From positions 83,226 to 138,266 of the forward strand of contig NZ_KB903813.1 in assembly GCF_000379825.1 (NCBI RefSeq): DNA of 55,041 nt, written 5' to 3'. The first letter of the stretch is position 1; each line of letters opens with the position of its first letter. This DNA comes from Longispora albida DSM 44784. Its GTDB lineage: Bacteria > Actinomycetota > Actinomycetes > Mycobacteriales > Micromonosporaceae. This document shows, one piece after another, positions 1 to 55,041 of this stretch. Position numbers and translations under genes: made by a program. Under the pieces are notes generated by a model that worked only from the letters and a program-made list of their open reading frames with translations, was not told where the DNA came from and ran no database searches.

Positions 1-3000
1 AAGGAGGCCGACACGGCTGACGATCCGATGGTCCTGAAGCCGGGTGAGACGCGGGTGATCGAGATGCCCGTGGAGAACCGGGGTACGGCTGATCTGGTCG
101 AGGTCGCGATCTCGGACCGGACGTTTGCCGGTGAGGCGAAGGTGAGCGACTTCGAGTGCACCTTCCCCGGCCAGACCACACCGACGAAGGCTGACGCCAG
201 CAATGTCGTGAAGTGGGCTGAGACGTTCGGTTCGCCGCCGGCCAGGAAGTGGAAGACCGGCGAGAAGTTCAGCTGTACGGCGAAGCTGACGCTGCCGGCT
301 GATGCGAAGCCGCACGCCGACAAGGTGCGCGTCGACGCGAAGGTCGACGGCTCTGGCAAGCCGGTGTACAACGAGAACGACTTCCACGCGAAGGTCGGCT
401 CGATCGACATCGTGAAGTTCGACGGCCGTGATGGTAAGCCGAAGCCGCCGAACCCGGTGGACGGCGCGGACAAGAAGGACGGCACGTACGGGGGTGAGAC
501 GAAGGGCGGCTGGGACCCGAGGGTCGATGCCGACACCGAGGCCAACGCGGCCTCGTACGCGGTGAACGGTGCGACGACGGGCCCGCAGAAGATCAGCGCG
601 ATCGTCACCAACACCGGCCAGGTCGACCTGGCGAACGTGGTCGTGGACGACCTGACCAAGGCCGGCCCCGCGGTGAAGGGCTGGGTCTGCACGTTCCCGG
701 ACGGCTCGAAGGGCCTGACCTGGCCCGGTCTGCTGAAGGTCGGCGCGAGCTTCCCGTGTGAGGGAACGCTGGAGCTTAAGCCCGGCGAGAAGCACCACGA
801 CATTGGTGGTGTCATCGCGGAGACCACGGACAAGAACGGCAAGCCCGACGGCAAGAAGGTCGATGACGAAGACCCGTTCCACGTCCGCGTCGACGAGAAG
901 ATCATCGACAAGAAGGACAAGGAGACCGGGCAGCAGGCCGACACGGCGGATGACGCGATCGTCCTGAAGCCGGGTGAGGATCGGTACATCAGCTTCAAGG
1001 CGATCAATGTCCGGATGCGGGACATGAGCAAGGTCCAGATCACGGACAAGACGATCGCCGGGGATGTGAAGGTGACCGAGTTCGAGTGCGTCTTCCCCGG
1101 ATCATCGACGCCGGTGAAGGCGACGGTGGCCGCTGACGGTACGCAGGTGGTGCGCTGGGAGGAAACCTTCGCGACGCCGCCGCGGCTGTGGAAGCCGAAC
1201 GAGCAGATCGACTGCTCGGCGAAGCTGACGCTGCCTGCCGGTGCCAAGCTGCACACCGACGTCGCCCGGGTGAAGGCGGTGTTCGCCGACGACGGTACGC
1301 CCGTCGAGGACGAGGACCCGTACAACGCGAAGGTCGGCTCGATCGACATCGTGAAGTTCGACGCCCGTGACGGCAAGCCGAAGCCACCGAACCCGGTGGA
1401 CGGCCCTGACAAGAAGGACGGCGAGTACGGCGGGGCGACCAGGGGCGGCTGGGATCTGAAGGTGGATGCCGACACCGATGCCGATGCCGCGGTCTATCCG
1501 GTGAACGGTGCGACGACAGGCCCGCAGAAGGTGATGGCCATCGTCACGAACACTGGCCAGGTCGACCTGGCGAACGTCGTGGTGGACGACCTGACGAAGG
1601 CCGGTCCTGCTGTGAAGGACTGGAAGTGCACGTTCCCGGACGGCTCGAAGGGCCTGGCCTGGGCTGGCCTGTTCAAGGTCGGTACCTCGTTCCCCTGTGA
1701 GGGCACGCTAGAGCTGAAGCCGGGCGAGAAGCACCACGACATCGGTGGCGTGGTGGCCGATCCGACCGACAAGAACGGGAAGCCGTACGGCAAGAAGGTC
1801 GACGACGAGGACCCGTTGCACGTGAAGGTTCCCGACAAGGAGGAGCCGATCATCACCAAGCGAGACAAGGAAACCGGCAAGGAAGCCGATGCCGCTGACG
1901 ACCCGATGATCTTCAAGGCGGGCGAGACGCGGACGATCGAGATGCCGGTGGAGAACCGTGGTTCCGGTGACCTGGTCGAGGTTGTCATCTCGGACAAGAC
2001 GTTCGCCGGTGAAGTCAAGGTCACTGACTTCGAGTGCACATTCCCGGGCCAGGCAGCCCCGACCAAGGCCGATGCGAACAATGCGGTGCGGTGGTCTGAG
2101 ACCTTCGGTTCGCCGCCGGCGAGGAAGTGGAAGCAGGGTGAGAAGTTCACGTGTACGGCGAAGCTGACACTGCCGCCTGACGCGAAGCCGCACGGTGACA
2201 AGGTGCGCGTGGACGCGAAGGCGGACGGTTCCGGCAAGCCAGTGATCAATGAGAACGATTTCCACGCGAAGGTCGGCGGAATCGACATCGTGAAGTTCGA
2301 CGGCCGCGATGGTAAACCGAAGCCGCCGAACCCGGTGGACGGCGCGGACAAGAAGGACGGCACCTACGGGGGCGAGACCAAGGGCGGCTGGGATCCGATC
2401 GTCGACGCCGACACGGAAGCGAACAGCGCGGTCTACCCGAGCGGTCCGCAGAAGGTGAGCGCGATCGTCACGAACACCGGTCAGATCGACCTGGCGAACA
2501 TCGTGGTCGACGACATGACCAAGGCCGGCCCTGCGGTCAAGAACTGGGTCTGCACCTTCCCGGACGGCACGAAGGGCCTGACCTGGCCCGGTCTGCTGAA
2601 GGTCGGCGCGAGCTTCCCGTGTGAGGGAACGCTCGACGTGAAGCCCGGCGAGAAGCATCACGACATCGGTGGTGTCACCGCGGAGACGACGGACAAGAAC
2701 GGTAAGCCGGACGGCAAGAAGGTCGACGACGAGGACCCGTTCCACGTGAGGGTCCCCGAGATCGCGCCGCCGCCGGAACCGGACATCACCAAGCGGGACA
2801 AGGAAACCAAGCAGGAGGCAGACACGGCCGCGGACGCGATGGCCTTCCGGCCCGGTGAGACCCGGACGATCGAGATGCCGGTGGAACACCGCAGCGGCTC
2901 GGACCTGGTCGAGGTGGTGATCAGCGACAAGACGATCGCCGGAGACGCGAAGGTGAGCGACTTCGAGTGCACCTTCCCGGGAGCCACCAGCCCGGCGAAG

Positions 3001-4746
3001 GCTGACGCGAACAACGTCGTCAAGTGGGATGCCACCTTCGGCACCCCGCCGGCCAGGAAGTGGAAGGCAGGCGAGAAGTTCACCTGTACCGCGAAGCTGA
3101 CCCTGCCGCCCGGCGCGAAGCCGCACGCCGACAAGGTCCGGATCGACGGGAAGGCCGACGGCACCGGTGCTCCGGTGACGAAGGACAACGACTTCCACGC
3201 GAAGGTCGGCTCGATCGACATCGTGAAGTTCGACGGACGCGACGAGAAGAAGATCCCGGCGAACCCGGTGGACGGCCCGGACAAGAAGGACGGCAACTAC
3301 GGCGGGCCGACCAGGGGCGACTGGGATCCGAAGACCGACGCGGACACCGAGGCCGACGCGGTGACGTACGAGGCCAAGGGCGGCAAGTCCGGCCCGCAGC
3401 CGGTCTGGGCGATCGTCACCAACACCGGTGACGTGCCGCTGGCCAACATCGCGATCGAGGACAAGACCGTGGCCGGGGAGAGCGTGAAGGACTGGGTCTG
3501 CGCGTTCCCGGACGGCAAGACCGGGATGAGCTGGGCCGGCCCGCTGGCTCCCAAGCAGTCCTTCCGCTGCAAGGGCACGCTCGGCATCCCGGCGGGTACC
3601 AAGCACCACGACATCGCGAGTGTCACCGCCGAGACCGTCGACAAGGACGGCAAGGCGGATGGCCGGAAGGTCGACGACGAGGACGCCTACCACGTCAGGA
3701 CCGACGGCAAGGACGAGCCGATCATCTCCAAGCGGGACAAGGAGACCGGTAAGGAGGCCGACACCGCAGAGGACGCGATCGTCTTCACGTCGGGGGAGAC
3801 CCGGACGATCGAGATGCCCGCTGAGAACCGGGGCACCTCGGACCTGGTCGAGGTCGTGATCACCGACAGGACGTTCGCCGGTGAGGCGAAGGTGACCAGC
3901 TTCGAGTGCACCTTCCCCGGGCAGACGTCGCCGACGAAGGCCGACGCCAGCAACGTCGTGCGGTGGGCCGAGTCGCTCGGTTCCCCGCCGTCCAGGAAGT
4001 GGAAGCCTGGTGAGAAGTTCACGTGTACCGCCCAGCTGACGCTGGCCGCCGGCGCGAAGCCGCACGCGGACAGGGTCAGGGTGGACGCGAAGGCCGACGG
4101 GACCGGCAAGCCGGTGTACAGCGACAACGACTTCCACGCGAAGGTCGGCGGGATCGACATCCAGAAGTACGACGCGGCGCTGGGCAGGCCGGAGCCGTAC
4201 GACCCGTCGAAGGTCAACTCCGACGCGGCCCGGGACGCCGACACCACAGGCAACGCGGTGAAGTTCCAGGCTGGTCAGGAGCGGGAGATCCTGTTCGCGG
4301 TGAAGAACACCGGCGAGGAGTCGCTCAGGGACGTCACGGTCAGCGACCAGCGGACCGGGGGTACCGGGGACGTCACCGGCCTGACCTGTGACTTCTCCAA
4401 GCTGGGCGGGCCGGGCTCCGGTACGAGCTGGGCTGGTCCGTTCCTGCCGGGTACCTGGTTCTTCTGTACCGGCAAGCTCACCCTGCCTGCTGGAGCCGAC
4501 CATGTCGACAAGGCCTCGGTGTCGGGCACCGGCACGATCAGCGGGGTCAAGTACGGGGCCGAGGACCCCTTGCACGCGAAGACCGATCCGGCACCGCCGG
4601 TCCCGCCGGCTCCGCCGAAGCCGGTGATCCCGATTATTCCGGTGACTGGTAGCGCTGTGACCGGGGTGATCGTGGTCGGCCTGCTGCTGGTGGGTGCCGG
4701 AGCGCTCCTGCTGCTCCGCCGCCCGAGGCGCCGGAACGTGAGCTGA
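1..4746 (+). CDS. Giant repetitive surface protein, sortase-anchored (5' partial)
   Basis: The frame is open from base 1 and the first codons (KEADTADDP) match the start of later internal repeats, so the true start lies upstream; the Met at base 28 is internal. At least 1,580 residues are present. They are built from long repeats that begin near nt 907, 1852, 2785 and 3724 (period about 310 residues), each pairing two Ig/DUF11-like beta modules with conserved signatures such as ECTFPG, TCTAKLTLP, VTNTGQVDLANVVVDD and GEKHHDIGGV. The last units diverge. The C-terminus has a Pro-rich linker, IPVTGS (an LPXTG-like sorting motif), about 20 hydrophobic residues and a basic tail RRPRRR. I infer a stalk-like wall protein linked by sortase. 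Ligand and function are unknown. Near-identical repeats make copy-number change by recombination likely. Confidence 0.85.
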   Translation, partial: KEADTADDPMVLKPGETRVIEMPVENRGTADLVEVAISDRTFAGEAKVSDFECTFPGQTTPTKADASNVVKWAETFGSPPARKWKTGEKFSCTAKLTLPADAKPHADKVRVDAKVDGSGKPVYNENDFHAKVGSIDIVKFDGRDGKPKPPNPVDGADKKDGTYGGETKGGWDPRVDADTEANAASYAVNGATTGPQKISAIVTNTGQVDLANVVVDDLTKAGPAVKGWVCTFPDGSKGLTWPGLLKVGASFPCEGTLELKPGEKHHDIGGVIAETTDKNGKPDGKKVDDEDPFHVRVDEKIIDKKDKETGQQADTADDAIVLKPGEDRYISFKAINVRMRDMSKVQITDKTIAGDVKVTEFECVFPGSSTPVKATVAADGTQVVRWEETFATPPRLWKPNEQIDCSAKLTLPAGAKLHTDVARVKAVFADDGTPVEDEDPYNAKVGSIDIVKFDARDGKPKPPNPVDGPDKKDGEYGGATRGGWDLKVDADTDADAAVYPVNGATTGPQKVMAIVTNTGQVDLANVVVDDLTKAGPAVKDWKCTFPDGSKGLAWAGLFKVGTSFPCEGTLELKPGEKHHDIGGVVADPTDKNGKPYGKKVDDEDPLHVKVPDKEEPIITKRDKETGKEADAADDPMIFKAGETRTIEMPVENRGSGDLVEVVISDKTFAGEVKVTDFECTFPGQAAPTKADANNAVRWSETFGSPPARKWKQGEKFTCTAKLTLPPDAKPHGDKVRVDAKADGSGKPVINENDFHAKVGGIDIVKFDGRDGKPKPPNPVDGADKKDGTYGGETKGGWDPIVDADTEANSAVYPSGPQKVSAIVTNTGQIDLANIVVDDMTKAGPAVKNWVCTFPDGTKGLTWPGLLKVGASFPCEGTLDVKPGEKHHDIGGVTAETTDKNGKPDGKKVDDEDPFHVRVPEIAPPPEPDITKRDKETKQEADTAADAMAFRPGETRTIEMPVEHRSGSDLVEVVISDKTIAGDAKVSDFECTFPGATSPAKADANNVVKWDATFGTPPARKWKAGEKFTCTAKLTLPPGAKPHADKVRIDGKADGTGAPVTKDNDFHAKVGSIDIVKFDGRDEKKIPANPVDGPDKKDGNYGGPTRGDWDPKTDADTEADAVTYEAKGGKSGPQPVWAIVTNTGDVPLANIAIEDKTVAGESVKDWVCAFPDGKTGMSWAGPLAPKQSFRCKGTLGIPAGTKHHDIASVTAETVDKDGKADGRKVDDEDAYHVRTDGKDEPIISKRDKETGKEADTAEDAIVFTSGETRTIEMPAENRGTSDLVEVVITDRTFAGEAKVTSFECTFPGQTSPTKADASNVVRWAESLGSPPSRKWKPGEKFTCTAQLTLAAGAKPHADRVRVDAKADGTGKPVYSDNDFHAKVGGIDIQKYDAALGRPEPYDPSKVNSDAARDADTTGNAVKFQAGQEREILFAVKNTGEESLRDVTVSDQRTGGTGDVTGLTCDFSKLGGPGSGTSWAGPFLPGTWFFCTGKLTLPAGADHVDKASVSGTGTISGVKYGAEDPLHAKTDPAPPVPPAPPKPVIPIIPVTGSAVTGVIVVGLLLVGAGALLLLRRPRRRNVS

Positions 4747-4787
4747 CGACCGGGGGCCGGTCAGCCAGGCCAGCCCCTCCTGACCAC

Positions 4788-4822
4788 CTGCTGGCCGGGC
4801 TGCTCGTCAGCCCGGCCAGCAG
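4788..4822 (+). terminator. Hairpin after the surface-protein gene
   Basis: Perfect 15-bp arms (CTGCTGGCCGGGCTG and its complement) around a 5-nt loop, about 40 nt after the stop at 4746. There is no U-tract, as is common for actinobacterial terminators. Confidence 0.65.
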
Positions 4823-4891
4823 CCGCATTCAGCGCCGGCGGCCCGCGCGCATCCGGCCACGCCTGCCCGGGATGTGCACACCGCCGAAAAA

Positions 4892-4929
4892 CTGCTGGTG
4901 CCTGCCGCATATGCGGCAGGCACCAGCAG
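4892..4929. terminator. 38-bp perfect palindrome between convergent genes
   Basis: Two 19-bp arms (CTGCTGGTGCCTGCCGCAT and its complement) meet with no spacer. It lies between the plus-strand surface-protein gene and the minus-strand gene ending at 4966, so a bidirectional terminator is the simplest reading. Confidence 0.6.
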
Positions 4930-4965
4930 CTCACCAGGTACAAGCAAACGTTCTTGCGATCTTGC

Positions 4966-5511
4966 TCAGCTCAGGGACAGTGCCGCCCCGGCCGAGGTCG
5001 CCGACTCATGCACCATGATCCGGGTCAGCTTGGCTCCCGGCGGCAGGTCGTAGACAAGCCGCCCCGTGACCTCCTTGCCTGGCTGGATGGGGCTGAGGAA
5101 GCGCTGATGTTCGCCGGCGGGCTCGGCGAGCTGCCCGGCGACCAGGTCAGGCCGGTAGGACTTGCCAGCATCGTCGAAGGCGAGCTGCTCGAAGTCGAGC
5201 AGCCTGCGGGGCTCGCCGGCGTGATTGCGGACCTCGACAGTCACGGTGCAGTACTGCCCGCCAGGCGACCGGAATGAGCCATCCCTGCCCACTTTGGAGA
5301 GGCCACACCGGACGTCGGTCGCGGTCAGTTCCAGCCCGCCGTCCCGCGCGGCTGGGGCCGAGCCGAGCAGCAGATAGCCGCCCGTCCCAGCAGCGAGCAG
5401 CCCGACGGCAAGGGCAGGGATCAGGAGTTTGCCCGCCAGTCGCCGCCGCGGTCGCTCGACTTCCTGCGCGCGGCGCTGTTCGCGCCTGGCTTGCCTGGTC
5501 TGTGCTTCCAT
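4966..5511 (-). CDS. Membrane-anchored DUF4352-like extracellular protein
   Basis: 181 residues. The start at 5511 (MEAQTRQARREQ) is preferred over the in-frame Met at 5688 because GGAGG sits 6 nt upstream. A charged cytoplasmic N-terminus (residues 1-28) is followed by one membrane helix (about 29-50, LLIPALAVGLLAAGTGGYLLLG) and an extracellular beta domain with two Cys (DVRCGLSK, GQYCTVTVEV). The pattern ending in PIQPGKEVTGRLVYDLPPGAKL fits the DUF4352 Ig-like fold found in small actinobacterial lipoproteins and antigens. Role unknown. It converges on the surface-protein gene. Confidence 0.8.
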   Translation of the reverse strand: MEAQTRQARREQRRAQEVERPRRRLAGKLLIPALAVGLLAAGTGGYLLLGSAPAARDGGLELTATDVRCGLSKVGRDGSFRSPGGQYCTVTVEVRNHAGEPRRLLDFEQLAFDDAGKSYRPDLVAGQLAEPAGEHQRFLSPIQPGKEVTGRLVYDLPPGAKLTRIMVHESATSAGAALSLS

Positions 5512-5629
5512 GGCCGGCCTCCACTCTAAGATACCCAAACAGGCGCATTCGGAGCATATAGCTGGTAAACCCAGGCCGCTGGCGCGTTTTACGAAACGAC
5601 CCGCGGGTGATCTCCTCATAGCACATTTG

Positions 5630-5705
5630 CGAGAGCTATTACGATTTTTCATGCTAAATAGCTGTGATATGCGTAAGTCATAACACAATGGACTTTATAT
5701 GAACG
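5630..5705. promoter_or_regulatory. AT-rich divergent promoter region
   Basis: A clearly AT-rich patch in otherwise GC-rich DNA, between the divergent genes starting at 5511 (minus) and 5803 (plus). Runs such as TTTTTCATGCTAAAT and TTTATAT could hold -10 elements, but no single promoter can be assigned with confidence. Confidence 0.35.
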
Positions 5706-5802
5706 TGATGGACCTCATCGAGCAGAGCAGTGGGGGAGCGGTTAGCGCAACAGGCTGGGGCCGTCACTGTGGATCCGGCTCTTCTGCACGAAAGGGGAAT
5801 TC

Positions 5803-6726
5803 ATGTCTGCCCGAGTGAGATCAGTCCGGCTGGCCGTGTTGGCCGTGGTGGCCGCTGGCACACTGTTGTCCGCCCTGCCCAGTGCGGCTGTCCCGGTGAA
5901 ACCAAAGCAGACCGGCACGGTTGTCGCCTGGGGTGACTCGCGCTACGGCCAGTCGGATATACCGCCCGGCCTCACCGACGTCATAGAGGTAGCGGACGCG
6001 TACCGATACAGTCTCGCCCTCAAGAGTGATGGCACCCTGGTGGCCTGGGGCGATCCGGAGGGCACGCCTCCGGCCGGCCTGTCGGGGGTCACGGCGATCT
6101 CTGCAAGCGGCCTGAGCAGCCTGGCGCTGAAGAGTGACGGCACTGTGGTTGCCTGGGGGAACGAAGGGAACCGGGATGCCTGGACCCCACCAGACGGGCT
6201 GTCAGGCGTCACGAAGATCTCTGCGGGTGGCATGTTCAACCTGGCCTTGAAGAGTGACGGCACCGTCGTGGCCTGGGGCGTCGACGGGGCGGTGTGGGAT
6301 CCCCCGGCGACACTGTCTGATGTGGTCGAGATCTCGGCGGGTGTCGAGTTCGGGATGGCGCTGAAACGGGACGGCACCGTCGTGGCGTGGGGACAGAACT
6401 CGCACGGCGAGACCGACGTCCCCGTCGGCCTGAAGGACGTTGCCTCGATCGAGGCCGGCCTGGTCAACGGTGTGGCGGTCAAGACTGACGGGTCAGTGGT
6501 CGCCTGGGGCGCCAACGACTACCACCAGCTCGACATCGCCGCTGGCCTGCCGCCGGTTGCCGAGGTCGCGCTCGGGCTCACCTCCGCGGTCGCCCGGATG
6601 GTCGACGGGTCCGTGCTGAGCGGAGGGGTCGGATGTGATTCCGACAGCCTCGATGCACCGACGATCACGAATGCGCTTCAGGTCGACGCCGGCGAATGCC
6701 ATTTCCTGGCGCTGGTCGCCGACTGA
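5803..6726 (+). CDS. Secreted RCC1-type beta-propeller protein
   Basis: 307 residues. The ATG at 5803 has AAAGGGG just upstream. An N-terminal signal peptide (MSARVRSVRLAVLAVVAAG..., likely cleaved after the Ala-rich PSAA at about residue 28) precedes seven RCC1-like repeats marked by (T/S)(V/L)VAWG and ALKSDGT motifs; the seventh is degenerate (SVLSGG). Seven repeats suggest a closed seven-bladed propeller. RCC1 propellers are protein-interaction platforms. No enzymatic residues are visible. It is exported; target unknown. Confidence 0.85.
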   Translation: MSARVRSVRLAVLAVVAAGTLLSALPSAAVPVKPKQTGTVVAWGDSRYGQSDIPPGLTDVIEVADAYRYSLALKSDGTLVAWGDPEGTPPAGLSGVTAISASGLSSLALKSDGTVVAWGNEGNRDAWTPPDGLSGVTKISAGGMFNLALKSDGTVVAWGVDGAVWDPPATLSDVVEISAGVEFGMALKRDGTVVAWGQNSHGETDVPVGLKDVASIEAGLVNGVAVKTDGSVVAWGANDYHQLDIAAGLPPVAEVALGLTSAVARMVDGSVLSGGVGCDSDSLDAPTITNALQVDAGECHFLALVAD

Positions 6727-6907
6727 CCGCATGTCTGTCCGACGGCGGGGCGGAAGCCTGCGCATTCTGAACTTCTGCGATACAGGGATGTCGCTACATG
6801 CTCAGCCCGGTTCGTCTAACAGTGGGCGGCTGCCTTCGGCGCGATGCTGGTGTGTGAACGGCCCGCAACCGGCACAAGATGCCGCGACCCCGGCCGCTGG
6901 AATACCA

Positions 6908-6931
6908 GGTGTTCGAGTCCCTTCGGGCGCA
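6908..6931 (+). other. tRNA 3'-end remnant (likely att site scar)
   Basis: GTTCGAGTCCCTTCGGGCGCA has the T-loop consensus (GTTCGAGTCC) and a 3' acceptor strand (CGGGCGC plus discriminator A). The matching 5' acceptor strand GCGCCCG and a D-arm are absent from the roughly 75 nt upstream, so this is a fragment. Such 3' fragments are left by tRNA-targeting integrases. A terminator follows, as for a real tRNA gene. With this orientation the element would lie to the left of the scar. Confidence 0.55.
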
Positions 6932-6936
6932 CAGAT

Positions 6937-6983
6937 AGGCTGAGCTGGGCTCTTTCCTCCGAATGGAGGATGGGGCCCAGCCT
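6937..6983 (+). terminator. Terminator after tRNA remnant
   Basis: Imperfect hairpin pairing AGCTGGGCTC with GGGGCCCAGCCT, containing an inner CCTCC/GGAGG helix, followed by CGTTTCC. Probably the original tRNA terminator. Confidence 0.55.
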
Positions 6984-7177
6984 CGTTTCCGGGGCTTTTC
7001 TGCGTCTAACCTTCTCCTGGTTTTCCGTGGCTTTCCGCCGTGTTCCCGCGCATGACAGGAACACACGAGCAGCAACGGAGCAACACGGAGCCGCCGGATC
7101 GTGTGCTGATCCGGGCCTGGAGTCCGGGCACGGCGGCGCGGCGCGTTGCGGGTGCCGGTGGTGGTCGTTAATGGCTC

Positions 7178-8064
7178 GTGGCTGGTTTGCTGGTTCCTGT
7201 TGGTGAGTTGTGCAGGGTGCTGCCTGCGCGGGGTTGCTGCCGCCGTGCGGAGGCTGCTGCGGTGGCGCGGTGCGCGGGTGTGTGGGACGGCGTGGTGCTG
7301 GTGCGCTTGGAACTGGTGGACGCGGCGGTGGCGTGCCGGGCGGGGGTGCTGCTGGGCGCGTCGCGCGTGTACGCGTCTGGCCGGGTTTTAGTGGTGGAGG
7401 GTTTCGACGGTGTGGTGCTGGGCCGTCGTCTCGGGCTGACGGGGAGCAGGGGCCTGCCGGTCACGGGTCTTCCGGGGCCGGTTCTGCTCGGTGGGGTGTG
7501 CTGTGTGGCTGCTGCGCTGCGGGTTTGGTGCTGGCTTCTGGGTTTACGCATCAGGCTCGTTCTTCTCCCCGGATGTGCATCCGGGCTGTGAGCCCCGAGC
7601 ACGCGGCTGCGATCGGTGGTCTTGCCCGGCGTCTGGGTGCCCGGCCTGCTGGTGTGAAGACCACGCCCGGGAATGTGGTGTTATTCGGCCGGGAGAGCTC
7701 CGCGGGGTTGCTGCTGAGGCTCGGGGCGCCGGACGCTGCCGCGCTGTGGGAGGCCTGGGTGCCTCCGCTGCCTGCGGACCCGGCGGGTTTCGCGTCGTTT
7801 TCTGTGGCGAACGTGAACCGTTCGCGGCAGGGCGCCGCCCGTCAGGTCGCCGCGGTGAGGGAGGCGCTGTCACGGCTCGGGGATCAAGCGCCCGCTGGTC
7901 TGGCTGCGGCGGGGCGGTTGCGGGTTGAGTTCCCGGATTTGTCTCTGGAGCAGCTGGGGGCGCGGCATTGCCCGCCGGTGTCGAAGGACACGATCGCGGG
8001 CCGGCTTCGCAGGCTCTGCGCCCACGGGCAGCGCATCACGGCGAGTGAGGTGGCGGGTTCCTGA
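7178..8064 (+). pseudogene. Divergent WhiA-like regulator, frameshifted
   Basis: From GTG 7178 the frame reads VGELCRVLPARGCCRRAE, matching the WhiA N-terminus (VKDE...CCRRAE), then RRLGLTGSRGLPVTGLP, the WhiA LAGLIDADG-like core. Near 7520-7523 homology jumps to the -1 frame (AALR then GLVLASGFTHQARSS, equivalent to WhiA AWRGAFLAHGSLTEPGRSS). It continues to 8064 with a C-terminal helix-turn-helix region (LRVEFPDLSLEQLGARHCPPVSKDTIAGRLRRL). One missing base restores a normal-length protein of about 295 residues. WhiA is a DNA-binding protein needed for sporulation septation and is normally single-copy beside rapZ/yvcK; here it sits alone beside a tRNA scar. Either a decayed paralogue or a sequencing error. 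The GT-rich composition of the first half is unusual for the window. Confidence 0.7.
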
Positions 8065-8299
8065 GCCCGGCGTCCGCTGCGGAGGCGCTGGTGACAAGGC
8101 TGGGACCGGGGCGGGCGGTGCCTGCGGTGGTCTTTGGTTCCCTTTCCGTTTCGGTGCTTATGGATGGCTGGGTCTGCCGGATCATGCGGACTTTTCCGCC
8201 TGGAAAGGGCTGCACGCGGCGGGAGTGTTCTGCCTCGGGTGTGCTCCGGCCAGCGGATGCCTGCTGGCCGTTTCAGTCTCACGGGGGAGCAGCAAGGCT

Positions 8300-8653
8300 A
8301 TGCGCTGGTATGTGAATGCTTGGAAGAATTGCGTGAATTTCCGGGGGCGGGCTCGCAGGCGGGAGTACTGGACGTTCCAGCTCGTCAATTGTGTCCTGGC
8401 TCTGGGGATGCTGGCCCTGGGCGGGGCTGCGGGCAGTGATGCGCCGTATTTCGCGTTCATCGCGGTGGTGCTGGTGCCGTCGATCGCGGCAGGCGTGCGC
8501 AGGCTGCATGACATTGGCCGGTCCGGGTGGTGGTACCTCCTGGCGTTCGTGCCGTTCGGCGGCCTGGTGGTGTTCGTGTGGTCGTTCATCGACAGCGACC
8601 CCCATGGCAACAAGTACGGCGATAATCCGAAGTCGCTGCCGGGACTCGCCTAG
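8300..8653 (+). CDS. DUF805 inner-membrane protein
   Basis: 117 residues. The ATG at 8300 (MRWYVNAWKNCVNFRGRARRREYW) is preferred because the DUF805 family begins here and GGGGAG lies upstream. Family hallmarks are the FRGRARRREYW motif, three to four hydrophobic helices, and the RRLHDIGRSGWW signature followed by a terminal helix and DPHGNKYGDNP. DUF805 proteins are small integral membrane proteins, some phage- or stress-associated, with no assigned reaction. Confidence 0.88.
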   Translation: MRWYVNAWKNCVNFRGRARRREYWTFQLVNCVLALGMLALGGAAGSDAPYFAFIAVVLVPSIAAGVRRLHDIGRSGWWYLLAFVPFGGLVVFVWSFIDSDPHGNKYGDNPKSLPGLA

Positions 8654-8880
8654 CAGCACGCGGCGCGGTGCCCGGCGTTTCATGCACGCGGCCGGGCGGC
8701 GGCTATGCCTCAGGCCCCCAGGCGATGACCGGGCAGGTACACCATGACGGATTGGCGAGATGCTCGTGTCTGGTCTGCAGCTGCCGCCCGGGGCCGCGTG
8801 ATCTTTTCTTCCAGCCTGCCTATGCGCTCAAGCGCGGGGCAGCGGCTGCCTGTTCGCTCATTCCATCTAGGACACACCTG

Positions 8881-9066
8881 ATGCTCAGTCATGCCTTGCG
8901 TTCGGCGGCGGGCTGGACCCTGCGCCTTGTGCGGCAGCAGGCCCGCCTGATCCGCGACCCGCTCACGCTGATCGGCCACCCTCCCGCAGACCCGGCCCCC
9001 GTCCCCGCCGCAGCCAGGCCACAGGCTGCCCGCAGCTATGCCCGCAAGCGCGGAGACACCGCGTGA
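8881..9066 (+). CDS. Small basic protein, possible mobile-element mini-gene
   Basis: 61 residues from ATG 8881 (MLSHALRSAAGWTLRLVRQQ). Its TGA overlaps the GTG of the next ORF (GTGA), suggesting translational coupling. It has a helical N-terminus and a Pro/Ala/Arg tail. No family recognised. Overlapping mini-genes of this kind are common in actinomycete conjugative elements, but that is inference. The 8654-8880 stretch before it holds nothing I can support. Confidence 0.4.
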   Translation: MLSHALRSAAGWTLRLVRQQARLIRDPLTLIGHPPADPAPVPAAARPQAARSYARKRGDTA

Positions 9067-9227
9067 GCGGGAACAGCCTGCCGGCTGCCCGCAGCGTCGC
9101 TGGCCGTGTCCTGCGGCAGGCCGGGGCTGCTGTCATGTGCCCGTTCCGGGGTGCGCTGTGCACGGGAGCCGGGGTGGCGGCGCTGATCTGGCTTATCCAC
9201 CCCGAGATGCTCACCGGCCTGCTGTGA
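9063..9227 (+). CDS. Small single-TM protein coupled to previous ORF
   Basis: 54 residues from GTG 9063 (too short for a routine ORF list): SGNSLPAARSVAGRVLRQ, then a hydrophobic segment (ALCTGAGVAALIWLIH, about residues 31-46). The 4-nt overlap with the upstream gene is the main support. Function unknown. Confidence 0.4.
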   Translation: MSGNSLPAARSVAGRVLRQAGAAVMCPFRGALCTGAGVAALIWLIHPEMLTGLL

Positions 9228-9276
9228 TATCGACAGCTGCGAGCCTGCCGAGGCCAGGGGCTCGTGGCAGGAACCG

Positions 9277-9516
9277 TTCCAGCCGCAGCGGGCCTTACCA
9301 GGTCACCGGGCAGCCTGCCCGCTATGGCGTGTTCAGCGGCGGCCCGTTCTGGCTTCGCGGGTTAGAGGAGGCCAGCTGTTCCCCGAGACGGACGGCTGCG
9401 GCCAGCACCTGGGAGAGCCGCTGCTGCACGGTCGCAAGTACGTGGCGTATTCCACTATCGACCCGATGACCTGGACGGAGAGCCGCAGGCGCGGGTGCAT
9501 GGACTCAATCATCTAG
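9277..9516 (+). pseudogene. Decayed coding remnant, two frames
   Basis: One frame reads GPYQVTGQPARYGVFSGGPFWLRG before losing sense near 9365. Another then reads RGGQLFPETDGCGQHLGEP and KYVAYSTIDPMTWTESRRRG to a stop at 9514. The switch looks like a frameshifted small gene. Family not recognised; no confident start. Confidence 0.3.
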
Positions 9517-9788
9517 AGGGCGGGCGATGCCAGAATTCGTCGGCGGCACCTCAGCCACAGCGGATTCCGGCAGGCGAACTTCGTGCCGGATGGCAGCTAG
9601 TTCGCCCACCCGGCCACCAGCACCTCAGTCGCGCAGTTCTCTATTCAGTACATTTGGCGATCAAGGGGGGTCATCGTAGTCCGATCAGTGGATTCCTTTG
9701 CTCTCCAGCTTTTAGTACTTTTCCTCCGCGACCATGTCGCCGCCGCACACCCCTCTGTTGTGGCGAATACGGGGAGGATCACCAATTC

Positions 9789-11843
9789 ATGCGTAAGCTC
9801 AACGCGCCCAGATACCTGGGGGCTGGCGTCGCCGCGGGCGCACTCGTTCTCGGCCTGGCTGCCCCGGTGAGCGCGGAACCAACCGGGGACATCCTCGGCG
9901 CCACCAGCGCCGGCGCGGTGCCCGGCAGCTACATCGTGGTCCTCAAGAACGACGGTACGAGCGCCGCTGAGCAGGCCAAGGGGCTCTCTGCCCGGCACGG
10001 CGGCAAGGTCGCCCAGGTGTACTCGACTGCCATCAAGGGCTACGCGGCCCAGATGTCGGAGCGCGATGCCAAGCGCGTGGCCGGCGACCCCTCGGTCGCG
10101 TACGTTCAGCAGAACAAAGTCTTTACCAGCGACGCGATCACGGTCGGCGAACCGCAGCTGATGCCCGGCAACCCGGCCGTCACCCCTGACGACGTGCTCA
10201 TCGGGCCGCTGCCGATCGGGGACGAGGATGGTTCCTGGCCGCTGCCGTGGGGGCTGGACCGGACCGACCAGCGGCATTTGCCACTGGACAACCGCCAGCA
10301 CTTCACCAACAGCGGATTCGGTTCCCCGCGTGAGGTCTACGTCCTTGACAGCGGAATGTGGCGGCACCAGGAGTTTCCAGGCCGGATCCGGGCTGGTGCG
10401 GACTTCGTCAACGACGGACGCTTTCAGATGGACTGCACAGGGCACGGTACCCACGTGGCCGGGACGATCGCCGGGAAGTACACCGGCGTCACAAAGAACG
10501 CGAGTATTGTCACCGTCCGCGTTCTCGACTGCTTTGGCAAAACCGACACCGCCAAGCTGATCGCCGGCATCGACTGGATCACGGCCAACGCGCCGCGGGA
10601 CTACGCGGTAGTCAACGCCAGCCTCGGCGGCGAGGCCGACCAGGCCATCGACGACGCCGTGAACAGGTCGATCGACGCCGGGATCGTCTGGGTGGTCTCC
10701 GCGGGCAACGGGGGCGGTGACGCCTGTACCCGTTCGCCTGCCCGGGTGCCCCGGGCGATCACCGTTGGCGCGACCAACCCGGCCGACTACCGGGCCACGT
10801 TCACAGACCGCAGCGGCAAGATCATCGGCGCGTCCGGCTACGGCTCCTGCGTGGACATCTTCGCCCCTGGCGTGAATGTCTTGTCCAGTACGATCCCGCC
10901 GGCGGGCGCGCCCTACCCCACGGAAGAGCGCTGGTACGTGACGATGAGCGGCACCTCGATGGCCGTCCCGCACGTGGCTGCGGCCGCCGCGTACCTGCGT
11001 GGCCGTTACCAGCTCACCCCGGAGCAGACCCGTCAGGTCCTGGTCAGCGAGGCTGCCGCGGGCAAGGTCGTGGCTGCCGGTACCGGGTCGCCGAACCTGC
11101 TGCTCCAGGCGTACTTCGAGTGCCCGTCCTGCGAGTTCGCTGGCGCGGCCGACTGGGAGCTTGACGGTATGCGGGACCTGGTGGCACGCGACAACGCCAC
11201 CGGCGACCTCTGGCTGTACCCGGGCACCGGCGCCGAGGGCATGCGGACCGCCCCGCGCAAGCGGATCGGCAGCGGCTTCGGTGGCGTGACCCTGGCCGGG
11301 ATCGGCGACTGGGACCGCGACGGCTCCTGGGACGTCATGTACCGGGCAGACAGCGGCCCGCAGGCCGGCAACCTGTACTACTACGGCAAGAACGGCGTCC
11401 GGCACGCGGCTTCCGGCCTCGGCGGGGCGACCTTCGCCGGAGTCACCACCGTGCCGGGCGCACCGGGTGACGCGGGGACACGCCAGACTGCCGTGTACTA
11501 CCGGATCGACGCGGGGCCCCTGTCCGGTGTCGTCTACAAGCTCAGCCAGGACGGGACGGCGCAGGTCGGCAGCGGATTCAACGGCGCGACCTTCGCCGGC
11601 ATCTCCGACTGGGACTCCGACGGTACCGCCGACCTGGTCTACCGGATCGACGGCGGCCCGGAGTTCGGCAACCTCTACGCCTACGGCACCAGCCGCAAGC
11701 TGGTCGGCTCCGGCTTCGGCGGCGCGAACCTCGCCGACGTGGCCAAATGGGACGGCGACGAGATCAGCGACGTGATCTACACCGTGGGCGCGAGCCTGTG
11801 GGTGTACGGCGCGAAGAAGTATCTCGCGGACTACGGCATCTAG
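9789..11843 (+). CDS. Secreted subtilisin-like protease (S8) with FG-GAP/VCBS-like tail
   Basis: 684 residues. ATG 9789 has GGGGAGG upstream; earlier in-frame starts lack a signal peptide. Order: signal peptide (1-29, cleavage near SAE), Inhibitor_I9 propeptide (about 47-112, GSYIVVLKN...VAYVQQNKVF), and an S8 catalytic domain with Asp187 (VLDSG), His219 (GHGTHVAG) and Ser390 (GTSMAVPHVA). After about residue 440 come Asp-rich repeats (DWDRDGSWDVMYR, DWDSDGTADLVYR) typical of FG-GAP/VCBS propeller blades, probably Ca-binding and adhesive. It should self-process and act outside the cell. Stands alone; 9517-9788 upstream is non-coding leader and promoter. Confidence 0.92.
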   Translation: MRKLNAPRYLGAGVAAGALVLGLAAPVSAEPTGDILGATSAGAVPGSYIVVLKNDGTSAAEQAKGLSARHGGKVAQVYSTAIKGYAAQMSERDAKRVAGDPSVAYVQQNKVFTSDAITVGEPQLMPGNPAVTPDDVLIGPLPIGDEDGSWPLPWGLDRTDQRHLPLDNRQHFTNSGFGSPREVYVLDSGMWRHQEFPGRIRAGADFVNDGRFQMDCTGHGTHVAGTIAGKYTGVTKNASIVTVRVLDCFGKTDTAKLIAGIDWITANAPRDYAVVNASLGGEADQAIDDAVNRSIDAGIVWVVSAGNGGGDACTRSPARVPRAITVGATNPADYRATFTDRSGKIIGASGYGSCVDIFAPGVNVLSSTIPPAGAPYPTEERWYVTMSGTSMAVPHVAAAAAYLRGRYQLTPEQTRQVLVSEAAAGKVVAAGTGSPNLLLQAYFECPSCEFAGAADWELDGMRDLVARDNATGDLWLYPGTGAEGMRTAPRKRIGSGFGGVTLAGIGDWDRDGSWDVMYRADSGPQAGNLYYYGKNGVRHAASGLGGATFAGVTTVPGAPGDAGTRQTAVYYRIDAGPLSGVVYKLSQDGTAQVGSGFNGATFAGISDWDSDGTADLVYRIDGGPEFGNLYAYGTSRKLVGSGFGGANLADVAKWDGDEISDVIYTVGASLWVYGAKKYLADYGI

Positions 11844-12441
11844 ACAGACGCGCCCACTGAACGCAAAGCGATACGTGCGGGCCCCGCAGCTCCGGCGGGG
11901 GTCCGCACGTGCTTCCCGCGAAAAGCCATCTAGGCCAGCTTCATTGCCCGCAGAAGACGGTCCCGCCCCTGCCGAACTCGCCGAGGAACTCGCGGCCAGC
12001 ACAGCCTGCAGGGCAGTCCTGATCTCGGCTGCTTCCCCCGCCCGGTCACCCGGACCAGAGCCAGCATCGCGGGATCCGAGGCCGGGTAGGGCTGATTCAT
12101 CGGCCCTGGGTACCGGCACGACCAACCGCCAGCCAGGCCCGGCTGTGATCTGGCCTGCGAGCGCTACGGCCTGTTCGCGCGTCAGCGGGTCCTTCAGCGC
12201 CGACCCTTCGAGGAATCGGCCACCGGCCGATCATCCACTATGGCCGGCATACAGCATCCGGAAATCGACAGCTGGCTCCGGGGCGGGATCAGCGTCATCG
12301 GAGCCACCGAGTGAAGTACCTGCCTTGCCCAGGCTCAGCCGGCAAACCAGCGAACCGCTGGCGGCACAGCTCGGTTTACTCGGCTGCGCGGGTCGAAGCC
12401 GGTCCTGAAGGTCAGGCTGCCTGCCCTCTGGAGCAGTGCTG
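11844..12441. other. Gene-poor stretch with decayed minus-strand coding
   Basis: No intact gene. On the minus strand, one frame reads GSDDADPAPEPAVDFRMLY, meets a TGA at 12231, and continues with SAGGRFLEGSALKDPLTREQ and AVALAGQITAGPGWRLVVPV, ending near 11935. That looks like a degraded gene with an in-frame stop. Just after the protease stop, short GC-rich inverted repeats (GGGCCCCGCAGCTCCGGCGGGG) may terminate it. Confidence 0.3.
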
Positions 12442-13221
12442 CTACGCGAAATCCACGCCGAGCATCCGCGGATCGCGGCGGATACGGTTGGCCGTCTGCA
12501 CCGACACTCCCAGCAGGCCTGCGACCACACGATCCGGTTCGCCTTCGCACGCGGCCAGCAGGGCCGCGATGGTCGCGTACCCGGCGGCGCGGGCGCGCTG
12601 GTCATACAGCCGGCGCGTTGACCTCCGGGTCTGCTGCGCCCGCCGGGCCGCACCCGTCACTTCCCGCCCAGGCGCGTGACGGGCACGCAGATTACTCGCC
12701 GTGGTTTCCGATACCCCGAGCAGCATGCCTGCATGCCGGTCCGGGTACGCATCGAACGCGGCGAAAAACGCCGCGAGGCTGCCGTACCCGAGTTCACGGG
12801 CACGTTCCTCATGCCGTGCGGCAGCACGAGCTGCCTGCTGGCGGCCCCGCTGGGCGGCCTGCTCCTGCGCGAGTATCCGGGTCCCAGCCCGGCTCGCGCT
12901 TTCCCGTTTCGCTTTCCGCGCGTTCTCCAATCCCCGGGCACGAGCAGCCTCACCCGGCTGCAGCCGCTCACGCTTCGCCGGATACAGGGCGCGGGCACTG
13001 GACGCGTACGCGTCCCGCAGATCCCGGGCCGCCAGAGCCAGCCCCACAGGAAGCTCATGCCTGTACCGGTACTCCGCCGAATCCATCGCGTGCATCGCGT
13101 GCAGATGACTGCCCAGTGTCCGCAACCACCGGCCGCACTCCAGGCACATCACACGCCCGCCAGCCTCTGGCTGCACACCCCGCACCACGCCACCCCGAGC
13201 ATCATTCCGGCCGAAGATCAT
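12442..13221 (-). CDS. MucR/Ros-type zinc-finger regulator with duplicated HTH module
   Basis: 259 residues. An N-terminal C2H2 finger of MucR/Ros type (C26-x2-C29-x9-H39-x4-H44, in GGRVMCLECGRWLRTLGSHL) precedes a Lys/Arg/Ala-rich helical segment (about 60-140). Two tandem modules follow (GYGSLAAFFAAFDAYPDRHA... and GYATIAALLAACEGEPDRVV...), each ending in a short HTH-like helix pair (LLGVSETTASNLR and LLGVSVQTANRIR). I infer a DNA-binding regulator, possibly from a mobile element. The start is uncertain because no clear Shine-Dalgarno precedes ATG 13221; the finger would start near 13149. Confidence 0.72.
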   Translation of the reverse strand: MIFGRNDARGGVVRGVQPEAGGRVMCLECGRWLRTLGSHLHAMHAMDSAEYRYRHELPVGLALAARDLRDAYASSARALYPAKRERLQPGEAARARGLENARKAKRESASRAGTRILAQEQAAQRGRQQAARAAARHEERARELGYGSLAAFFAAFDAYPDRHAGMLLGVSETTASNLRARHAPGREVTGAARRAQQTRRSTRRLYDQRARAAGYATIAALLAACEGEPDRVVAGLLGVSVQTANRIRRDPRMLGVDFA

Positions 13222-13933
13222 CCAGATAGTGCGTGCCTCCCGGACTCGCCAGCGACTGAGCCAGTGGCAGCGGCCCCATCACAAACCTCCACACTGGAAA
13301 TAGTTTAGAGAATGGCAGTTCTCGCCGCGTTTCGGCCGAGCCAGCAGACCCCGCGAGGCAATGGCGGAGCCATCGACTCTCAGCACCACCGCTGGCCGGA
13401 GGTGCGAACTTCTGCAATGGTCAGGCCGTGCAGCTGCTTGCTGCTCGTGGCCGCACCTTCTGCCAGGCGAACCGCCAGAAGCATCGCTGTCCGCAGGGCA
13501 CCGGCGAACCACGATGATGCCCAGACACAGTTCACGGCGATGGACGGTGGGCATCACCCTTCCGTCGCCCCGCTGGTACTGCTCTGGTCCTGGAGGCTAC
13601 TTCCACCTGCTGTGGCTAGCCCCCAGCCCCGATCCTCAACCTCGGGCCAGACCTGCCGCCGCAGCCCCTGCGGTGGCGGGACGGGTGGGGCTGCAAGGGG
13701 AGCGGCAGCTCGGCGGGCCGTCCACCTGACCCGCCGCAAGTTTTAGCCGGTGGCCATCGGACATTCTAACCACATCCTCTCCGTACATTACGGAGCCAAT
13801 CTTGACTAAACGGCTGCTGTTTGCGAGCGAGTCCGGGGAGAGGCTGCACGGCTCCGGCTTCACGGTGAGTCTCTGGTCAGGACTCGCTGGAAGGCTGAAC
13901 CGGTCACGGCGGCATTTGTACCGGAGGATGACA
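13222..13933. promoter_or_regulatory. Divergent intergenic region upstream of the PKS operon
   Basis: About 700 bp with no convincing gene. It separates the minus-strand zinc-finger regulator from the plus-strand ACP operon and should hold both promoters. A small hairpin (CTCCGT-5 nt-ACGGAG, 13779-13795) and a -35-like TTGACT at about 13803 lie in the 150 bp before the ACP gene. No clear SARP heptamer repeats were identified. Confidence 0.4.
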
Positions 13934-14203
13934 GTGGATAACACCAGCGACCGCGCTGCCCAGCTGTGCAAGGTCAGGGCAATCGTGTGCGAGATCCTTG
14001 AACTCGATGAGGATGAGGTCACGCCTACCAGCCACTTCAAGGATGAGCACGGCGCCGATTCCCTGAACGCCATCGAAATCCTGGCCCGGCTGGAAAAGGA
14101 GTTCGATATCGTCATTGGCCAGTCGAGTATCGCCAGGATGGTGAACCTGCAGGGGGTCAACGAAGTAGTCACCGAGGCGGTTTCCCAGGTGCGGATGCGA
14201 TGA
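13934..14203 (+). CDS. Acyl carrier protein
   Basis: 89 residues. GTG 13934 is chosen over ATG 13928 because GGAGG (13923-13927) directly abuts that ATG but lies 6 nt before the GTG. The phosphopantetheine site is Ser43 in GADSLNAIE; the helical ACP pattern (VRAIVCEILELDEDEVTPTS, LEKEFDIVI) is complete. It would carry the growing chain for the KS/KR enzymes downstream. Its TGA overlaps the ketosynthase ATG (ATGA), indicating an operon. The Asn after DSL and the lack of a fab cluster argue for a specialised, not housekeeping, ACP. Confidence 0.9.
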   Translation: MDNTSDRAAQLCKVRAIVCEILELDEDEVTPTSHFKDEHGADSLNAIEILARLEKEFDIVIGQSSIARMVNLQGVNEVVTEAVSQVRMR

Positions 14204-15426
14204 GCGTGCAGCACCGGGTCGTCCTTACTGGATTTGGCGTGCTCTCAAGCATTGGGCAGGGTGTCGCCGAATTCGCAGATGGACTGCGTCTTGGCCGTAG
14301 CGGGTCAGGGCCGATCACGGCTTTCGACACTGCTGGCTTTGAGCGCACCAATGGGTGTGAGGTCGCTGGGTTTGAGGCGGCGCGGTGGATTCAGCATGTT
14401 CCCGCCGAACAGCTCGGCCGGGCCGCTCAGTTTTCCGTCGCGGCTGCCAGGATGGCGATCCAGGATGCAGGCCTGACTGAAGACGCGCTCAGGGAGCCGC
14501 TGGGGCTGATATCGATTGGTACGACAGACGGCGAGTCCGCAGATCTGGAGTTCCTGGTTGAGCAGGACGTCCGCGGCGGGCCGTGGGCAATGGACCGGGT
14601 TCGGGCGGCCCGAGTGTCAGCTGGGCGGCTTTCTCTGGAGGTCGCCCAAGAGCTCGGGCTGTCTCGCGTTGAGGTTCCGACGATTGGGACGGCCTGTGCT
14701 GCGGGAAACTATGCCGTCGGGTACGGATTCGATGCCGTCCGCAGTGGGGAGGTCTCGTACGCGATCTGCGGCGGTGCCGATGCTATGAGCCGCAAGACGT
14801 TTCTCGGTTTCTACCGGCTGGGCACTATATCCCCTGATGTTCCCCGGCCGTTCGATGTCGGCCGGGAAGGCATCCTGACTGGTGAAGGTGCCGGGGCCAT
14901 GGTGATGGAGACCCTGGAATCTGCTCTGAACAGAGGTGCACGGATCTATGCCGAAGTACTTGGTTACGCGCTCAACTGCGATGCGCATCACCCAGTCGCG
15001 CCCGATGAGGCCAGCATCGCCCGATGCATACAGCTCGCGTTGAAAGACGCCAACGTCAAGCCCAGCGAAGTCGACCTGATCTCTGCGCATGGGACTGGGA
15101 CCAAGGCCAACGATGTTACTGAGGTTCGGGCGATCCGCTCTGTCTTCGGTGCTGACACACCGCGGACGGTCTCGTTGAAGTCCATGCTCGGGCACACTAT
15201 GGGAGCGGCCTCGGCGCTGGCGACCATCGCGTCAGCATTAGCTATTACGCATGGGTTCATCCCGCCAACGATCAACCATCGTGAGACCGATCCCGAGTGT
15301 CCGATCGACTGCGTTCCAAACATCGCTGTGCCTGCGGATCTGCGGATAGTGCAGAACAATGGCCTGGCGTTCGGCGGCAACAACGCGATTCTCGTTCTCG
15401 GTCGTTATGAGGGGAAACCGCGATGA
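14200..15426 (+). CDS. Beta-ketoacyl-ACP synthase (type II PKS/FAS KS-alpha)
   Basis: 408 residues, FabF-like. The catalytic triad is intact: Cys166 (GTACAAG), His297 (SAHGTGTKANDVTE) and His332 with Lys327 (SLKSMLGHTMG). It catalyses decarboxylative Claisen condensation of an acyl group with malonyl-ACP. It overlaps the ACP gene upstream by 4 nt and the next gene by 4 nt (ATGA), so all three should be co-translated. With its inactive partner it probably forms a KS-CLF heterodimer. It may extend a polyene or fatty chain, depending on the reductive partners. Confidence 0.93.
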   Translation: MSVQHRVVLTGFGVLSSIGQGVAEFADGLRLGRSGSGPITAFDTAGFERTNGCEVAGFEAARWIQHVPAEQLGRAAQFSVAAARMAIQDAGLTEDALREPLGLISIGTTDGESADLEFLVEQDVRGGPWAMDRVRAARVSAGRLSLEVAQELGLSRVEVPTIGTACAAGNYAVGYGFDAVRSGEVSYAICGGADAMSRKTFLGFYRLGTISPDVPRPFDVGREGILTGEGAGAMVMETLESALNRGARIYAEVLGYALNCDAHHPVAPDEASIARCIQLALKDANVKPSEVDLISAHGTGTKANDVTEVRAIRSVFGADTPRTVSLKSMLGHTMGAASALATIASALAITHGFIPPTINHRETDPECPIDCVPNIAVPADLRIVQNNGLAFGGNNAILVLGRYEGKPR

Positions 15427-16526
15427 CTGCTGGATATGGCAATTCTGAACGAGTGGTCATTACTGCTTGGTCTGCGATATCGCCGTTCGGGATCGGCCGC
15501 TCGCCCTTCTTGGATGGCCTGCGATCGGGCCGTCCAGTAGACGCGCCTCTGGACTCCGGAGATTGGCCGCAGGTTCCTTACTCACGCGCGTGCCTTGTTC
15601 CCGGATTCGTGCCCCGGGAGGTTCTCCAGCGCAAGGGCACACGCACTATGGACCGGATGACCGCCCTGGCGGTCGCCACGGTCGGCCAGGTTCTCCAGGA
15701 GGATCTCGCTCCGGTGCCCGGACAGGACACTGGCGTAGTTCTCGCTGTAACGAACGGGAGCGTGGAGTCCGTGATGGACTTCGTCCGGACCTCACTCACC
15801 GCGCGAAGCCCGCTTCACGTCAATCCGGGGATGGCACCTCGAGGAGTCATGAACTACGCGGCAGGGCAGTGCGCGATCTGGTACCAGCTCACCGGCCCGA
15901 ACGCGACGATCGCAGGTGGCCGCACAGGTGGTCTGCTCGGACTCAACTACGCCCGGCGATTGCTTACCCGTGGACGGGCCAAGCGCGTGCTCTGCGGTGC
16001 GGCGGAGGAGTTCTCGTACGGCCGATCCTGGGTCGAGTTCCACAGCCGCGACGACCATACGCTCCTGCTTGGCGAGGGTGCTGCTGTCCTGTCTCTCGAG
16101 TCAGCGGCCACAGGCGGTCCGGAACTGGCCGAGATCCTTGCGGTCGAATCCCGTGTGGCCGTCAGCGGCGACTTCGCGACAGCAGTTGACACGAGTGTGG
16201 AAGCTGTTCTAGCCAGGTGCGGGATCAGGCCTGCGGATGTCTGGTCGGTAACCACGTGTGGCAGCCGCATCCCGGCCGTCACCGACATCCTCAACGCCAA
16301 GTTCACGCCCGCCGCACTTGCCGCCGTTCCTTCTGCTGACATCCTCGGCGACACTGGCGCCGTGTCTGGGGTTTTCCAGATCGCCGCCGTGCTGGCGACA
16401 GCAGAACAGAGTCCGGCAGACCTGGATCGCATCGCACTGGTTGTCGCCGTAGAGCGCGATGGAACGATTGCTTGCGTCGCCCTGCGGCTCCCTGGCTCCT
16501 CGACGGACTCCGGGCAGGCATCGTGA
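15423..16526 (+). CDS. Inactive KS-like partner (chain-length-factor-like)
   Basis: 367 residues with the thiolase/KS fold but no catalytic residues. Where the upstream KS has TIGTACAAG, this has TIAGGRTGG (active Cys aligned with Arg167). The HGTGT motif is replaced by TCGSRIP, and the GHTMGA histidine by Asp (ILGDTGAVSG). That matches a KS-beta/CLF role: forming a heterodimer with the active KS and setting chain length. Classical aromatic CLFs carry Gln at the Cys position, so this subtype differs. It overlaps both neighbours (ATGA upstream, TGATG downstream). Confidence 0.82.
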   Translation: MTAGYGNSERVVITAWSAISPFGIGRSPFLDGLRSGRPVDAPLDSGDWPQVPYSRACLVPGFVPREVLQRKGTRTMDRMTALAVATVGQVLQEDLAPVPGQDTGVVLAVTNGSVESVMDFVRTSLTARSPLHVNPGMAPRGVMNYAAGQCAIWYQLTGPNATIAGGRTGGLLGLNYARRLLTRGRAKRVLCGAAEEFSYGRSWVEFHSRDDHTLLLGEGAAVLSLESAATGGPELAEILAVESRVAVSGDFATAVDTSVEAVLARCGIRPADVWSVTTCGSRIPAVTDILNAKFTPAALAAVPSADILGDTGAVSGVFQIAAVLATAEQSPADLDRIALVVAVERDGTIACVALRLPGSSTDSGQAS

Positions 16527-17266
16527 TGGGAAGCAAGCGGGTAGCGCTCGTCAGCGGTGGCTCGCGTGGCATCGGTCGGGCGGCGGTACTGAGCCTCGCC
16601 GAGGCAGGATATGCCGTCAGCTTCTGCTACCGGTCCGATGCTGAGGCCGCACACTCACTGGTCGACATGATCAGGGCTCGGGGCCAGGAGGTACTCAGCG
16701 AGCAGGTCGATGTCACGGACGGACAGGCTGTTCACCGCTGGGTGTCCCGGACAGAACGAGAGCTCGGGCCAATCGATGCCGCAGTGATCTCCGCCGGCAT
16801 CACACGCGACGGCCCGCTGGTCAGCATGAGCGATAGCGACTGGAACCAGGCCATCGCCACGAACCTCGGCGGTGCCTTCCATGTCAGCCGGGCGGCGATC
16901 TTCCCCATGTTGAAGCGTCGCAGCGGATCTATCACCGCAATCGCATCCGTCGCAGGCATGTACGGCAACGCCGGTCAGGTCAACTACTCCGCAGCCAAGG
17001 CCGGGCTGATCGGGTTCTGCCGGGCGCTGGCCAAGGAGGTCGGCCCGTATGGCGTCCGGGTGAACGTGGTGGTCCCGGGCTTCATCGACACCGACATGAC
17101 CTCCGTACTTTCCGACCGGGTCCGGAAGGAGGCCGTTGACCACATCGCCCTGGGGCGCTTCGGCACGGCGGAAGAGGCAGCAGACCTTGTGGCGTACCTG
17201 GCCTCCGACAAGGCCACATACGTCACAGGCGCTGTCATGGAGGTGCATGGTGCGATCTCCATCTGA
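16526..17266 (+). CDS. 3-oxoacyl-ACP reductase (FabG-like ketoreductase)
   Basis: 246 residues from ATG 16526, which overlaps the upstream stop as TGATG; an earlier in-frame start at 16472 would lie inside the previous gene. Classical SDR: cofactor loop SGGSRGIG (10-17), ISAGITRD, Ser141 (IASVAGMYGNAG), Tyr154 and Lys158 (NYSAAKAG), and the terminal VTGAVMEVHGAISI, close to FabG. It should reduce beta-ketoacyl-ACP with NADPH, so the PKS product is reduced rather than aromatic polyketone. No dehydratase or enoyl reductase is encoded nearby. Confidence 0.92.
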   Translation: MGSKRVALVSGGSRGIGRAAVLSLAEAGYAVSFCYRSDAEAAHSLVDMIRARGQEVLSEQVDVTDGQAVHRWVSRTERELGPIDAAVISAGITRDGPLVSMSDSDWNQAIATNLGGAFHVSRAAIFPMLKRRSGSITAIASVAGMYGNAGQVNYSAAKAGLIGFCRALAKEVGPYGVRVNVVVPGFIDTDMTSVLSDRVRKEAVDHIALGRFGTAEEAADLVAYLASDKATYVTGAVMEVHGAISI

Positions 17267-18977
17267 CACCAGCGACCAGCGCTGGGACGCCATTGTTGTC
17301 GGGTCCGGGATGGGCGGCCTGGTGTGCGCCGCCTACTTGGCCGTCAGCGGTCTTCGCGTCCTTGTCACTGAACAGCACACCATTGCCGGGGGTAACAGCC
17401 ATGTGTTCCGGCGGCACCGCCGGTACCAGTTCGATGTCGGCGTTCACTACATCGGCGACTGCGGGCCTGACGGCATGGTGACCTCGATCCTCCGTGGCCT
17501 GGGTCTGGAAGACCGGGTACGTTTTACCGAATTCAACCCGGATGGGTTCGACCGCATCGTCGTCCCCGGCGCGACCCTCGACGTTCCGACCGGCTGGACG
17601 CGATACCTAGCACGCCTGCAGGAAGCACTCCCAGCCGAACAAGGCCTTCCTGCGTTCGTGGAGATCTGCCGGGCTGTCTCCGGCATCGCGTACGATTCGC
17701 TCTCCAAACCTGAGTCTCTGCCGGATCTGGTCCGTGCTCGCACCTCGGAGCTGGCCTGGTCGCGCTGTACTCTTGCGGACCTCTTCGAACACTGCAGTCT
17801 TTCGCCAACGGCACGAGCGGTACTGGCTGCACAGTCGGCGAACTACGGCGCGTTCCCATCAGCAACTGCCGTTTCAACGCACGCCCGGATGCTCGATCAC
17901 TACCTCCGGGGCACCTACTACCCCGTGGGCGGCGGACAGTCCATTGTGGCTGGTCTTGTCGAGGTGATCGAGGCACACGGCGGGCAGCTGCGCACAGGTA
18001 CCCAGGTCGAGAAGATATTGGTGTCCGCAGGCGGCGTGTCCGGGGTCCGCGCCACGGACGGCAGTATCGAAAGCGCGCCGATCATCATCTCCAACGCCGA
18101 CTACCGCAGGACTGTCCTGGAACTTATCGAACCAGAGCACCTGCCACCCAGTGTTATCGACAAGGCCCGAGCAGCAACCATGAGCCTGCCGATGGCGGTC
18201 ACGTACGTAGCGCTCGACACTCAGCTTCCACAGCAGCTGGGCAACAACCTCTGGTGGCACGGCACCTGCGATACAGAAGCTGCCTACGACCGATGGAGCG
18301 CAGGTCGCACAGGTGACCTGCCCTTCGTTCTTGTTTCGTGCTCGTCAGGAAAGGACTCGGGTTCGTCCGCTGTTTGTCCCCCGGGCCAGACCATCCTTCA
18401 GCTCATGACGCTGTGTCCAGGTGACGACAGCCGGTGGAGCAGCGGCAGCGCCCTCACAACCGCCCGCCAGTACCGGCGCGATCCCGACTACGCCGTGTTC
18501 AAGAGCAACCTCACCGACTCGATGCTGTGTGCCGCGGAGGAGGCCATCGGCCCGTTCCGCAGCCACATAGTGCACCTCGAAACCGCCACGCCTCTCACTC
18601 ACACGCGCTACACGCTGTCCAGCGGCGGCACCCCATATGGCCTGTTGAAGTGGGGCAACAGCATCACTGCACGTCCGGACATGCGGGGACCGATCTCCGG
18701 ACTGCACTTCGTCGGGCAGAGCACCCGGACAGGCAGCGGGATCGGCGGTGTGATGGCGGGTGCCGTGTTGTGCGCGGGCCAGATTCTCGACACTGGCCTT
18801 CTCCGTGAAGTTTGCAGCGGACGGGTACTCGGAAGCCCCGGCATTCTTCCCGAGCGCCCACCCGGATGGGACCCCATGACCACTTCACGAGGATTCGGCC
18901 GGTACACGGCGCGGCCACAGACCCTGCATCGCGCATCCGAAGTACATCCTGCGACCACAATGAAGGTGGCCAGCTGA
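17250..18977 (+). CDS. Phytoene-desaturase/carotenoid-isomerase-like FAD oxidoreductase
   Basis: 575 residues. The start overlaps the ketoreductase end; GTG 17250 is 6 nt after GGAGG, while ATG 17247 is only 3 nt away. Dinucleotide-binding motif VVGSGMGGLVCAAYLAVSGL, then TEQHTIAGGNSHVF, and a C-terminal GLHFVGQSTRTGSGIGGVMAG typical of CrtI/CrtISO/RetSat oxidoreductases that desaturate or isomerise polyenes. No carotenoid genes are near. Phytoene-dehydrogenase-like genes are known in type II PKS loci making cinnamoyl-type or polyene acyl chains, so I infer it acts on the ACP-bound or released polyene. Confidence 0.85.
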   Translation: MRSPSDTSDQRWDAIVVGSGMGGLVCAAYLAVSGLRVLVTEQHTIAGGNSHVFRRHRRYQFDVGVHYIGDCGPDGMVTSILRGLGLEDRVRFTEFNPDGFDRIVVPGATLDVPTGWTRYLARLQEALPAEQGLPAFVEICRAVSGIAYDSLSKPESLPDLVRARTSELAWSRCTLADLFEHCSLSPTARAVLAAQSANYGAFPSATAVSTHARMLDHYLRGTYYPVGGGQSIVAGLVEVIEAHGGQLRTGTQVEKILVSAGGVSGVRATDGSIESAPIIISNADYRRTVLELIEPEHLPPSVIDKARAATMSLPMAVTYVALDTQLPQQLGNNLWWHGTCDTEAAYDRWSAGRTGDLPFVLVSCSSGKDSGSSAVCPPGQTILQLMTLCPGDDSRWSSGSALTTARQYRRDPDYAVFKSNLTDSMLCAAEEAIGPFRSHIVHLETATPLTHTRYTLSSGGTPYGLLKWGNSITARPDMRGPISGLHFVGQSTRTGSGIGGVMAGAVLCAGQILDTGLLREVCSGRVLGSPGILPERPPGWDPMTTSRGFGRYTARPQTLHRASEVHPATTMKVAS

Positions 18978-18979
18978 AG

Positions 18980-19789
18980 ATGAAGAGATCTGATCGGCCC
19001 AAGCGGGCAGCCTTGATCACCGGAGCGTCTCGTGGTGTCGGCGCTGCCACCGCTCAGCTCCTCGCCGAGCGTGGTTTCGACATCGGAGCCGGCTATCGCA
19101 ACAAGGAGCGGCGAGCGCTTCGTGTTTGCTCCGATCTTGCAAGACTGGGCGCACGTGGTGTTCCGCTGCAGGCCGACCTGACATCAGCCGCCGACGTCGA
19201 CCGAATGTTCAGGACCTACGACTCGGCCTTCGATTCGCTGGACCTTCTTGTCCTCAATGCTTCCGGGGGTCTCGAACAGCACCACGACTCGCAGTACCCC
19301 CTGCGCGTCAACCGCGACGCCCAGCTCGCTGTTCTTGAGGCCGCCGCAGGCCGGATGCAACCCGGTGGCCGCATCCTCTACGTCACGAGTCACCTAGCCC
19401 ACGACTACGGACGGACGCCTATGCCACCGGCATACGAGCCAGTGGCTCGGGCAAAACGCGCTGGTGAGGACGCGCTCAGAGAGCGCATCCCGGATCTACA
19501 GCACCGCGGCCTGCGTCTGTTCGTCATCTCCGGCGGACTCATCGCCGACACTGTTACCAGCAGGCTCCTCGAGTATCAGCTGAAGGGAATCACCGCAGCG
19601 CACCTGGCCGCAGCGGGCGAGTTGCTCACGATCGGCGCATTCGCCGAAGCAATAGCCAGCTGCGCGGACCTTGAGGCCGAATCAGGCCACACAGTGTACG
19701 CCGGTGCCCGCGAGTATGGCCCCGCCGCTGAGATTCTCGGGATACCAGATCCCCGCGCAGCTTCCCGCAAGGGCACGGCCACAACCTAA
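18980..19789 (+). CDS. Short-chain dehydrogenase/reductase with unusual active site
   Basis: 269 residues from ATG 18980, 2 nt after the preceding stop. Cofactor loop TGASRGVG (14-21), LNASGG (93-98), Ser137 (VTSHLAHDYG). The candidate Tyr152 and Lys159 lie in AYEPVARAKRAGED, so the spacing is not the canonical YxxxK. It could reduce a later intermediate or only bind cofactor. Last gene of the PKS operon; it converges on a minus-strand membrane gene 18 bp away. Confidence 0.85.
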   Translation: MKRSDRPKRAALITGASRGVGAATAQLLAERGFDIGAGYRNKERRALRVCSDLARLGARGVPLQADLTSAADVDRMFRTYDSAFDSLDLLVLNASGGLEQHHDSQYPLRVNRDAQLAVLEAAAGRMQPGGRILYVTSHLAHDYGRTPMPPAYEPVARAKRAGEDALRERIPDLQHRGLRLFVISGGLIADTVTSRLLEYQLKGITAAHLAAAGELLTIGAFAEAIASCADLEAESGHTVYAGAREYGPAAEILGIPDPRAASRKGTATT

Positions 19790-19807
19790 ACCTGGCAGAT
19801 GCACAAG

Positions 19808-20305
19808 TCAGCGCGGGTTGACAGTGAAGCCCCACCGCGCTGCGATCCGCAGGGGTGCTGTAGCTGTGCGGGATGCCACCACGATGATGGCGGACATCCA
19901 CAGGGCTTGCAGGAGCAGCATTGGCATCGTCCCGCTCATCTGACCGAGGATCACCGCGCCGATTGCCACCACCACGGCCAGGCCGAAGGGAACATACCTC
20001 CAAGCCAGGCTGAAAGCTGTGGAAGAGGCAAGCCGGGATGGATCATCGGGCCACGACGCCAGGGCTCGCCGTACGAGAATCCCAAGTATCACCACCGTGG
20101 CGTGCGCGAGGAATGCGCAGGTACAGAAGAGCAGGAACAGCCAGGTGAACGCAGCTTTAGGCGCTTCCGGGTTCAGAGATCCGCCCGTTCCGGAAGCTAC
20201 ACAACTCGCAGCGATGACCAGAAGCACTGGGATGCTGGCAAGGAGTCCCGTAATCACGGCAATCTGATGCCTGACGGCTGCGACGGGGTAGCGCTCGGTG
20301 TTCAT
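19808..20305 (-). CDS. Multi-pass membrane protein at the end of the ESX-like operon
   Basis: 165 residues from ATG 20305, which overlaps the upstream stop by 4 nt (ATGA). Four hydrophobic segments are visible (VITGLLASIPVLLVIAASCV, TWLFLLFCTCAFLAHATVVI, YVPFGLAVVVAIGAVILG, LLLQALWMSAIIVVA). No family recognised. Coupling to the WXG-like gene suggests a dedicated membrane partner or immunity-type protein. Confidence 0.65.
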   Translation of the reverse strand: MNTERYPVAAVRHQIAVITGLLASIPVLLVIAASCVASGTGGSLNPEAPKAAFTWLFLLFCTCAFLAHATVVILGILVRRALASWPDDPSRLASSTAFSLAWRYVPFGLAVVVAIGAVILGQMSGTMPMLLLQALWMSAIIVVASRTATAPLRIAARWGFTVNPR

Positions 20306-21105
20306 GCTGTTTTGATGTGCCAGTCGGTGGCGTCGCCGTCGGAGAGGCTGCCGTCCGACATGCTGCCGGTTGCCGAGGCCGGCCATTTGCCTCCGGGGAA
20401 CGCCTCGTTGTCGGCGAGGCGCTGGGCGAGGTCTTTACACTGGGTGATCAGCGTTGAGATCACGGTGATCGCGCCAGCGATGAGTGCCGACCAGAGAGCG
20501 ATCGTCTGAACCGTCGCGCCACCCGCCGCAGTAACACCTGCGGGAGCGCCGATGACGGTTGCCGTTGCGACAGCTGCTGCCTCGAGCTCAACGACGTAGG
20601 CGATGAGAGCGACGGCAGATCCGATCCAGAATCCGGCGATGCACATCGCCGCCGTCCACAACGCGTCGTCGATCTCGTCGGCCGCCTCCTTGATCGAGGT
20701 CAGGGCCTTGGCCTGCGCCTCGAGGGTGTCGGCGTAGGCGGTCGCCGCCATGCCTTCCCACACGTCGTCGATCTTCGTCTGGTCTTTGCCTGCCTTCCCG
20801 GCTAGGGAACTGGCTTTGGCTCCGACCTTGGCAGTCCAGTCCTGACCTGCGGAATACATCGCCGGTGGCCATCCCGGAGAACCGATGAGCTCGGCTATGA
20901 GACGGAAGAACTTCTTGACCAGCCCGGTGAAGTTGGTGGTCAGTGCCCGCAGGTCCTTAGTCATGGAAGCTGGCAGGACCTGGGCGATGGAGTTGATGTT
21001 GGCGCTGATGGAAACGGTCGTGTCGCTGACGCGGCCGAGTAGCCGCTGGACCTGCTGGAGGGTCTGCTCGAACTCTGATCGGCTGATGCCTGCGTGCTTG
21101 CCCAC
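20302..21105 (-). CDS. WXG100-like type VII substrate with C-terminal hydrophobic domain
   Basis: 267 residues. The N-terminal half is helical and holds a WXG-like turn (IDDVWEGMAATAYADTLEAQ, about 112-131). The middle carries two to three hydrophobic helices (AMCIAGFWIGSAVALIAYVV, then AGAITVISTLI), and the tail is Ser/Asp-rich. This fits an ESX substrate with a membrane or pore-like effector region. It sits 16 nt after the EspC-like gene, so the two may heterodimerise. Function as toxin or structural substrate is unproven. Confidence 0.65.
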   Translation of the reverse strand: MGKHAGISRSEFEQTLQQVQRLLGRVSDTTVSISANINSIAQVLPASMTKDLRALTTNFTGLVKKFFRLIAELIGSPGWPPAMYSAGQDWTAKVGAKASSLAGKAGKDQTKIDDVWEGMAATAYADTLEAQAKALTSIKEAADEIDDALWTAAMCIAGFWIGSAVALIAYVVELEAAAVATATVIGAPAGVTAAGGATVQTIALWSALIAGAITVISTLITQCKDLAQRLADNEAFPGGKWPASATGSMSDGSLSDGDATDWHIKTA

Positions 21106-21121
21106 GGCTGATCGGCTCCGT

Positions 21122-21445
21122 TCACCAGGTCTCGTTCAGTGCGTGGACGTTGTTGTTCTCGTCATTCTCGTACGCCGTGGCGGATGTGGTCAGCGCCGCG
21201 GCGATGTTGTCGAGATTTGCCGCACCATCGTTCAGCAAGGCGACCATCTTGCGCTGGAGATCCTGATAGGCGTCCGTAAGCCCGCACAAATCCGATAGCG
21301 ACGACATCTCGAAGGTATCGAGAAACAGGTCACTGGCGGCTTGCTTTGCGCCGCGGAGGGTCGTGGCGGCATCCTTCCACGTAGCGGCGTCGGCTCGCAG
21401 AGCCTCGATGGCGACCTTGATCTTCGCTTTGTCCGGTGGCGGCAT
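21122..21445 (-). CDS. EspC/WXG100-family small ESX protein
   Basis: 107 residues, all helical, with GAGAGGG before ATG 21445. Pattern LRADAATWKDAATTLRGAKQ then a turn and LTTSATAYENDENNNVHAL fits ESX-1 EspC-like proteins (type VII secretion target family), where the C-terminal YxxxD/E-like element (YENDE) acts as export signal. Probably the secreted partner of the next gene. Confidence 0.75.
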   Translation of the reverse strand: MPPPDKAKIKVAIEALRADAATWKDAATTLRGAKQAASDLFLDTFEMSSLSDLCGLTDAYQDLQRKMVALLNDGAANLDNIAAALTTSATAYENDENNNVHALNETW

Positions 21446-21452
21446 GGTCGCT

Positions 21453-22172
21453 CTACCCTCTCAGGCCCAGTGCACGAGTCAGCGCCGCAGGGTCAGAGGC
21501 CAGGAAGATCAGGGCATCCAGGGCTGGAAGCGGCTGTGTGTGGCTCAGTGGGCGGACAGGCCCCGCTGGAAACACGGTGCGTGCTTCAGCGGCGATCTGC
21601 GCTGAGTGAGCCTTTGCTGCCCACTGGCCATCAAGGCGCAGGGCGATCACTTCGCCATTGCTGACCGTGGCGGTGACGTGCCCGTCCCTGGAGCTGACGG
21701 TGGATGGCTGGGCAGTGCGCTCCCGGGCTGCCTGCAGCGCCTGTTCCAGCTCGGTTTCGGCGTGCTGAACGAGGTCAGCCAGCGACCGAAGGGTTTCGGG
21801 CTCTGGTCCTGGGGCTGTTTCGGTGGGACGGGAACGGGACACTCTGGGCTGCGAGGCCGGGTTAGCGGAGCCGCGTTCGCTGACGTTCCAGCTCCAGGAA
21901 GCGATCCGGTGAAGGTGAGCGGCGGTCACCGCGCTGAGAATGGCACCTGCGAGCCCGTGCGGACTGTGTTGCTGCCGCCAGGTGGGAGTGATCGCCAGGC
22001 CGGCTATGCCTCCCTCAGCGTTGACCCGGGCGGTAACGGTCTCGGTCTCATCTGCACCTTCGAAGACTGTGCCCGCCGGCCAGTCCGTGCTGACCTGTGC
22101 CAGGAGCCGTTCTGCGTCTTGGCGGAGCTGGTCGAGCTCACCGATCAGCTCGTCCATACGTGCTGCGTGCAC
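21453..22172 (-). CDS. YbaB/EbfC-like protein of the ESX locus
   Basis: 239 residues. GTG 22172 lies 8 nt after GGGGAGG, favouring it over ATG 22157. Coiled-coil start (MDELIGELDQLRQDAERLLA) then two regions resembling YbaB folds (TVTARVNAEGGIAGLAIT and GHVTATVSNGEVIALRLDGQ). Such YbaB-like proteins occur in ESX operons (EspL-type) and may act as chaperone or DNA-binding factor. It lies 5 nt after the mycosin gene. Confidence 0.72.
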   Translation of the reverse strand: MHAARMDELIGELDQLRQDAERLLAQVSTDWPAGTVFEGADETETVTARVNAEGGIAGLAITPTWRQQHSPHGLAGAILSAVTAAHLHRIASWSWNVSERGSANPASQPRVSRSRPTETAPGPEPETLRSLADLVQHAETELEQALQAARERTAQPSTVSSRDGHVTATVSNGEVIALRLDGQWAAKAHSAQIAAEARTVFPAGPVRPLSHTQPLPALDALIFLASDPAALTRALGLRG

Positions 22173-22177
22173 TGCTA

Positions 22178-23344
22178 CTACCTCCCCGTGTGAACCTTGC
22201 GCCGTTTGCGCATGAAGATCGCCAGCGCGCCGCCAGCTAGCACCATGAGCGCTCCTGCCGCGATTGCTGCGGCCATAAGGGCCGGTGACTGTTCATTGCC
22301 GCCGCCTCTTGCAGCGTCGCTGCTGCTAGCAGGCCCCCCAGGCTCCCTGGCGGAGGCAGGCGCCGAAGGAGCTGGTGACGCTGCGGATGGAAGAAGCGGG
22401 TGGGTAGCAGCGGATGCCACGTCTGCCGTCAGCGCACGTACGGGGTTGACCAAGCCGTACCCGAATGAAGGATCTCTGCCAGGTTCGCCCTTGTCATCGG
22501 CTGTCTTGATCAGGCGGTTGATCACATTGGCCGCGTCGAGGCTTGGGAATTTCGCCCAGACCAGCGCCAGTACACCGGAGGTGATAGCTGCCGCATCGCT
22601 GGTACCCGCAGTGATCGAGTACCGGCCTCCGGGTTCGGCACCTGCGATCTCTGCCGCCGGGGCTGCTGCGACTACTTCACGGCCCCGGCCTGACTTCGGC
22701 CACAAGGAGCCGTCGCGGCCGGTGCCAGCGACGGCCACCACGCCCGGGTACATCGCCGGTGCCTCTACCGGGCCGCCGTCGTTTCCGGCTGCGGCCACCA
22801 CGATGATGCCCTTGCCTATCGCGTACTCCACGGCGCTGCGAACTGCTGAAAGGTCAGCACCGCCAGCCGAGATATTGATGATCTTTGCGCCGTGGTCTGC
22901 GGCCCACCGGATGCCGTCACCGGTTCCCCGGCTACCGCCCGATGATCCCTGATCGCGGATAGGAAGGATGCGCGCGCCCGGTGCTACGCCGATCACGCCG
23001 TCGCCTCCGCCAGGTCCATGTCCCCTGGCCGCAATCGCTGACGCCATCGCCGTACCGTGACCCGCCGTGTCGGAGCGACCGTCACCAGCACTGCCTAGAT
23101 CTGTCCCCGGCAGCACGCTTCCCGCCAGGTCCGGGTGGGCAGCATCGACGCCTGAGTCAACGACCGCGACGATGATCCCCTCTCCCCGGCTGATCTTGTG
23201 AGCCTCGGTAAGCCTCAGCGCCGAAACATGCCACTGACGGTCGCGAATGCTGTCCGCGAGGGCTGAACTAGGCACAGTCACGGAGGCAATCAGCCCCGCC
23301 GCAACAGCAGCCGCTCGCCAGGCCCGCGAGAATTCAGGACGCAT
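22178..23344 (-). CDS. mycP: Type VII secretion-associated subtilase, mycosin
   Basis: 388 residues: signal peptide (1-30), catalytic domain with Asp63 (VVDSG), His96 (GHGT) and Ser249 (AGTSDAAA), a Pro/Ala/Ser linker (about 318-350), one C-terminal membrane helix (about 355-377) and a basic tail RKRRK. This is the mycosin layout: a membrane-tethered periplasm-side protease needed for ESX stability and substrate processing. Its start overlaps the upstream gene by 11 nt. No propeptide domain is visible. No EccB/C/D/E genes appear in the window, so it must work with machinery encoded elsewhere or be a satellite. Confidence 0.92.
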   Translation of the reverse strand: MRPEFSRAWRAAAVAAGLIASVTVPSSALADSIRDRQWHVSALRLTEAHKISRGEGIIVAVVDSGVDAAHPDLAGSVLPGTDLGSAGDGRSDTAGHGTAMASAIAARGHGPGGGDGVIGVAPGARILPIRDQGSSGGSRGTGDGIRWAADHGAKIINISAGGADLSAVRSAVEYAIGKGIIVVAAAGNDGGPVEAPAMYPGVVAVAGTGRDGSLWPKSGRGREVVAAAPAAEIAGAEPGGRYSITAGTSDAAAITSGVLALVWAKFPSLDAANVINRLIKTADDKGEPGRDPSFGYGLVNPVRALTADVASAATHPLLPSAASPAPSAPASAREPGGPASSSDAARGGGNEQSPALMAAAIAAGALMVLAGGALAIFMRKRRKVHTGR

Positions 23345-24740
23345 GAGGCGGGCCGATCCTGATGCCGCTGGCTGCTGACCAGCGGGCCAGTTCGCTGGGG
23401 GTCATGCCCCGAACCTCATCCTCGCCGTCACGCCGGACGGCTCCCGGCTCGCCTGGTGGCAGTTCCCACCCGTCATCGAACGGATCATCACTGGGGACCT
23501 CGCTGTTCGATATGATCCCCGCCCCAGCATCAGGCACATCACCTTCCATCGGCGGGTCGTCGCTGGCCCACAGGTAGGACAGCGGGTCGGCCTCGTCGGC
23601 ACTGATCTGACGGCCGCCAAGGACAGCCGGTGCTGCGGGCACCTCAACATTGAGCCAGTCAGCCTCGGTCCGGATTCCAGCTCGCCGCCGCGCGAGGTCA
23701 TCGTTTCGTGGCACTGGCGAGGCTGGCATCGGCAGCATTCCGCCGGCTGGGCCTGCGATCGGCGTGGTACCTCTCCCACCGGGGACCCCTCCCGCAGCGC
23801 CAGGCCTGCCACCGCCACCGGGCACACCGCTATCTGTCATCCCAGGCATGCTGCCGCTTGTCGCACCCGGCATACCTCCTGTCAGCGGACCGGGCACAGT
23901 CCCAGTTCCGGGTGCGCTGACGGTGCCACCCAGCAAGCCGCTGCCCTCGGGAGCCGGGCCTCCAGTTTCGCCCGGCAGGCGCGGACCTCCCTCGACCGGA
24001 GGCCGTACCGGTGGCATCGGGGGTGCCGGGGGCATCGGGGGCGCCGGATCAGCACCATGACCGGGTGGCCGTGGCGGCTCGCCCCCGCCGCTTGGAGGCT
24101 GCGGCCCGGGACCAGAAGGCGGCGAGCCTGCGGCTGGAGGCGGCGAACCCATCGGCGGGGGCGGCTGGAACCCACCTGGTACTGGTACTCCGCCTGAACT
24201 GGAAGTGGCGGTGGTGCCGCTGCCGCCGAAGGATTCAGCCGGAAGCCGGACAGTACCTTCGCCGTCGAGTGGCGCGCTGGCGTCGAGGAGCCGGGGCAGT
24301 ACTGGGCTCAGCAGCCGTGTCTGGCTGACCTGATACTCGCCGTCCAGCGATGACAGCAATCCCTGAGCGAGTTCTGCCTTTTCCTTCACCGGCACGGTAC
24401 GTGCCTCGATCGCCTCAAGTTTGGACTGAGCACCGGCGAGTGCTGCTGCGGCACTCGTCATCGTCTCGTAATTGTGCGCATAGGCGGCGGCTTCGCTTTC
24501 CAGCGCCGCCGCGTGACTGTTGAGCGCGCCAGCCACAGAGATGCCCCGCTGGTCACGCCACACCAGTCCCAGGCGTCCCGCCTGGGTCCGGATCGCGCCA
24601 GCTCGCTCATACAGAGCCTGCGCCATGCTCAGCCACGCACTGGCGTTCTCCCGCAGATGTTCGGGATCATCCGCGCGGATCATCATGCTGATCTGCGCCA
24701 GCAGCGCCCGGTCGTCCAGGGCGTCGTCATGAAATGCCAT
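23334..24740 (-). CDS. Proline-rich ESX-associated protein (PPE/EspB-like)
   Basis: 468 residues. A helical N-terminal half (about 1-150) contains a WXG100-like region (LVWRDQRGISVAGALNSHAA). A Pro/Gly repeat linker follows (about 165-345, PP, GGxPG and PMPPAPPMPPVRPP runs), then an acidic C-terminal tail (DDPFDDGWELPPGE). This resembles EspB/PPE-type substrates. The low-complexity linker is encoded by strongly biased DNA. It starts 7 nt after the upstream stop and overlaps the mycosin gene by 11 nt. Confidence 0.72.
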   Translation of the reverse strand: MAFHDDALDDRALLAQISMMIRADDPEHLRENASAWLSMAQALYERAGAIRTQAGRLGLVWRDQRGISVAGALNSHAAALESEAAAYAHNYETMTSAAAALAGAQSKLEAIEARTVPVKEKAELAQGLLSSLDGEYQVSQTRLLSPVLPRLLDASAPLDGEGTVRLPAESFGGSGTTATSSSGGVPVPGGFQPPPPMGSPPPAAGSPPSGPGPQPPSGGGEPPRPPGHGADPAPPMPPAPPMPPVRPPVEGGPRLPGETGGPAPEGSGLLGGTVSAPGTGTVPGPLTGGMPGATSGSMPGMTDSGVPGGGGRPGAAGGVPGGRGTTPIAGPAGGMLPMPASPVPRNDDLARRRAGIRTEADWLNVEVPAAPAVLGGRQISADEADPLSYLWASDDPPMEGDVPDAGAGIISNSEVPSDDPFDDGWELPPGEPGAVRRDGEDEVRGMTPSELARWSAASGIRIGPPHAS

Positions 24741-24747
24741 CAGCGCA

Positions 24748-25113
24748 TCACCACGGCCGCTGAGTCCGGTCGATCACGTCAGCCGACGACGTATCCGCTC
24801 CGCCAATCTGCCCAAGTTCAGCCCTGGCGCTTTCGATCACGCGCTCAAGGCCGCGAGAGAAAGCCTCGGCGACCTTGCCCGCATCGGCCAGCCCCGGATT
24901 ACACCGGCCAGCAAGCTCCAGCGCGGACGTCAGCCCCGAAGCGCCGCGGAACTTACGGCCCTCAGCATCGAAGCGCCTGTTCCTCTTGCCCGTCTGCTCA
25001 TCAACCACTCTGGACACCGTCATCAGCCCCGGCAGCCGGTCGAACTCGCCCAGCAGCTCCAGGACCGCAGCCGGATCAACACTGATATCGCCGCGCCCGC
25101 CGCTTCCCGTCAT
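24748..25113 (-). CDS. First gene of the ESX-like operon, unknown
   Basis: 121 residues from ATG 25113 (MTGSGGRGDISVDPAAVLEL), chosen because the upstream extension is unlike coding. Helical, with a conserved-looking central RRFDAEGRKFRGASGLTSAL. Sequences of this size at the head of ESX satellite operons are usually small substrates or chaperones; I recognise no specific family. Confidence 0.6.
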   Translation of the reverse strand: MTGSGGRGDISVDPAAVLELLGEFDRLPGLMTVSRVVDEQTGKRNRRFDAEGRKFRGASGLTSALELAGRCNPGLADAGKVAEAFSRGLERVIESARAELGQIGGADTSSADVIDRTQRPW

Positions 25114-25252
25114 AACATGCCTCCCCGGCGCGAGCACACGATGCGTGCCCACAGCGCTGCTCACTGTATGAGGAACGTTCAACATGGACAACCGGCCACA
25201 ACCACGCCTCCGCAGCACAGCCAGGCCTGACAGCCTGCGGCCGATGCCGCGC

Positions 25253-26950
25253 TTAGCGAATGTCCTCGATCCATGTGGTGATGATTTCGTCGAGGGTGTC
25301 CAGTGGTACTGAGCCGTGTCCGAGTACCTGGTGGTGGAATTCGGCCAGGTCGAACTTTGGCCCCAGTTCCTCGGCAGCGCGTGCGCGGAGGTCCTGGATA
25401 CGCAGCTGGCCCAGCATGTAGCCGAGTGCCTGCGCTGGCATGGAGATGTAGCGGTCGACCTCGGCCTCGATGTTGATCTGGGACTGTGCGGTGTTGTCCC
25501 GCATGAAGACGATGGCCTGGTCTCTGGACCAGCCGTAGTGATGGAGCCCGGTGTCGACCACCAGCCGGCAGGCGCGGACAGCAGCCTCGGACAGCATGCC
25601 GATCCGGGCGGATTCGGAACTGTAGAGGCCCATCTCGTCTGCCAGCCGTTCGGCGTAGAGGCCCCAGCCTTCCGCGTGCGCCACCGACCGGCGGAACCGC
25701 CGGAAGTTCGGCAGGTCGGCTTCAGCGCCGAGTACCGCCTGGAGGTGGTGGCCGGGCACGGCCTCGTGGAACGCGAGTGACTCGAGCGTTGCGGTGGATC
25801 GCTGCTGCGGCTCGTGAGTGTTCACCAGCAGCACGCCTGGGCGGCTGCCGTCGGCAGCAGGCCAGATGTAGGCACCGGCCGGGCCGCCACGCGCCTGGTG
25901 CGGGCTCATCTCCCGGATCTCGCATGCGGGCACGGCATAGTCGCGGAACCAGCCAGTTACAGCTTCCCGCGCACGCTCGCAGGCATCCGTCACGTAGCTG
26001 ACGATGTGCTCCGCCGAGGTGAAACGAAGCTCAGGGGCATCACGCAACCGGGACAGGACATCAGCTACGTCGCCCGTGCCGAACGCTGCGGCACCAGCCG
26101 CAGCGATCTCCGACTTGAGCTCGCCGAGAGCATCGAGGCCGATGCGGTGGATCTCTTCCGCGGTCAGGTCTGTCGTGGTGTACAGGCGAACCAGCGCCTG
26201 GTACCCGTCGCGCCCGCCCGGCACATACCGCAGCCCGACGTGCTCGTCGTCCCGGGCACCCGGCAGGAGCACCTCGGCCCAGACCTTGCCCAGCCGGCGG
26301 AGCGCCGGATGCACAACGCTGCCGAGGATGACCTGCGCCCGCCCTCTCCACTCTCCAGTGTCGACGCCCTCCGGGGGAACGGGACGCAGCAGCGGGTCAG
26401 CATCCCAGCCTCCGGCCAGGTAGCCCTCCAGCTGAGCCAGCGCCTGGCGCACCCCGGAAGCCGTCGGGAACTTCCCGTCAGCCGCGCTCTCCTGGTACCG
26501 CTCGGCGAGCAGGTCGTAGTAGGTGCCGAGGGCTTCGAGCCGCTTCAGATAGGACTCTGCTCCCGCCGCATCACGCAACGGCGCGTTCGGCATCAGGTGG
26601 AAGAGCATCGACAGGTCGCCGCTAACACTGCCGGAGACAGCCACCTCGTGCATCTCGGCCGCCAGCCACGCCTGCTCGTCCTTCAGACGCACCGCCATGA
26701 TCGACCACGTCACGCGGTGCTGCCCTGCCAGCTCCGCCGGATCAATCGCGTGGAGCCTTGCCTCCAGCGCTGCCAGCTCAGCGACCTGACCGCGCCGCGC
26801 TGCGCGAGATGGATCGCCGACACCCCCGTCAAAACCGGGCAGGCCGAGGGAATGAGCAAACAGCGGGCTATGGACCAGGAAGCACTGAAAGTACTCCTCA
26901 GCCAGCGCGGCCAGCAGCACATCGGCGTTGTGCTCTTGTGAATCCCTCAT
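25253..26950 (-). CDS. DUF885-family zinc carboxypeptidase/dipeptidase
   Basis: 565 residues from ATG 26950 (MRDSQEHNADVLLAALAEEY). DUF885 hallmark HEAVPGHHLQ in SLAFHEAVPGHHLQAVLG gives the zinc-binding HExxPGHH motif; C-terminal EVDRYISMPAQALGYMLGQL is also characteristic. DUF885 enzymes are putative intracellular peptidases. It stands between the ESX operon and the SARP regulator, on the same strand as the former with a 139-nt gap; it could process peptide products, but a housekeeping role is equally likely. Confidence 0.9.
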   Translation of the reverse strand: MRDSQEHNADVLLAALAEEYFQCFLVHSPLFAHSLGLPGFDGGVGDPSRAARRGQVAELAALEARLHAIDPAELAGQHRVTWSIMAVRLKDEQAWLAAEMHEVAVSGSVSGDLSMLFHLMPNAPLRDAAGAESYLKRLEALGTYYDLLAERYQESAADGKFPTASGVRQALAQLEGYLAGGWDADPLLRPVPPEGVDTGEWRGRAQVILGSVVHPALRRLGKVWAEVLLPGARDDEHVGLRYVPGGRDGYQALVRLYTTTDLTAEEIHRIGLDALGELKSEIAAAGAAAFGTGDVADVLSRLRDAPELRFTSAEHIVSYVTDACERAREAVTGWFRDYAVPACEIREMSPHQARGGPAGAYIWPAADGSRPGVLLVNTHEPQQRSTATLESLAFHEAVPGHHLQAVLGAEADLPNFRRFRRSVAHAEGWGLYAERLADEMGLYSSESARIGMLSEAAVRACRLVVDTGLHHYGWSRDQAIVFMRDNTAQSQINIEAEVDRYISMPAQALGYMLGQLRIQDLRARAAEELGPKFDLAEFHHQVLGHGSVPLDTLDEIITTWIEDIR

Positions 26951-27008
26951 GCCAGGAAACATACCCAGACACCCCAAACTCGGGAAGATGGTAAGAAGAT
27001 CGCGGCTG

Positions 27009-27045
27009 GCGGCACCCTGCCCCGTCAAGTTGGGCGGGGTGCCGC
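27009..27045 (-). terminator. Terminator after the small secreted-peptide gene
   Basis: 14-bp arms (GCGGCACCCTGCCC and GGGCGGGGTGCCGC, one T-G mismatch) with a 9-nt loop, about 40 nt after the stop of the peptide gene. It should separate that transcript from the peptidase gene. Confidence 0.6.
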
Positions 27046-27084
27046 AGGCCGGGGCGTTCAGTTTCGCGGGATCGAGACGGCCGC

Positions 27085-27237
27085 TTAGATCCAGATGCAG
27101 TCAGGATCGCAGGTGTGATTCGGCGTGGAGGACGCGGCGACTGGCACGGTGGGCGCCTGCTGGGGTACCGCGCCCGGGGTGACCGCGCCAAGCGTCAGTG
27201 CCAGTAGTGCACAAAGGGCAAAAATCCGGCGCTTCAT
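27085..27237 (-). CDS. 50-residue secreted peptide with terminal Cys pair
   Basis: Too short for a routine ORF list. ATG 27237 follows AGGGAGAG at good spacing. Residues 1-20 form a signal peptide (MKRRIFALCALLALTLGAVT), then a Pro/Ala/Thr linker, and the C-terminus NHTCDPDCIWI with two Cys four residues apart. Mature form would be about 25 residues. A small secreted peptide, possibly disulfide-closed or metal-binding. It lies between the SARP regulator (divergent) and the peptidase gene. No family recognised. Confidence 0.6.
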   Translation of the reverse strand: MKRRIFALCALLALTLGAVTPGAVPQQAPTVPVAASSTPNHTCDPDCIWI

Positions 27238-27487
27238 GGTAACTCTCCCTTTGGTGTGGTGGGACCGGTCGGGGCCGTAGTGAAGCCACTTTCACCCGAA
27301 AACGACGCTACCGACAGGCGCTAACCAAACCCTCACCACTGGGACCGCAGGCCGGAACACTGCCGCCGATCAGGACCGGCCGCCGACGCAAACCTGACTG
27401 AGCCAGGTCTATCCACTCCAGAAGCCTCGTACTAGGTTAGCTGAGGCTGGCATCGATGGAAGGCAGCGAAAAGCGGGGGAATGGCGC

Positions 27488-30367
27488 GTGGTGGAGTTCA
27501 ATGTACTGGGGCCAGTGGAGGTGTGGCACGAAGGCACGTCGCTGCGCTTCTCGCGGCGGCAGCAGCGGCTGATTGTTGGCATTCTGGCCCTCCAAGCCAA
27601 CAATGTCGTTTCCCGCGAGCGGCTCATCGATCTGCTGTGGACCGACCAGCCTCCTCCGCAGGCTCGCGCCGTCGTGCACAGCCGGGTCTCTGAGATCCGC
27701 GGAGTCCTCGCCGACGCACTCGATTGTCACCCCGACGTGCAGCTGCTGACGCGAGGCAATGCGTACCTTCTGGAGGTCCCGCCGGAACTCGTTGACGTTC
27801 ACCGGTTCAGAACCTCAGCCGCGAGATGGCGGAACGCGGAGTCAGATGACGAAGCACGCAAAATCTTGAGGCAAGCACTCGGATTATGGCGTGGCCCGGT
27901 CCTCGGCGGAGGGCTATCCGAGGAAACCTATGCGGCACTGGCTCAGGGATCCGAGGCAGCACGGCTCACCGCTGCCGAGGACCTGTTCGATGTCGAGCTT
28001 CGCCTGGCGAACCATGTCCAGGTCGTGGACGAGATCACGGAACTAGCAGCTGCGAACCCTACTCGTGAGCGGTTAGCTGCCCAGATGATGCTCGCGATGC
28101 ATCGCTCGGGACGCACAGCTGATGCGCTCCTGGCGTATGACAGGTACCGCCGATGGTTGAGCGATCATCTCGGAGTCGATCCGGGCCAGGACATCCAGAG
28201 CCTGTACATGGCAATGCTGGACAACGAGTCGGCCCTGTTAGTACATCCTTCTCCGGTGCCCGGGCCAGCCGCCGGGCAGGTGACTGACCTGGCAGCTGGC
28301 GGCGCGGAGCTACTGCCAGCTGATTCCGGGGAGCGGTTCCATATTTCCGTACCCCGGATTCTGCCGCCTGGGATCGCTGACTTCACCGGCCGTGACACGG
28401 AGCTGGCGGAGGCGCGAAACCTGCTTACTAGTCCGCGGCGTACCGGCAGCCCCATTCTGGCCATCACAGGGCAGGCTGGCATCGGGAAAACGGCCTTCAC
28501 CATCAAAGTCGCGCACGAGGTCCGGGAACACTTCCCTGATGGGCAGCTCTACATGGACCTCCGTGGGTTCGATAGCAGCGACCCAGCTTCCCCGCACGAG
28601 GCACTCGGCCGGTTCCTCCGGGTCCTGGGGGTGGACGGCGACGCAGTTCCCTCCTCGCTCGAGGATCGCATCGACCTGTATCGGGACCTGCTGGATTCCC
28701 GGAAGGTCCTCGTTGTCCTGGACAATGCCCGAAGCGATGACCAGGTCGCCCCTCTGGTCCCCGGGGGCGATGCGTGCGGTGTCCTCGTCAGCAGCCGGGC
28801 ACGGCTGGGGTCCACCTTGGGGGCCAAGGTGATGAATCTGGATGTCCTAGACCCCGCTCAGTCACTTGCTCTTCTCTCGCGTATAGCCGGCCCGTCGCGG
28901 ATAGCAAGCGAGGCAGGGGAAACCGAAGCTCTCATCAGCCAGTGCGGCCAGCTTCCCCTAGCGCTGCGGATCGTCGGCGCGAAGCTGGCGGCCAAGCCCC
29001 ACTGGAGCGTCGCACGGCTGGTGGCGCTGCTCAATGACGGTCAACGGCAGCTTGACCTGCTCTCTCATGAGCATCTCGATGTGCGCGCCAGCATTGCGCT
29101 CAGCTATGAGGGGCTACGCCCAGACGTGCAGCGCCTGCTCCGCGGCCTCGGTGACATGGACAGCGCGGAGGTAACGGTCTGGGCGTCATCGGCGCTGCTC
29201 GGCGTTCGCAGTGAGGTAGCCGAGGACCTACTTGAGGAGCTTTTCGACGCTCAGCTTGTTGGGGTGGCCGGTTGTGACGCGACAGGCCATGCCCGCTACC
29301 GGATACACGACCTGGTACGCGCCTTCGCACTTGAACGGGCAGCCGTCGAGGATGACCTGCGGACGCTGGAAGAGGGTCGCATCCGAGTTCTGGGTGCCTG
29401 GCTGCATGTGGCCACAGCCGCGTACCGATCTATTCAGGGTGGCGACTACCAGAACATCAGAAGCGACGCACCCCGCTGGCCCGTCGAGGACGTTCTTGTG
29501 AACGCTCTGGTTGCGGAGCCATTTCGCTGGATCGAGGTGGAACGGCAGACCTTGGTCGCCCTGGCACGGCGAGCAGCGAGCGATGGTCACGCGACCGCCT
29601 GCTGGGAGCTGGCTTCGACGCTGACGCCTCTGCTTCACATGCGTCGTCACTATGACGAATGGCAGGCGATTCTCAGGTCAGCGCTGGACGCGGTGTCCCG
29701 CGCAGGTGACAATCGCGGCCGTGCCGCTCTGCTTTACCGGTCCGGCATGATCCATACGGATCATCAGGAGTTCGACCAGGCCTGGGCCGCCTTCCAGGAA
29801 GCAGCGGCGATCTTCGAAGAGGCCGGTGACAGGCATGGCTGGGCAACCGCGACCGTCTTCACCGCGATGGTGGACCGGCAGCGAGGAGAAAGCGACACCG
29901 CTCTGAGCCGCTACGAGAGCACTCTGCCGATACTTCGAGATTCCGGTGATATGGGTGGTCTTGCTTTTGCCCTCCGCAGCATCGGCCAGATCCACCTCTC
30001 CCGGCAGGAGTACGAGCTAGCCGACGACCACTTCGGGCAGGCAAAGACTCTTTATCAAGAGGCTGGCTCTGAGTACGGGCTCGCGACGGCCGAGTTCTGG
30101 CAGGGCATGCTGCGCGTGCGGCAAGAGGTTGCCGGCGAAGCACTCACCCTGTTCGAACGCGTCCTGAACAGGTGCAGGAAGCTAGGAGACCGGCCTGGTC
30201 AGGCCCAGTCGCTCCGGGGACTCGGCATCTGGCATCGCCGGTTCGGCGACAGCCAACAGGGAATGGCCCTCCTGCAGGAGGCGCTGAGCATCATCAAACA
30301 ACCGCGCCCCACTGTGCTGGAAGCCCATATCCGGCAGACGATCGCTGACTTCAGCCAGCCCCAATGA
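27488..30367 (+). CDS. SARP/AfsR-type transcriptional activator with NB-ARC and TPR
   Basis: 959 residues from GTG 27488. Order: OmpR-like winged helix (about 1-95), bacterial transcriptional activation (BTAD) domain (about 96-250, ending DHLGVDPGQDIQSLYMAML), NB-ARC NTPase with Walker A GQAGIGKT (328-335) and Walker B VLVVLDNARSDDQ, and C-terminal TPR-like helices (from about 700). Family members are pathway-specific activators of antibiotic genes (AfsR/RedD/ActII-ORF4 type), binding direct heptamer repeats upstream of targets. Position between the PKS and peptide operons makes it the likely local activator of either, but no binding sites could be assigned. Confidence 0.92.
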   Translation: MVEFNVLGPVEVWHEGTSLRFSRRQQRLIVGILALQANNVVSRERLIDLLWTDQPPPQARAVVHSRVSEIRGVLADALDCHPDVQLLTRGNAYLLEVPPELVDVHRFRTSAARWRNAESDDEARKILRQALGLWRGPVLGGGLSEETYAALAQGSEAARLTAAEDLFDVELRLANHVQVVDEITELAAANPTRERLAAQMMLAMHRSGRTADALLAYDRYRRWLSDHLGVDPGQDIQSLYMAMLDNESALLVHPSPVPGPAAGQVTDLAAGGAELLPADSGERFHISVPRILPPGIADFTGRDTELAEARNLLTSPRRTGSPILAITGQAGIGKTAFTIKVAHEVREHFPDGQLYMDLRGFDSSDPASPHEALGRFLRVLGVDGDAVPSSLEDRIDLYRDLLDSRKVLVVLDNARSDDQVAPLVPGGDACGVLVSSRARLGSTLGAKVMNLDVLDPAQSLALLSRIAGPSRIASEAGETEALISQCGQLPLALRIVGAKLAAKPHWSVARLVALLNDGQRQLDLLSHEHLDVRASIALSYEGLRPDVQRLLRGLGDMDSAEVTVWASSALLGVRSEVAEDLLEELFDAQLVGVAGCDATGHARYRIHDLVRAFALERAAVEDDLRTLEEGRIRVLGAWLHVATAAYRSIQGGDYQNIRSDAPRWPVEDVLVNALVAEPFRWIEVERQTLVALARRAASDGHATACWELASTLTPLLHMRRHYDEWQAILRSALDAVSRAGDNRGRAALLYRSGMIHTDHQEFDQAWAAFQEAAAIFEEAGDRHGWATATVFTAMVDRQRGESDTALSRYESTLPILRDSGDMGGLAFALRSIGQIHLSRQEYELADDHFGQAKTLYQEAGSEYGLATAEFWQGMLRVRQEVAGEALTLFERVLNRCRKLGDRPGQAQSLRGLGIWHRRFGDSQQGMALLQEALSIIKQPRPTVLEAHIRQTIADFSQPQ

Positions 30368-30470
30368 GCTGCGGCCCGCACTTAGGTACACTGCCGGGCT
30401 TCCACTTCCCCTGCAGCCGCCAGCAAAGTCGTTCATTGGCGGCAGCTAGGGGATCAGCGCAGCGGAGCTA

Positions 30471-31736
30471 TCACACCGCCGGCGGTGCCAGTTCCGGTTT
30501 CGGATCCTCGCTTCTGGAGGCGATGCGTGCCACAGGCCAGGCCGCTCCCAGGTATGCGGCAGCCGTTGCTCCCAGCGCTATCCACAGAGGAACAGCTTCC
30601 AGCGCGGCGCCGAAGGTCAGATTGCCCAGGGGAAGGGCGACCGAGACAGCCGCCATGATCGCACCGAGCACCCGGCCCCGAACATGAGGCACTGTGTTTT
30701 CGTTGACGATCTGGATCATGATCGGCAGGAACGGCCCCTGGGCGATGCCCGCCAGCATCATGCCGATCAGGGCAGCGGGTATTCCTGGCGCTGCGGCAAG
30801 CAGCAAGTAGGCGCATCCAGTAGCTGTCAGGCAACCGGCCAGAACCCACCGGATAGACAACCTGGGCAGGAAAAGCGTGTACAGCACGAGCCCAGCCAGG
30901 GATCCGGCCGTGTAAATTCCCACCACCCAGGCAAGAACAGTCGATGGCGCGCCGACACGGCTGAGGTACACGGGCGCGATGACACTGATGCGCGGAGCGT
31001 CGAACGCGCTCAGCACGAAGGCGGTGATGGTCATCAGCCGGACGGCCCGGATGCTCCACACCGCCTGCAGACCCTCTGCAAGATCGCGCATGTACGAGCT
31101 CGACGCCTGCTGGCCCGACATTGAGGGACGAGCACCCGCCACGCCCAGTATGAGGGCGGCCGAGATGACGAAGCTGGCTACGTCGAGCCAGATAACAGCG
31201 GTATTCCCCAGGCTGGCCAGGAGTGCGACCGCTAGCGGACCGCCGATGACCATGCCCAGCCGGGGAAAGATCCAGTACACCGAGCCCGCTCTGGCCTGAC
31301 CCACTCCAGCTGTGGTCGCGGCAGCACCCAGAAGCATCTGTCTGCAGGTCAGGCCCGGCGAGGCGGCAAGTGCAGCAGCGGCACCGACAACCGCCAGAGT
31401 CCAGATCTCCATCTCGCCTAGCGAGGCAGTGATCGGGATGGCCGCGAGTACCGCCCCGGCAAGAAGACTTGACCAGATGGCCATCCTGCGGGGACCAACA
31501 CGATCGATCAAGGGGCCGGACAGGAACATCCCCACCACGACAGCTGCGGTCTCGGCTGCACTGACTACACCAAGAGCCAGGGGCGAGCGGGTAACGGACA
31601 AGACAATCAGCGGTATCGCGACCAGCGTCATGGTGCTGCCGATCATGTTCACCAGCGCTGATGCGAGTAGCAGCAAGAACGGTCCTCTGCGGACCGCCGT
31701 TTCGCTGGCGAGAGGCTGGCTCTGATCAAGAGTCAC
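30471..31736 (-). CDS. MFS exporter
   Basis: 421 residues with about 12 hydrophobic segments. The loop-2/3 motif region is DRVGPRRMAIWSS (MFS motif A-like). No sugar- or drug-specific signature recognised; it resembles MFS exporters adjoining natural product genes. Its ATG 31736 overlaps the acyltransferase stop by 11 nt, so it is the last gene of the peptide operon and the likely exporter or self-resistance pump of its product. Confidence 0.88.
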   Translation of the reverse strand: MTLDQSQPLASETAVRRGPFLLLLASALVNMIGSTMTLVAIPLIVLSVTRSPLALGVVSAAETAAVVVGMFLSGPLIDRVGPRRMAIWSSLLAGAVLAAIPITASLGEMEIWTLAVVGAAAALAASPGLTCRQMLLGAAATTAGVGQARAGSVYWIFPRLGMVIGGPLAVALLASLGNTAVIWLDVASFVISAALILGVAGARPSMSGQQASSSYMRDLAEGLQAVWSIRAVRLMTITAFVLSAFDAPRISVIAPVYLSRVGAPSTVLAWVVGIYTAGSLAGLVLYTLFLPRLSIRWVLAGCLTATGCAYLLLAAAPGIPAALIGMMLAGIAQGPFLPIMIQIVNENTVPHVRGRVLGAIMAAVSVALPLGNLTFGAALEAVPLWIALGATAAAYLGAAWPVARIASRSEDPKPELAPPAV

Positions 31737-32664
31737 TGGTCACCGTCATCGTCGATGTAAGCATCGGCCAGCACCACCATAGATGGGGATCAGAGAGAAT
31801 GGTCTGCTCCAACCAGGAGAAAATCTTCAGGGACGCTGCCCGAGGATCATCTGCCACGGCATCGCTCTTCAGCGGCGGCTGGATGTCGAACACGACTTCG
31901 CGCCGACCTACCAGGCGTGTCGCAATCGGCAAGATGTCTACCGAGGCGAGACGGGCCAACCTTGCCGGGCCAGTCGGAATCCACGCCTCACGGCCGAGGA
32001 AGGGAGCACGAAGACTGCCCGCATTGCCCGACGTGCCCATCGAGAACTCCGGGTACATGATGACGGGCGTTCCGGCGTGCAGCGCCCTGGCCAGAGCAGG
32101 CAGTGTGGCTGGGTCCTTGACCTTGCGCGGCGTGAACTGCGTACTCAGGACCGGGGCGGTTGCGCGGAACACTGACGAGATGTCATCGAAACCGCCGTCA
32201 TTGGCAAGGACGGTTGGGTGTGCGCCTCGTGAGGCCACGAACAGGGGCACGGCCTGGAACAGGCCAACGTGCGGGGTCACGATGACCACCCCGTCACCTG
32301 AAGCGAGCGCGGCGTCCAGGTGGTGAGCGCCTTCAACCCCAACCGTCAGCCCGCAGCGCTCTTTCCGTTCCAGCTGGGCCATCAGCGCATAGAGTTGCGC
32401 GTTTCCCGTAATCCTGAAGCGAGCCCATTCTGCGGCAATCTGCTCGGCCGTACTGGAAAGCTGAGGGACAGACTTCACGATGTCATGTACCGACACAGCA
32501 TTTCGGTTGATCCTGTGCGCAACCGTGTTCCGGATCTCCCAATCATTGAGGGTTTCGAACATGCTAAGGACATCATCTAGCGGGAGATGCTGGTACAGGA
32601 GCTCGAACAGCCTGGCGTTAGAGGTGACCATGTCCATGTCGGTGACGCTGTCTTCTACCAGCAC
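31726..32664 (-). CDS. LpxL/HtrB-like lysophospholipid acyltransferase (LPLAT)
   Basis: 312 residues from GTG 32664, which lies 5 nt after the E1 stop; ATG 32637 or 32631 are alternatives. LPLAT core: VVIVTPHVGLFQAVPLFVAS (His132, equivalent to HxGNWE of HtrB), TVLANDGG, and PVIMYPEFSMGTSGNAGSLRAPF (the third block). Family enzymes transfer acyl groups, commonly from acyl-ACP, to lipid A, phosphatidyl-myo-inositol mannosides or natural-product acceptors. There is no PIM or lipid A pathway here, so in this operon it may acylate the peptide or its conjugate with an acyl chain from the type II PKS ACP. Acceptor unproven. Confidence 0.75.
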   Translation of the reverse strand: MLVEDSVTDMDMVTSNARLFELLYQHLPLDDVLSMFETLNDWEIRNTVAHRINRNAVSVHDIVKSVPQLSSTAEQIAAEWARFRITGNAQLYALMAQLERKERCGLTVGVEGAHHLDAALASGDGVVIVTPHVGLFQAVPLFVASRGAHPTVLANDGGFDDISSVFRATAPVLSTQFTPRKVKDPATLPALARALHAGTPVIMYPEFSMGTSGNAGSLRAPFLGREAWIPTGPARLARLASVDILPIATRLVGRREVVFDIQPPLKSDAVADDPRAASLKIFSWLEQTILSDPHLWWCWPMLTSTMTVTSDS

Positions 32665-32669
32665 GGCAC

Positions 32670-33779
32670 TTATCCCTTCTCGGCGGTGGCACAGCCACGA
32701 CAACATTGGACGCGCTCGAACGTCCGCCACTGGATGGTGAGGGTCTGCGCGTCGAGTTCCCCAACGCGGTTCGCTAGAAGTGGCTCTCCAAGTCCGCCGA
32801 GGACCCGGAGCGCATCCCATGCCTGCAAGTTCGCAATGACAGCAGCCATCGGAGAAAAGGCACCCGCCCTGCGCCTGTCGCCCGCTATGTGTTCAAGCTG
32901 GTACCTGGGCTGTTCGTAGTAGGAGGCCTTATAGCACTCCCAGCAGGCGGTGGCTCCAGGAACGATTGTCGTGCCCACGAACCCGATGTGACCTGTATAG
33001 CCGCCGCCTGCGACGAAGGGAATACCCTGCGGCATGCAGGCTGCCGAGACCCAGTCCGTCGTCATATGAACGCTTGGTTCGTCGCTGCAGTTGATGACAA
33101 GGTCGGAACCAGAAAAGATGCCAGGCCCAGTTTCGGCGGAGAACGTCTCCAGGGCGACATCCACCCTGACCCTGCCGCCCGTCAGCGTCTGGATCTTATC
33201 GCGTACAACCAACGCTTTAGGCTGCCCGATGTCGGCCGGGCCGTACAACACCTGTCGCGAGAGATTGCCCGCAGATACTGTGTCTGGGTCAATCACGAGC
33301 ACCTGGCCGACCCCCGTCATGGCCAGGGACTGGATGACCCACGATCCCATGCCACCCGCGCCAATCACTGTGACTTTGCCCTGACGCAGCCTCGACTGTA
33401 CGGACCGTGCGGCAGCTGCTGTCCCGGCAAAGTCACGGAAGAAGCTGACCTGCTTCTCGTACACCGCCGTCTCGACATCCCCTGCAGGGGGGACTTCCGC
33501 GCGGGCCGCGACGTCAAGTGCATCTTCGGCCTCAAGGGTGTCCAAGATGGCTTCGAGACGGCTGGCCGTGAAGTCAGGATGCTTGACCTGGACGCCTTGC
33601 AAGACATCTTCCCAAGGCCGGGAGTCACCAAGTAACCTGACCGCTTCCAGCGCTTCGCCCTCTACCTCGTAGAGACAATGACGCCCGGTGCTGAGAAAGA
33701 CAATGTGAAGCAGGCCGTCGCTGTCTTGGCTTGCGGTTACTCCCGAGCGCAAGCCAACTACTGATCCAGCCCGGCTCAT
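32670..33779 (-). CDS. E1/ThiF-like adenylating enzyme with PqqD-like (RRE) N-terminus
   Basis: 369 residues. ATG 33779 (MSRAGSVVGLRSGVTASQDS) is chosen because the RRE-like domain begins there. Residues about 20-90 (LLHIVFLSTGRHCLYEVEG, then EALEAVRLLG... and ASRLEAILDTLEAEDALDV) look like the PqqD winged-helix leader-peptide recognition element. The E1 domain follows: GAGGMG at 140-145, VIDPDTVSAGNLSRQVLYGP, and four zinc-type Cys (CWEC 279-282; CC and GC near 359-363). Such enzymes adenylate a peptide C-terminal carboxylate (MccB in microcin C) or a ubiquitin-like sulfur carrier. Two short peptides upstream fit a RiPP role. Confidence 0.87.
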   Translation of the reverse strand: MSRAGSVVGLRSGVTASQDSDGLLHIVFLSTGRHCLYEVEGEALEAVRLLGDSRPWEDVLQGVQVKHPDFTASRLEAILDTLEAEDALDVAARAEVPPAGDVETAVYEKQVSFFRDFAGTAAAARSVQSRLRQGKVTVIGAGGMGSWVIQSLAMTGVGQVLVIDPDTVSAGNLSRQVLYGPADIGQPKALVVRDKIQTLTGGRVRVDVALETFSAETGPGIFSGSDLVINCSDEPSVHMTTDWVSAACMPQGIPFVAGGGYTGHIGFVGTTIVPGATACWECYKASYYEQPRYQLEHIAGDRRRAGAFSPMAAVIANLQAWDALRVLGGLGEPLLANRVGELDAQTLTIQWRTFERVQCCRGCATAEKG

Positions 33780-33799
33780 CCGAGGCCCCCGACGATCAT
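33776..33799 (-). CDS. Heptapeptide ORF translationally coupled to the E1 gene
   Basis: ATG ATC GTC GGG GGC CTC GGA TGA encodes MIVGGLG. GGAGGG (33807-33812) sits 7 nt upstream, a good Shine-Dalgarno, and the TGA overlaps the E1 ATG as ATGA. It could be a leader peptide for coupling or a third, very short precursor. MccA of microcin C is also a heptapeptide next to an E1, but that ends in Asn; this ends in Gly. Too short to prove from sequence. Confidence 0.4.
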   Translation of the reverse strand: MIVGGLG

Positions 33800-33858
33800 T
33801 CTGATTCCCTCCGTCAGCCAATCTGGAACTCGGTATCGCCGACCACGACATGAAAGGG

Positions 33859-33887
33859 TGCGGCACCCACCTTCGGTGGATGCCGCA
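33859..33887 (-). terminator. Attenuator hairpin between peptide genes and E1
   Basis: 13-bp stem (minus strand TGCGGCATCCACC, GAA loop, GGTGGGTGCCGCA with one U-G pair) between the second peptide stop and the E1 gene. Such a hairpin would make the precursor transcript more abundant than the enzyme transcript, as in many RiPP operons. Confidence 0.6.
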
Positions 33888-33899
33888 CAGGCCCGCGCA

Positions 33900-33959
33900 T
33901 TACGCGCAAGAACCGTCCTTGCTGTCGTGCCGGATAACGACGTCAGCGACCTTCTGCAT
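33900..33959 (-). CDS. Second RiPP-type precursor peptide, 19 aa
   Basis: MQKVADVVIRHDSKDGSCA, TAA stop. GGGGAGGTG sits 7 nt before ATG 33959. It aligns without gaps to the upstream 19-mer: M, K3, V4, V8, I9, S13 and the whole C-terminus GSCA identical, with conservative exchanges E/D6, I/V7 and E/D12. Duplication plus length identity argues that both are real and selected. Residues 1-13 may be leader and the terminal 4-6 residues core; the invariant Cys18 and C-terminal Ala19 are the likely modification points of the E1 enzyme. Confidence 0.78.
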   Translation of the reverse strand: MQKVADVVIRHDSKDGSCA

Positions 33960-34024
33960 GCCAAACACCTCCCCTCGGGTTACCTCAGAGGTTGAAGCGG
34001 GCAGCGAGCGCCGCTCAACACCGA

Positions 34025-34084
34025 CTACGCGCACGAGCCACCCGAGCTCTCCTGGGCAATCACGATCTCCTTGACCTTGGTCAT
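34025..34084 (-). CDS. First RiPP-type precursor peptide, 19 aa
   Basis: MTKVKEIVIAQESSGGSCA, TAG stop; missed by standard gene callers because it is 60 nt. AAGGAGGTG precedes ATG 34084 by 6 nt, the strongest Shine-Dalgarno in the region. It is first in a minus-strand operon with a second peptide, E1, acyltransferase and MFS. Apart from the shared GSCA end it carries a GG that in sulfur-carrier proteins precedes a removable tail, but 19 residues is far too short for a ubiquitin-like carrier. Confidence 0.8.
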   Translation of the reverse strand: MTKVKEIVIAQESSGGSCA

Positions 34085-34734
34085 GGCACACCTCCTTCCT
34101 TGAATAGGAACCCATTTTCAGGGCTCTTTCAGCGGTCATACGGAGCACCGGGGAAGGTTTCCCGTTTCCCGCTAAGACCATGCTGCCCGCAGCGTCTCAC
34201 CGCGACCTGACCGCAGGCTAACCACTACTGGTTCGCAGTGATTGCTAGAAGCCCAGTTCGCCAGCCTCTTGCCGGCGTCCTTTCGGAGAGTTCCGGGCCC
34301 CAGCGATAGTTTCTCGGCGATAGGGAAGGACCTGACCATCGGCGGGGCGGCCGGCGGATGTTAGCTGCTGGATGATGTTGTCGGGCGTGCTGCGGCGCTT
34401 CGCGTTGTTCCTGGAGGAGGGTGGGGCCTGCCGCACACCAGCACCGCGCTCGCTGAGAGCTGCATGCGGCTCACAGCCGCGATGTGCGCCACGGACGCCG
34501 ACGCGACCGTGACGGCCGCCCACTACTGCATCGGCCATGACGTCCTACCGCCGATCGGCCGGATGGGGGATATGGGCCTGGCCATCGGAACGTGCCGCTG
34601 AGCCCCGAGAAGGGCATGCTGATCCTGGACGTGGTGGGCGACCGGATCATGTCCGTCGAGGTGCTCGATCGGGAGGCAATGCGCGACAGCCGCTAGAGCA
34701 TCACCAGGCCGGCGATCATGGACCACGCTGGCGG
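34085..34734. promoter_or_regulatory. Peptide operon promoter region and coding-like debris
   Basis: 650 bp without a supported gene. The 34085-34240 part is upstream of the first precursor and should hold its promoter; a short inverted repeat AACCA-4 nt-TGGTT lies at about 34220-34233. On the plus strand, a 34-codon ORF at 34592-34696 (VPLSPEKGMLILDVVGDRI then MSVEVLDREAMRDSR) resembles the end of a DUF2283-like protein; other frames before it also look like decayed coding. Possibly the left edge of the integrative element. Confidence 0.4.
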
Positions 34735-35265
34735 ATGGCGGGAAGTGCGTTGCCGGTCGCATCCGCCGGGCGGGAAGATCGCGTTGTGGATGTGGTGGCG
34801 CAGTGGGTGCGGACGTCGTGGACAAAGCGGTCCCGGGGCGGGGCGGGAGCGACACTTCGTAGCGCAGCGCCGGTGGGGTTTGCGCTGCCTGCGGCTGAGC
34901 GGCCAGCGGTCCATGAGGTGCTGATGGACGAGCGGGACGGCTTCGCGCCGCAGGAATCGCTGCGTGCTGGGGAGCCGGACCGGGCGGGTGTGCTGCTCAA
35001 GGAAGCCGGCGGCAGGCTGCGGGTGGAGCTGGTGGTCTCCCTGTTCGGGATGCCTCGGCGGTGGCGCCGGCCGCCGTCGGTATGGCTGGAGCGCGGCGAG
35101 TGGGTGCGGTGGCAGGTCAACTATCGCTTCTCGTGGCCCGCACTAGCAGGCGGTGCCTGGAGCTACCGGCTGGACACCCTCAACCTGGCGTTCGGGCCGG
35201 TAGGTGCGGCGGCCTTTCTTGGAAGCCCCGATCGGCTGGTCGATGAACGCGATCACCTGCGTTAG
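34735..35265 (+). CDS. Hypothetical protein of the integrative element
   Basis: 176 residues if ATG 34735 is the start; the upstream frame is unlike coding. The C-terminal half is convincing: LLKEAGGRLRVELVVSLFGM, PPSVWLERGEWVRWQVNYRF, GGAWSYRLDTLNLAFG. Mixed beta pattern rich in Trp and Arg. Followed 15 nt later by the next gene, so they form a pair. Function not recognised. Confidence 0.55.
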   Translation: MAGSALPVASAGREDRVVDVVAQWVRTSWTKRSRGGAGATLRSAAPVGFALPAAERPAVHEVLMDERDGFAPQESLRAGEPDRAGVLLKEAGGRLRVELVVSLFGMPRRWRRPPSVWLERGEWVRWQVNYRFSWPALAGGAWSYRLDTLNLAFGPVGAAAFLGSPDRLVDERDHLR

Positions 35266-35279
35266 CCGGGAGCGGCTGC

Positions 35280-35744
35280 TTGATCCAGTGGCTGTGGCAG
35301 GGTGAGGGCGTGTGGTGTCTTGATCCGGTCAACAGCGGTGAGCTGATCGCTGAGCTGCGTCCTCACGCACGTGACTATGAGTTCGAGGTCGCCTGGGTGG
35401 GCGAGGGCTGGCGGCCTCTGGTGCGGGAGTGCCATCGCCGCCTGTCGGCGACGTTTCCGGAGTACGAACTGCAGGCGATCGAGCAGTCGGGGGGCGTGCT
35501 CGCCTTCCGTGCGGTTCCTCTGCAGCCAGTCATCGGCGAGGTGCGATGGTCGCCGCAGGAGGCTGACGAGCTAGACGCGATCGTGGAGGAGTTCCGGGCG
35601 CGTTCGGCGACGGTGTGTGAATGGTGCGGGGCCGGCGCGCGGCTACGCGGCTGGCGGACGATCGAGCTGACGTTGTGCGATGGCTGCGACGCCCGGTTCC
35701 CTGATCCTCCAAGGCCAGCTCTCAGCGGTATCACTTGCCGCTGA
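35280..35744 (+). CDS. Hypothetical protein with two CxxC motifs
   Basis: 154 residues from TTG 35280, supported by GGGAG 7 nt upstream. N-terminal mixed alpha/beta region, then CEWCGAGARLRGWRTIELTL and CDGCDARFP, two CxxC pairs that could bind one zinc. Likely partner of the preceding gene. No family recognised. Confidence 0.65.
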   Translation: MIQWLWQGEGVWCLDPVNSGELIAELRPHARDYEFEVAWVGEGWRPLVRECHRRLSATFPEYELQAIEQSGGVLAFRAVPLQPVIGEVRWSPQEADELDAIVEEFRARSATVCEWCGAGARLRGWRTIELTLCDGCDARFPDPPRPALSGITCR

Positions 35745-35754
35745 ATAGCAAGAC

Positions 35755-35785
35755 CGGCTGAGCCAGGAAAGTCCCAGCTCAGCCG
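35755..35785 (+). terminator. Terminator after the CxxC protein gene
   Basis: 9-bp arms (CGGCTGAGC and GCTCAGCCG) separated by 13 nt, 10 nt after the stop at 35744. Confidence 0.6.
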
Positions 35786-36221
35786 TCTCTGCGAACCGGC
35801 AGATTAGCTACGGGGAACGGCGGCTGCTAGGGAAAGCCGGGCCCTTCAGCGTGGCCGGGGCTCAGCGGGGAAAAAGCTCAGGCGGTTCGAAGGCAGCGGG
35901 GGTGTCTACATTCCGCTGGCCATCCGGGGCGCGGGCGCGGGGGTCTGAACTGCGTATGAGTTCAAGTGCCGGCCAACGCGGATGGCGGCACTTTGATTCC
36001 GACTCTGTCCGCTAACGGCTGCTCCGAGTCAGTGGCGTCGCAGGGTGTGCGATGAGAACCACGCGCTTGCATGGGAGCGGGATTCCGGCATGACCTCCCA
36101 TGAGTCAGCCTTCAGTACCTGTCCTCGGCCTGTGCGACGCGGATCAGTCAGATTGTCCCGCTGGCCGGGTGTGCAACCCGGACGGCCCGGCTCGCCGAAA
36201 GCGAGCCGGGCCGGGTCCTTG
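35786..36221. other. Gap before the integrase, with two hairpins; possible att region
   Basis: No supported gene. A hairpin (AAGTGCCG/CGGCACTT, 35964-35993) and a strong 13-bp hairpin with a 5-nt loop (36183-36213, CGGCCCGGCTCGC arms) lie here; the second is just past the integrase stop and should terminate it. An attachment site would be expected near this integrase end, but no tRNA end or matching copy of the 6.9-kb remnant was found. Confidence 0.45.
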
Positions 36222-37745
36222 TCAGGCCGCGCGCCGCTGGCGGGGGATGAGTCTGGCGGTCTGCTCGGCGCGTTCGCGTTCGGTTTCCTGGAGGATGCTG
36301 GTGTAGATGTCGCCGGTGGTCGCTACGTTGGCGTGCCCGAGGAGTTCCTGGATCTCTTTCAGGTCAGCGCCGGCGGCCTTGGCGAACGTCGCCGCCGCAT
36401 GGCGGCCGTCGTGGATGCCGACGGGTGGCAGGCCGGAGTCGCGCACGTAGCGGTCCCAGCGTTCGGAAACCAGGTCCGGGTTCCAGGCTCGCCCGTCGGG
36501 GCGGCGGAAGAACAGGTCCACGTTGGCGTGCTGGACCGTTCCGTCGGGGGAGGGGATCCGCATTCTGATGGTCTTCGGCCATGCGGGTCCGGCGGCGAGT
36601 TTCTGGGCGGAGCGCCGTACCCAGTAGGCCTGCAGGTCGGCGCAGGTTTCGGTGTCGAGGCCGAAGGTCCGGTCCCCTGCCTGGGTCTTGACTGGCTTGT
36701 AGACGAGTTCGCTTCCGGCGTGCAGCGCGATCTGGCAGGTGATGGTCGCGGTGCGCTCGGTACGGTGGTCGAGCTGGTCGCAGGTGATGCCGATCGCCTC
36801 TCCCCGGCGTGGCCCGCGCCGCAGGATGAGGGCGAACACCGGGTACAGCTCCGGATCCCTCACCTCGACGTAGTCGAGGAACTCCCCGGCCTGTGCCGGG
36901 GTCCACACCATCACCGAGCTGGGGATGTGCCCGGTCTCCTGCCACGCCTTGACCCTGGGCGCGGTCCAGACCCGCGCGACGGGTTTCTCGGCTGCGGGGA
37001 GTTCGACGTGGGCTGCGGGGTTGTGCTCGATGAGCCGGTCCTTGCGCATCGCGTCGTTGAGCGCGGTCCGCAGCGTCGCACGGATCCGGTGCATCGAGGT
37101 CGCCGCCACGGTCTTCTTCCCCCGCACGCTGGCCCGGATCATGGGGTCGGTGTGCTGGCGGGCGGCGGTGATCTCGGTGTTGCGTTTGACGATCGCGGCG
37201 AACATGGCCTGGATGTGCGCCCTGGAGAGTTTGTCCAGGGCGATGTCCCCGAGGTTGGGGAGGAAGTAGTTGCGGATGTGCCCTGCGTAGTTGATCTTCG
37301 TTTTCTCGTCGATCTGGCGTTCGCCGATCCACTGGGTGAGGTATTCGCCGACGGTGATGCTGATCGCGGCGGGTACTCCGGCGCGGAGGCGGCGGGCGAT
37401 GGCGTTGCGGTCGGGGAGTGGCTGGCCGGGGCGTACTCCTTTGAGGAGGGTGGCGATCTCATCGAGGAGTGCGGGGTCGCCGCTGGCGAGGCGGAGCAGG
37501 TCACGGGCGTGGTCGCGTTCGTCGCGCGCGGCGTTCTTCGAGTTGTCGGTGGCGGCGGGTTCGCGTTTGAGCTGGCGGCGTTTGCCGAGGAGGGTTTTGG
37601 GGAGTTCGAGCTGGTAGGCCCAGCGGCCGTGCTGGGGGTGCCAGTTGCCGTCGGCGCGGCGCAGGTCGGGGCATTGGGCGCCGAGGCGTTTGCCGGCGGG
37701 GGTTTTGCAGGTGCACCACTTGAAGATGGAGCCTTCGGAAGCCAT
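36222..37745 (-). CDS. int: Tyrosine-type site-specific integrase
   Basis: 507 residues. N-terminal Cys-rich segment (FKWCTCKTPAGKRLGAQCPD) and arm-type domain, SAM-like core-binding domain (about 130-230), then the catalytic domain: RRGPRRGEAIG (Arg I), HDGRHAAATFA (HxxR), LGHANVATTGDIY with nucleophile Tyr481. Complete and of normal length. It catalyses integration and excision of the element. Excisionase lies directly upstream, so int/xis/rep order matches actinomycete integrative elements (pSAM2-like). Confidence 0.93.
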   Translation of the reverse strand: MASEGSIFKWCTCKTPAGKRLGAQCPDLRRADGNWHPQHGRWAYQLELPKTLLGKRRQLKREPAATDNSKNAARDERDHARDLLRLASGDPALLDEIATLLKGVRPGQPLPDRNAIARRLRAGVPAAISITVGEYLTQWIGERQIDEKTKINYAGHIRNYFLPNLGDIALDKLSRAHIQAMFAAIVKRNTEITAARQHTDPMIRASVRGKKTVAATSMHRIRATLRTALNDAMRKDRLIEHNPAAHVELPAAEKPVARVWTAPRVKAWQETGHIPSSVMVWTPAQAGEFLDYVEVRDPELYPVFALILRRGPRRGEAIGITCDQLDHRTERTATITCQIALHAGSELVYKPVKTQAGDRTFGLDTETCADLQAYWVRRSAQKLAAGPAWPKTIRMRIPSPDGTVQHANVDLFFRRPDGRAWNPDLVSERWDRYVRDSGLPPVGIHDGRHAAATFAKAAGADLKEIQELLGHANVATTGDIYTSILQETERERAEQTARLIPRQRRAA

Positions 37746-37835
37746 GAGGGGTTGTTCGCTTTCGGGTTGTGCGGGGTGCCCGCCGCTGGGCGGGTGTCTG
37801 ATCGGTGTGCAGTGACGCTCGGCTCCGCGCCCGGA

Positions 37836-38099
37836 TCAAGTCGCCGTGCCGGATTCGGCAGCTGGCGGGGTGGTGTGGCGGGCGGCGGCGAGGATGGGTG
37901 CGACGGGTACTTTCCAGCGGCGTCCGGCGCGCAGGACTGGGACGGGGAATTCGCCTGCGGCGGCGAGGGCGTAGGCGTGGCTTTGGGACATGCCGAAGAT
38001 CTGGCCTGCGATTTGCAGGGTGGTGAACGCGCCGAGCGCGGCGATGCTGTCGGCGGTCCAGACGACGGCGGGCTGGGTGCTGGTGGCGGGGTTGTTCAT
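37836..38099 (-). CDS. xis: Excisionase / MerR-like HTH protein
   Basis: 87 residues with one small HTH domain: LQIAGQIFGMSQSHAYALAA then GEFPVPVLRAGRRWKVPVAP, the helix-turn-helix-17 excisionase pattern. It sits 90 nt upstream of the integrase on the same strand and would direct recombination toward excision. Confidence 0.85.
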   Translation of the reverse strand: MNNPATSTQPAVVWTADSIAALGAFTTLQIAGQIFGMSQSHAYALAAAGEFPVPVLRAGRRWKVPVAPILAAARHTTPPAAESGTAT

Positions 38100-38117
38100 G
38101 AGGGGTCCTGGAACGAG

Positions 38118-38163
38118 ATGAAGGGGGCCGTCCCGCGACGCGTCGCGGGACGGCCCCCTTCAT
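38118..38163 (-). terminator. 46-bp perfect palindrome between rep and xis
   Basis: Two 23-bp arms (ATGAAGGGGGCCGTCCCGCG...) meet with no loop. It lies between the replication gene end (38224) and the excisionase start (38099), so it probably separates their transcripts; a recombination or replication role is possible. Confidence 0.6.
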
Positions 38164-38223
38164 GGGGAGGGCGGGGCTATGGAGTTGTGGGTGCCCAGCC
38201 CCGGTGAGGGGCGGGGCTGGGGC

Positions 38224-39204
38224 TCAGGTGCTGGTGGTGTCCCTGCAGGTTTCCCAGTTGTCGAATACGGCTTCGTCGTACTCGCGTTCGGGGTCCCAGA
38301 TGGGGTGGCCGGGTAGCGGCGGCAGGTTCTGGGAGGGCTTGGCGCCCCACCAGGGGTGATCCGTGCGGTACGTGCCGGGCAGGGCGCTGAAGGGGATGAG
38401 CTGGCCTGCGGGGCTGGTGCGCCATTGCGGGATGCCGGGGCCTGTGGGGTGGCTGGTGGTGGTGGCGATGGTCAGGCCGGTGAGGTCGCAGGCGGCCAGG
38501 TTGTTCCAGAGCTGGTCTTCGGCTGCCTGGCTGGCAGCGGGGATGAGGACGGTGCTGGTGCCGGTCGCTGCGGCGAGTTCCTGGTATCCGCGGATAACGG
38601 CGGGCAGGGCGGCGGGTGCGGGGGCTGGGTGGTGGAGCCAGAAACCGATGTGGGTTCCGTGGCTGAAGTAGCTTCCGTATTCCAGCGGTCCCTTGCCCGC
38701 AGCTGCGGGTAGTGCGGCGCAGGAGCGCGGTCCCCACCAGAACCGCAGGTCGGTGAACGTGCCGGGGCGGGAGCCTTCGGCGAGCCGGGAGAAGAACTCC
38801 CCGATGGCCAGGGCGTGGTTGTTGCCTGGGTCTGCGGCCTGGTTCGTGACGAGCCGGGCGGCGTCGCCGTCTGCGGGGACGGCCTGGTCGTCCCACAGGG
38901 CGGTGAGCTGCCGGCCGCGCACGCCGAGGGTCCAGCACCGCTGGCGGGTCCCGGCGGGCGTGACGTGGTCGAAGCTGGCAGTGATTTGCCGGCTTCGCAG
39001 GACCCGCAGGCGCCTTCCGGCGTCGCGGGCCGTGGTGCGGAAGCCGAAGCGGACGAGCTGGCTGACGGTCAGCACGCGGTGCTCGTGGAGCAGGTCGAAG
39101 AGCCACCTGTCGGAGGCCATCAGCGAGCAGTTGACGTCGGCCAGCTCGTGGAGGAGCAGGCTGGAGGGTTGGGGGTTCGTGCTGTGGGTGCCGGTGCTGT
39201 GCAA
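38224..39204 (-). CDS. Replication-relaxation family protein
   Basis: 326 residues from TTG 39204, supported by GAAAGG 7 nt upstream; another TTG at 39345 has no Shine-Dalgarno. Replic_Relax pattern: LHELADVNCSLMASDRWLFD, EHRVLTVSQLVRFGF winged helix, GRRLRVLRSRQITASF, HALAIGEFFSRL. This family is the plasmid/element replication protein set of actinomycetes. Same strand and family as the upstream gene, so they likely act together at the iteron region. Confidence 0.8.
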   Translation of the reverse strand: MHSTGTHSTNPQPSSLLLHELADVNCSLMASDRWLFDLLHEHRVLTVSQLVRFGFRTTARDAGRRLRVLRSRQITASFDHVTPAGTRQRCWTLGVRGRQLTALWDDQAVPADGDAARLVTNQAADPGNNHALAIGEFFSRLAEGSRPGTFTDLRFWWGPRSCAALPAAAGKGPLEYGSYFSHGTHIGFWLHHPAPAPAALPAVIRGYQELAAATGTSTVLIPAASQAAEDQLWNNLAACDLTGLTIATTTSHPTGPGIPQWRTSPAGQLIPFSALPGTYRTDHPWWGAKPSQNLPPLPGHPIWDPEREYDEAVFDNWETCRDTTST

Positions 39205-39439
39205 GGTGGTGCCTTTCGGGATGGGTGTGCCCGCCGTGTGCGGCTGGGCGAGAGGGCTGGGTGAAGCAACGGCACCCGGGCCAAGTCCGGTGGCCTGGGT
39301 GCCGTGTGGCCGCAGGAGGCGGCCAGCCTTGTCCCCAGCGGTCAAGCTGGGGAGGGCGATCAGGAAAGCCCCGTGTGCCGGTTCTGGCCGGGACCACGGG
39401 GCTTAAAAGGAGGCGGGCCTCGGCGCCCGCGACCGGCAG

Positions 39440-41050
39440 TCAGGTTTGTGCGCCGAGGCGGGCGCGGATGACGTGCCAGTGATCGGCGGTGGTGCGGGCC
39501 TGGTGGCGGCTGGTGTGGCTGATCAGCTCACTGTGGCAGGTGCTGCACGGTGCGGGTTCCCGCTCGTGCGGGTAGCGCAGTGAGCAGCCGGCGCAGATGA
39601 GCAGATGCTCATCGTCGTAGGCAGCAGCGATGGCTTCGCGGTCGGCGCGGTGCCGGCGCAGGACGCCCATGTTCCGCAGAGTGGCCTCAACGTGCAGGGC
39701 ACGCTGTTCTTCGTGGGCTTGCAGGAGCTGCTTCTGGACCTCGCCGATCGCGGGGCCGCCGGTGGTGGTGAGAACTGTGGCCTGGCTTTCGGTGAGGATG
39801 TTCCCGGCGCTCAGTTCCCGGGCTGCCGCAGCCAGGCTGGCCTGCTGCGGGTCGTGCTCGATGGCGGTGGCGAGCTGGGTGGCTTGTGCGGTCCAGATCC
39901 GGGCGTGCTCGGCGGACAGCAGCTCCCTCAGGGCGGCTGTCTCGGCGGTGCCGGGGCCGGGGGTGGTGTGCCAGGCGACCAGGGCCTCGGCGACGTCGGG
40001 GTACTCGCGGAGCACCCCTGCGGGGCCACCGAGATGGCTGGTGATGGCGGCGTCTTGCTCATCAAGCCGGCTGATGGCGGAGAGCGCGTCGCGGACGGCG
40101 TAGTACCGGTCGGCCGCGGCCTTGTCGGCGGCTTGTTCCCGTACGTCGGTGTCCTGGTCGTGCTGGGCGGTGGCGATCTGGGTGAGGAGCCCGGTGAGGG
40201 TGGCGGGTTCGTCGGCGATGTCGCCGTGCAGCCAGACCGCGTCGCGGAGGGCTGTGGCGGGGGTGCGGACGGTGCCGGTGGCGGCGATGTGCATGACGGC
40301 CGGGTAGTAAGTACGGCCGAGGATGGTGAACGGCTTGACGGTGCCGGCGCGGCGGCGGGCAGTGTCGGTGAGCTTGGCTGCGGGCCGCATGAAGTTTTCC
40401 GCCCGTACGCGGGAGGTGGTGAACAGCAGCATCGGCGGGCAGTGCGGCAGCACGCCGCGCCAGCCGCGTTCGGCCGCGTACAGCAGGTACCGTTCGGCTT
40501 TGACGCGCAGCTGGGTCTGGGTCATGGTGCCCATGTCGATCTCGGCGATCGCACACCCCGTCAGCCCGCCACCAAGATCGACGGTGAACATGGCGTCGGG
40601 GGTGAGCTGCCCGGTGCCGCCGTGCGGGCGTTCCCACCGCAGCCACCCGTCCCGGTCGGTACGCCACTCCAGCAGCCGCGGGCCGCCCGTCTCGCTGGCG
40701 GTGAGCATGCTGACCCACAGCTCGGTGATGGCCAGGGCGTGCGGGACTTCGGATGCGGCCCACGTGCCGGTGACGCCGCGGGCGGTCGACGCGGCCAGCC
40801 GCGCACCGGCCGGGGTCACCCACCAGTGCTGCGGTGCGGTACCGGCCCGCCGGCCGAGCCGGTCGTGGCGGACGAGGTGGTGGTCTTCGAGGCGCTGCAG
40901 GCACCGCAAGGTACTGCGGTCCAGGGCGCCGGTGGCCCGTGCCAGCTGCTGGGTGGTGGCGAGGCGCTGCTGCAGGAGGATTTCCAGCAGCCGCATTTCC
41001 GGGCCGCCATCGCTGCGGAGCCGGGTGAGGAAGGAACGGCCTGTAGGCAT
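39440..41050 (-). CDS. Replication-relaxation family protein (larger)
   Basis: 536 residues; GGAG lies 7 nt before ATG 41050. Winged-helix start (LLEILLQQRLATTQQLARAT, LQRLEDHHLVRHDRLGRRAG, HWWVTPAGARLAAS), then EVPHALAITELWVSML and an Asp/Glu-containing core (PDAMFTVDLGGGLTGCAIAE) of Replic_Relax proteins, a helical middle, and a C-terminal zinc ribbon (CAGC and CSTC). It should bind the origin or recruit replication proteins. The iteron-like region lies directly upstream. Confidence 0.82.
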   Translation of the reverse strand: MPTGRSFLTRLRSDGGPEMRLLEILLQQRLATTQQLARATGALDRSTLRCLQRLEDHHLVRHDRLGRRAGTAPQHWWVTPAGARLAASTARGVTGTWAASEVPHALAITELWVSMLTASETGGPRLLEWRTDRDGWLRWERPHGGTGQLTPDAMFTVDLGGGLTGCAIAEIDMGTMTQTQLRVKAERYLLYAAERGWRGVLPHCPPMLLFTTSRVRAENFMRPAAKLTDTARRRAGTVKPFTILGRTYYPAVMHIAATGTVRTPATALRDAVWLHGDIADEPATLTGLLTQIATAQHDQDTDVREQAADKAAADRYYAVRDALSAISRLDEQDAAITSHLGGPAGVLREYPDVAEALVAWHTTPGPGTAETAALRELLSAEHARIWTAQATQLATAIEHDPQQASLAAAARELSAGNILTESQATVLTTTGGPAIGEVQKQLLQAHEEQRALHVEATLRNMGVLRRHRADREAIAAAYDDEHLLICAGCSLRYPHEREPAPCSTCHSELISHTSRHQARTTADHWHVIRARLGAQT

Positions 41051-41171
41051 GAAGAACTCCAGGATTGGTGTGAGGGTTGTATGTGTGCCGTGGGGGGAGA
41101 AGAAGTCAGACTGCTGAAGCAGTCAGTCGCCGGCAGGACCAGAACGGGTAATCGCGCGGCGTGCTGCGCGG

Positions 41172-41230
41172 ACGCCCCGCAGAAGGTGTCCGTTTGGGTC
41201 CAGGCCCAACGGACACCTTCTGCGGGGCGT
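41172..41230. repeat. Long hairpin, 26-bp arms
   Basis: Arms (ACGCCCCGCAGAAGGTGTCC... and complement) match over 26 bp with a single-base bulge and a 6-nt loop. It lies 120 bp upstream of the larger replication gene, between it and the iteron-like cluster, so it may be an origin stem-loop or a terminator. Confidence 0.6.
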
Positions 41231-41382
41231 GACCAGCCGCTGAAGCCGGGATACCCCGGCTGCCCGGTGGCGTGACGGCGGCAAGAGGCAAGGGCCCGGA
41301 AGCCGGCAGCTCCGGGGACGATCACCTGCCCTGGGCTGAGGACGGCTCCGGCGTGAACGCATCCAGCACAACAAGCGGTCAC

Positions 41383-41916
41383 TGTTAGAGCTGGCGCACA
41401 AGCCCCGCTCTCACAAGCTGTCTCAAGCTCTCACAGCACCAGCCCCGTTCGGGTCAGACCGGGCAGCCGCGGCCGGCCTGCCGTGCATGACCGGCGCGGT
41501 CGTGCGTTCAGGGCACAGAGCCGGCAGGGCGTTCCTGCAACCCCTAACCCGGGTTTTTCAGATCCGGAAGACACCTTCGAATCTGAAACCATTCTGAAAT
41601 AGCCTGTAAGCAATCTGAAACCGCAGGTCAGAGGCCTGCTGTGACATCAGGCTCTGCAGCCCGTCACGCGCCGTGGCGGGCCGGGCCAGCCTGTGCTTTC
41701 CCTGCATCTGGACATACGGGCTCTGTGAGAGCTGGCGAACAGGCTCTGCTCTCACAAGCTCTCACAGCAGCATCCCCTGCTCTAACAGCGCAGCTCAAGC
41801 CACTGAATCCATCGACATACCTCGAATAACGGCAATTCCGGGCATGCGGTGCTGTGAGAGCAGGAAACGGGAACGCGCCGGCCTCTCACAGCCGCAGGCC
41901 GGGCGCGCTGTGAGAG
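41383..41916. repeat. Iteron-like cluster, putative replication origin
   Basis: Eight exact copies of CTCTCACA or its complement TGTGAGAG at 41408, 41428, 41724, 41749, 41759, 41853, 41883 and 41909, in both orientations and often flanked by AGCT, plus degenerate copies at 41383 and 41780. A second set (AATCTGAAACC at 41580 and 41612, with related ATTCTGAAAT and TTCAGAT) lies between. The region has no gene and adjoins the replication genes. I infer an origin or Rep binding array. Confidence 0.6.
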
Positions 41917-42302
41917 CTGAGAGACGGCCGGGGAGCGCCTGTGAAGCCACGCCGGCTCGGCCGCATGCCCGAAACGGGAAAGGGTGCGGGAGCCGCCCAG
42001 CCGGCCAAGCCAGCACGCGAAGCCTGCCGGGCGGCGCGCCTGCGGTGAGGTCGGAGCGCCGGTGAAGACCGGCGCGGCGGGACGGCAATAGTCCGCCTGG
42101 GACGCGCGGCACCGCCGGTTTCACTCCGGCTCGCGGGACGCCAGGTGGCGGGTTTCTGTGTCGCGGGCGGCTGGTTGATCATCCTGATCGAGGTCCCGGC
42201 AGCCCGGTTTCTGCCCGCCGGGCGAGTCAAAATCGGCGCCGTATTCGGCTGACCGCCGCCCGGCAACGGGGCATCACAGGTGTAGCCAGCGAACCGGTTC
42301 CG
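41917..42302. other. Non-coding stretch right of the iteron cluster
   Basis: About 385 bp of GC-rich sequence with no ORF showing coding character and no feature beyond short GC hairpins. Confidence 0.4.
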
Positions 42303-42320
42303 TGACCGTCGTGACGGTCA
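42303..42320. terminator. Short palindrome overlapping the stop of the coiled-coil gene
   Basis: TGACCGTC-GT-GACGGTCA, 8-bp arms, including the TGA (42318-42320) of the minus-strand gene. Weak terminator or protein-binding site. Confidence 0.35.
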
Positions 42321-42830
42321 GCCGGCACCCGGCGCGCGGCCGATGATGACGGAAAGCTCGCCGCGATAGGTCGCCCCAAGCTTGGTCACGACGCCCTCGA
42401 CGGGGCCTGGCCCGTGCTTCATCTGGCTGATCCAGTTCTCCGGAAGCAGCACCCGGTCGCCGACTTCCAGGCGGCCTAGGCCGGGCCAGCGGTAGGCGTA
42501 CCGGCCGACTTCGACGACCTGATCCCCGCCGTACTCGTAATACCTGGACGCCTCATCGAGCTGCCGTTCAAGGTCAGCCACGCGCCGTTCCAGACGCTCT
42601 GCCCGCATGTTCTGGAGGCCTTCGCTGCTGCGGCTGGCGGCCTGAAAGCCCTCATTCCAGCCGCGCTGATACGCCTCCGCCAGCGTCCGGTCCTGCTCAG
42701 AAGCGTGCCTGGAACAGGCCAGATCCGCCCCATGCAGCCGCACCTTGCACGGGCTTCCGGAACGGGTCGCGCGCCCGCACGTACGCCCCTCCGCACGCTC
42801 CATCTGGCGGCTCCATCGCTCCAGTTCCAA
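42318..42830 (-). CDS. Cys/His N-terminal, coiled-coil hypothetical protein
   Basis: 170 residues. N-terminal CGRATRSGSPCKVRLHGADL followed by ACSRH gives a C...C...C...H arrangement that could bind zinc, like the CxxxTRxGxxC motif of small actinomycete plasmid proteins. A coiled coil (ERLERRVADLERQLDEASRY) and a beta-rich C-terminus (LEVGDRVLLPENW...VEGVVTKLG, an SH3-like barrel) follow. Divergent from the next gene. Function unknown. Confidence 0.62.
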   Translation of the reverse strand: MELERWSRQMERAEGRTCGRATRSGSPCKVRLHGADLACSRHASEQDRTLAEAYQRGWNEGFQAASRSSEGLQNMRAERLERRVADLERQLDEASRYYEYGGDQVVEVGRYAYRWPGLGRLEVGDRVLLPENWISQMKHGPGPVEGVVTKLGATYRGELSVIIGRAPGAG

Positions 42831-43036
42831 ATCAGACAGTCAACGCTAACCGCCCGCCCGGCAGCCGCGCTACCCCTGCCAAGCACCCGGTCAGCTTCGA
42901 TCGGAGGCCACCTGCCAGCACCCCGGCAGACCCCTTCCTGTGATCCTGAGGGCTGGGATCAGGCGTTCTCAGCTCTCCGGAGTGCTCCAGGTTTCACAAT
43001 GATCAGCAAGGGGATCGCGGGGAGCGGGAGGGTGTC

Positions 43037-43321
43037 ATGGCGCGGCAACCGGATCTGGCGGCCAAGGTCAAGCAGCTCGTCAAAGCCGAGAACGCACGCA
43101 GGGAACGCCTCGTCGCTGATCTCGGACGCCAGCGCGAGGCTCACCGCGTTTCCGCAGCAAAAACCGACGAATATGCCGCTGCGTACAACGCCACCTACGA
43201 GACCGCGCTGCAGGCATGGGGCGCGCAGCTGCTAAAGGAATTCGGCTTCGGGCCACTGAAGCAGCCCTCTGGTACCACCGCGCCCCGGCGGCGTTCTGGT
43301 GCCGGCCGGGAGCCGGGCTGA
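43037..43321 (+). CDS. Small basic coiled-coil protein
   Basis: 94 residues; GGGAGGG before ATG 43037 is a good Shine-Dalgarno. Lys/Arg-rich helical N-terminus (LAAKVKQLVKAENARRERLV) and a basic Pro/Arg tail. Possibly a DNA-associated accessory of the element; not assigned to a family. Confidence 0.6.
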   Translation: MARQPDLAAKVKQLVKAENARRERLVADLGRQREAHRVSAAKTDEYAAAYNATYETALQAWGAQLLKEFGFGPLKQPSGTTAPRRRSGAGREPG

Positions 43322-43348
43322 CCCCTTCCGGGGCTGCTCCAGTGGCTG

Positions 43349-44080
43349 TTACTGGCCGAAGCGGCGGCGCCTTCGGGCGTAGACGGCGAGCGTGTCGGTG
43401 AAGTCCTGATAGCTGAAGGCCGGGCCATGTGACGGCCGGAAGCAGAACTCGGCTTCGGCAGTCTGCCAGGGCATGAAGCCTGACAGGCGGTGCTCTCCGC
43501 CGGTGCGGATGAGGAAGCCGGGAGCGGGCTGGCCCGCTGTGGTGAGCTCGCGGCTGATGCCGCCGACGTGCAGGTTCCGCACTATGTCGCTGATGCTGGC
43601 CCCTGCGGCTGCTTGGCGGGCGAGGAGGGCGCGGACGGCTTCGGTGATCTCGTCGTGGCCGCTGTAGGCGATCAGCACGTTCACGATCGGGCCCCGATCC
43701 TGCCGGTCAGCCGCTTCGGCGGCGGTCGTCCGCAGTCGTCTGGCGGTGCCGGTGGGCAGTAGGTGGAACGAGCGAGCGAGGCGCAGCCGCCACGGCTGGT
43801 GGGGCCCGGCGAGACCGGTCACGAGGTCTTCGATGATGCTGAGAAGAGGCAGCAGTTCGGCTGCGGGGCGGTGCAGATTGCGCGCTGACAGCAGGTAGAA
43901 CGCGACGACCTCGATACCCGCCTGAGCGCACCATCCGATCACTTCCGGGACCTTGCCCGCACCCGCCCGGTGGCCGTCGTGCGGGTCGGCAAACCCCTGC
44001 CGGGTTGCCCACCGGCGGTTGCCGTCTACGAGAACACCGAGATGGTGCGGCACGAGTGGTGGCTGTTCCTGGGCTGTCAT
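43349..44080 (-). CDS. cis-Prenyltransferase (undecaprenyl diphosphate synthase family)
   Basis: 243 residues from ATG 44080, preceded by GGGGGA. Signature motifs are VLVDGNRRWATRQGF, FYLLSARNLHRPAAEL, and near the C-terminus FLIRTGGEHRLSGFMPWQTA, so catalytic Asp18/19 and the Arg/Glu set are present. The family extends allylic diphosphates with isopentenyl diphosphate to cis-polyprenyl diphosphates. It is not in a cell-wall operon; likely a second copy in accessory DNA, either bypassing inhibition of lipid carrier synthesis or serving a specialised prenyl product. Confidence 0.88.
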   Translation of the reverse strand: MTAQEQPPLVPHHLGVLVDGNRRWATRQGFADPHDGHRAGAGKVPEVIGWCAQAGIEVVAFYLLSARNLHRPAAELLPLLSIIEDLVTGLAGPHQPWRLRLARSFHLLPTGTARRLRTTAAEAADRQDRGPIVNVLIAYSGHDEITEAVRALLARQAAAGASISDIVRNLHVGGISRELTTAGQPAPGFLIRTGGEHRLSGFMPWQTAEAEFCFRPSHGPAFSYQDFTDTLAVYARRRRRFGQ

Positions 44081-44144
44081 GGCGTCCCCCGATCGCCTCA
44101 GCGGCAGTGCCACCGGCGATGCCGGCACCGTACCTGCATGATCA

Positions 44145-44156
44145 ATGACCGGTCAT
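44145..44156. promoter_or_regulatory. 12-bp palindrome between divergent genes
   Basis: ATGACCGGTCAT, perfect, in the 180-bp gap between the divergent prenyltransferase and nuclease-fusion genes. Possible operator; no regulator identified. Confidence 0.3.
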
Positions 44157-44264
44157 GCTAGCTATAGCGGCCGTGCTTGGGCTCCTTCCCGGGTCGGTTG
44201 CACCGCTCGCGGCGGATCGACGCTGGGGCCGGCGTGCGGGGTGGCTGGGGTGCAGACTGTCGGG

Positions 44265-46292
44265 GTGCATGATGTGTCGGGCCTGCGGGGGCTGATCGGG
44301 GAGTACGGGCGGCTGCGTCGCCTGGAAGGGCACACGCCCCAGTCCCGGGGCATGCGTTTCAACGACCTGCTCGCGCAGATGCTGCGCTGTTACGGGCACC
44401 CGGCGCAGTCCTCGCTGCGTGCTGCCGGCGAGATCGATGTGGCGTTCACGGTCGGCGGTGTGCGCTACGTGCTTGAGGCGAAGTGGGAGCAGCAGAAGGC
44501 GGACACCGGGCACATCGCGAAGCTGCAGAAGCGGGTCCGCCAGCGCCTGGCGGGCACGTTCGGGGTGTTCGTGTCCATGTCCGGCTACAGCAGCGAGGCC
44601 CTCGCGGACCTCGCTCACGGGGAACGCCTGGAACTGCTGCTACTGGACTCCCAGCACGTCGAGGCAATGCTCGCCGGTCTCGTCGTCCCGCAGGAACTCA
44701 TGGGCCTCGTGCACGACCAGGCCGCTTTCCGCGGCGAGGCATACACCCCGCTCACCGCGCTCCTCACGACCGGCGGGACACCACCCGGCCAGTTCCACAG
44801 TCCGGCTACACCGCTGATTCCGGGAACAGCGCAGCCTGTCCTGACGGTTCCGTGCGGCGCCCAGCCTGGCGTCGCCGCCGTCGGCGGGGACCGGGTCCTC
44901 GTCACGGCCAGCACGGGAATCATCGACGCCGACATCGCACGGCAGGCTATCTCCTGGGCCGCGCCGGTACCCGGCTGCCACGGAAACCCGCTGCCTGAGA
45001 ACGGCGAGAGCCTCCTGTTCACCCGCGGCCACGGTGCCGCCCGGTACGGCGGCGGCCAGATCACCGTGCTCGGCGGCGGCTTCGCTACCCCCGCAGCCCT
45101 GATCCCCGGCCCGGGCGGCACCACATGGGTCCTCAGCGGCGGCACGCCCGGTACCGATGCCCCGTCAATCACCCGGCTCGGAGACAGGCTCGGCACCCAG
45201 GCAAGCCACCCGCTGCACTGCGTCAGTCCCCGCTCCGCAGCCTGGGCAGGACCGCAGACCCTGGTGATAGCGGCCTCGCCCGGGGCCATCGTCCAGGACT
45301 TCCAGACCGGGCCGGCTCGCCAGATCGCCATCGCCGGTGTGCCGATCACAGGGCTCATCCCGGCCGGTTCTGGCGCGGTCCTCACCACCAGCGGCGATGG
45401 GACTCTAGGTTTCCTGGACCTGGTGGCAGGGACCTGCACGCCGGTCATGAACGCCGCGAGCGGGCCGGGCGACACGCAGATCAGCGGCACCGGCACGACG
45501 ATCTTCACCGCCCGCAGCACCGCCGCCGAAGGAACGGGGCAAGCCTGCGAGGTCATCCGGGCGCACCTGCCAGCCCCCGGAACAACGCCCGCCGTCCCGG
45601 AACCAGCACACCCCCGCACGCAGCCTGCCCCACTACCCGCCGCACCTCCATCACGGCCGCCCGCCACCCCTCCGCCAGCGCCTCAAGGCCAGCCGCAGCC
45701 ACCCACCCCGGCGGGGGCAACTCCTGTTACACCGCCGCCGGACCCCCGCATCCCCTGGGACGTCCGGCGCCCAGACCGCGGCAACCCCGAAGGCCAGTAC
45801 GCAGTCCTGGACGCCCACCGGGCCTACTACAAGGTCATCGTCGCCCTGCTCACCCTCCTCGTCGCACTGCTGATCGCGATGGTTTTCGCCCCGGAATTCT
45901 CCACGCTAGAGCGGGCGGGAGCCGGATGCCTGGCGGCTTTCTTCACCCTCATGATCATCGGCTTCGCGGGCATGGCCAGATCCCCGGTCCGCGTCGAAGT
46001 CGGCACCGAAGGCATCCAGGTCTACTCCCGCACCGAAACAGCGTGGATCCCCTGGACAGAGATCACCCGCATCGACGTCATCCGCGTACGCGGGCACCTG
46101 CACATCGTCGCCTGGACACCCCAGGCCGCCCTGTTCCCCGAGTACGACAACTTCGGCGGCGGACCCCAGTACGTCCCCAGCCTCGGCGCTGTCACCCTCG
46201 GCGCGGTCAACGTCCTCAAAGCCAAACGCCACGAGATCCTCCGCGTCCTCCGCCACTACGGCGGCGGCAAGGCACACCAGGGAGCCATATAG
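44265..46292 (+). CDS. Membrane-anchored PD-(D/E)XK nuclease-propeller-PH fusion
   Basis: About 675 residues; start uncertain (GTG 44265 chosen, GTG 44241 and ATG 44145 also in frame). N-terminus (about 20-120) is a restriction-endonuclease-like fold: GEIDVAFTVGGVRYVLEAKW with Asp58, Glu71 and Lys73. A beta-propeller-like region follows (about 170-445, repeated GGxxxV... strands), a Pro-rich linker (about 450-510), two membrane helices (YKVIVALLTLLVALLIAMVF and AAFFTLMIIGFAGMA) and a bacterial PH-like domain (VRVEVGTEGIQVYSRTETAW...IPWTEITRIDVI). No known system with this exact order comes to mind. It may cut foreign DNA at the membrane. It lies beside a toxin-antitoxin pair and other nuclease genes. 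Confidence 0.68.
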   Translation: MHDVSGLRGLIGEYGRLRRLEGHTPQSRGMRFNDLLAQMLRCYGHPAQSSLRAAGEIDVAFTVGGVRYVLEAKWEQQKADTGHIAKLQKRVRQRLAGTFGVFVSMSGYSSEALADLAHGERLELLLLDSQHVEAMLAGLVVPQELMGLVHDQAAFRGEAYTPLTALLTTGGTPPGQFHSPATPLIPGTAQPVLTVPCGAQPGVAAVGGDRVLVTASTGIIDADIARQAISWAAPVPGCHGNPLPENGESLLFTRGHGAARYGGGQITVLGGGFATPAALIPGPGGTTWVLSGGTPGTDAPSITRLGDRLGTQASHPLHCVSPRSAAWAGPQTLVIAASPGAIVQDFQTGPARQIAIAGVPITGLIPAGSGAVLTTSGDGTLGFLDLVAGTCTPVMNAASGPGDTQISGTGTTIFTARSTAAEGTGQACEVIRAHLPAPGTTPAVPEPAHPRTQPAPLPAAPPSRPPATPPPAPQGQPQPPTPAGATPVTPPPDPRIPWDVRRPDRGNPEGQYAVLDAHRAYYKVIVALLTLLVALLIAMVFAPEFSTLERAGAGCLAAFFTLMIIGFAGMARSPVRVEVGTEGIQVYSRTETAWIPWTEITRIDVIRVRGHLHIVAWTPQAALFPEYDNFGGGPQYVPSLGAVTLGAVNVLKAKRHEILRVLRHYGGGKAHQGAI

Positions 46293-46389
46293 AACTCCGT
46301 GTGACTGGTCCCGTCAGCTGCAGGCACCAGGCGGTGTGCGCGGGCGGGATAGTCAGGCAATGACGCCGGGCACGACTTCCCGCAACAGA

Positions 46390-46407
46390 TGTATGCAGGT
46401 TGTATGC
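46390..46407 (+). promoter_or_regulatory. Direct-repeat operator/promoter of the TA pair
   Basis: TGTATGC occurs at 46390 and 46401, 11 bp (one helical turn) apart, just upstream of ATG 46415. TATGCT in the second copy ends 8 nt before the ATG, so it could also be the -10 of a leaderless mRNA. Such spacing suits a ribbon-helix-helix antitoxin repressor. Confidence 0.45.
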
Positions 46408-46414
46408 TGCCGTT

Positions 46415-46705
46415 ATGAGTGACACCAGCCTGCGGGTGGACTCCGCCGTGCGTGACCGCCTGGCCGAGATCGCCGACGACCAGGGCCTCAGCGTGAAGAA
46501 ACTCCTGGCGAACTTCGCGGAAAACACCCTGACCCGCGCCGAGCGCCAGGCCCGCACCGAAGCCGCCTCCGCCTACACCGCACAGCACCTCGTCCCCGGC
46601 TTCGGCCCCGAGGACCTGGCCGCTGGCGAACGGCTCTGGGAGAACCTCGCCGCAGGCCATCTTGCCCTCGATGACACCGCGCGGCCGGGAGCGGCAGCCG
46701 CGTGA
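46415..46705 (+). CDS. Ribbon-helix-helix-like antitoxin
   Basis: 96 residues from ATG 46415 (MSDTSLRVDSAVRDRLAEIA). The start TSLRVDSAVRDRLAEIADDQ with SVKKLLANF is a typical RHH DNA-binding module; the C-terminal half (PGFGPEDLAAGERLWENLAA) would bind the toxin. Its stop overlaps the next gene (GTGA), as in TA operons. Probably autoregulates through the direct repeats upstream. Confidence 0.72.
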   Translation: MSDTSLRVDSAVRDRLAEIADDQGLSVKKLLANFAENTLTRAERQARTEAASAYTAQHLVPGFGPEDLAAGERLWENLAAGHLALDDTARPGAAAA

Positions 46706-47085
46706 TCCTCGGCTTCGTCCTGGACGCCTCAGCCCTCGCAGCACTCGGAGCAGGCAACCGCACCCTGTCCCGGCTTGTCGTGGTCGCCCACGCCCGCCCC
46801 GACCGGCACGTCTACGTGCCCGCCCTATGCCTGGCAGCCGCCACAGCCGAGCGCCCGCTGATCGCCGAGCACGTCGGGCACCTTCCCCAGCTTGAGGTCG
46901 CCGAACTCGACTACCCGGCAGCCAGCGCCGCAGGCCAGCTCATCAGCGAAGGCCACGACTGGCGGATCGCCCACGCCATCGTCCTGGGCCGTCCCACCCC
47001 GGACTGGCAGCACGGCCGCCCCGTCATCACCGCCAACCCGGCCGCATACGCCGGAACCGGCGCCGCCGTCGTACCCCTGAACTGA
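46702..47085 (+). CDS. PIN-like toxin
   Basis: 127 residues from GTG 46702. PIN start FVLDASALAALG gives the first acidic residue; the C-terminal DWRIAHAIVLGRPTPDWQHG and GRPVITANPAAYAG fit actinomycete PIN-like toxins, but the other PIN acidic positions (a D/E in mid-domain) are not obvious, so activity is uncertain. Predicted RNase toxin paired with the upstream antitoxin. Confidence 0.65.
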   Translation: MILGFVLDASALAALGAGNRTLSRLVVVAHARPDRHVYVPALCLAAATAERPLIAEHVGHLPQLEVAELDYPAASAAGQLISEGHDWRIAHAIVLGRPTPDWQHGRPVITANPAAYAGTGAAVVPLN

Positions 47086-47290
47086 CCGCCCAGGTCTTCA
47101 TCAGGCAGAGCTCAAGGCCTGGATGTGTGGTTCAGCCGAGTGCCTGGCTTATCCGCTGTTCGGAACTGCTTACCCGTGCTGCGCAATGCGCGCTGCTGGT
47201 TGATGCTCCTCCCTGGCGCTAGGCGCCGCCTGTCGTACCTCTTGGCTACGGTGGCAGGCAGGCAGGCAGGCTGACGGGCGGGGGGTTCAG

Positions 47291-50140
47291 GTGTCGGGTG
47301 AGACGGGAAGTGGGATGGCGATATCGGGTGACGATCAGCGCCGCTTGCCAGTTGTCGTCGATCCGAAGCTTGCGGTGCTGCCCTTTGGTGACCTTTCCTG
47401 GGAAGGCTTCGAGTGCCTTGCGCGCAGCACGATCGAGGTGGCCGAAGGCATGACGGTGTCCCGTCTGTACGGAACACCTGGCCAGCGGCAAAAGGGTATT
47501 GACGCGTTCGCTCAGGACTCATCCGGTGAGTGGCACGTGTTTCAGTTCCGGCGCGTCAAGAGGTTCACGGTCAGTGATCTGCGGAAGATTCTCGACCCCT
47601 TCGTTGCGGGAAGCAGGCCTTTCGGCGCCAAGCGCCTGGCCGTTGTCACGTCTCTTCCGCGGATTTCGGCCAAGGTCCAGGATGCGATCTATGAGTATCA
47701 ACTGGCCCACCCAGACTTCGTCATCGACCAGATCTGGGATGCCCACACGCTCGGCAGCAAGCTGCGCCGGCACCCGGACATCGTTGCCCAGTCGTTCGGC
47801 AGGGCCGTCGCAGAGCGATTCTGTGATGACGACGTCCTGGTAGAAGCTCGGCCTCGTCCCGGCAGGCCGATCGCAGAGTTCCAGGACCCCCTCGCGCTGG
47901 AGGTCCATGCCGCCATCCAGCCAGTCGCCCTGGCCCCTTCCGCGCCGCAGCTACCGACTTACGTCCCGCGCCAGCATGACGGCGAACTGGGAAAGGTCGT
48001 TGATCGCGCCATTGAGGGCATTGGCGGCATCGGGGTACTGCTGGGCAACTCCTCAACCGGGAAGACGCGCTCGGCATGGGAGCAGGTCCAGCGGCTTCCG
48101 GAAGACTGGTGGCTGTGGCATCCGGCGTCCCCGGACGAGCTTCTGGCTGGCCTGCCCGCGATTGCTCCGAACACCGTGCTGTGGCTGAACGAACTGCAAC
48201 GCTACCTCTGCACCGACGACGTCCACCGCGACGAGAAGATCGCCGGACTGCTCATCGGAGCCCTCCGGGACGGCCGTTGCGCGCCCGTGCTGATACTTGG
48301 CACCCTCTGGCACGAGTACCGCCTCAAACTGGCACCTGCGGAAACCGAGGGTGATATAAGGCCTCAATGCCGGGCCCTGGTCACCGAGCGCTTCATCCTC
48401 GTGCCCGAAACCTTCACTCCGGCTGAGCTGGACCTTCTGGAGCGAGCTGCGGACGGCGACCAGCGTCTTGCTGAGGCCCGGGCCCAAGCAGAGGAAGGGC
48501 ATATCACCCAGTACCTGGGCGGAGGGCCGGCCCAGATCGAACGGTACAAAACCGCGCCCCCGGCAGCACGGGCCGTACTGCACGCCGCCATGGATGCCCG
48601 CCGGCTGGGCTGGCAGCAGGCACTCCCCGCGGGTTTCCTGATGGACGCCGCGCAGGCGTACATGACCAGCCTCGAACGAGACCACCTCCCGGGTGACTGG
48701 TTCGAAGCCGCAGCTGAATACCTGCTGCCGCTCTGCAGGGGCGCCCGCGGCCCCCTTTCGCGCATCAGGCCGGGGACGGCGGCTGAATCACGTGTCACCT
48801 ACCGGCTGGCCGACTATCTTGAGCAGCACGCGAAGCGGGCCCGTGCCCGTATCTGCCCGCCGGATATCTTCTGGCTCGCTTCGTTGCGCACGGACGTCGA
48901 GAGCGGGGACCTTTCCCGGCTCGCCCAGGCTGCCTACGCCCGCTCACGGATCGACATCGCCCACCAGCTGGCGCGGGAGGCTGCAGCCCGTGGCGAGGCC
49001 GCCGGAGTTTCAGCCTTCGCGACGCAGATCGACAATGCCGAGAATCGCGAAGCCGCGATGCCCTATTTCCGCCTCGCCGCAGACAACGGCGACTCCTGGT
49101 CCCAGACCATCCTCGGGGTGTGGCACGAGGACGAAGGTGAATGGGATCTCGCTGAGGCCTGGTACAGCAAGGCCGACAACGGGAGGGAGCCGTATCCGAT
49201 GGTGGGACTGGCATCCGTGCGTGCACACCACGGTGACCTTGAGGAAGCTGACCGCCTCTACGAGAAAGCTCTCAAAGCCGGCGGCGCCCGAGCCGTGGAA
49301 TACCAGGCCAGGCACCTGGCGGCGGAGGGTCAGCACGACGCTGCGCTGCATCTGGCCACCAGATCCTTTCAATGCGGCAACCGCGAAGCACTCACCGGAC
49401 TCGCCTGGACCTATGGCCCAGAAGAACATGACCGGGCGCTGAGCGTGATGGAACACGCGGCGAAGCTCGGCTTTACGAAAGCCCTTTTCGAGCTGATCAT
49501 GCTGTCCACGACCTACGGCGACGCCGATCAGACCCTGGCTTACTGCGAGCGGGCTGCGCAGGCTGGACAGCCCCAGGCGCTGCGTGTGGCTGCCTCGTTC
49601 TACGCGGGACGGGGCGACGAGCGCCAGGCCGCCGCTTTGCTGTGGCGGGCCAGCAACGCAGGATCTGCACCGGCGATGATGGAGCTGGCACAGCTCCGCG
49701 AGAAGCAAGGACGAGGCCGGGCCAGGCGCAAGATCTACGAGCGGGTGGTCCAGCAAGGCGAAGCCTTCGGTCTTGTGAAGCTTGCCGGAATCCGTGAACG
49801 CGCGGGCGACTCCGGCATGGCAGAACAGCTAGCGGCGCGCTATGAGCGCCTGTCCTCACTGGCACCAGGCAACGCCGCATGGTGCGAGATCGCCAGAGTG
49901 CGGGAGGGCAGAGGAGACATCGCCGGGGCGGAAGCCCTGCTATGGCGCATCGCGGAGGCCGGAGATCTTCAGATACTGACCAAAATCGCCGAACTGCGTG
50001 TGAGGTGCGGGGACCATGCCGGAGCCGTGCAAGTACTCCGTACAGCTGTCGACTGCGGAGTGGCAGGCGCGAGGCAAGCTCTGTTGAAGCTAGATACAGG
50101 CGCATCCGAAGCCGCAACCGCAGGCGGTCACCAGAGCTAA
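47291..50140 (+). CDS. Nuclease-like STAND NTPase with TPR/Sel1 repeats (defence candidate)
   Basis: 949 residues from GTG 47291 (ATG 47315 alternative). N-terminal Mrr-like nuclease region (about 30-170): Asp71 in GIDAFAQ and Gln85-Phe-Arg87 (WHVFQFRRVK), where most Mrr proteins have QxK. Then a P-loop NTPase: GNSSTGKT (252-259) and VLWLNEL (296-302, Walker B-like with Glu). The C-terminal half (from about 500) consists of helical pairs with TPR/Sel1 character (AMPYFRLAADNGDSWSQTIL, GDLEEADRLYEKALKAGGAR, GDIAGAEALLWRIAEAGDLQ). Nuclease-STAND-TPR order resembles Avs-type antiviral sensors but is shorter. The TPR region would be the sensor and the N-terminal nuclease the effector. Effector residue change makes activity uncertain. 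Confidence 0.72.
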   Translation: MSGETGSGMAISGDDQRRLPVVVDPKLAVLPFGDLSWEGFECLARSTIEVAEGMTVSRLYGTPGQRQKGIDAFAQDSSGEWHVFQFRRVKRFTVSDLRKILDPFVAGSRPFGAKRLAVVTSLPRISAKVQDAIYEYQLAHPDFVIDQIWDAHTLGSKLRRHPDIVAQSFGRAVAERFCDDDVLVEARPRPGRPIAEFQDPLALEVHAAIQPVALAPSAPQLPTYVPRQHDGELGKVVDRAIEGIGGIGVLLGNSSTGKTRSAWEQVQRLPEDWWLWHPASPDELLAGLPAIAPNTVLWLNELQRYLCTDDVHRDEKIAGLLIGALRDGRCAPVLILGTLWHEYRLKLAPAETEGDIRPQCRALVTERFILVPETFTPAELDLLERAADGDQRLAEARAQAEEGHITQYLGGGPAQIERYKTAPPAARAVLHAAMDARRLGWQQALPAGFLMDAAQAYMTSLERDHLPGDWFEAAAEYLLPLCRGARGPLSRIRPGTAAESRVTYRLADYLEQHAKRARARICPPDIFWLASLRTDVESGDLSRLAQAAYARSRIDIAHQLAREAAARGEAAGVSAFATQIDNAENREAAMPYFRLAADNGDSWSQTILGVWHEDEGEWDLAEAWYSKADNGREPYPMVGLASVRAHHGDLEEADRLYEKALKAGGARAVEYQARHLAAEGQHDAALHLATRSFQCGNREALTGLAWTYGPEEHDRALSVMEHAAKLGFTKALFELIMLSTTYGDADQTLAYCERAAQAGQPQALRVAASFYAGRGDERQAAALLWRASNAGSAPAMMELAQLREKQGRGRARRKIYERVVQQGEAFGLVKLAGIRERAGDSGMAEQLAARYERLSSLAPGNAAWCEIARVREGRGDIAGAEALLWRIAEAGDLQILTKIAELRVRCGDHAGAVQVLRTAVDCGVAGARQALLKLDTGASEAATAGGHQS

Positions 50141-50214
50141 CCCTCAGGCTTGCGCCTTTCGCTGACGGCCTTGCCGCGCAGACCTTCAGCCATGCGCACA
50201 GGCGCGTGCGGGGG

Positions 50215-51150
50215 TTACTCGAAGAAGTCCTCGTCGATCTCGATGAGTTCGACGGTCTCGACTACCTTCACGCCACATCGGTACTGAACCATCAGCGTGC
50301 CGAGGCGTGTTCCGTCGATCAGGACCACATGGCTGGCGACTTCCCTGGCGTACGCCACGGCACCGTCGCTGAAGCTGCTGGTGGTGATGAAGATGCCACG
50401 GTTGGCCTGCCTGCCGTGCATCGCTCCGACGAAAGCGTGTAACTCGGGCCGCTGCACGACGTTGCCGTTCCCGTACCGTTTTGCCTGGATGTACACCACG
50501 TCGAGTCCGAGCGCGTCCTGGCGGATCAGGCCGTCGATCCCACCGTCGTTGGATCCTCCGACATGACGGACTTCCCCTTCGCGTCCCCCGTAGCCCATGC
50601 TCCGCAGCAGATCCACCACGCAGCGTTCCATGAAGGCAGGGGGTTCCTTCTGAAGACGTGTGATTAGTTCTGCGGCTAGCGTGGCATTCGCCTCGGCAGC
50701 CAGGGCAGGGATGGCTTCCCGCGGAGATTCAGGGATCCCGGCATCTACCGCCACGCTGGGTTCTGCCGTAACTCGTTTGCGTGCCCGGAACTCGTTGTAC
50801 TCGGGGAAACCCTTCAGGACCCTCATGTCAACACGCTCGGGCTGACCTGCCAAGACCTCTTCCCCGCGCGGAGTCAGGCGGGTACGGCCACGGCTCACCC
50901 GTTCCAAAAGTGCAGCCTGACAGAGATGCGTGACCGCCCACGCTGCCCGGTTGACCATGAGCGTCTGCCTGCCCGACGGAATCGTCGCAGCCCGGTCCTC
51001 AGCCGACAGGCCGAACACATCAGACAGCTCAGCCACCAAGTCACGCGCCGTGCACTCTCCAGCTTGGAGATGCGCGGCGAGGATCGGCAGCATCAACGCC
51101 TGGAAATCCGGTACCGCCACCAAAACTCCTACAACGACCGGCTCAAACAT
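50215..51150 (-). CDS. mrr: Mrr-family type IV restriction endonuclease
   Basis: 311 residues. N-terminal winged helix of Mrr_N type (about 15-110, MLPILAAHLQAGECTARDLV ... LLERVSRGRTRLTPRGEEVL) and C-terminal Mrr_cat fold with Glu175, Asp206 (NDGGIDGLIRQD) and Gln222-Ala-Lys224 (YIQAKRY), the full PD-(D/E)XK set. Mrr enzymes cut modified DNA. Convergent with the nuclease-STAND gene, 74 bp apart. Confidence 0.9.
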   Translation of the reverse strand: MFEPVVVGVLVAVPDFQALMLPILAAHLQAGECTARDLVAELSDVFGLSAEDRAATIPSGRQTLMVNRAAWAVTHLCQAALLERVSRGRTRLTPRGEEVLAGQPERVDMRVLKGFPEYNEFRARKRVTAEPSVAVDAGIPESPREAIPALAAEANATLAAELITRLQKEPPAFMERCVVDLLRSMGYGGREGEVRHVGGSNDGGIDGLIRQDALGLDVVYIQAKRYGNGNVVQRPELHAFVGAMHGRQANRGIFITTSSFSDGAVAYAREVASHVVLIDGTRLGTLMVQYRCGVKVVETVELIEIDEDFFE

Positions 51151-51400
51151 GAAGGCAACGCCCGGGCCAATCTACGCCACGCCGGACCGGCCAGCAGGCC
51201 TGTGTTGATCTTGGCTTTGTTCAGTCCCGGGTGCTGCCGGGCTCGATCGCGGCCTTGGTCAGGCCGCTGTCATTGACTGCGGGACGTCGCCGCTTTGATG
51301 GTGTCTCCGCTCGTGTTGTGGCGCCTGTCGTGTTGATGTCTGTGTGGCGGGGGCGCGGCTCTGTAGGGTTCTTGCGGTAGCCGTCCTGTTTGGGGGATTG

Positions 51401-53395
51401 ATGGATACGGCGGATGGTTTCGTGAGCGTGGCCGTGGGTGATGCCCGGGCTGCCGGGTGGGCGCTGGTGTCGGCGATGGCGCGGCGTCTGCCTGCGCAGC
51501 TGCCGAGAGCTGCGTACCCGTTCACGAACCGGGTGGACACTCTCGCGCGGCTTGATGATCTTCTTATAGTCAATGGGCATGCCCCTCGCACGGGCCTGGT
51601 GTCGGGTGTCCCGGGGGTGGGTAAGAGCGCGGTGGTGGTGCAGTGGGCACGCGCGCAGCACGGCAGGTTCCTCGACGGGCAGCTGTATGCGCGGCTTGGG
51701 CCGCAGGGCTGCGGGGCGGGTGAGGCGCTGGAGGGGTTTCTCGCTGAGCTGGGCTGCCCTGCGGCGCTGATGCCGTCGACGGTGCAGGGGCGGCAGGCGA
51801 TGTACCGGACCCTGACGGAGGACAAGGACCTGCTCGTCATGATTGATGACGCGCAGGGCGAGGCAGATATCGAGCTGCTGACGCCTTCTTCGCCGCAGGC
51901 CGTGGTGGTTGTGACGAGCCGCCAGGTGCTGCCCGAGGCGATCGCGGGCCTGGGTGCGGAGTACGTGGCGGTCAGCCCGATGCCGGTCGGTGAGTGCGTG
52001 GCGATGCTCAAGGAGCGGCTCAGCGGCCCGCGTTTCACCGGGCAGGCAGCCGGTTTCCGGGAGCTGGCTGTTTTGTGCCGGGGTCTTCCTCAGGCGATCC
52101 TGCTGTCGGCGGCGCGTTTGTCCACCAGCGATTCGCTGAGCGTCGCGTGGTTGTGCGCGGAGCTTCGTGAGGCTGGGGCGGGCGGGCCGGTCGGCCGGCT
52201 GCTGGATCTGAGCTGCGAGGCGCTGGCGGATGAGGCTGCGGCGGTGTACCGGATCGCGGGCCTGCTGGGCGGTGAGGACCTGCCCTCGGATTTGATCGAG
52301 GTGGCGGCTGGCAGGCCGGTGCTGCGGGATCTGCGGGAGCTCACCCGCTTGCACCTGGCCTGCGAGACCGAGCCCGGCAGGTTCACCATCCTGGAAGCAG
52401 CGCGTGAGCACGCGGCGGCAGCCGGGCACAACGACCCAGCCGCCGCACTGATCGCCTGCAGGGCCGCCGGCTGGGCCTGGCAGATGGCGGCGGCTGCGGA
52501 CTATGCGACGACACCGGTACGGCTGAGGTATGCGCCGGAGCCTTCCTCGCGGCCGTTCTCGTCGAAGGGGCAGGCGCAGCGCTGGCTGGGCGCGCACCGC
52601 AAGCAGATGGTGCGTGTCGTTTCGTTGGGCGCCGCATACGGCTGTCATGAGCTGGTGTGGCAGCTCGCGGAGGCGATGTGGGCGCTGTTCGCGCACCGGC
52701 CGTTCCTGGAGGACTGGATTACCGTCCACGTCGCGGGGGCTGCGGCAGCGCAGGAGTCGGGCGCTGTTGCTGCTGAGGCGGCGATCCGGGCGCGGCTGGC
52801 CCGTGGATACGCCGAGCACGGGATGACCGCCCAGGCACATGAGCAGGCCGGATGGGCGGTCATGCTCGCGCAGGCGGCGTGGGACGACGGCGTGGAGCAC
52901 CGCGAGCGGCTCATGGGGATGGCGTACGAGTTCCAGGGGATCGTTCACCTGCATGCCGGTGAGCCAGCCGCCGCCGAGGTCAGCTTCCGCAAGGCTCTTG
53001 AGTTCAACGAATCCGTCGAGTACGACCGGGGGATCGCTCTGCAAAGCCTGCATCTGGGCAGGGCCCTGCTCGCGCAGGGCAAGACCCGGGAAGCGGCCGG
53101 CAGCATGCGCCGTTCTGTCCGGCACGCCACTGATACCGGGTCCGAAGCCCGGGCGTGTGCAGGCCTCGGCGCAGTCCTCCACGTGGCCGGCGAAACCAGC
53201 GAGGCGGCACAGCAGCTGCAGCACGCGCTCGCGATCGCTGAGGAACACGCGCTCGTGCGCCACCAGGGCGACATCCTCGCCGTGCTTGCCGCCATCGCCG
53301 CCGACGGCGGCAGGTCCAGTGAGGCTGAAGGCCTGCGGGCCCGTGCTACCGCCGCGTACATCGAAGCGGGTGCCGCTCAGGCCGCGGATGCCTGA
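51401..53395 (+). CDS. NB-ARC/TPR protein without a DNA-binding domain
   Basis: 664 residues from ATG 51401 (MDTADGFVSVAV), preceded by GGGGGA; the longer frame from 51344 lacks such a site. NB-ARC with Walker A GVPGVGKS (69-76) and Walker B LLVMIDDAQ, then a region resembling AfsR-type proteins (ARLSTSDSLSVAWLCAELRE) and TPR helices (about 480-640, EPAAAEVSFRKALEFNESVE, GETSEAAQQLQHALAIAEEH). There is no SARP winged helix and no toxin domain, so it may be a STAND regulator or sensor partner for neighbouring genes. Confidence 0.78.
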   Translation: MDTADGFVSVAVGDARAAGWALVSAMARRLPAQLPRAAYPFTNRVDTLARLDDLLIVNGHAPRTGLVSGVPGVGKSAVVVQWARAQHGRFLDGQLYARLGPQGCGAGEALEGFLAELGCPAALMPSTVQGRQAMYRTLTEDKDLLVMIDDAQGEADIELLTPSSPQAVVVVTSRQVLPEAIAGLGAEYVAVSPMPVGECVAMLKERLSGPRFTGQAAGFRELAVLCRGLPQAILLSAARLSTSDSLSVAWLCAELREAGAGGPVGRLLDLSCEALADEAAAVYRIAGLLGGEDLPSDLIEVAAGRPVLRDLRELTRLHLACETEPGRFTILEAAREHAAAAGHNDPAAALIACRAAGWAWQMAAAADYATTPVRLRYAPEPSSRPFSSKGQAQRWLGAHRKQMVRVVSLGAAYGCHELVWQLAEAMWALFAHRPFLEDWITVHVAGAAAAQESGAVAAEAAIRARLARGYAEHGMTAQAHEQAGWAVMLAQAAWDDGVEHRERLMGMAYEFQGIVHLHAGEPAAAEVSFRKALEFNESVEYDRGIALQSLHLGRALLAQGKTREAAGSMRRSVRHATDTGSEARACAGLGAVLHVAGETSEAAQQLQHALAIAEEHALVRHQGDILAVLAAIAADGGRSSEAEGLRARATAAYIEAGAAQAADA

Positions 53396-53424
53396 GTGTG
53401 CCCGGCTTGTGATTGCCCGCTCGC

Positions 53425-55041
53425 TTACTTGGCTGAGGAGGCGGCACCGGTCCACGGGGTGATGGTCAGGACAGCCTCGGCTTCTCCGGCGTGAAGAGCA
53501 GTGGTCGCCGGTCGCTGGCCGTTTCTCCACAACGCCAGCCATGCTGACGGGTGGCAGGTGGCGTCGGCCACTGCGCCTGCTGCTGTGCTGAGCCATGCGC
53601 TGCCGTCGCGTTCGAACAGGACGCACCGGGAGTCAGGCAGCGCGATGGCGGCGATGCGGGCGGCGGGCCAGGTAGCGAGCGTCTGCGCGGCCCACTGGTG
53701 TGGTGGCTGAGCTGGCCAGCCCGTGCGCCAGAGTACGGAGGCGGAGGCCAGGTACCGGGGAAGGGGCTCGCGGTCGGCGTCGGCGGCGAGGTGCCCTCCA
53801 GCGGTGTCCGGCGGGTACCTGTCCAGACGCACCAGGGTGCCTTCCACGCTGGAGTGGACCCGGAACGCCGTGGGTTCCGGGCAGGCATGTTCCGGCACGG
53901 GCACGGACCGGGATTCCGCCGGGTGGAGAGGTTCGGGCAGCTGCAGCAGCCGGTAGCACAGCGACCGCAGGACGCTGAGGGACCGGCCCGGCGGGGCGAA
54001 CACGCCTGCGGGCAGGCTGGCGGGTCCTGCGCTGATCGCTTCATCGATCTGCGCCCGCAGGCCAGTCTCCGGGTTGAGGTGGCGGGCTGTGCCCGCGAAC
54101 TGGTCAGCGGGCGATCCGGGGGCGACATGCCCGCTGCCGGATTCTGCCAGGAGGACCGGAACTCCCGCGCCCGCCGCGTACAGCGCGCACGAGCCGTAGT
54201 CGCCGATGAAAACGTCGGCAGCCGTGATGGCGGCACGCCACCCTTCGGCGGGAGGTATCAGGATCAGCCCAGCGCGTTCGGCACGCCGCAGCCACTGGCG
54301 GATCTGGAAACGTTGATACCGGGCCCACACATTCGGATGCATGATCATCGCTACCCGGTAGCCGTCGTACGGAAGCTCGTCCAGCAGTCGCCCGGCCAGA
54401 TCCGGCTGCCGCTCAAACAGCGAATCGTTCTCCCATGTGGACGACAGCACCACCATGCGGGCACCCTCGGGAACGCCGAACGCCTGCCGGTACTCGCCGC
54501 GCCGGTGGGAACTGGCCATGATCCGGTCGAAGCACGGATCTCCGGCTACCACCGCCCGCTCCGCGGCCTGCGGGCATTCCTCCCGCAGCCGGCTGAGCTG
54601 CCCGTGGTGCGGGAGCACGATGGCGGCCGGGATCACCCTGCCGTGATGCATCAGCTGGCTGGCTGCCAGGCCCGAGATGCCGCCGCCGGGAAGCAGCTTG
54701 CTGAACCCGGCCCCGTGAGGCAGTACCACCACCGGCGCCCGCAACCGGTGCAGCGCGCCGTTCGCGCTCGCCGACAACGCCAGCTTGAAAGGCTCATCAA
54801 CCGCCTTCTCCCATGGCAGCAGCCGCATCCCATGCACGTCCGCCAGCTCACGAGTGCCCGCCGCGTGCACCGAGCCCGGGGCGATTGTGAGCGAAACCGT
54901 GACCCGCGGATCGTCAGCGAAGATCGGCAGCACATCCAGCAGCCGGCCGACCGAGGTCACCGTGCGCGCGACGGCCAGGACCGGCTCCCGGCTCCCGGCT
55001 CCCGGCTCCCGGCTCCCGGCTCCCGGCTCCCGGCTCCCGGC
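53425..55041 (-). CDS. GT-B-like / CDP-glycerol glycerophosphotransferase-like protein (5' partial)
   Basis: The frame is open through 54960 (an internal GTG) to the window edge, and upstream residues VLAVARTVTSVGRLLDVLPI continue the family pattern, so the start is beyond the window. Motifs PVVVLPHGAGFSKLLPGGGI, VVAGDPCFDRIM, VVLSSTWENDSLF, HPNVWARYQR and DVFIGDYGSCALYAAGAGVP fit GT-B-like proteins related to CDP-glycerol glycerophosphotransferases and UDP-GlcNAc epimerases (some annotated as translation initiation factor 2 in databases). The last 150 residues are divergent. Substrate unknown. Confidence 0.7.
   Translation of the reverse strand, partial: AGSREPGAGSREPGAGSREPVLAVARTVTSVGRLLDVLPIFADDPRVTVSLTIAPGSVHAAGTRELADVHGMRLLPWEKAVDEPFKLALSASANGALHRLRAPVVVLPHGAGFSKLLPGGGISGLAASQLMHHGRVIPAAIVLPHHGQLSRLREECPQAAERAVVAGDPCFDRIMASSHRRGEYRQAFGVPEGARMVVLSSTWENDSLFERQPDLAGRLLDELPYDGYRVAMIMHPNVWARYQRFQIRQWLRRAERAGLILIPPAEGWRAAITAADVFIGDYGSCALYAAGAGVPVLLAESGSGHVAPGSPADQFAGTARHLNPETGLRAQIDEAISAGPASLPAGVFAPPGRSLSVLRSLCYRLLQLPEPLHPAESRSVPVPEHACPEPTAFRVHSSVEGTLVRLDRYPPDTAGGHLAADADREPLPRYLASASVLWRTGWPAQPPHQWAAQTLATWPAARIAAIALPDSRCVLFERDGSAWLSTAAGAVADATCHPSAWLALWRNGQRPATTALHAGEAEAVLTITPWTGAASSAK
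54981..55041. repeat. Heptanucleotide tandem repeat inside a gene
   Basis: Eight to nine head-to-tail copies of GGCTCCC running into the window edge. The repeat has no stop in any frame on the minus strand, so the gene at 53425 reads through it; a change of copy number not divisible by three would shift its frame. Confidence 0.7.

Follow-up and report, generated by a model that had tools for sequence, protein, structure and literature searches.

What do two very short tandem reading frames at the head of a small operon in Longispora albida DSM 44784 encode, and what do the enzymes encoded behind them do to the products? The window, i.e., the whole stretch of 55,041 nucleotides that was analysed, contains on its minus strand two 19-residue peptide ORFs (peptides 1 and 2), followed by three larger genes that abut or overlap one another and encode an MccB-like E1 enzyme, an LpxL-family acyltransferase and an MFS transporter. 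The peptides are very likely precursors of a RiPP with an E1-driven modification, the chemistry of which is inferred, and the operon probably gives rise to a small ribosomal peptide that carries both a lipid and an E1-made modification; there are no data on product, expression or activity.

The E1/ThiF-like adenylating enzyme (32670–33779, minus strand, 369 residues), with an N-terminal RRE-like domain, was assigned from Pfam, homology and a structural model. The acyltransferase gene of the LpxL/PatA family (PF03279; 31726–32664, minus strand) most likely starts at GTG 32664 and shares an 11-base overlap with the MFS transporter gene (30471–31736, minus strand). The original prediction described these genes as encoding a PqqD-like-plus-ThiF enzyme, an LpxL-like acyltransferase and an exporter. 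Pfam bears this out for ThiF (PF00899, E-value 3.4e-44), the lipid A acyltransferase family (PF03279, 9.3e-15) and MFS_1 (PF07690, 1.3e-22), but gives no PqqD match at the N-terminus of E1. In the AlphaFold model of E1 (pLDDT 81.6) this N-terminal region consists of strands and three helices, an arrangement which we take to fit the RRE fold. No gene for an ACP or a peptidase was found within the window operon. Convergent with the operon lies a gene for a SARP-type regulator with BTAD, NB-ARC and TPR domains (27488–30367, plus strand), for which a link to the operon has not been shown.

Peptide 1, MTKVKEIVIAQESSGGSCA, is encoded at 34025–34084 with its ATG at 34084, and peptide 2, MQKVADVVIRHDSKDGSCA, at 33900–33959 with its ATG at 33959, both on the minus strand. 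Each is preceded on that strand by a Shine-Dalgarno motif (AAGGAGGTG at 34089–34097 and GGGGAGGTG, read directly from the sequence, at 33966–33974); of the former 9-mer alone, a shuffled window is expected to contain 0.46 copies. The rechecked translations are identical at 10/19 residues, in agreement with the description of the pair as tandem, Shine-Dalgarno-led 19-mers with ten identical positions. At four of the ten common residues the codons differ, and the nucleotide identity is 38/60, which suggests, on the evidence of the sequence, that the amino acids of the two peptides are under selection. With ORFs this short and in the absence of translation data, there is room for the alternative that they arose by chance or serve as regulatory leaders instead of encoding precursors. 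In 40 Markov-simulated windows of 55 kb, however, the best identity among adjacent equal-length pairs of Shine-Dalgarno-led 15–25-residue ORFs (Met excluded) is 18%, as compared with 50% (9/18) for peptides 1 and 2, and none of the simulated windows contains a GSCA-ended ORF of this type. In the real window no minus-strand pair of this kind surpasses the two peptides; no plus-strand pair shows any identity. With the synonymous codon changes and the conservation in Lactiplantibacillus plantarum described below also standing against it, this alternative is scarcely credible, and chance ORFs are ruled out by the simulation and the L. plantarum conservation.

Counterparts of the operon are found on plasmids of L. 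plantarum. A tblastn search of 72,556 plasmids with the window E1 yields 50 records at E≤1e-20, the top three being from L. plantarum, and the L. plantarum E1 as query matches 11 records, three of which cover at least 80% of the query. A full-length E1 is present in three L. plantarum records; two of them encode upstream of it the peptide MEKVSEVKVLAHEEKNGSC, to which peptide 1 is homologous, and these two contain all four parts: peptide, E1, acyltransferase and MFS transporter. One of them (L011) carries a tandem peptide pair with MKKVSEVKVLAHEEKNGSC as the second copy, the other (L012) a single copy; the third record (L006) has an IS3 element at the peptide site and no acyltransferase match. 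The PLSDB tables for these plasmids list a ThiF family adenylyltransferase, a hypothetical protein and an MFS transporter, and leave the peptides unlisted. The similarity between the window and L. plantarum MFS proteins is weak (20% identity over 404 columns, E 7e-8). Scoring of 7,437 ORFs of 12–45 residues, taken from 276,487 bases of the relatives' loci with the two window loci excluded, places L. plantarum ORFs at all of the top ten positions, with scores of 50 to 54 against the window peptides (start variants and one record counted twice are included); between peptide 2 and the L. plantarum peptide the score is 54. The next-best unrelated ORF scores 29, and the other GSC-ended ORFs in this set, all on a single Lactobacillaceae replicon (L014), score 9 or less.

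Absence of these peptides, or of their Gly-Ser-Cys-Ala end, from related loci would have refuted the original prediction. Homologous GSC-ended 19-mers do occur beside the E1, acyltransferase and MFS genes of the L. plantarum plasmids. The supposedly invariant end is retained as far as Gly-Ser-Cys, in the one other lineage found to have it, but the final Ala is absent there, and the common end is therefore GSC and not GSCA.

Truncated E1 remnants were also noticed in the Lactobacillaceae replicons L013, L014, L015, L021 and L037, some of them beside IS genes. In the three L. plantarum records that were opened (L013, L014 and L015) of eight such plasmid records, an MFS gene is still located downstream of the truncated E1, in L013 as a shorter gene behind an IS element. 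Retention of the MFS gene is weak evidence for immunity to a toxic peptide; a signalling role of the product is also possible.

The window and L. plantarum E1 enzymes are 34% identical over 355 columns, and the L. plantarum homologue implies ATG 33779 as the most likely, though only predicted, start of the window enzyme. The window E1, the L. plantarum E1 and an MccB taken from a locus that carries the MccA heptapeptide gene share residues Arg175, Lys188 and Asp233 as well as the Cys pairs 279/282 and 360/363, all of which are also invariant in a seven-row E1 alignment. The window enzyme thus has all of the ATP/Mg residues (Arg, Lys and Asp) and the four Cys of the microcin C E1. Its R–K and K–D spacings of 13 and 45 are the same as those between the ATP/Mg residues 167, 180 and 225 quoted for EnfB in the available part of the source (PMC12250964); the pairing of the individual residues is our inference. 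The invariance of these residues and the EnfB-like spacings make it a well-supported prediction that the E1 is an active adenylating enzyme. MccB is the top match of E1 in the PDB by sequence (E 5e-27), and in a Foldseek search with the E1 model MccB chains occupy ranks 1–24, followed at rank 25 by PaaA (5ff5). The alignments with MccB span the whole model, with TM-scores near 0.6 and an rmsd near 12, from which it is inferred that the two domains are placed differently in the two enzymes.

The organization of the operon also recalls that of microcin C, which likewise combines an E1 containing an N-terminal peptide-binding domain, ATP-site residues and paired Cys residues with a Shine-Dalgarno-led mini-gene, a hairpin before the E1 gene and an MFS gene. 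In the gap between the peptides and E1 of the window lies a 14-bp hairpin (33858–33888, minus strand), a presumed attenuator or terminator followed by only a short T-run, with an MFE of −29.6 kcal/mol (z −2.7; 3/200 shuffles are equally stable). Hairpins between the precursor and the downstream genes are present in 3/3 lineages, the others being L. plantarum (−30.4 kcal/mol, z −8.2) and the third locus L035 described below (−17.9 kcal/mol, without a shuffle test), and the accessible text of PMC6495379 states that in the E. coli mcc region a terminator separates mccA from mccB. A further Shine-Dalgarno-led ORF of seven codons, MIVGGLG (33776–33799, minus strand), has a stop that overlaps the E1 start (ATGA). 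Translational coupling of this ORF to E1 is possible; no similar ORF was seen at the corresponding place in L. plantarum.

It is therefore conceivable that the E1 acts as in microcin C, adenylating the C-terminal α-carboxylate of the peptide and leaving a nucleotide or another group on it, so that a Trojan-horse antibiotic results. Besides the position of MccB as the closest enzyme of solved structure, in sequence as in fold, and the match of the MFS gene, short gene and hairpin to mccA-mccB-mccC, this interpretation can draw on the Asn-ended peptides with a similar leader in Nonomuraea-type relatives and on the ability of MccB to hand the C-terminal adenylate to thiols, as given in the available portion of PMC13255007. 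It is decidedly unlikely, however, in view of the length of the GSC peptides (19 residues), their Ala or Cys ends and a distance from C-terminus to Cys that is not constant between the lineages; a published survey, in the part that is available, gives a C-terminal Asn for all MccA-like precursors (PMC6495379). Membership of the microcin C family proper is ruled out by the absence of a C-terminal Asn and by a length of 19 residues in place of the heptapeptide of the main clade, and the seven-codon ORF before E1 ends in Gly, not Asn. In addition, the window differs from microcin C in having tandem precursors that end in GSC(A) and an extra LpxL-family acyltransferase, and its operon lacks the methyltransferase, GNAT and S66 peptidase genes of the E. 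coli mcc region.

The acyltransferase appears to be closely tied to the peptides. Searched against the 72,556 plasmids at E≤1e-6, the window enzyme matches 2 records, both of them the peptide-bearing L. plantarum plasmids, where its counterpart, a divergent 'hypothetical protein', is encoded some 300 bases away from the first peptide. The L. plantarum enzyme as query retrieves only the same two L. plantarum plasmids, and in the genome of the window it has the window gene as its sole match at E≤0.01 (E 8e-18). Since the plasmid and reciprocal searches match only peptide-bearing loci, it is inferred from the sequences that the genes for peptide, E1, acyltransferase and exporter travel as a set. 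The identity between the window and L. plantarum acyltransferases is low, at 22.5%. The window enzyme scores 55.0 bits against PF03279 (gathering threshold 22.3), while the L. plantarum and L035 enzymes, at 21.7 and 21.9, remain just below it. LpxL-family enzymes have known roles in the synthesis of lipid A and glycolipids, and their catalytic motif is HX4(D/E). By eye, the motif in the present acyltransferases reads HX4Q or HX4M, and their activity could consequently differ.

That the acyltransferase acts on the peptide is given a slight preference only, as lipidation is inferred without product data. PF03279 enzymes act on lipids, and the window enzyme and its relatives might instead modify membrane lipids for self-protection, leaving the peptide product unlipidated. 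The divergent acyltransferase gene in L. plantarum and the apparently altered catalytic motif would be consistent with such a role, but the only plasmid-borne relatives found adjoin GSC peptides and, in L035, an ACP gene directly precedes E1, which makes self-protection by lipid modification the rather unlikely explanation.

The L035 locus, from a Lactobacillaceae member, has the gene order HTH regulator, Shine-Dalgarno-led short hydrophobic ORF, 41-residue peptide, hairpin with T-run, ACP, E1, PF03279-like and MFS-like genes, the last of these named by a weak match to the window MFS protein and by eye. Its acyltransferase is weakly similar to that of the window (E 2e-6 over 124 columns). The peptide ends in QSCNNNC, cannot be aligned with the GSC peptides and has no acidic residue six positions before its last Cys; L035 is accordingly counted as having the same architecture without belonging to the same family as the GSC loci. 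As this operon holds both genes, the acyltransferase is linked to an ACP, and acyl-ACP is suggested as the acyl donor. The position of the ACP gene directly before E1 also leaves a different reading possible, in which E1 links the peptide to the ACP by a thioester bond and the peptide itself is then handed by the acyltransferase to a lipid or another acceptor, but this is considered very improbable. As a separate observation, the HTH regulator and the short hydrophobic ORF MVMVIVVLPVLSN at 1892–2831 of L035, ahead of the E1-acyltransferase operon, look by eye like an Rgg/SHP-type signalling pair.

For the lipidated, E1-modified peptide that is preferred here, the following route is proposed. 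The precursors would be made in excess, with the hairpin behind the peptides limiting read-through, as at mccA-mccB. The RRE-like domain of E1 would bind the conserved leader half MxKVx[ED][VI]x[VI]; a short precursor with a conserved leader beside the enzyme, as in RRE-ThiF (TLAT) RiPPs, is present. The adenylation domain would then activate a carboxylate with ATP, a conserved Cys would capture it, and the carboxylate would most likely be that of the acidic residue six positions before the Cys, closing a GrcB-like thiolactone. With acyl-ACP as donor, the acyltransferase would attach a fatty acyl group to the peptide, the invariant Ser of GSC and Lys3 being possible sites, and the MFS protein would export the product and may give immunity.

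The ring is the more tentative part of this scheme. The spacing between acid and Cys is six in 3/3 GSC peptide types (Glu12 and Asp12 in the window, Glu13 in L. plantarum), whereas the C-terminal carboxylate belongs to the Cys itself in L. plantarum but to the residue that follows it in the window. A side-chain-to-Cys thiolactone is preferred because the former register is constant and the latter is not, and is held as a possibility without confidence. Known RRE-ThiF RiPP enzymes share ATP activation of a carboxylate and differ in the nucleophile, to judge from the available parts of PMC12150305 and PMC12250964. The accessible text of the latter reports a Glu35-Cys39 thiolactone for GrcB and gives the activated carboxylate in two ways, as C-terminal and as the Glu35 side chain (PMC12250964). 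EnfB and IndF, which are RRE-ThiF enzymes too, activate the C-terminal carboxylate as far as the available sources go, and in an analogous reaction the α-carboxylate of the GSC peptides could be attacked by Ser, Lys or a backbone NH, giving a C-terminal macrocycle or imide in which the Cys is free or acylated. The Ser and Cys of GSC are both invariant, as this would allow, but the lineages differ in their last residue and in how far it lies from GSC, and the GSC peptides lack a Trp/Ile-rich end, and such a product is regarded as unlikely.

The original prediction, in naming microcin C with its C-terminal Asn heptapeptide as the known E1-based RiPP, was right that the present core is different, but its list was incomplete: pantocin A and the GRC-type, enterofaecin and indolylamide (IndF) RiPPs have also been published, according to the available parts of PMC12250964 and PMC12150305. 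The GRC-type system of Streptococcus (GrcA/GrcB) likewise uses an RRE-ThiF enzyme, and its precursor resembles the L. plantarum peptides in its Cys end and upstream acid (Glu35-Cys39). Unlike the GRC-type system, which has two radical SAM enzymes, the window operon has none and no standalone RRE, its larger genes being E1, PF03279 and MFS; its precursors contain 19 instead of 39 residues, the acid–Cys spacing is six instead of four, and an acyltransferase is present. In the pantocin A system (PaaP/PaaA) an E1 of related fold (5ff5) acts on a short peptide, and the pantocin core is Glu-Glu. The L. plantarum peptide contains Glu-Glu, the window peptides do not, and the precursors are otherwise different. 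The enterofaecin (EnfA/EnfB) and indolylamide (IndA/IndF) systems also employ RRE-ThiF enzymes on short precursors, but their WWIVI and NWYFI cores are absent from the window peptides. Lipidated lanthipeptides and selidamides resemble the proposed product in carrying a fatty acyl group on a ribosomal peptide; the accessible part of PMC13060382 describes GNAT acyltransferases acting with lanthipeptide synthetases, neither of which is found among the operon genes, where an LpxL-family enzyme is combined with an E1.

In what was searched, the E1-acyltransferase-GSC peptide set is rare. Searches in the order find E1 at E≤1e-35 in 4/397 genomes and searches in the class at E≤1e-40 in 2/394, Longispora's own included in both; only the best four candidates per genome were scored and weaker sites could have been missed. 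None of the examined flanks of the other four E1 matches contains a GSC-ended ORF. The acyltransferase is found at E≤1e-15 in 1/121 genomes of the family, again Longispora's own, and the one further genome of the genus gives no E1 hit at E≤1e-30; the order, class and family searches thus reveal no group of close relatives around the taxon of the window itself. Among 397 Lactobacillaceae genomes, 3 match the L. plantarum E1 at E≤1e-40, two of them with fragments. The L035 acyltransferase matches only L035 itself among 395 Lactobacillales genomes and none of the 72,556 plasmids. Two pattern scans of genome contigs gave no relatives and nine relatives, respectively, none with a GSC peptide, although members could have been missed by the two narrow seed patterns used in each, and viral contigs yielded one remote ThiF only. 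In the E1 tree, one row of which (L024) is a partial sequence, a weakly supported fork (36/69) separates the window enzyme from that of L. plantarum, and by the distance table the window E1 is equally near to the L. plantarum enzyme and to the Nonomuraea E1s with Asn-ended peptides. Its placement is unresolved.

The GSC peptides are found in only two lineages, and their spread is inferred to cross phyla, between the actinobacterial window and Lactiplantibacillus. The sequence features that point to an actinobacterium are the G+C content, an AfsR-type regulator and a polyprenyl synthase with Nonomuraea as its best match in the plasmid collection and 41/47 matching records from actinobacterial genera; a 16S search of the genome gave no match. 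An integrase gene (36222–37745) and two replication-relaxation genes (38224–41050) adjoin the operon and the L. plantarum copies reside on plasmids, which makes spread by horizontal transfer likely. The region 36222–46292, which contains these genes and an Mrr-like nuclease gene, is perhaps the edge of an integrative element; no tRNA genes were found in the window. At 13802–19789 the window also contains a small type II PKS/FAS-like set, consisting of an ACP, a ketosynthase, a second ketosynthase-like protein, a ketoreductase-like SDR, an FAD amine-oxidase-like protein and an SDR. This set could be a source of an unusual acyl-ACP, but a link to the operon is a mere guess because a WXG100-like gene, a subtilase gene, a DUF885 gene and the SARP regulator gene lie in between. 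Genes resembling type VII secretion genes by eye (WXG100-like, YbaB-like and subtilase) are located at 20302–25218.

Several other RRE-E1 loci encountered in the searches encode short peptides of different types. Four of five Nonomuraea-type loci, L020 being the one in which none was seen, encode a Shine-Dalgarno-led 28-residue peptide M[DE]R.P.MVKVEE[VG]PLRVGAVTASNSHGN with a leader that resembles the MxKVxEV of the window and an Asn end; these peptides are candidates for long microcin C-like precursors. Candidate sites are present in L007, L018, L019 and L023 (about 5627–5722) and, on the minus strand of a reversed locus, in L036 (4005–4043), and an ORF ending in SNSAGN occurs in G519. Two Patescibacteria contigs (L016, 340–3382; L017, 3374–6411) combine an RRE-E1 with a Shine-Dalgarno-led peptide ending in RRRRA or HRPRA and, by eye, with an arginase/agmatinase-like gene and a C39-peptidase-like gene. 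In Elusimicrobiota, Shine-Dalgarno-led 17-residue peptides, MKLKKLAVVALNDNKCI (L022, 5786–5839) and MKLKKLAVVALNDIKMI (L024, 5800–5853), directly precede the RRE-E1, and a Moraxella plasmid (L008, 3719–8070) carries a pair of neighbouring ThiF genes together with an ATP-binding cassette gene.

The proposal of a candidate new E1-based RiPP family is supported by the homologous peptides, E1 and acyltransferase, and by the MFS gene, on the L. plantarum plasmids. The GSC-peptide set looks like an undescribed family within a known kind, the E1 (ThiF-like) RiPPs; that it represents a RiPP class found in two phyla, with E1 cyclising the ribosomal peptide and an LpxL-family enzyme acylating it, stands somewhat short of an even chance. 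In a non-exhaustive search of the open-access literature by title and the start of the abstract, which did not cover a survey of ThiF-like RiPPs of lactic acid bacteria, no paper was found on a GSC precursor or on E1 RiPP clusters with an LpxL-family acyltransferase, and the combination of an E1 with a lipid A-family acyltransferase was thus not encountered there. From a single adenylate intermediate, E1 (ThiF-like) enzymes arrive at widely different linkages, and with several precursor types new chemistry came to light each time. The present system is small, with four parts, and resides partly on plasmids of L. plantarum, an organism of food fermentation; with so few parts and with 19-residue substrates that can be synthesised, its chemistry is directly testable.
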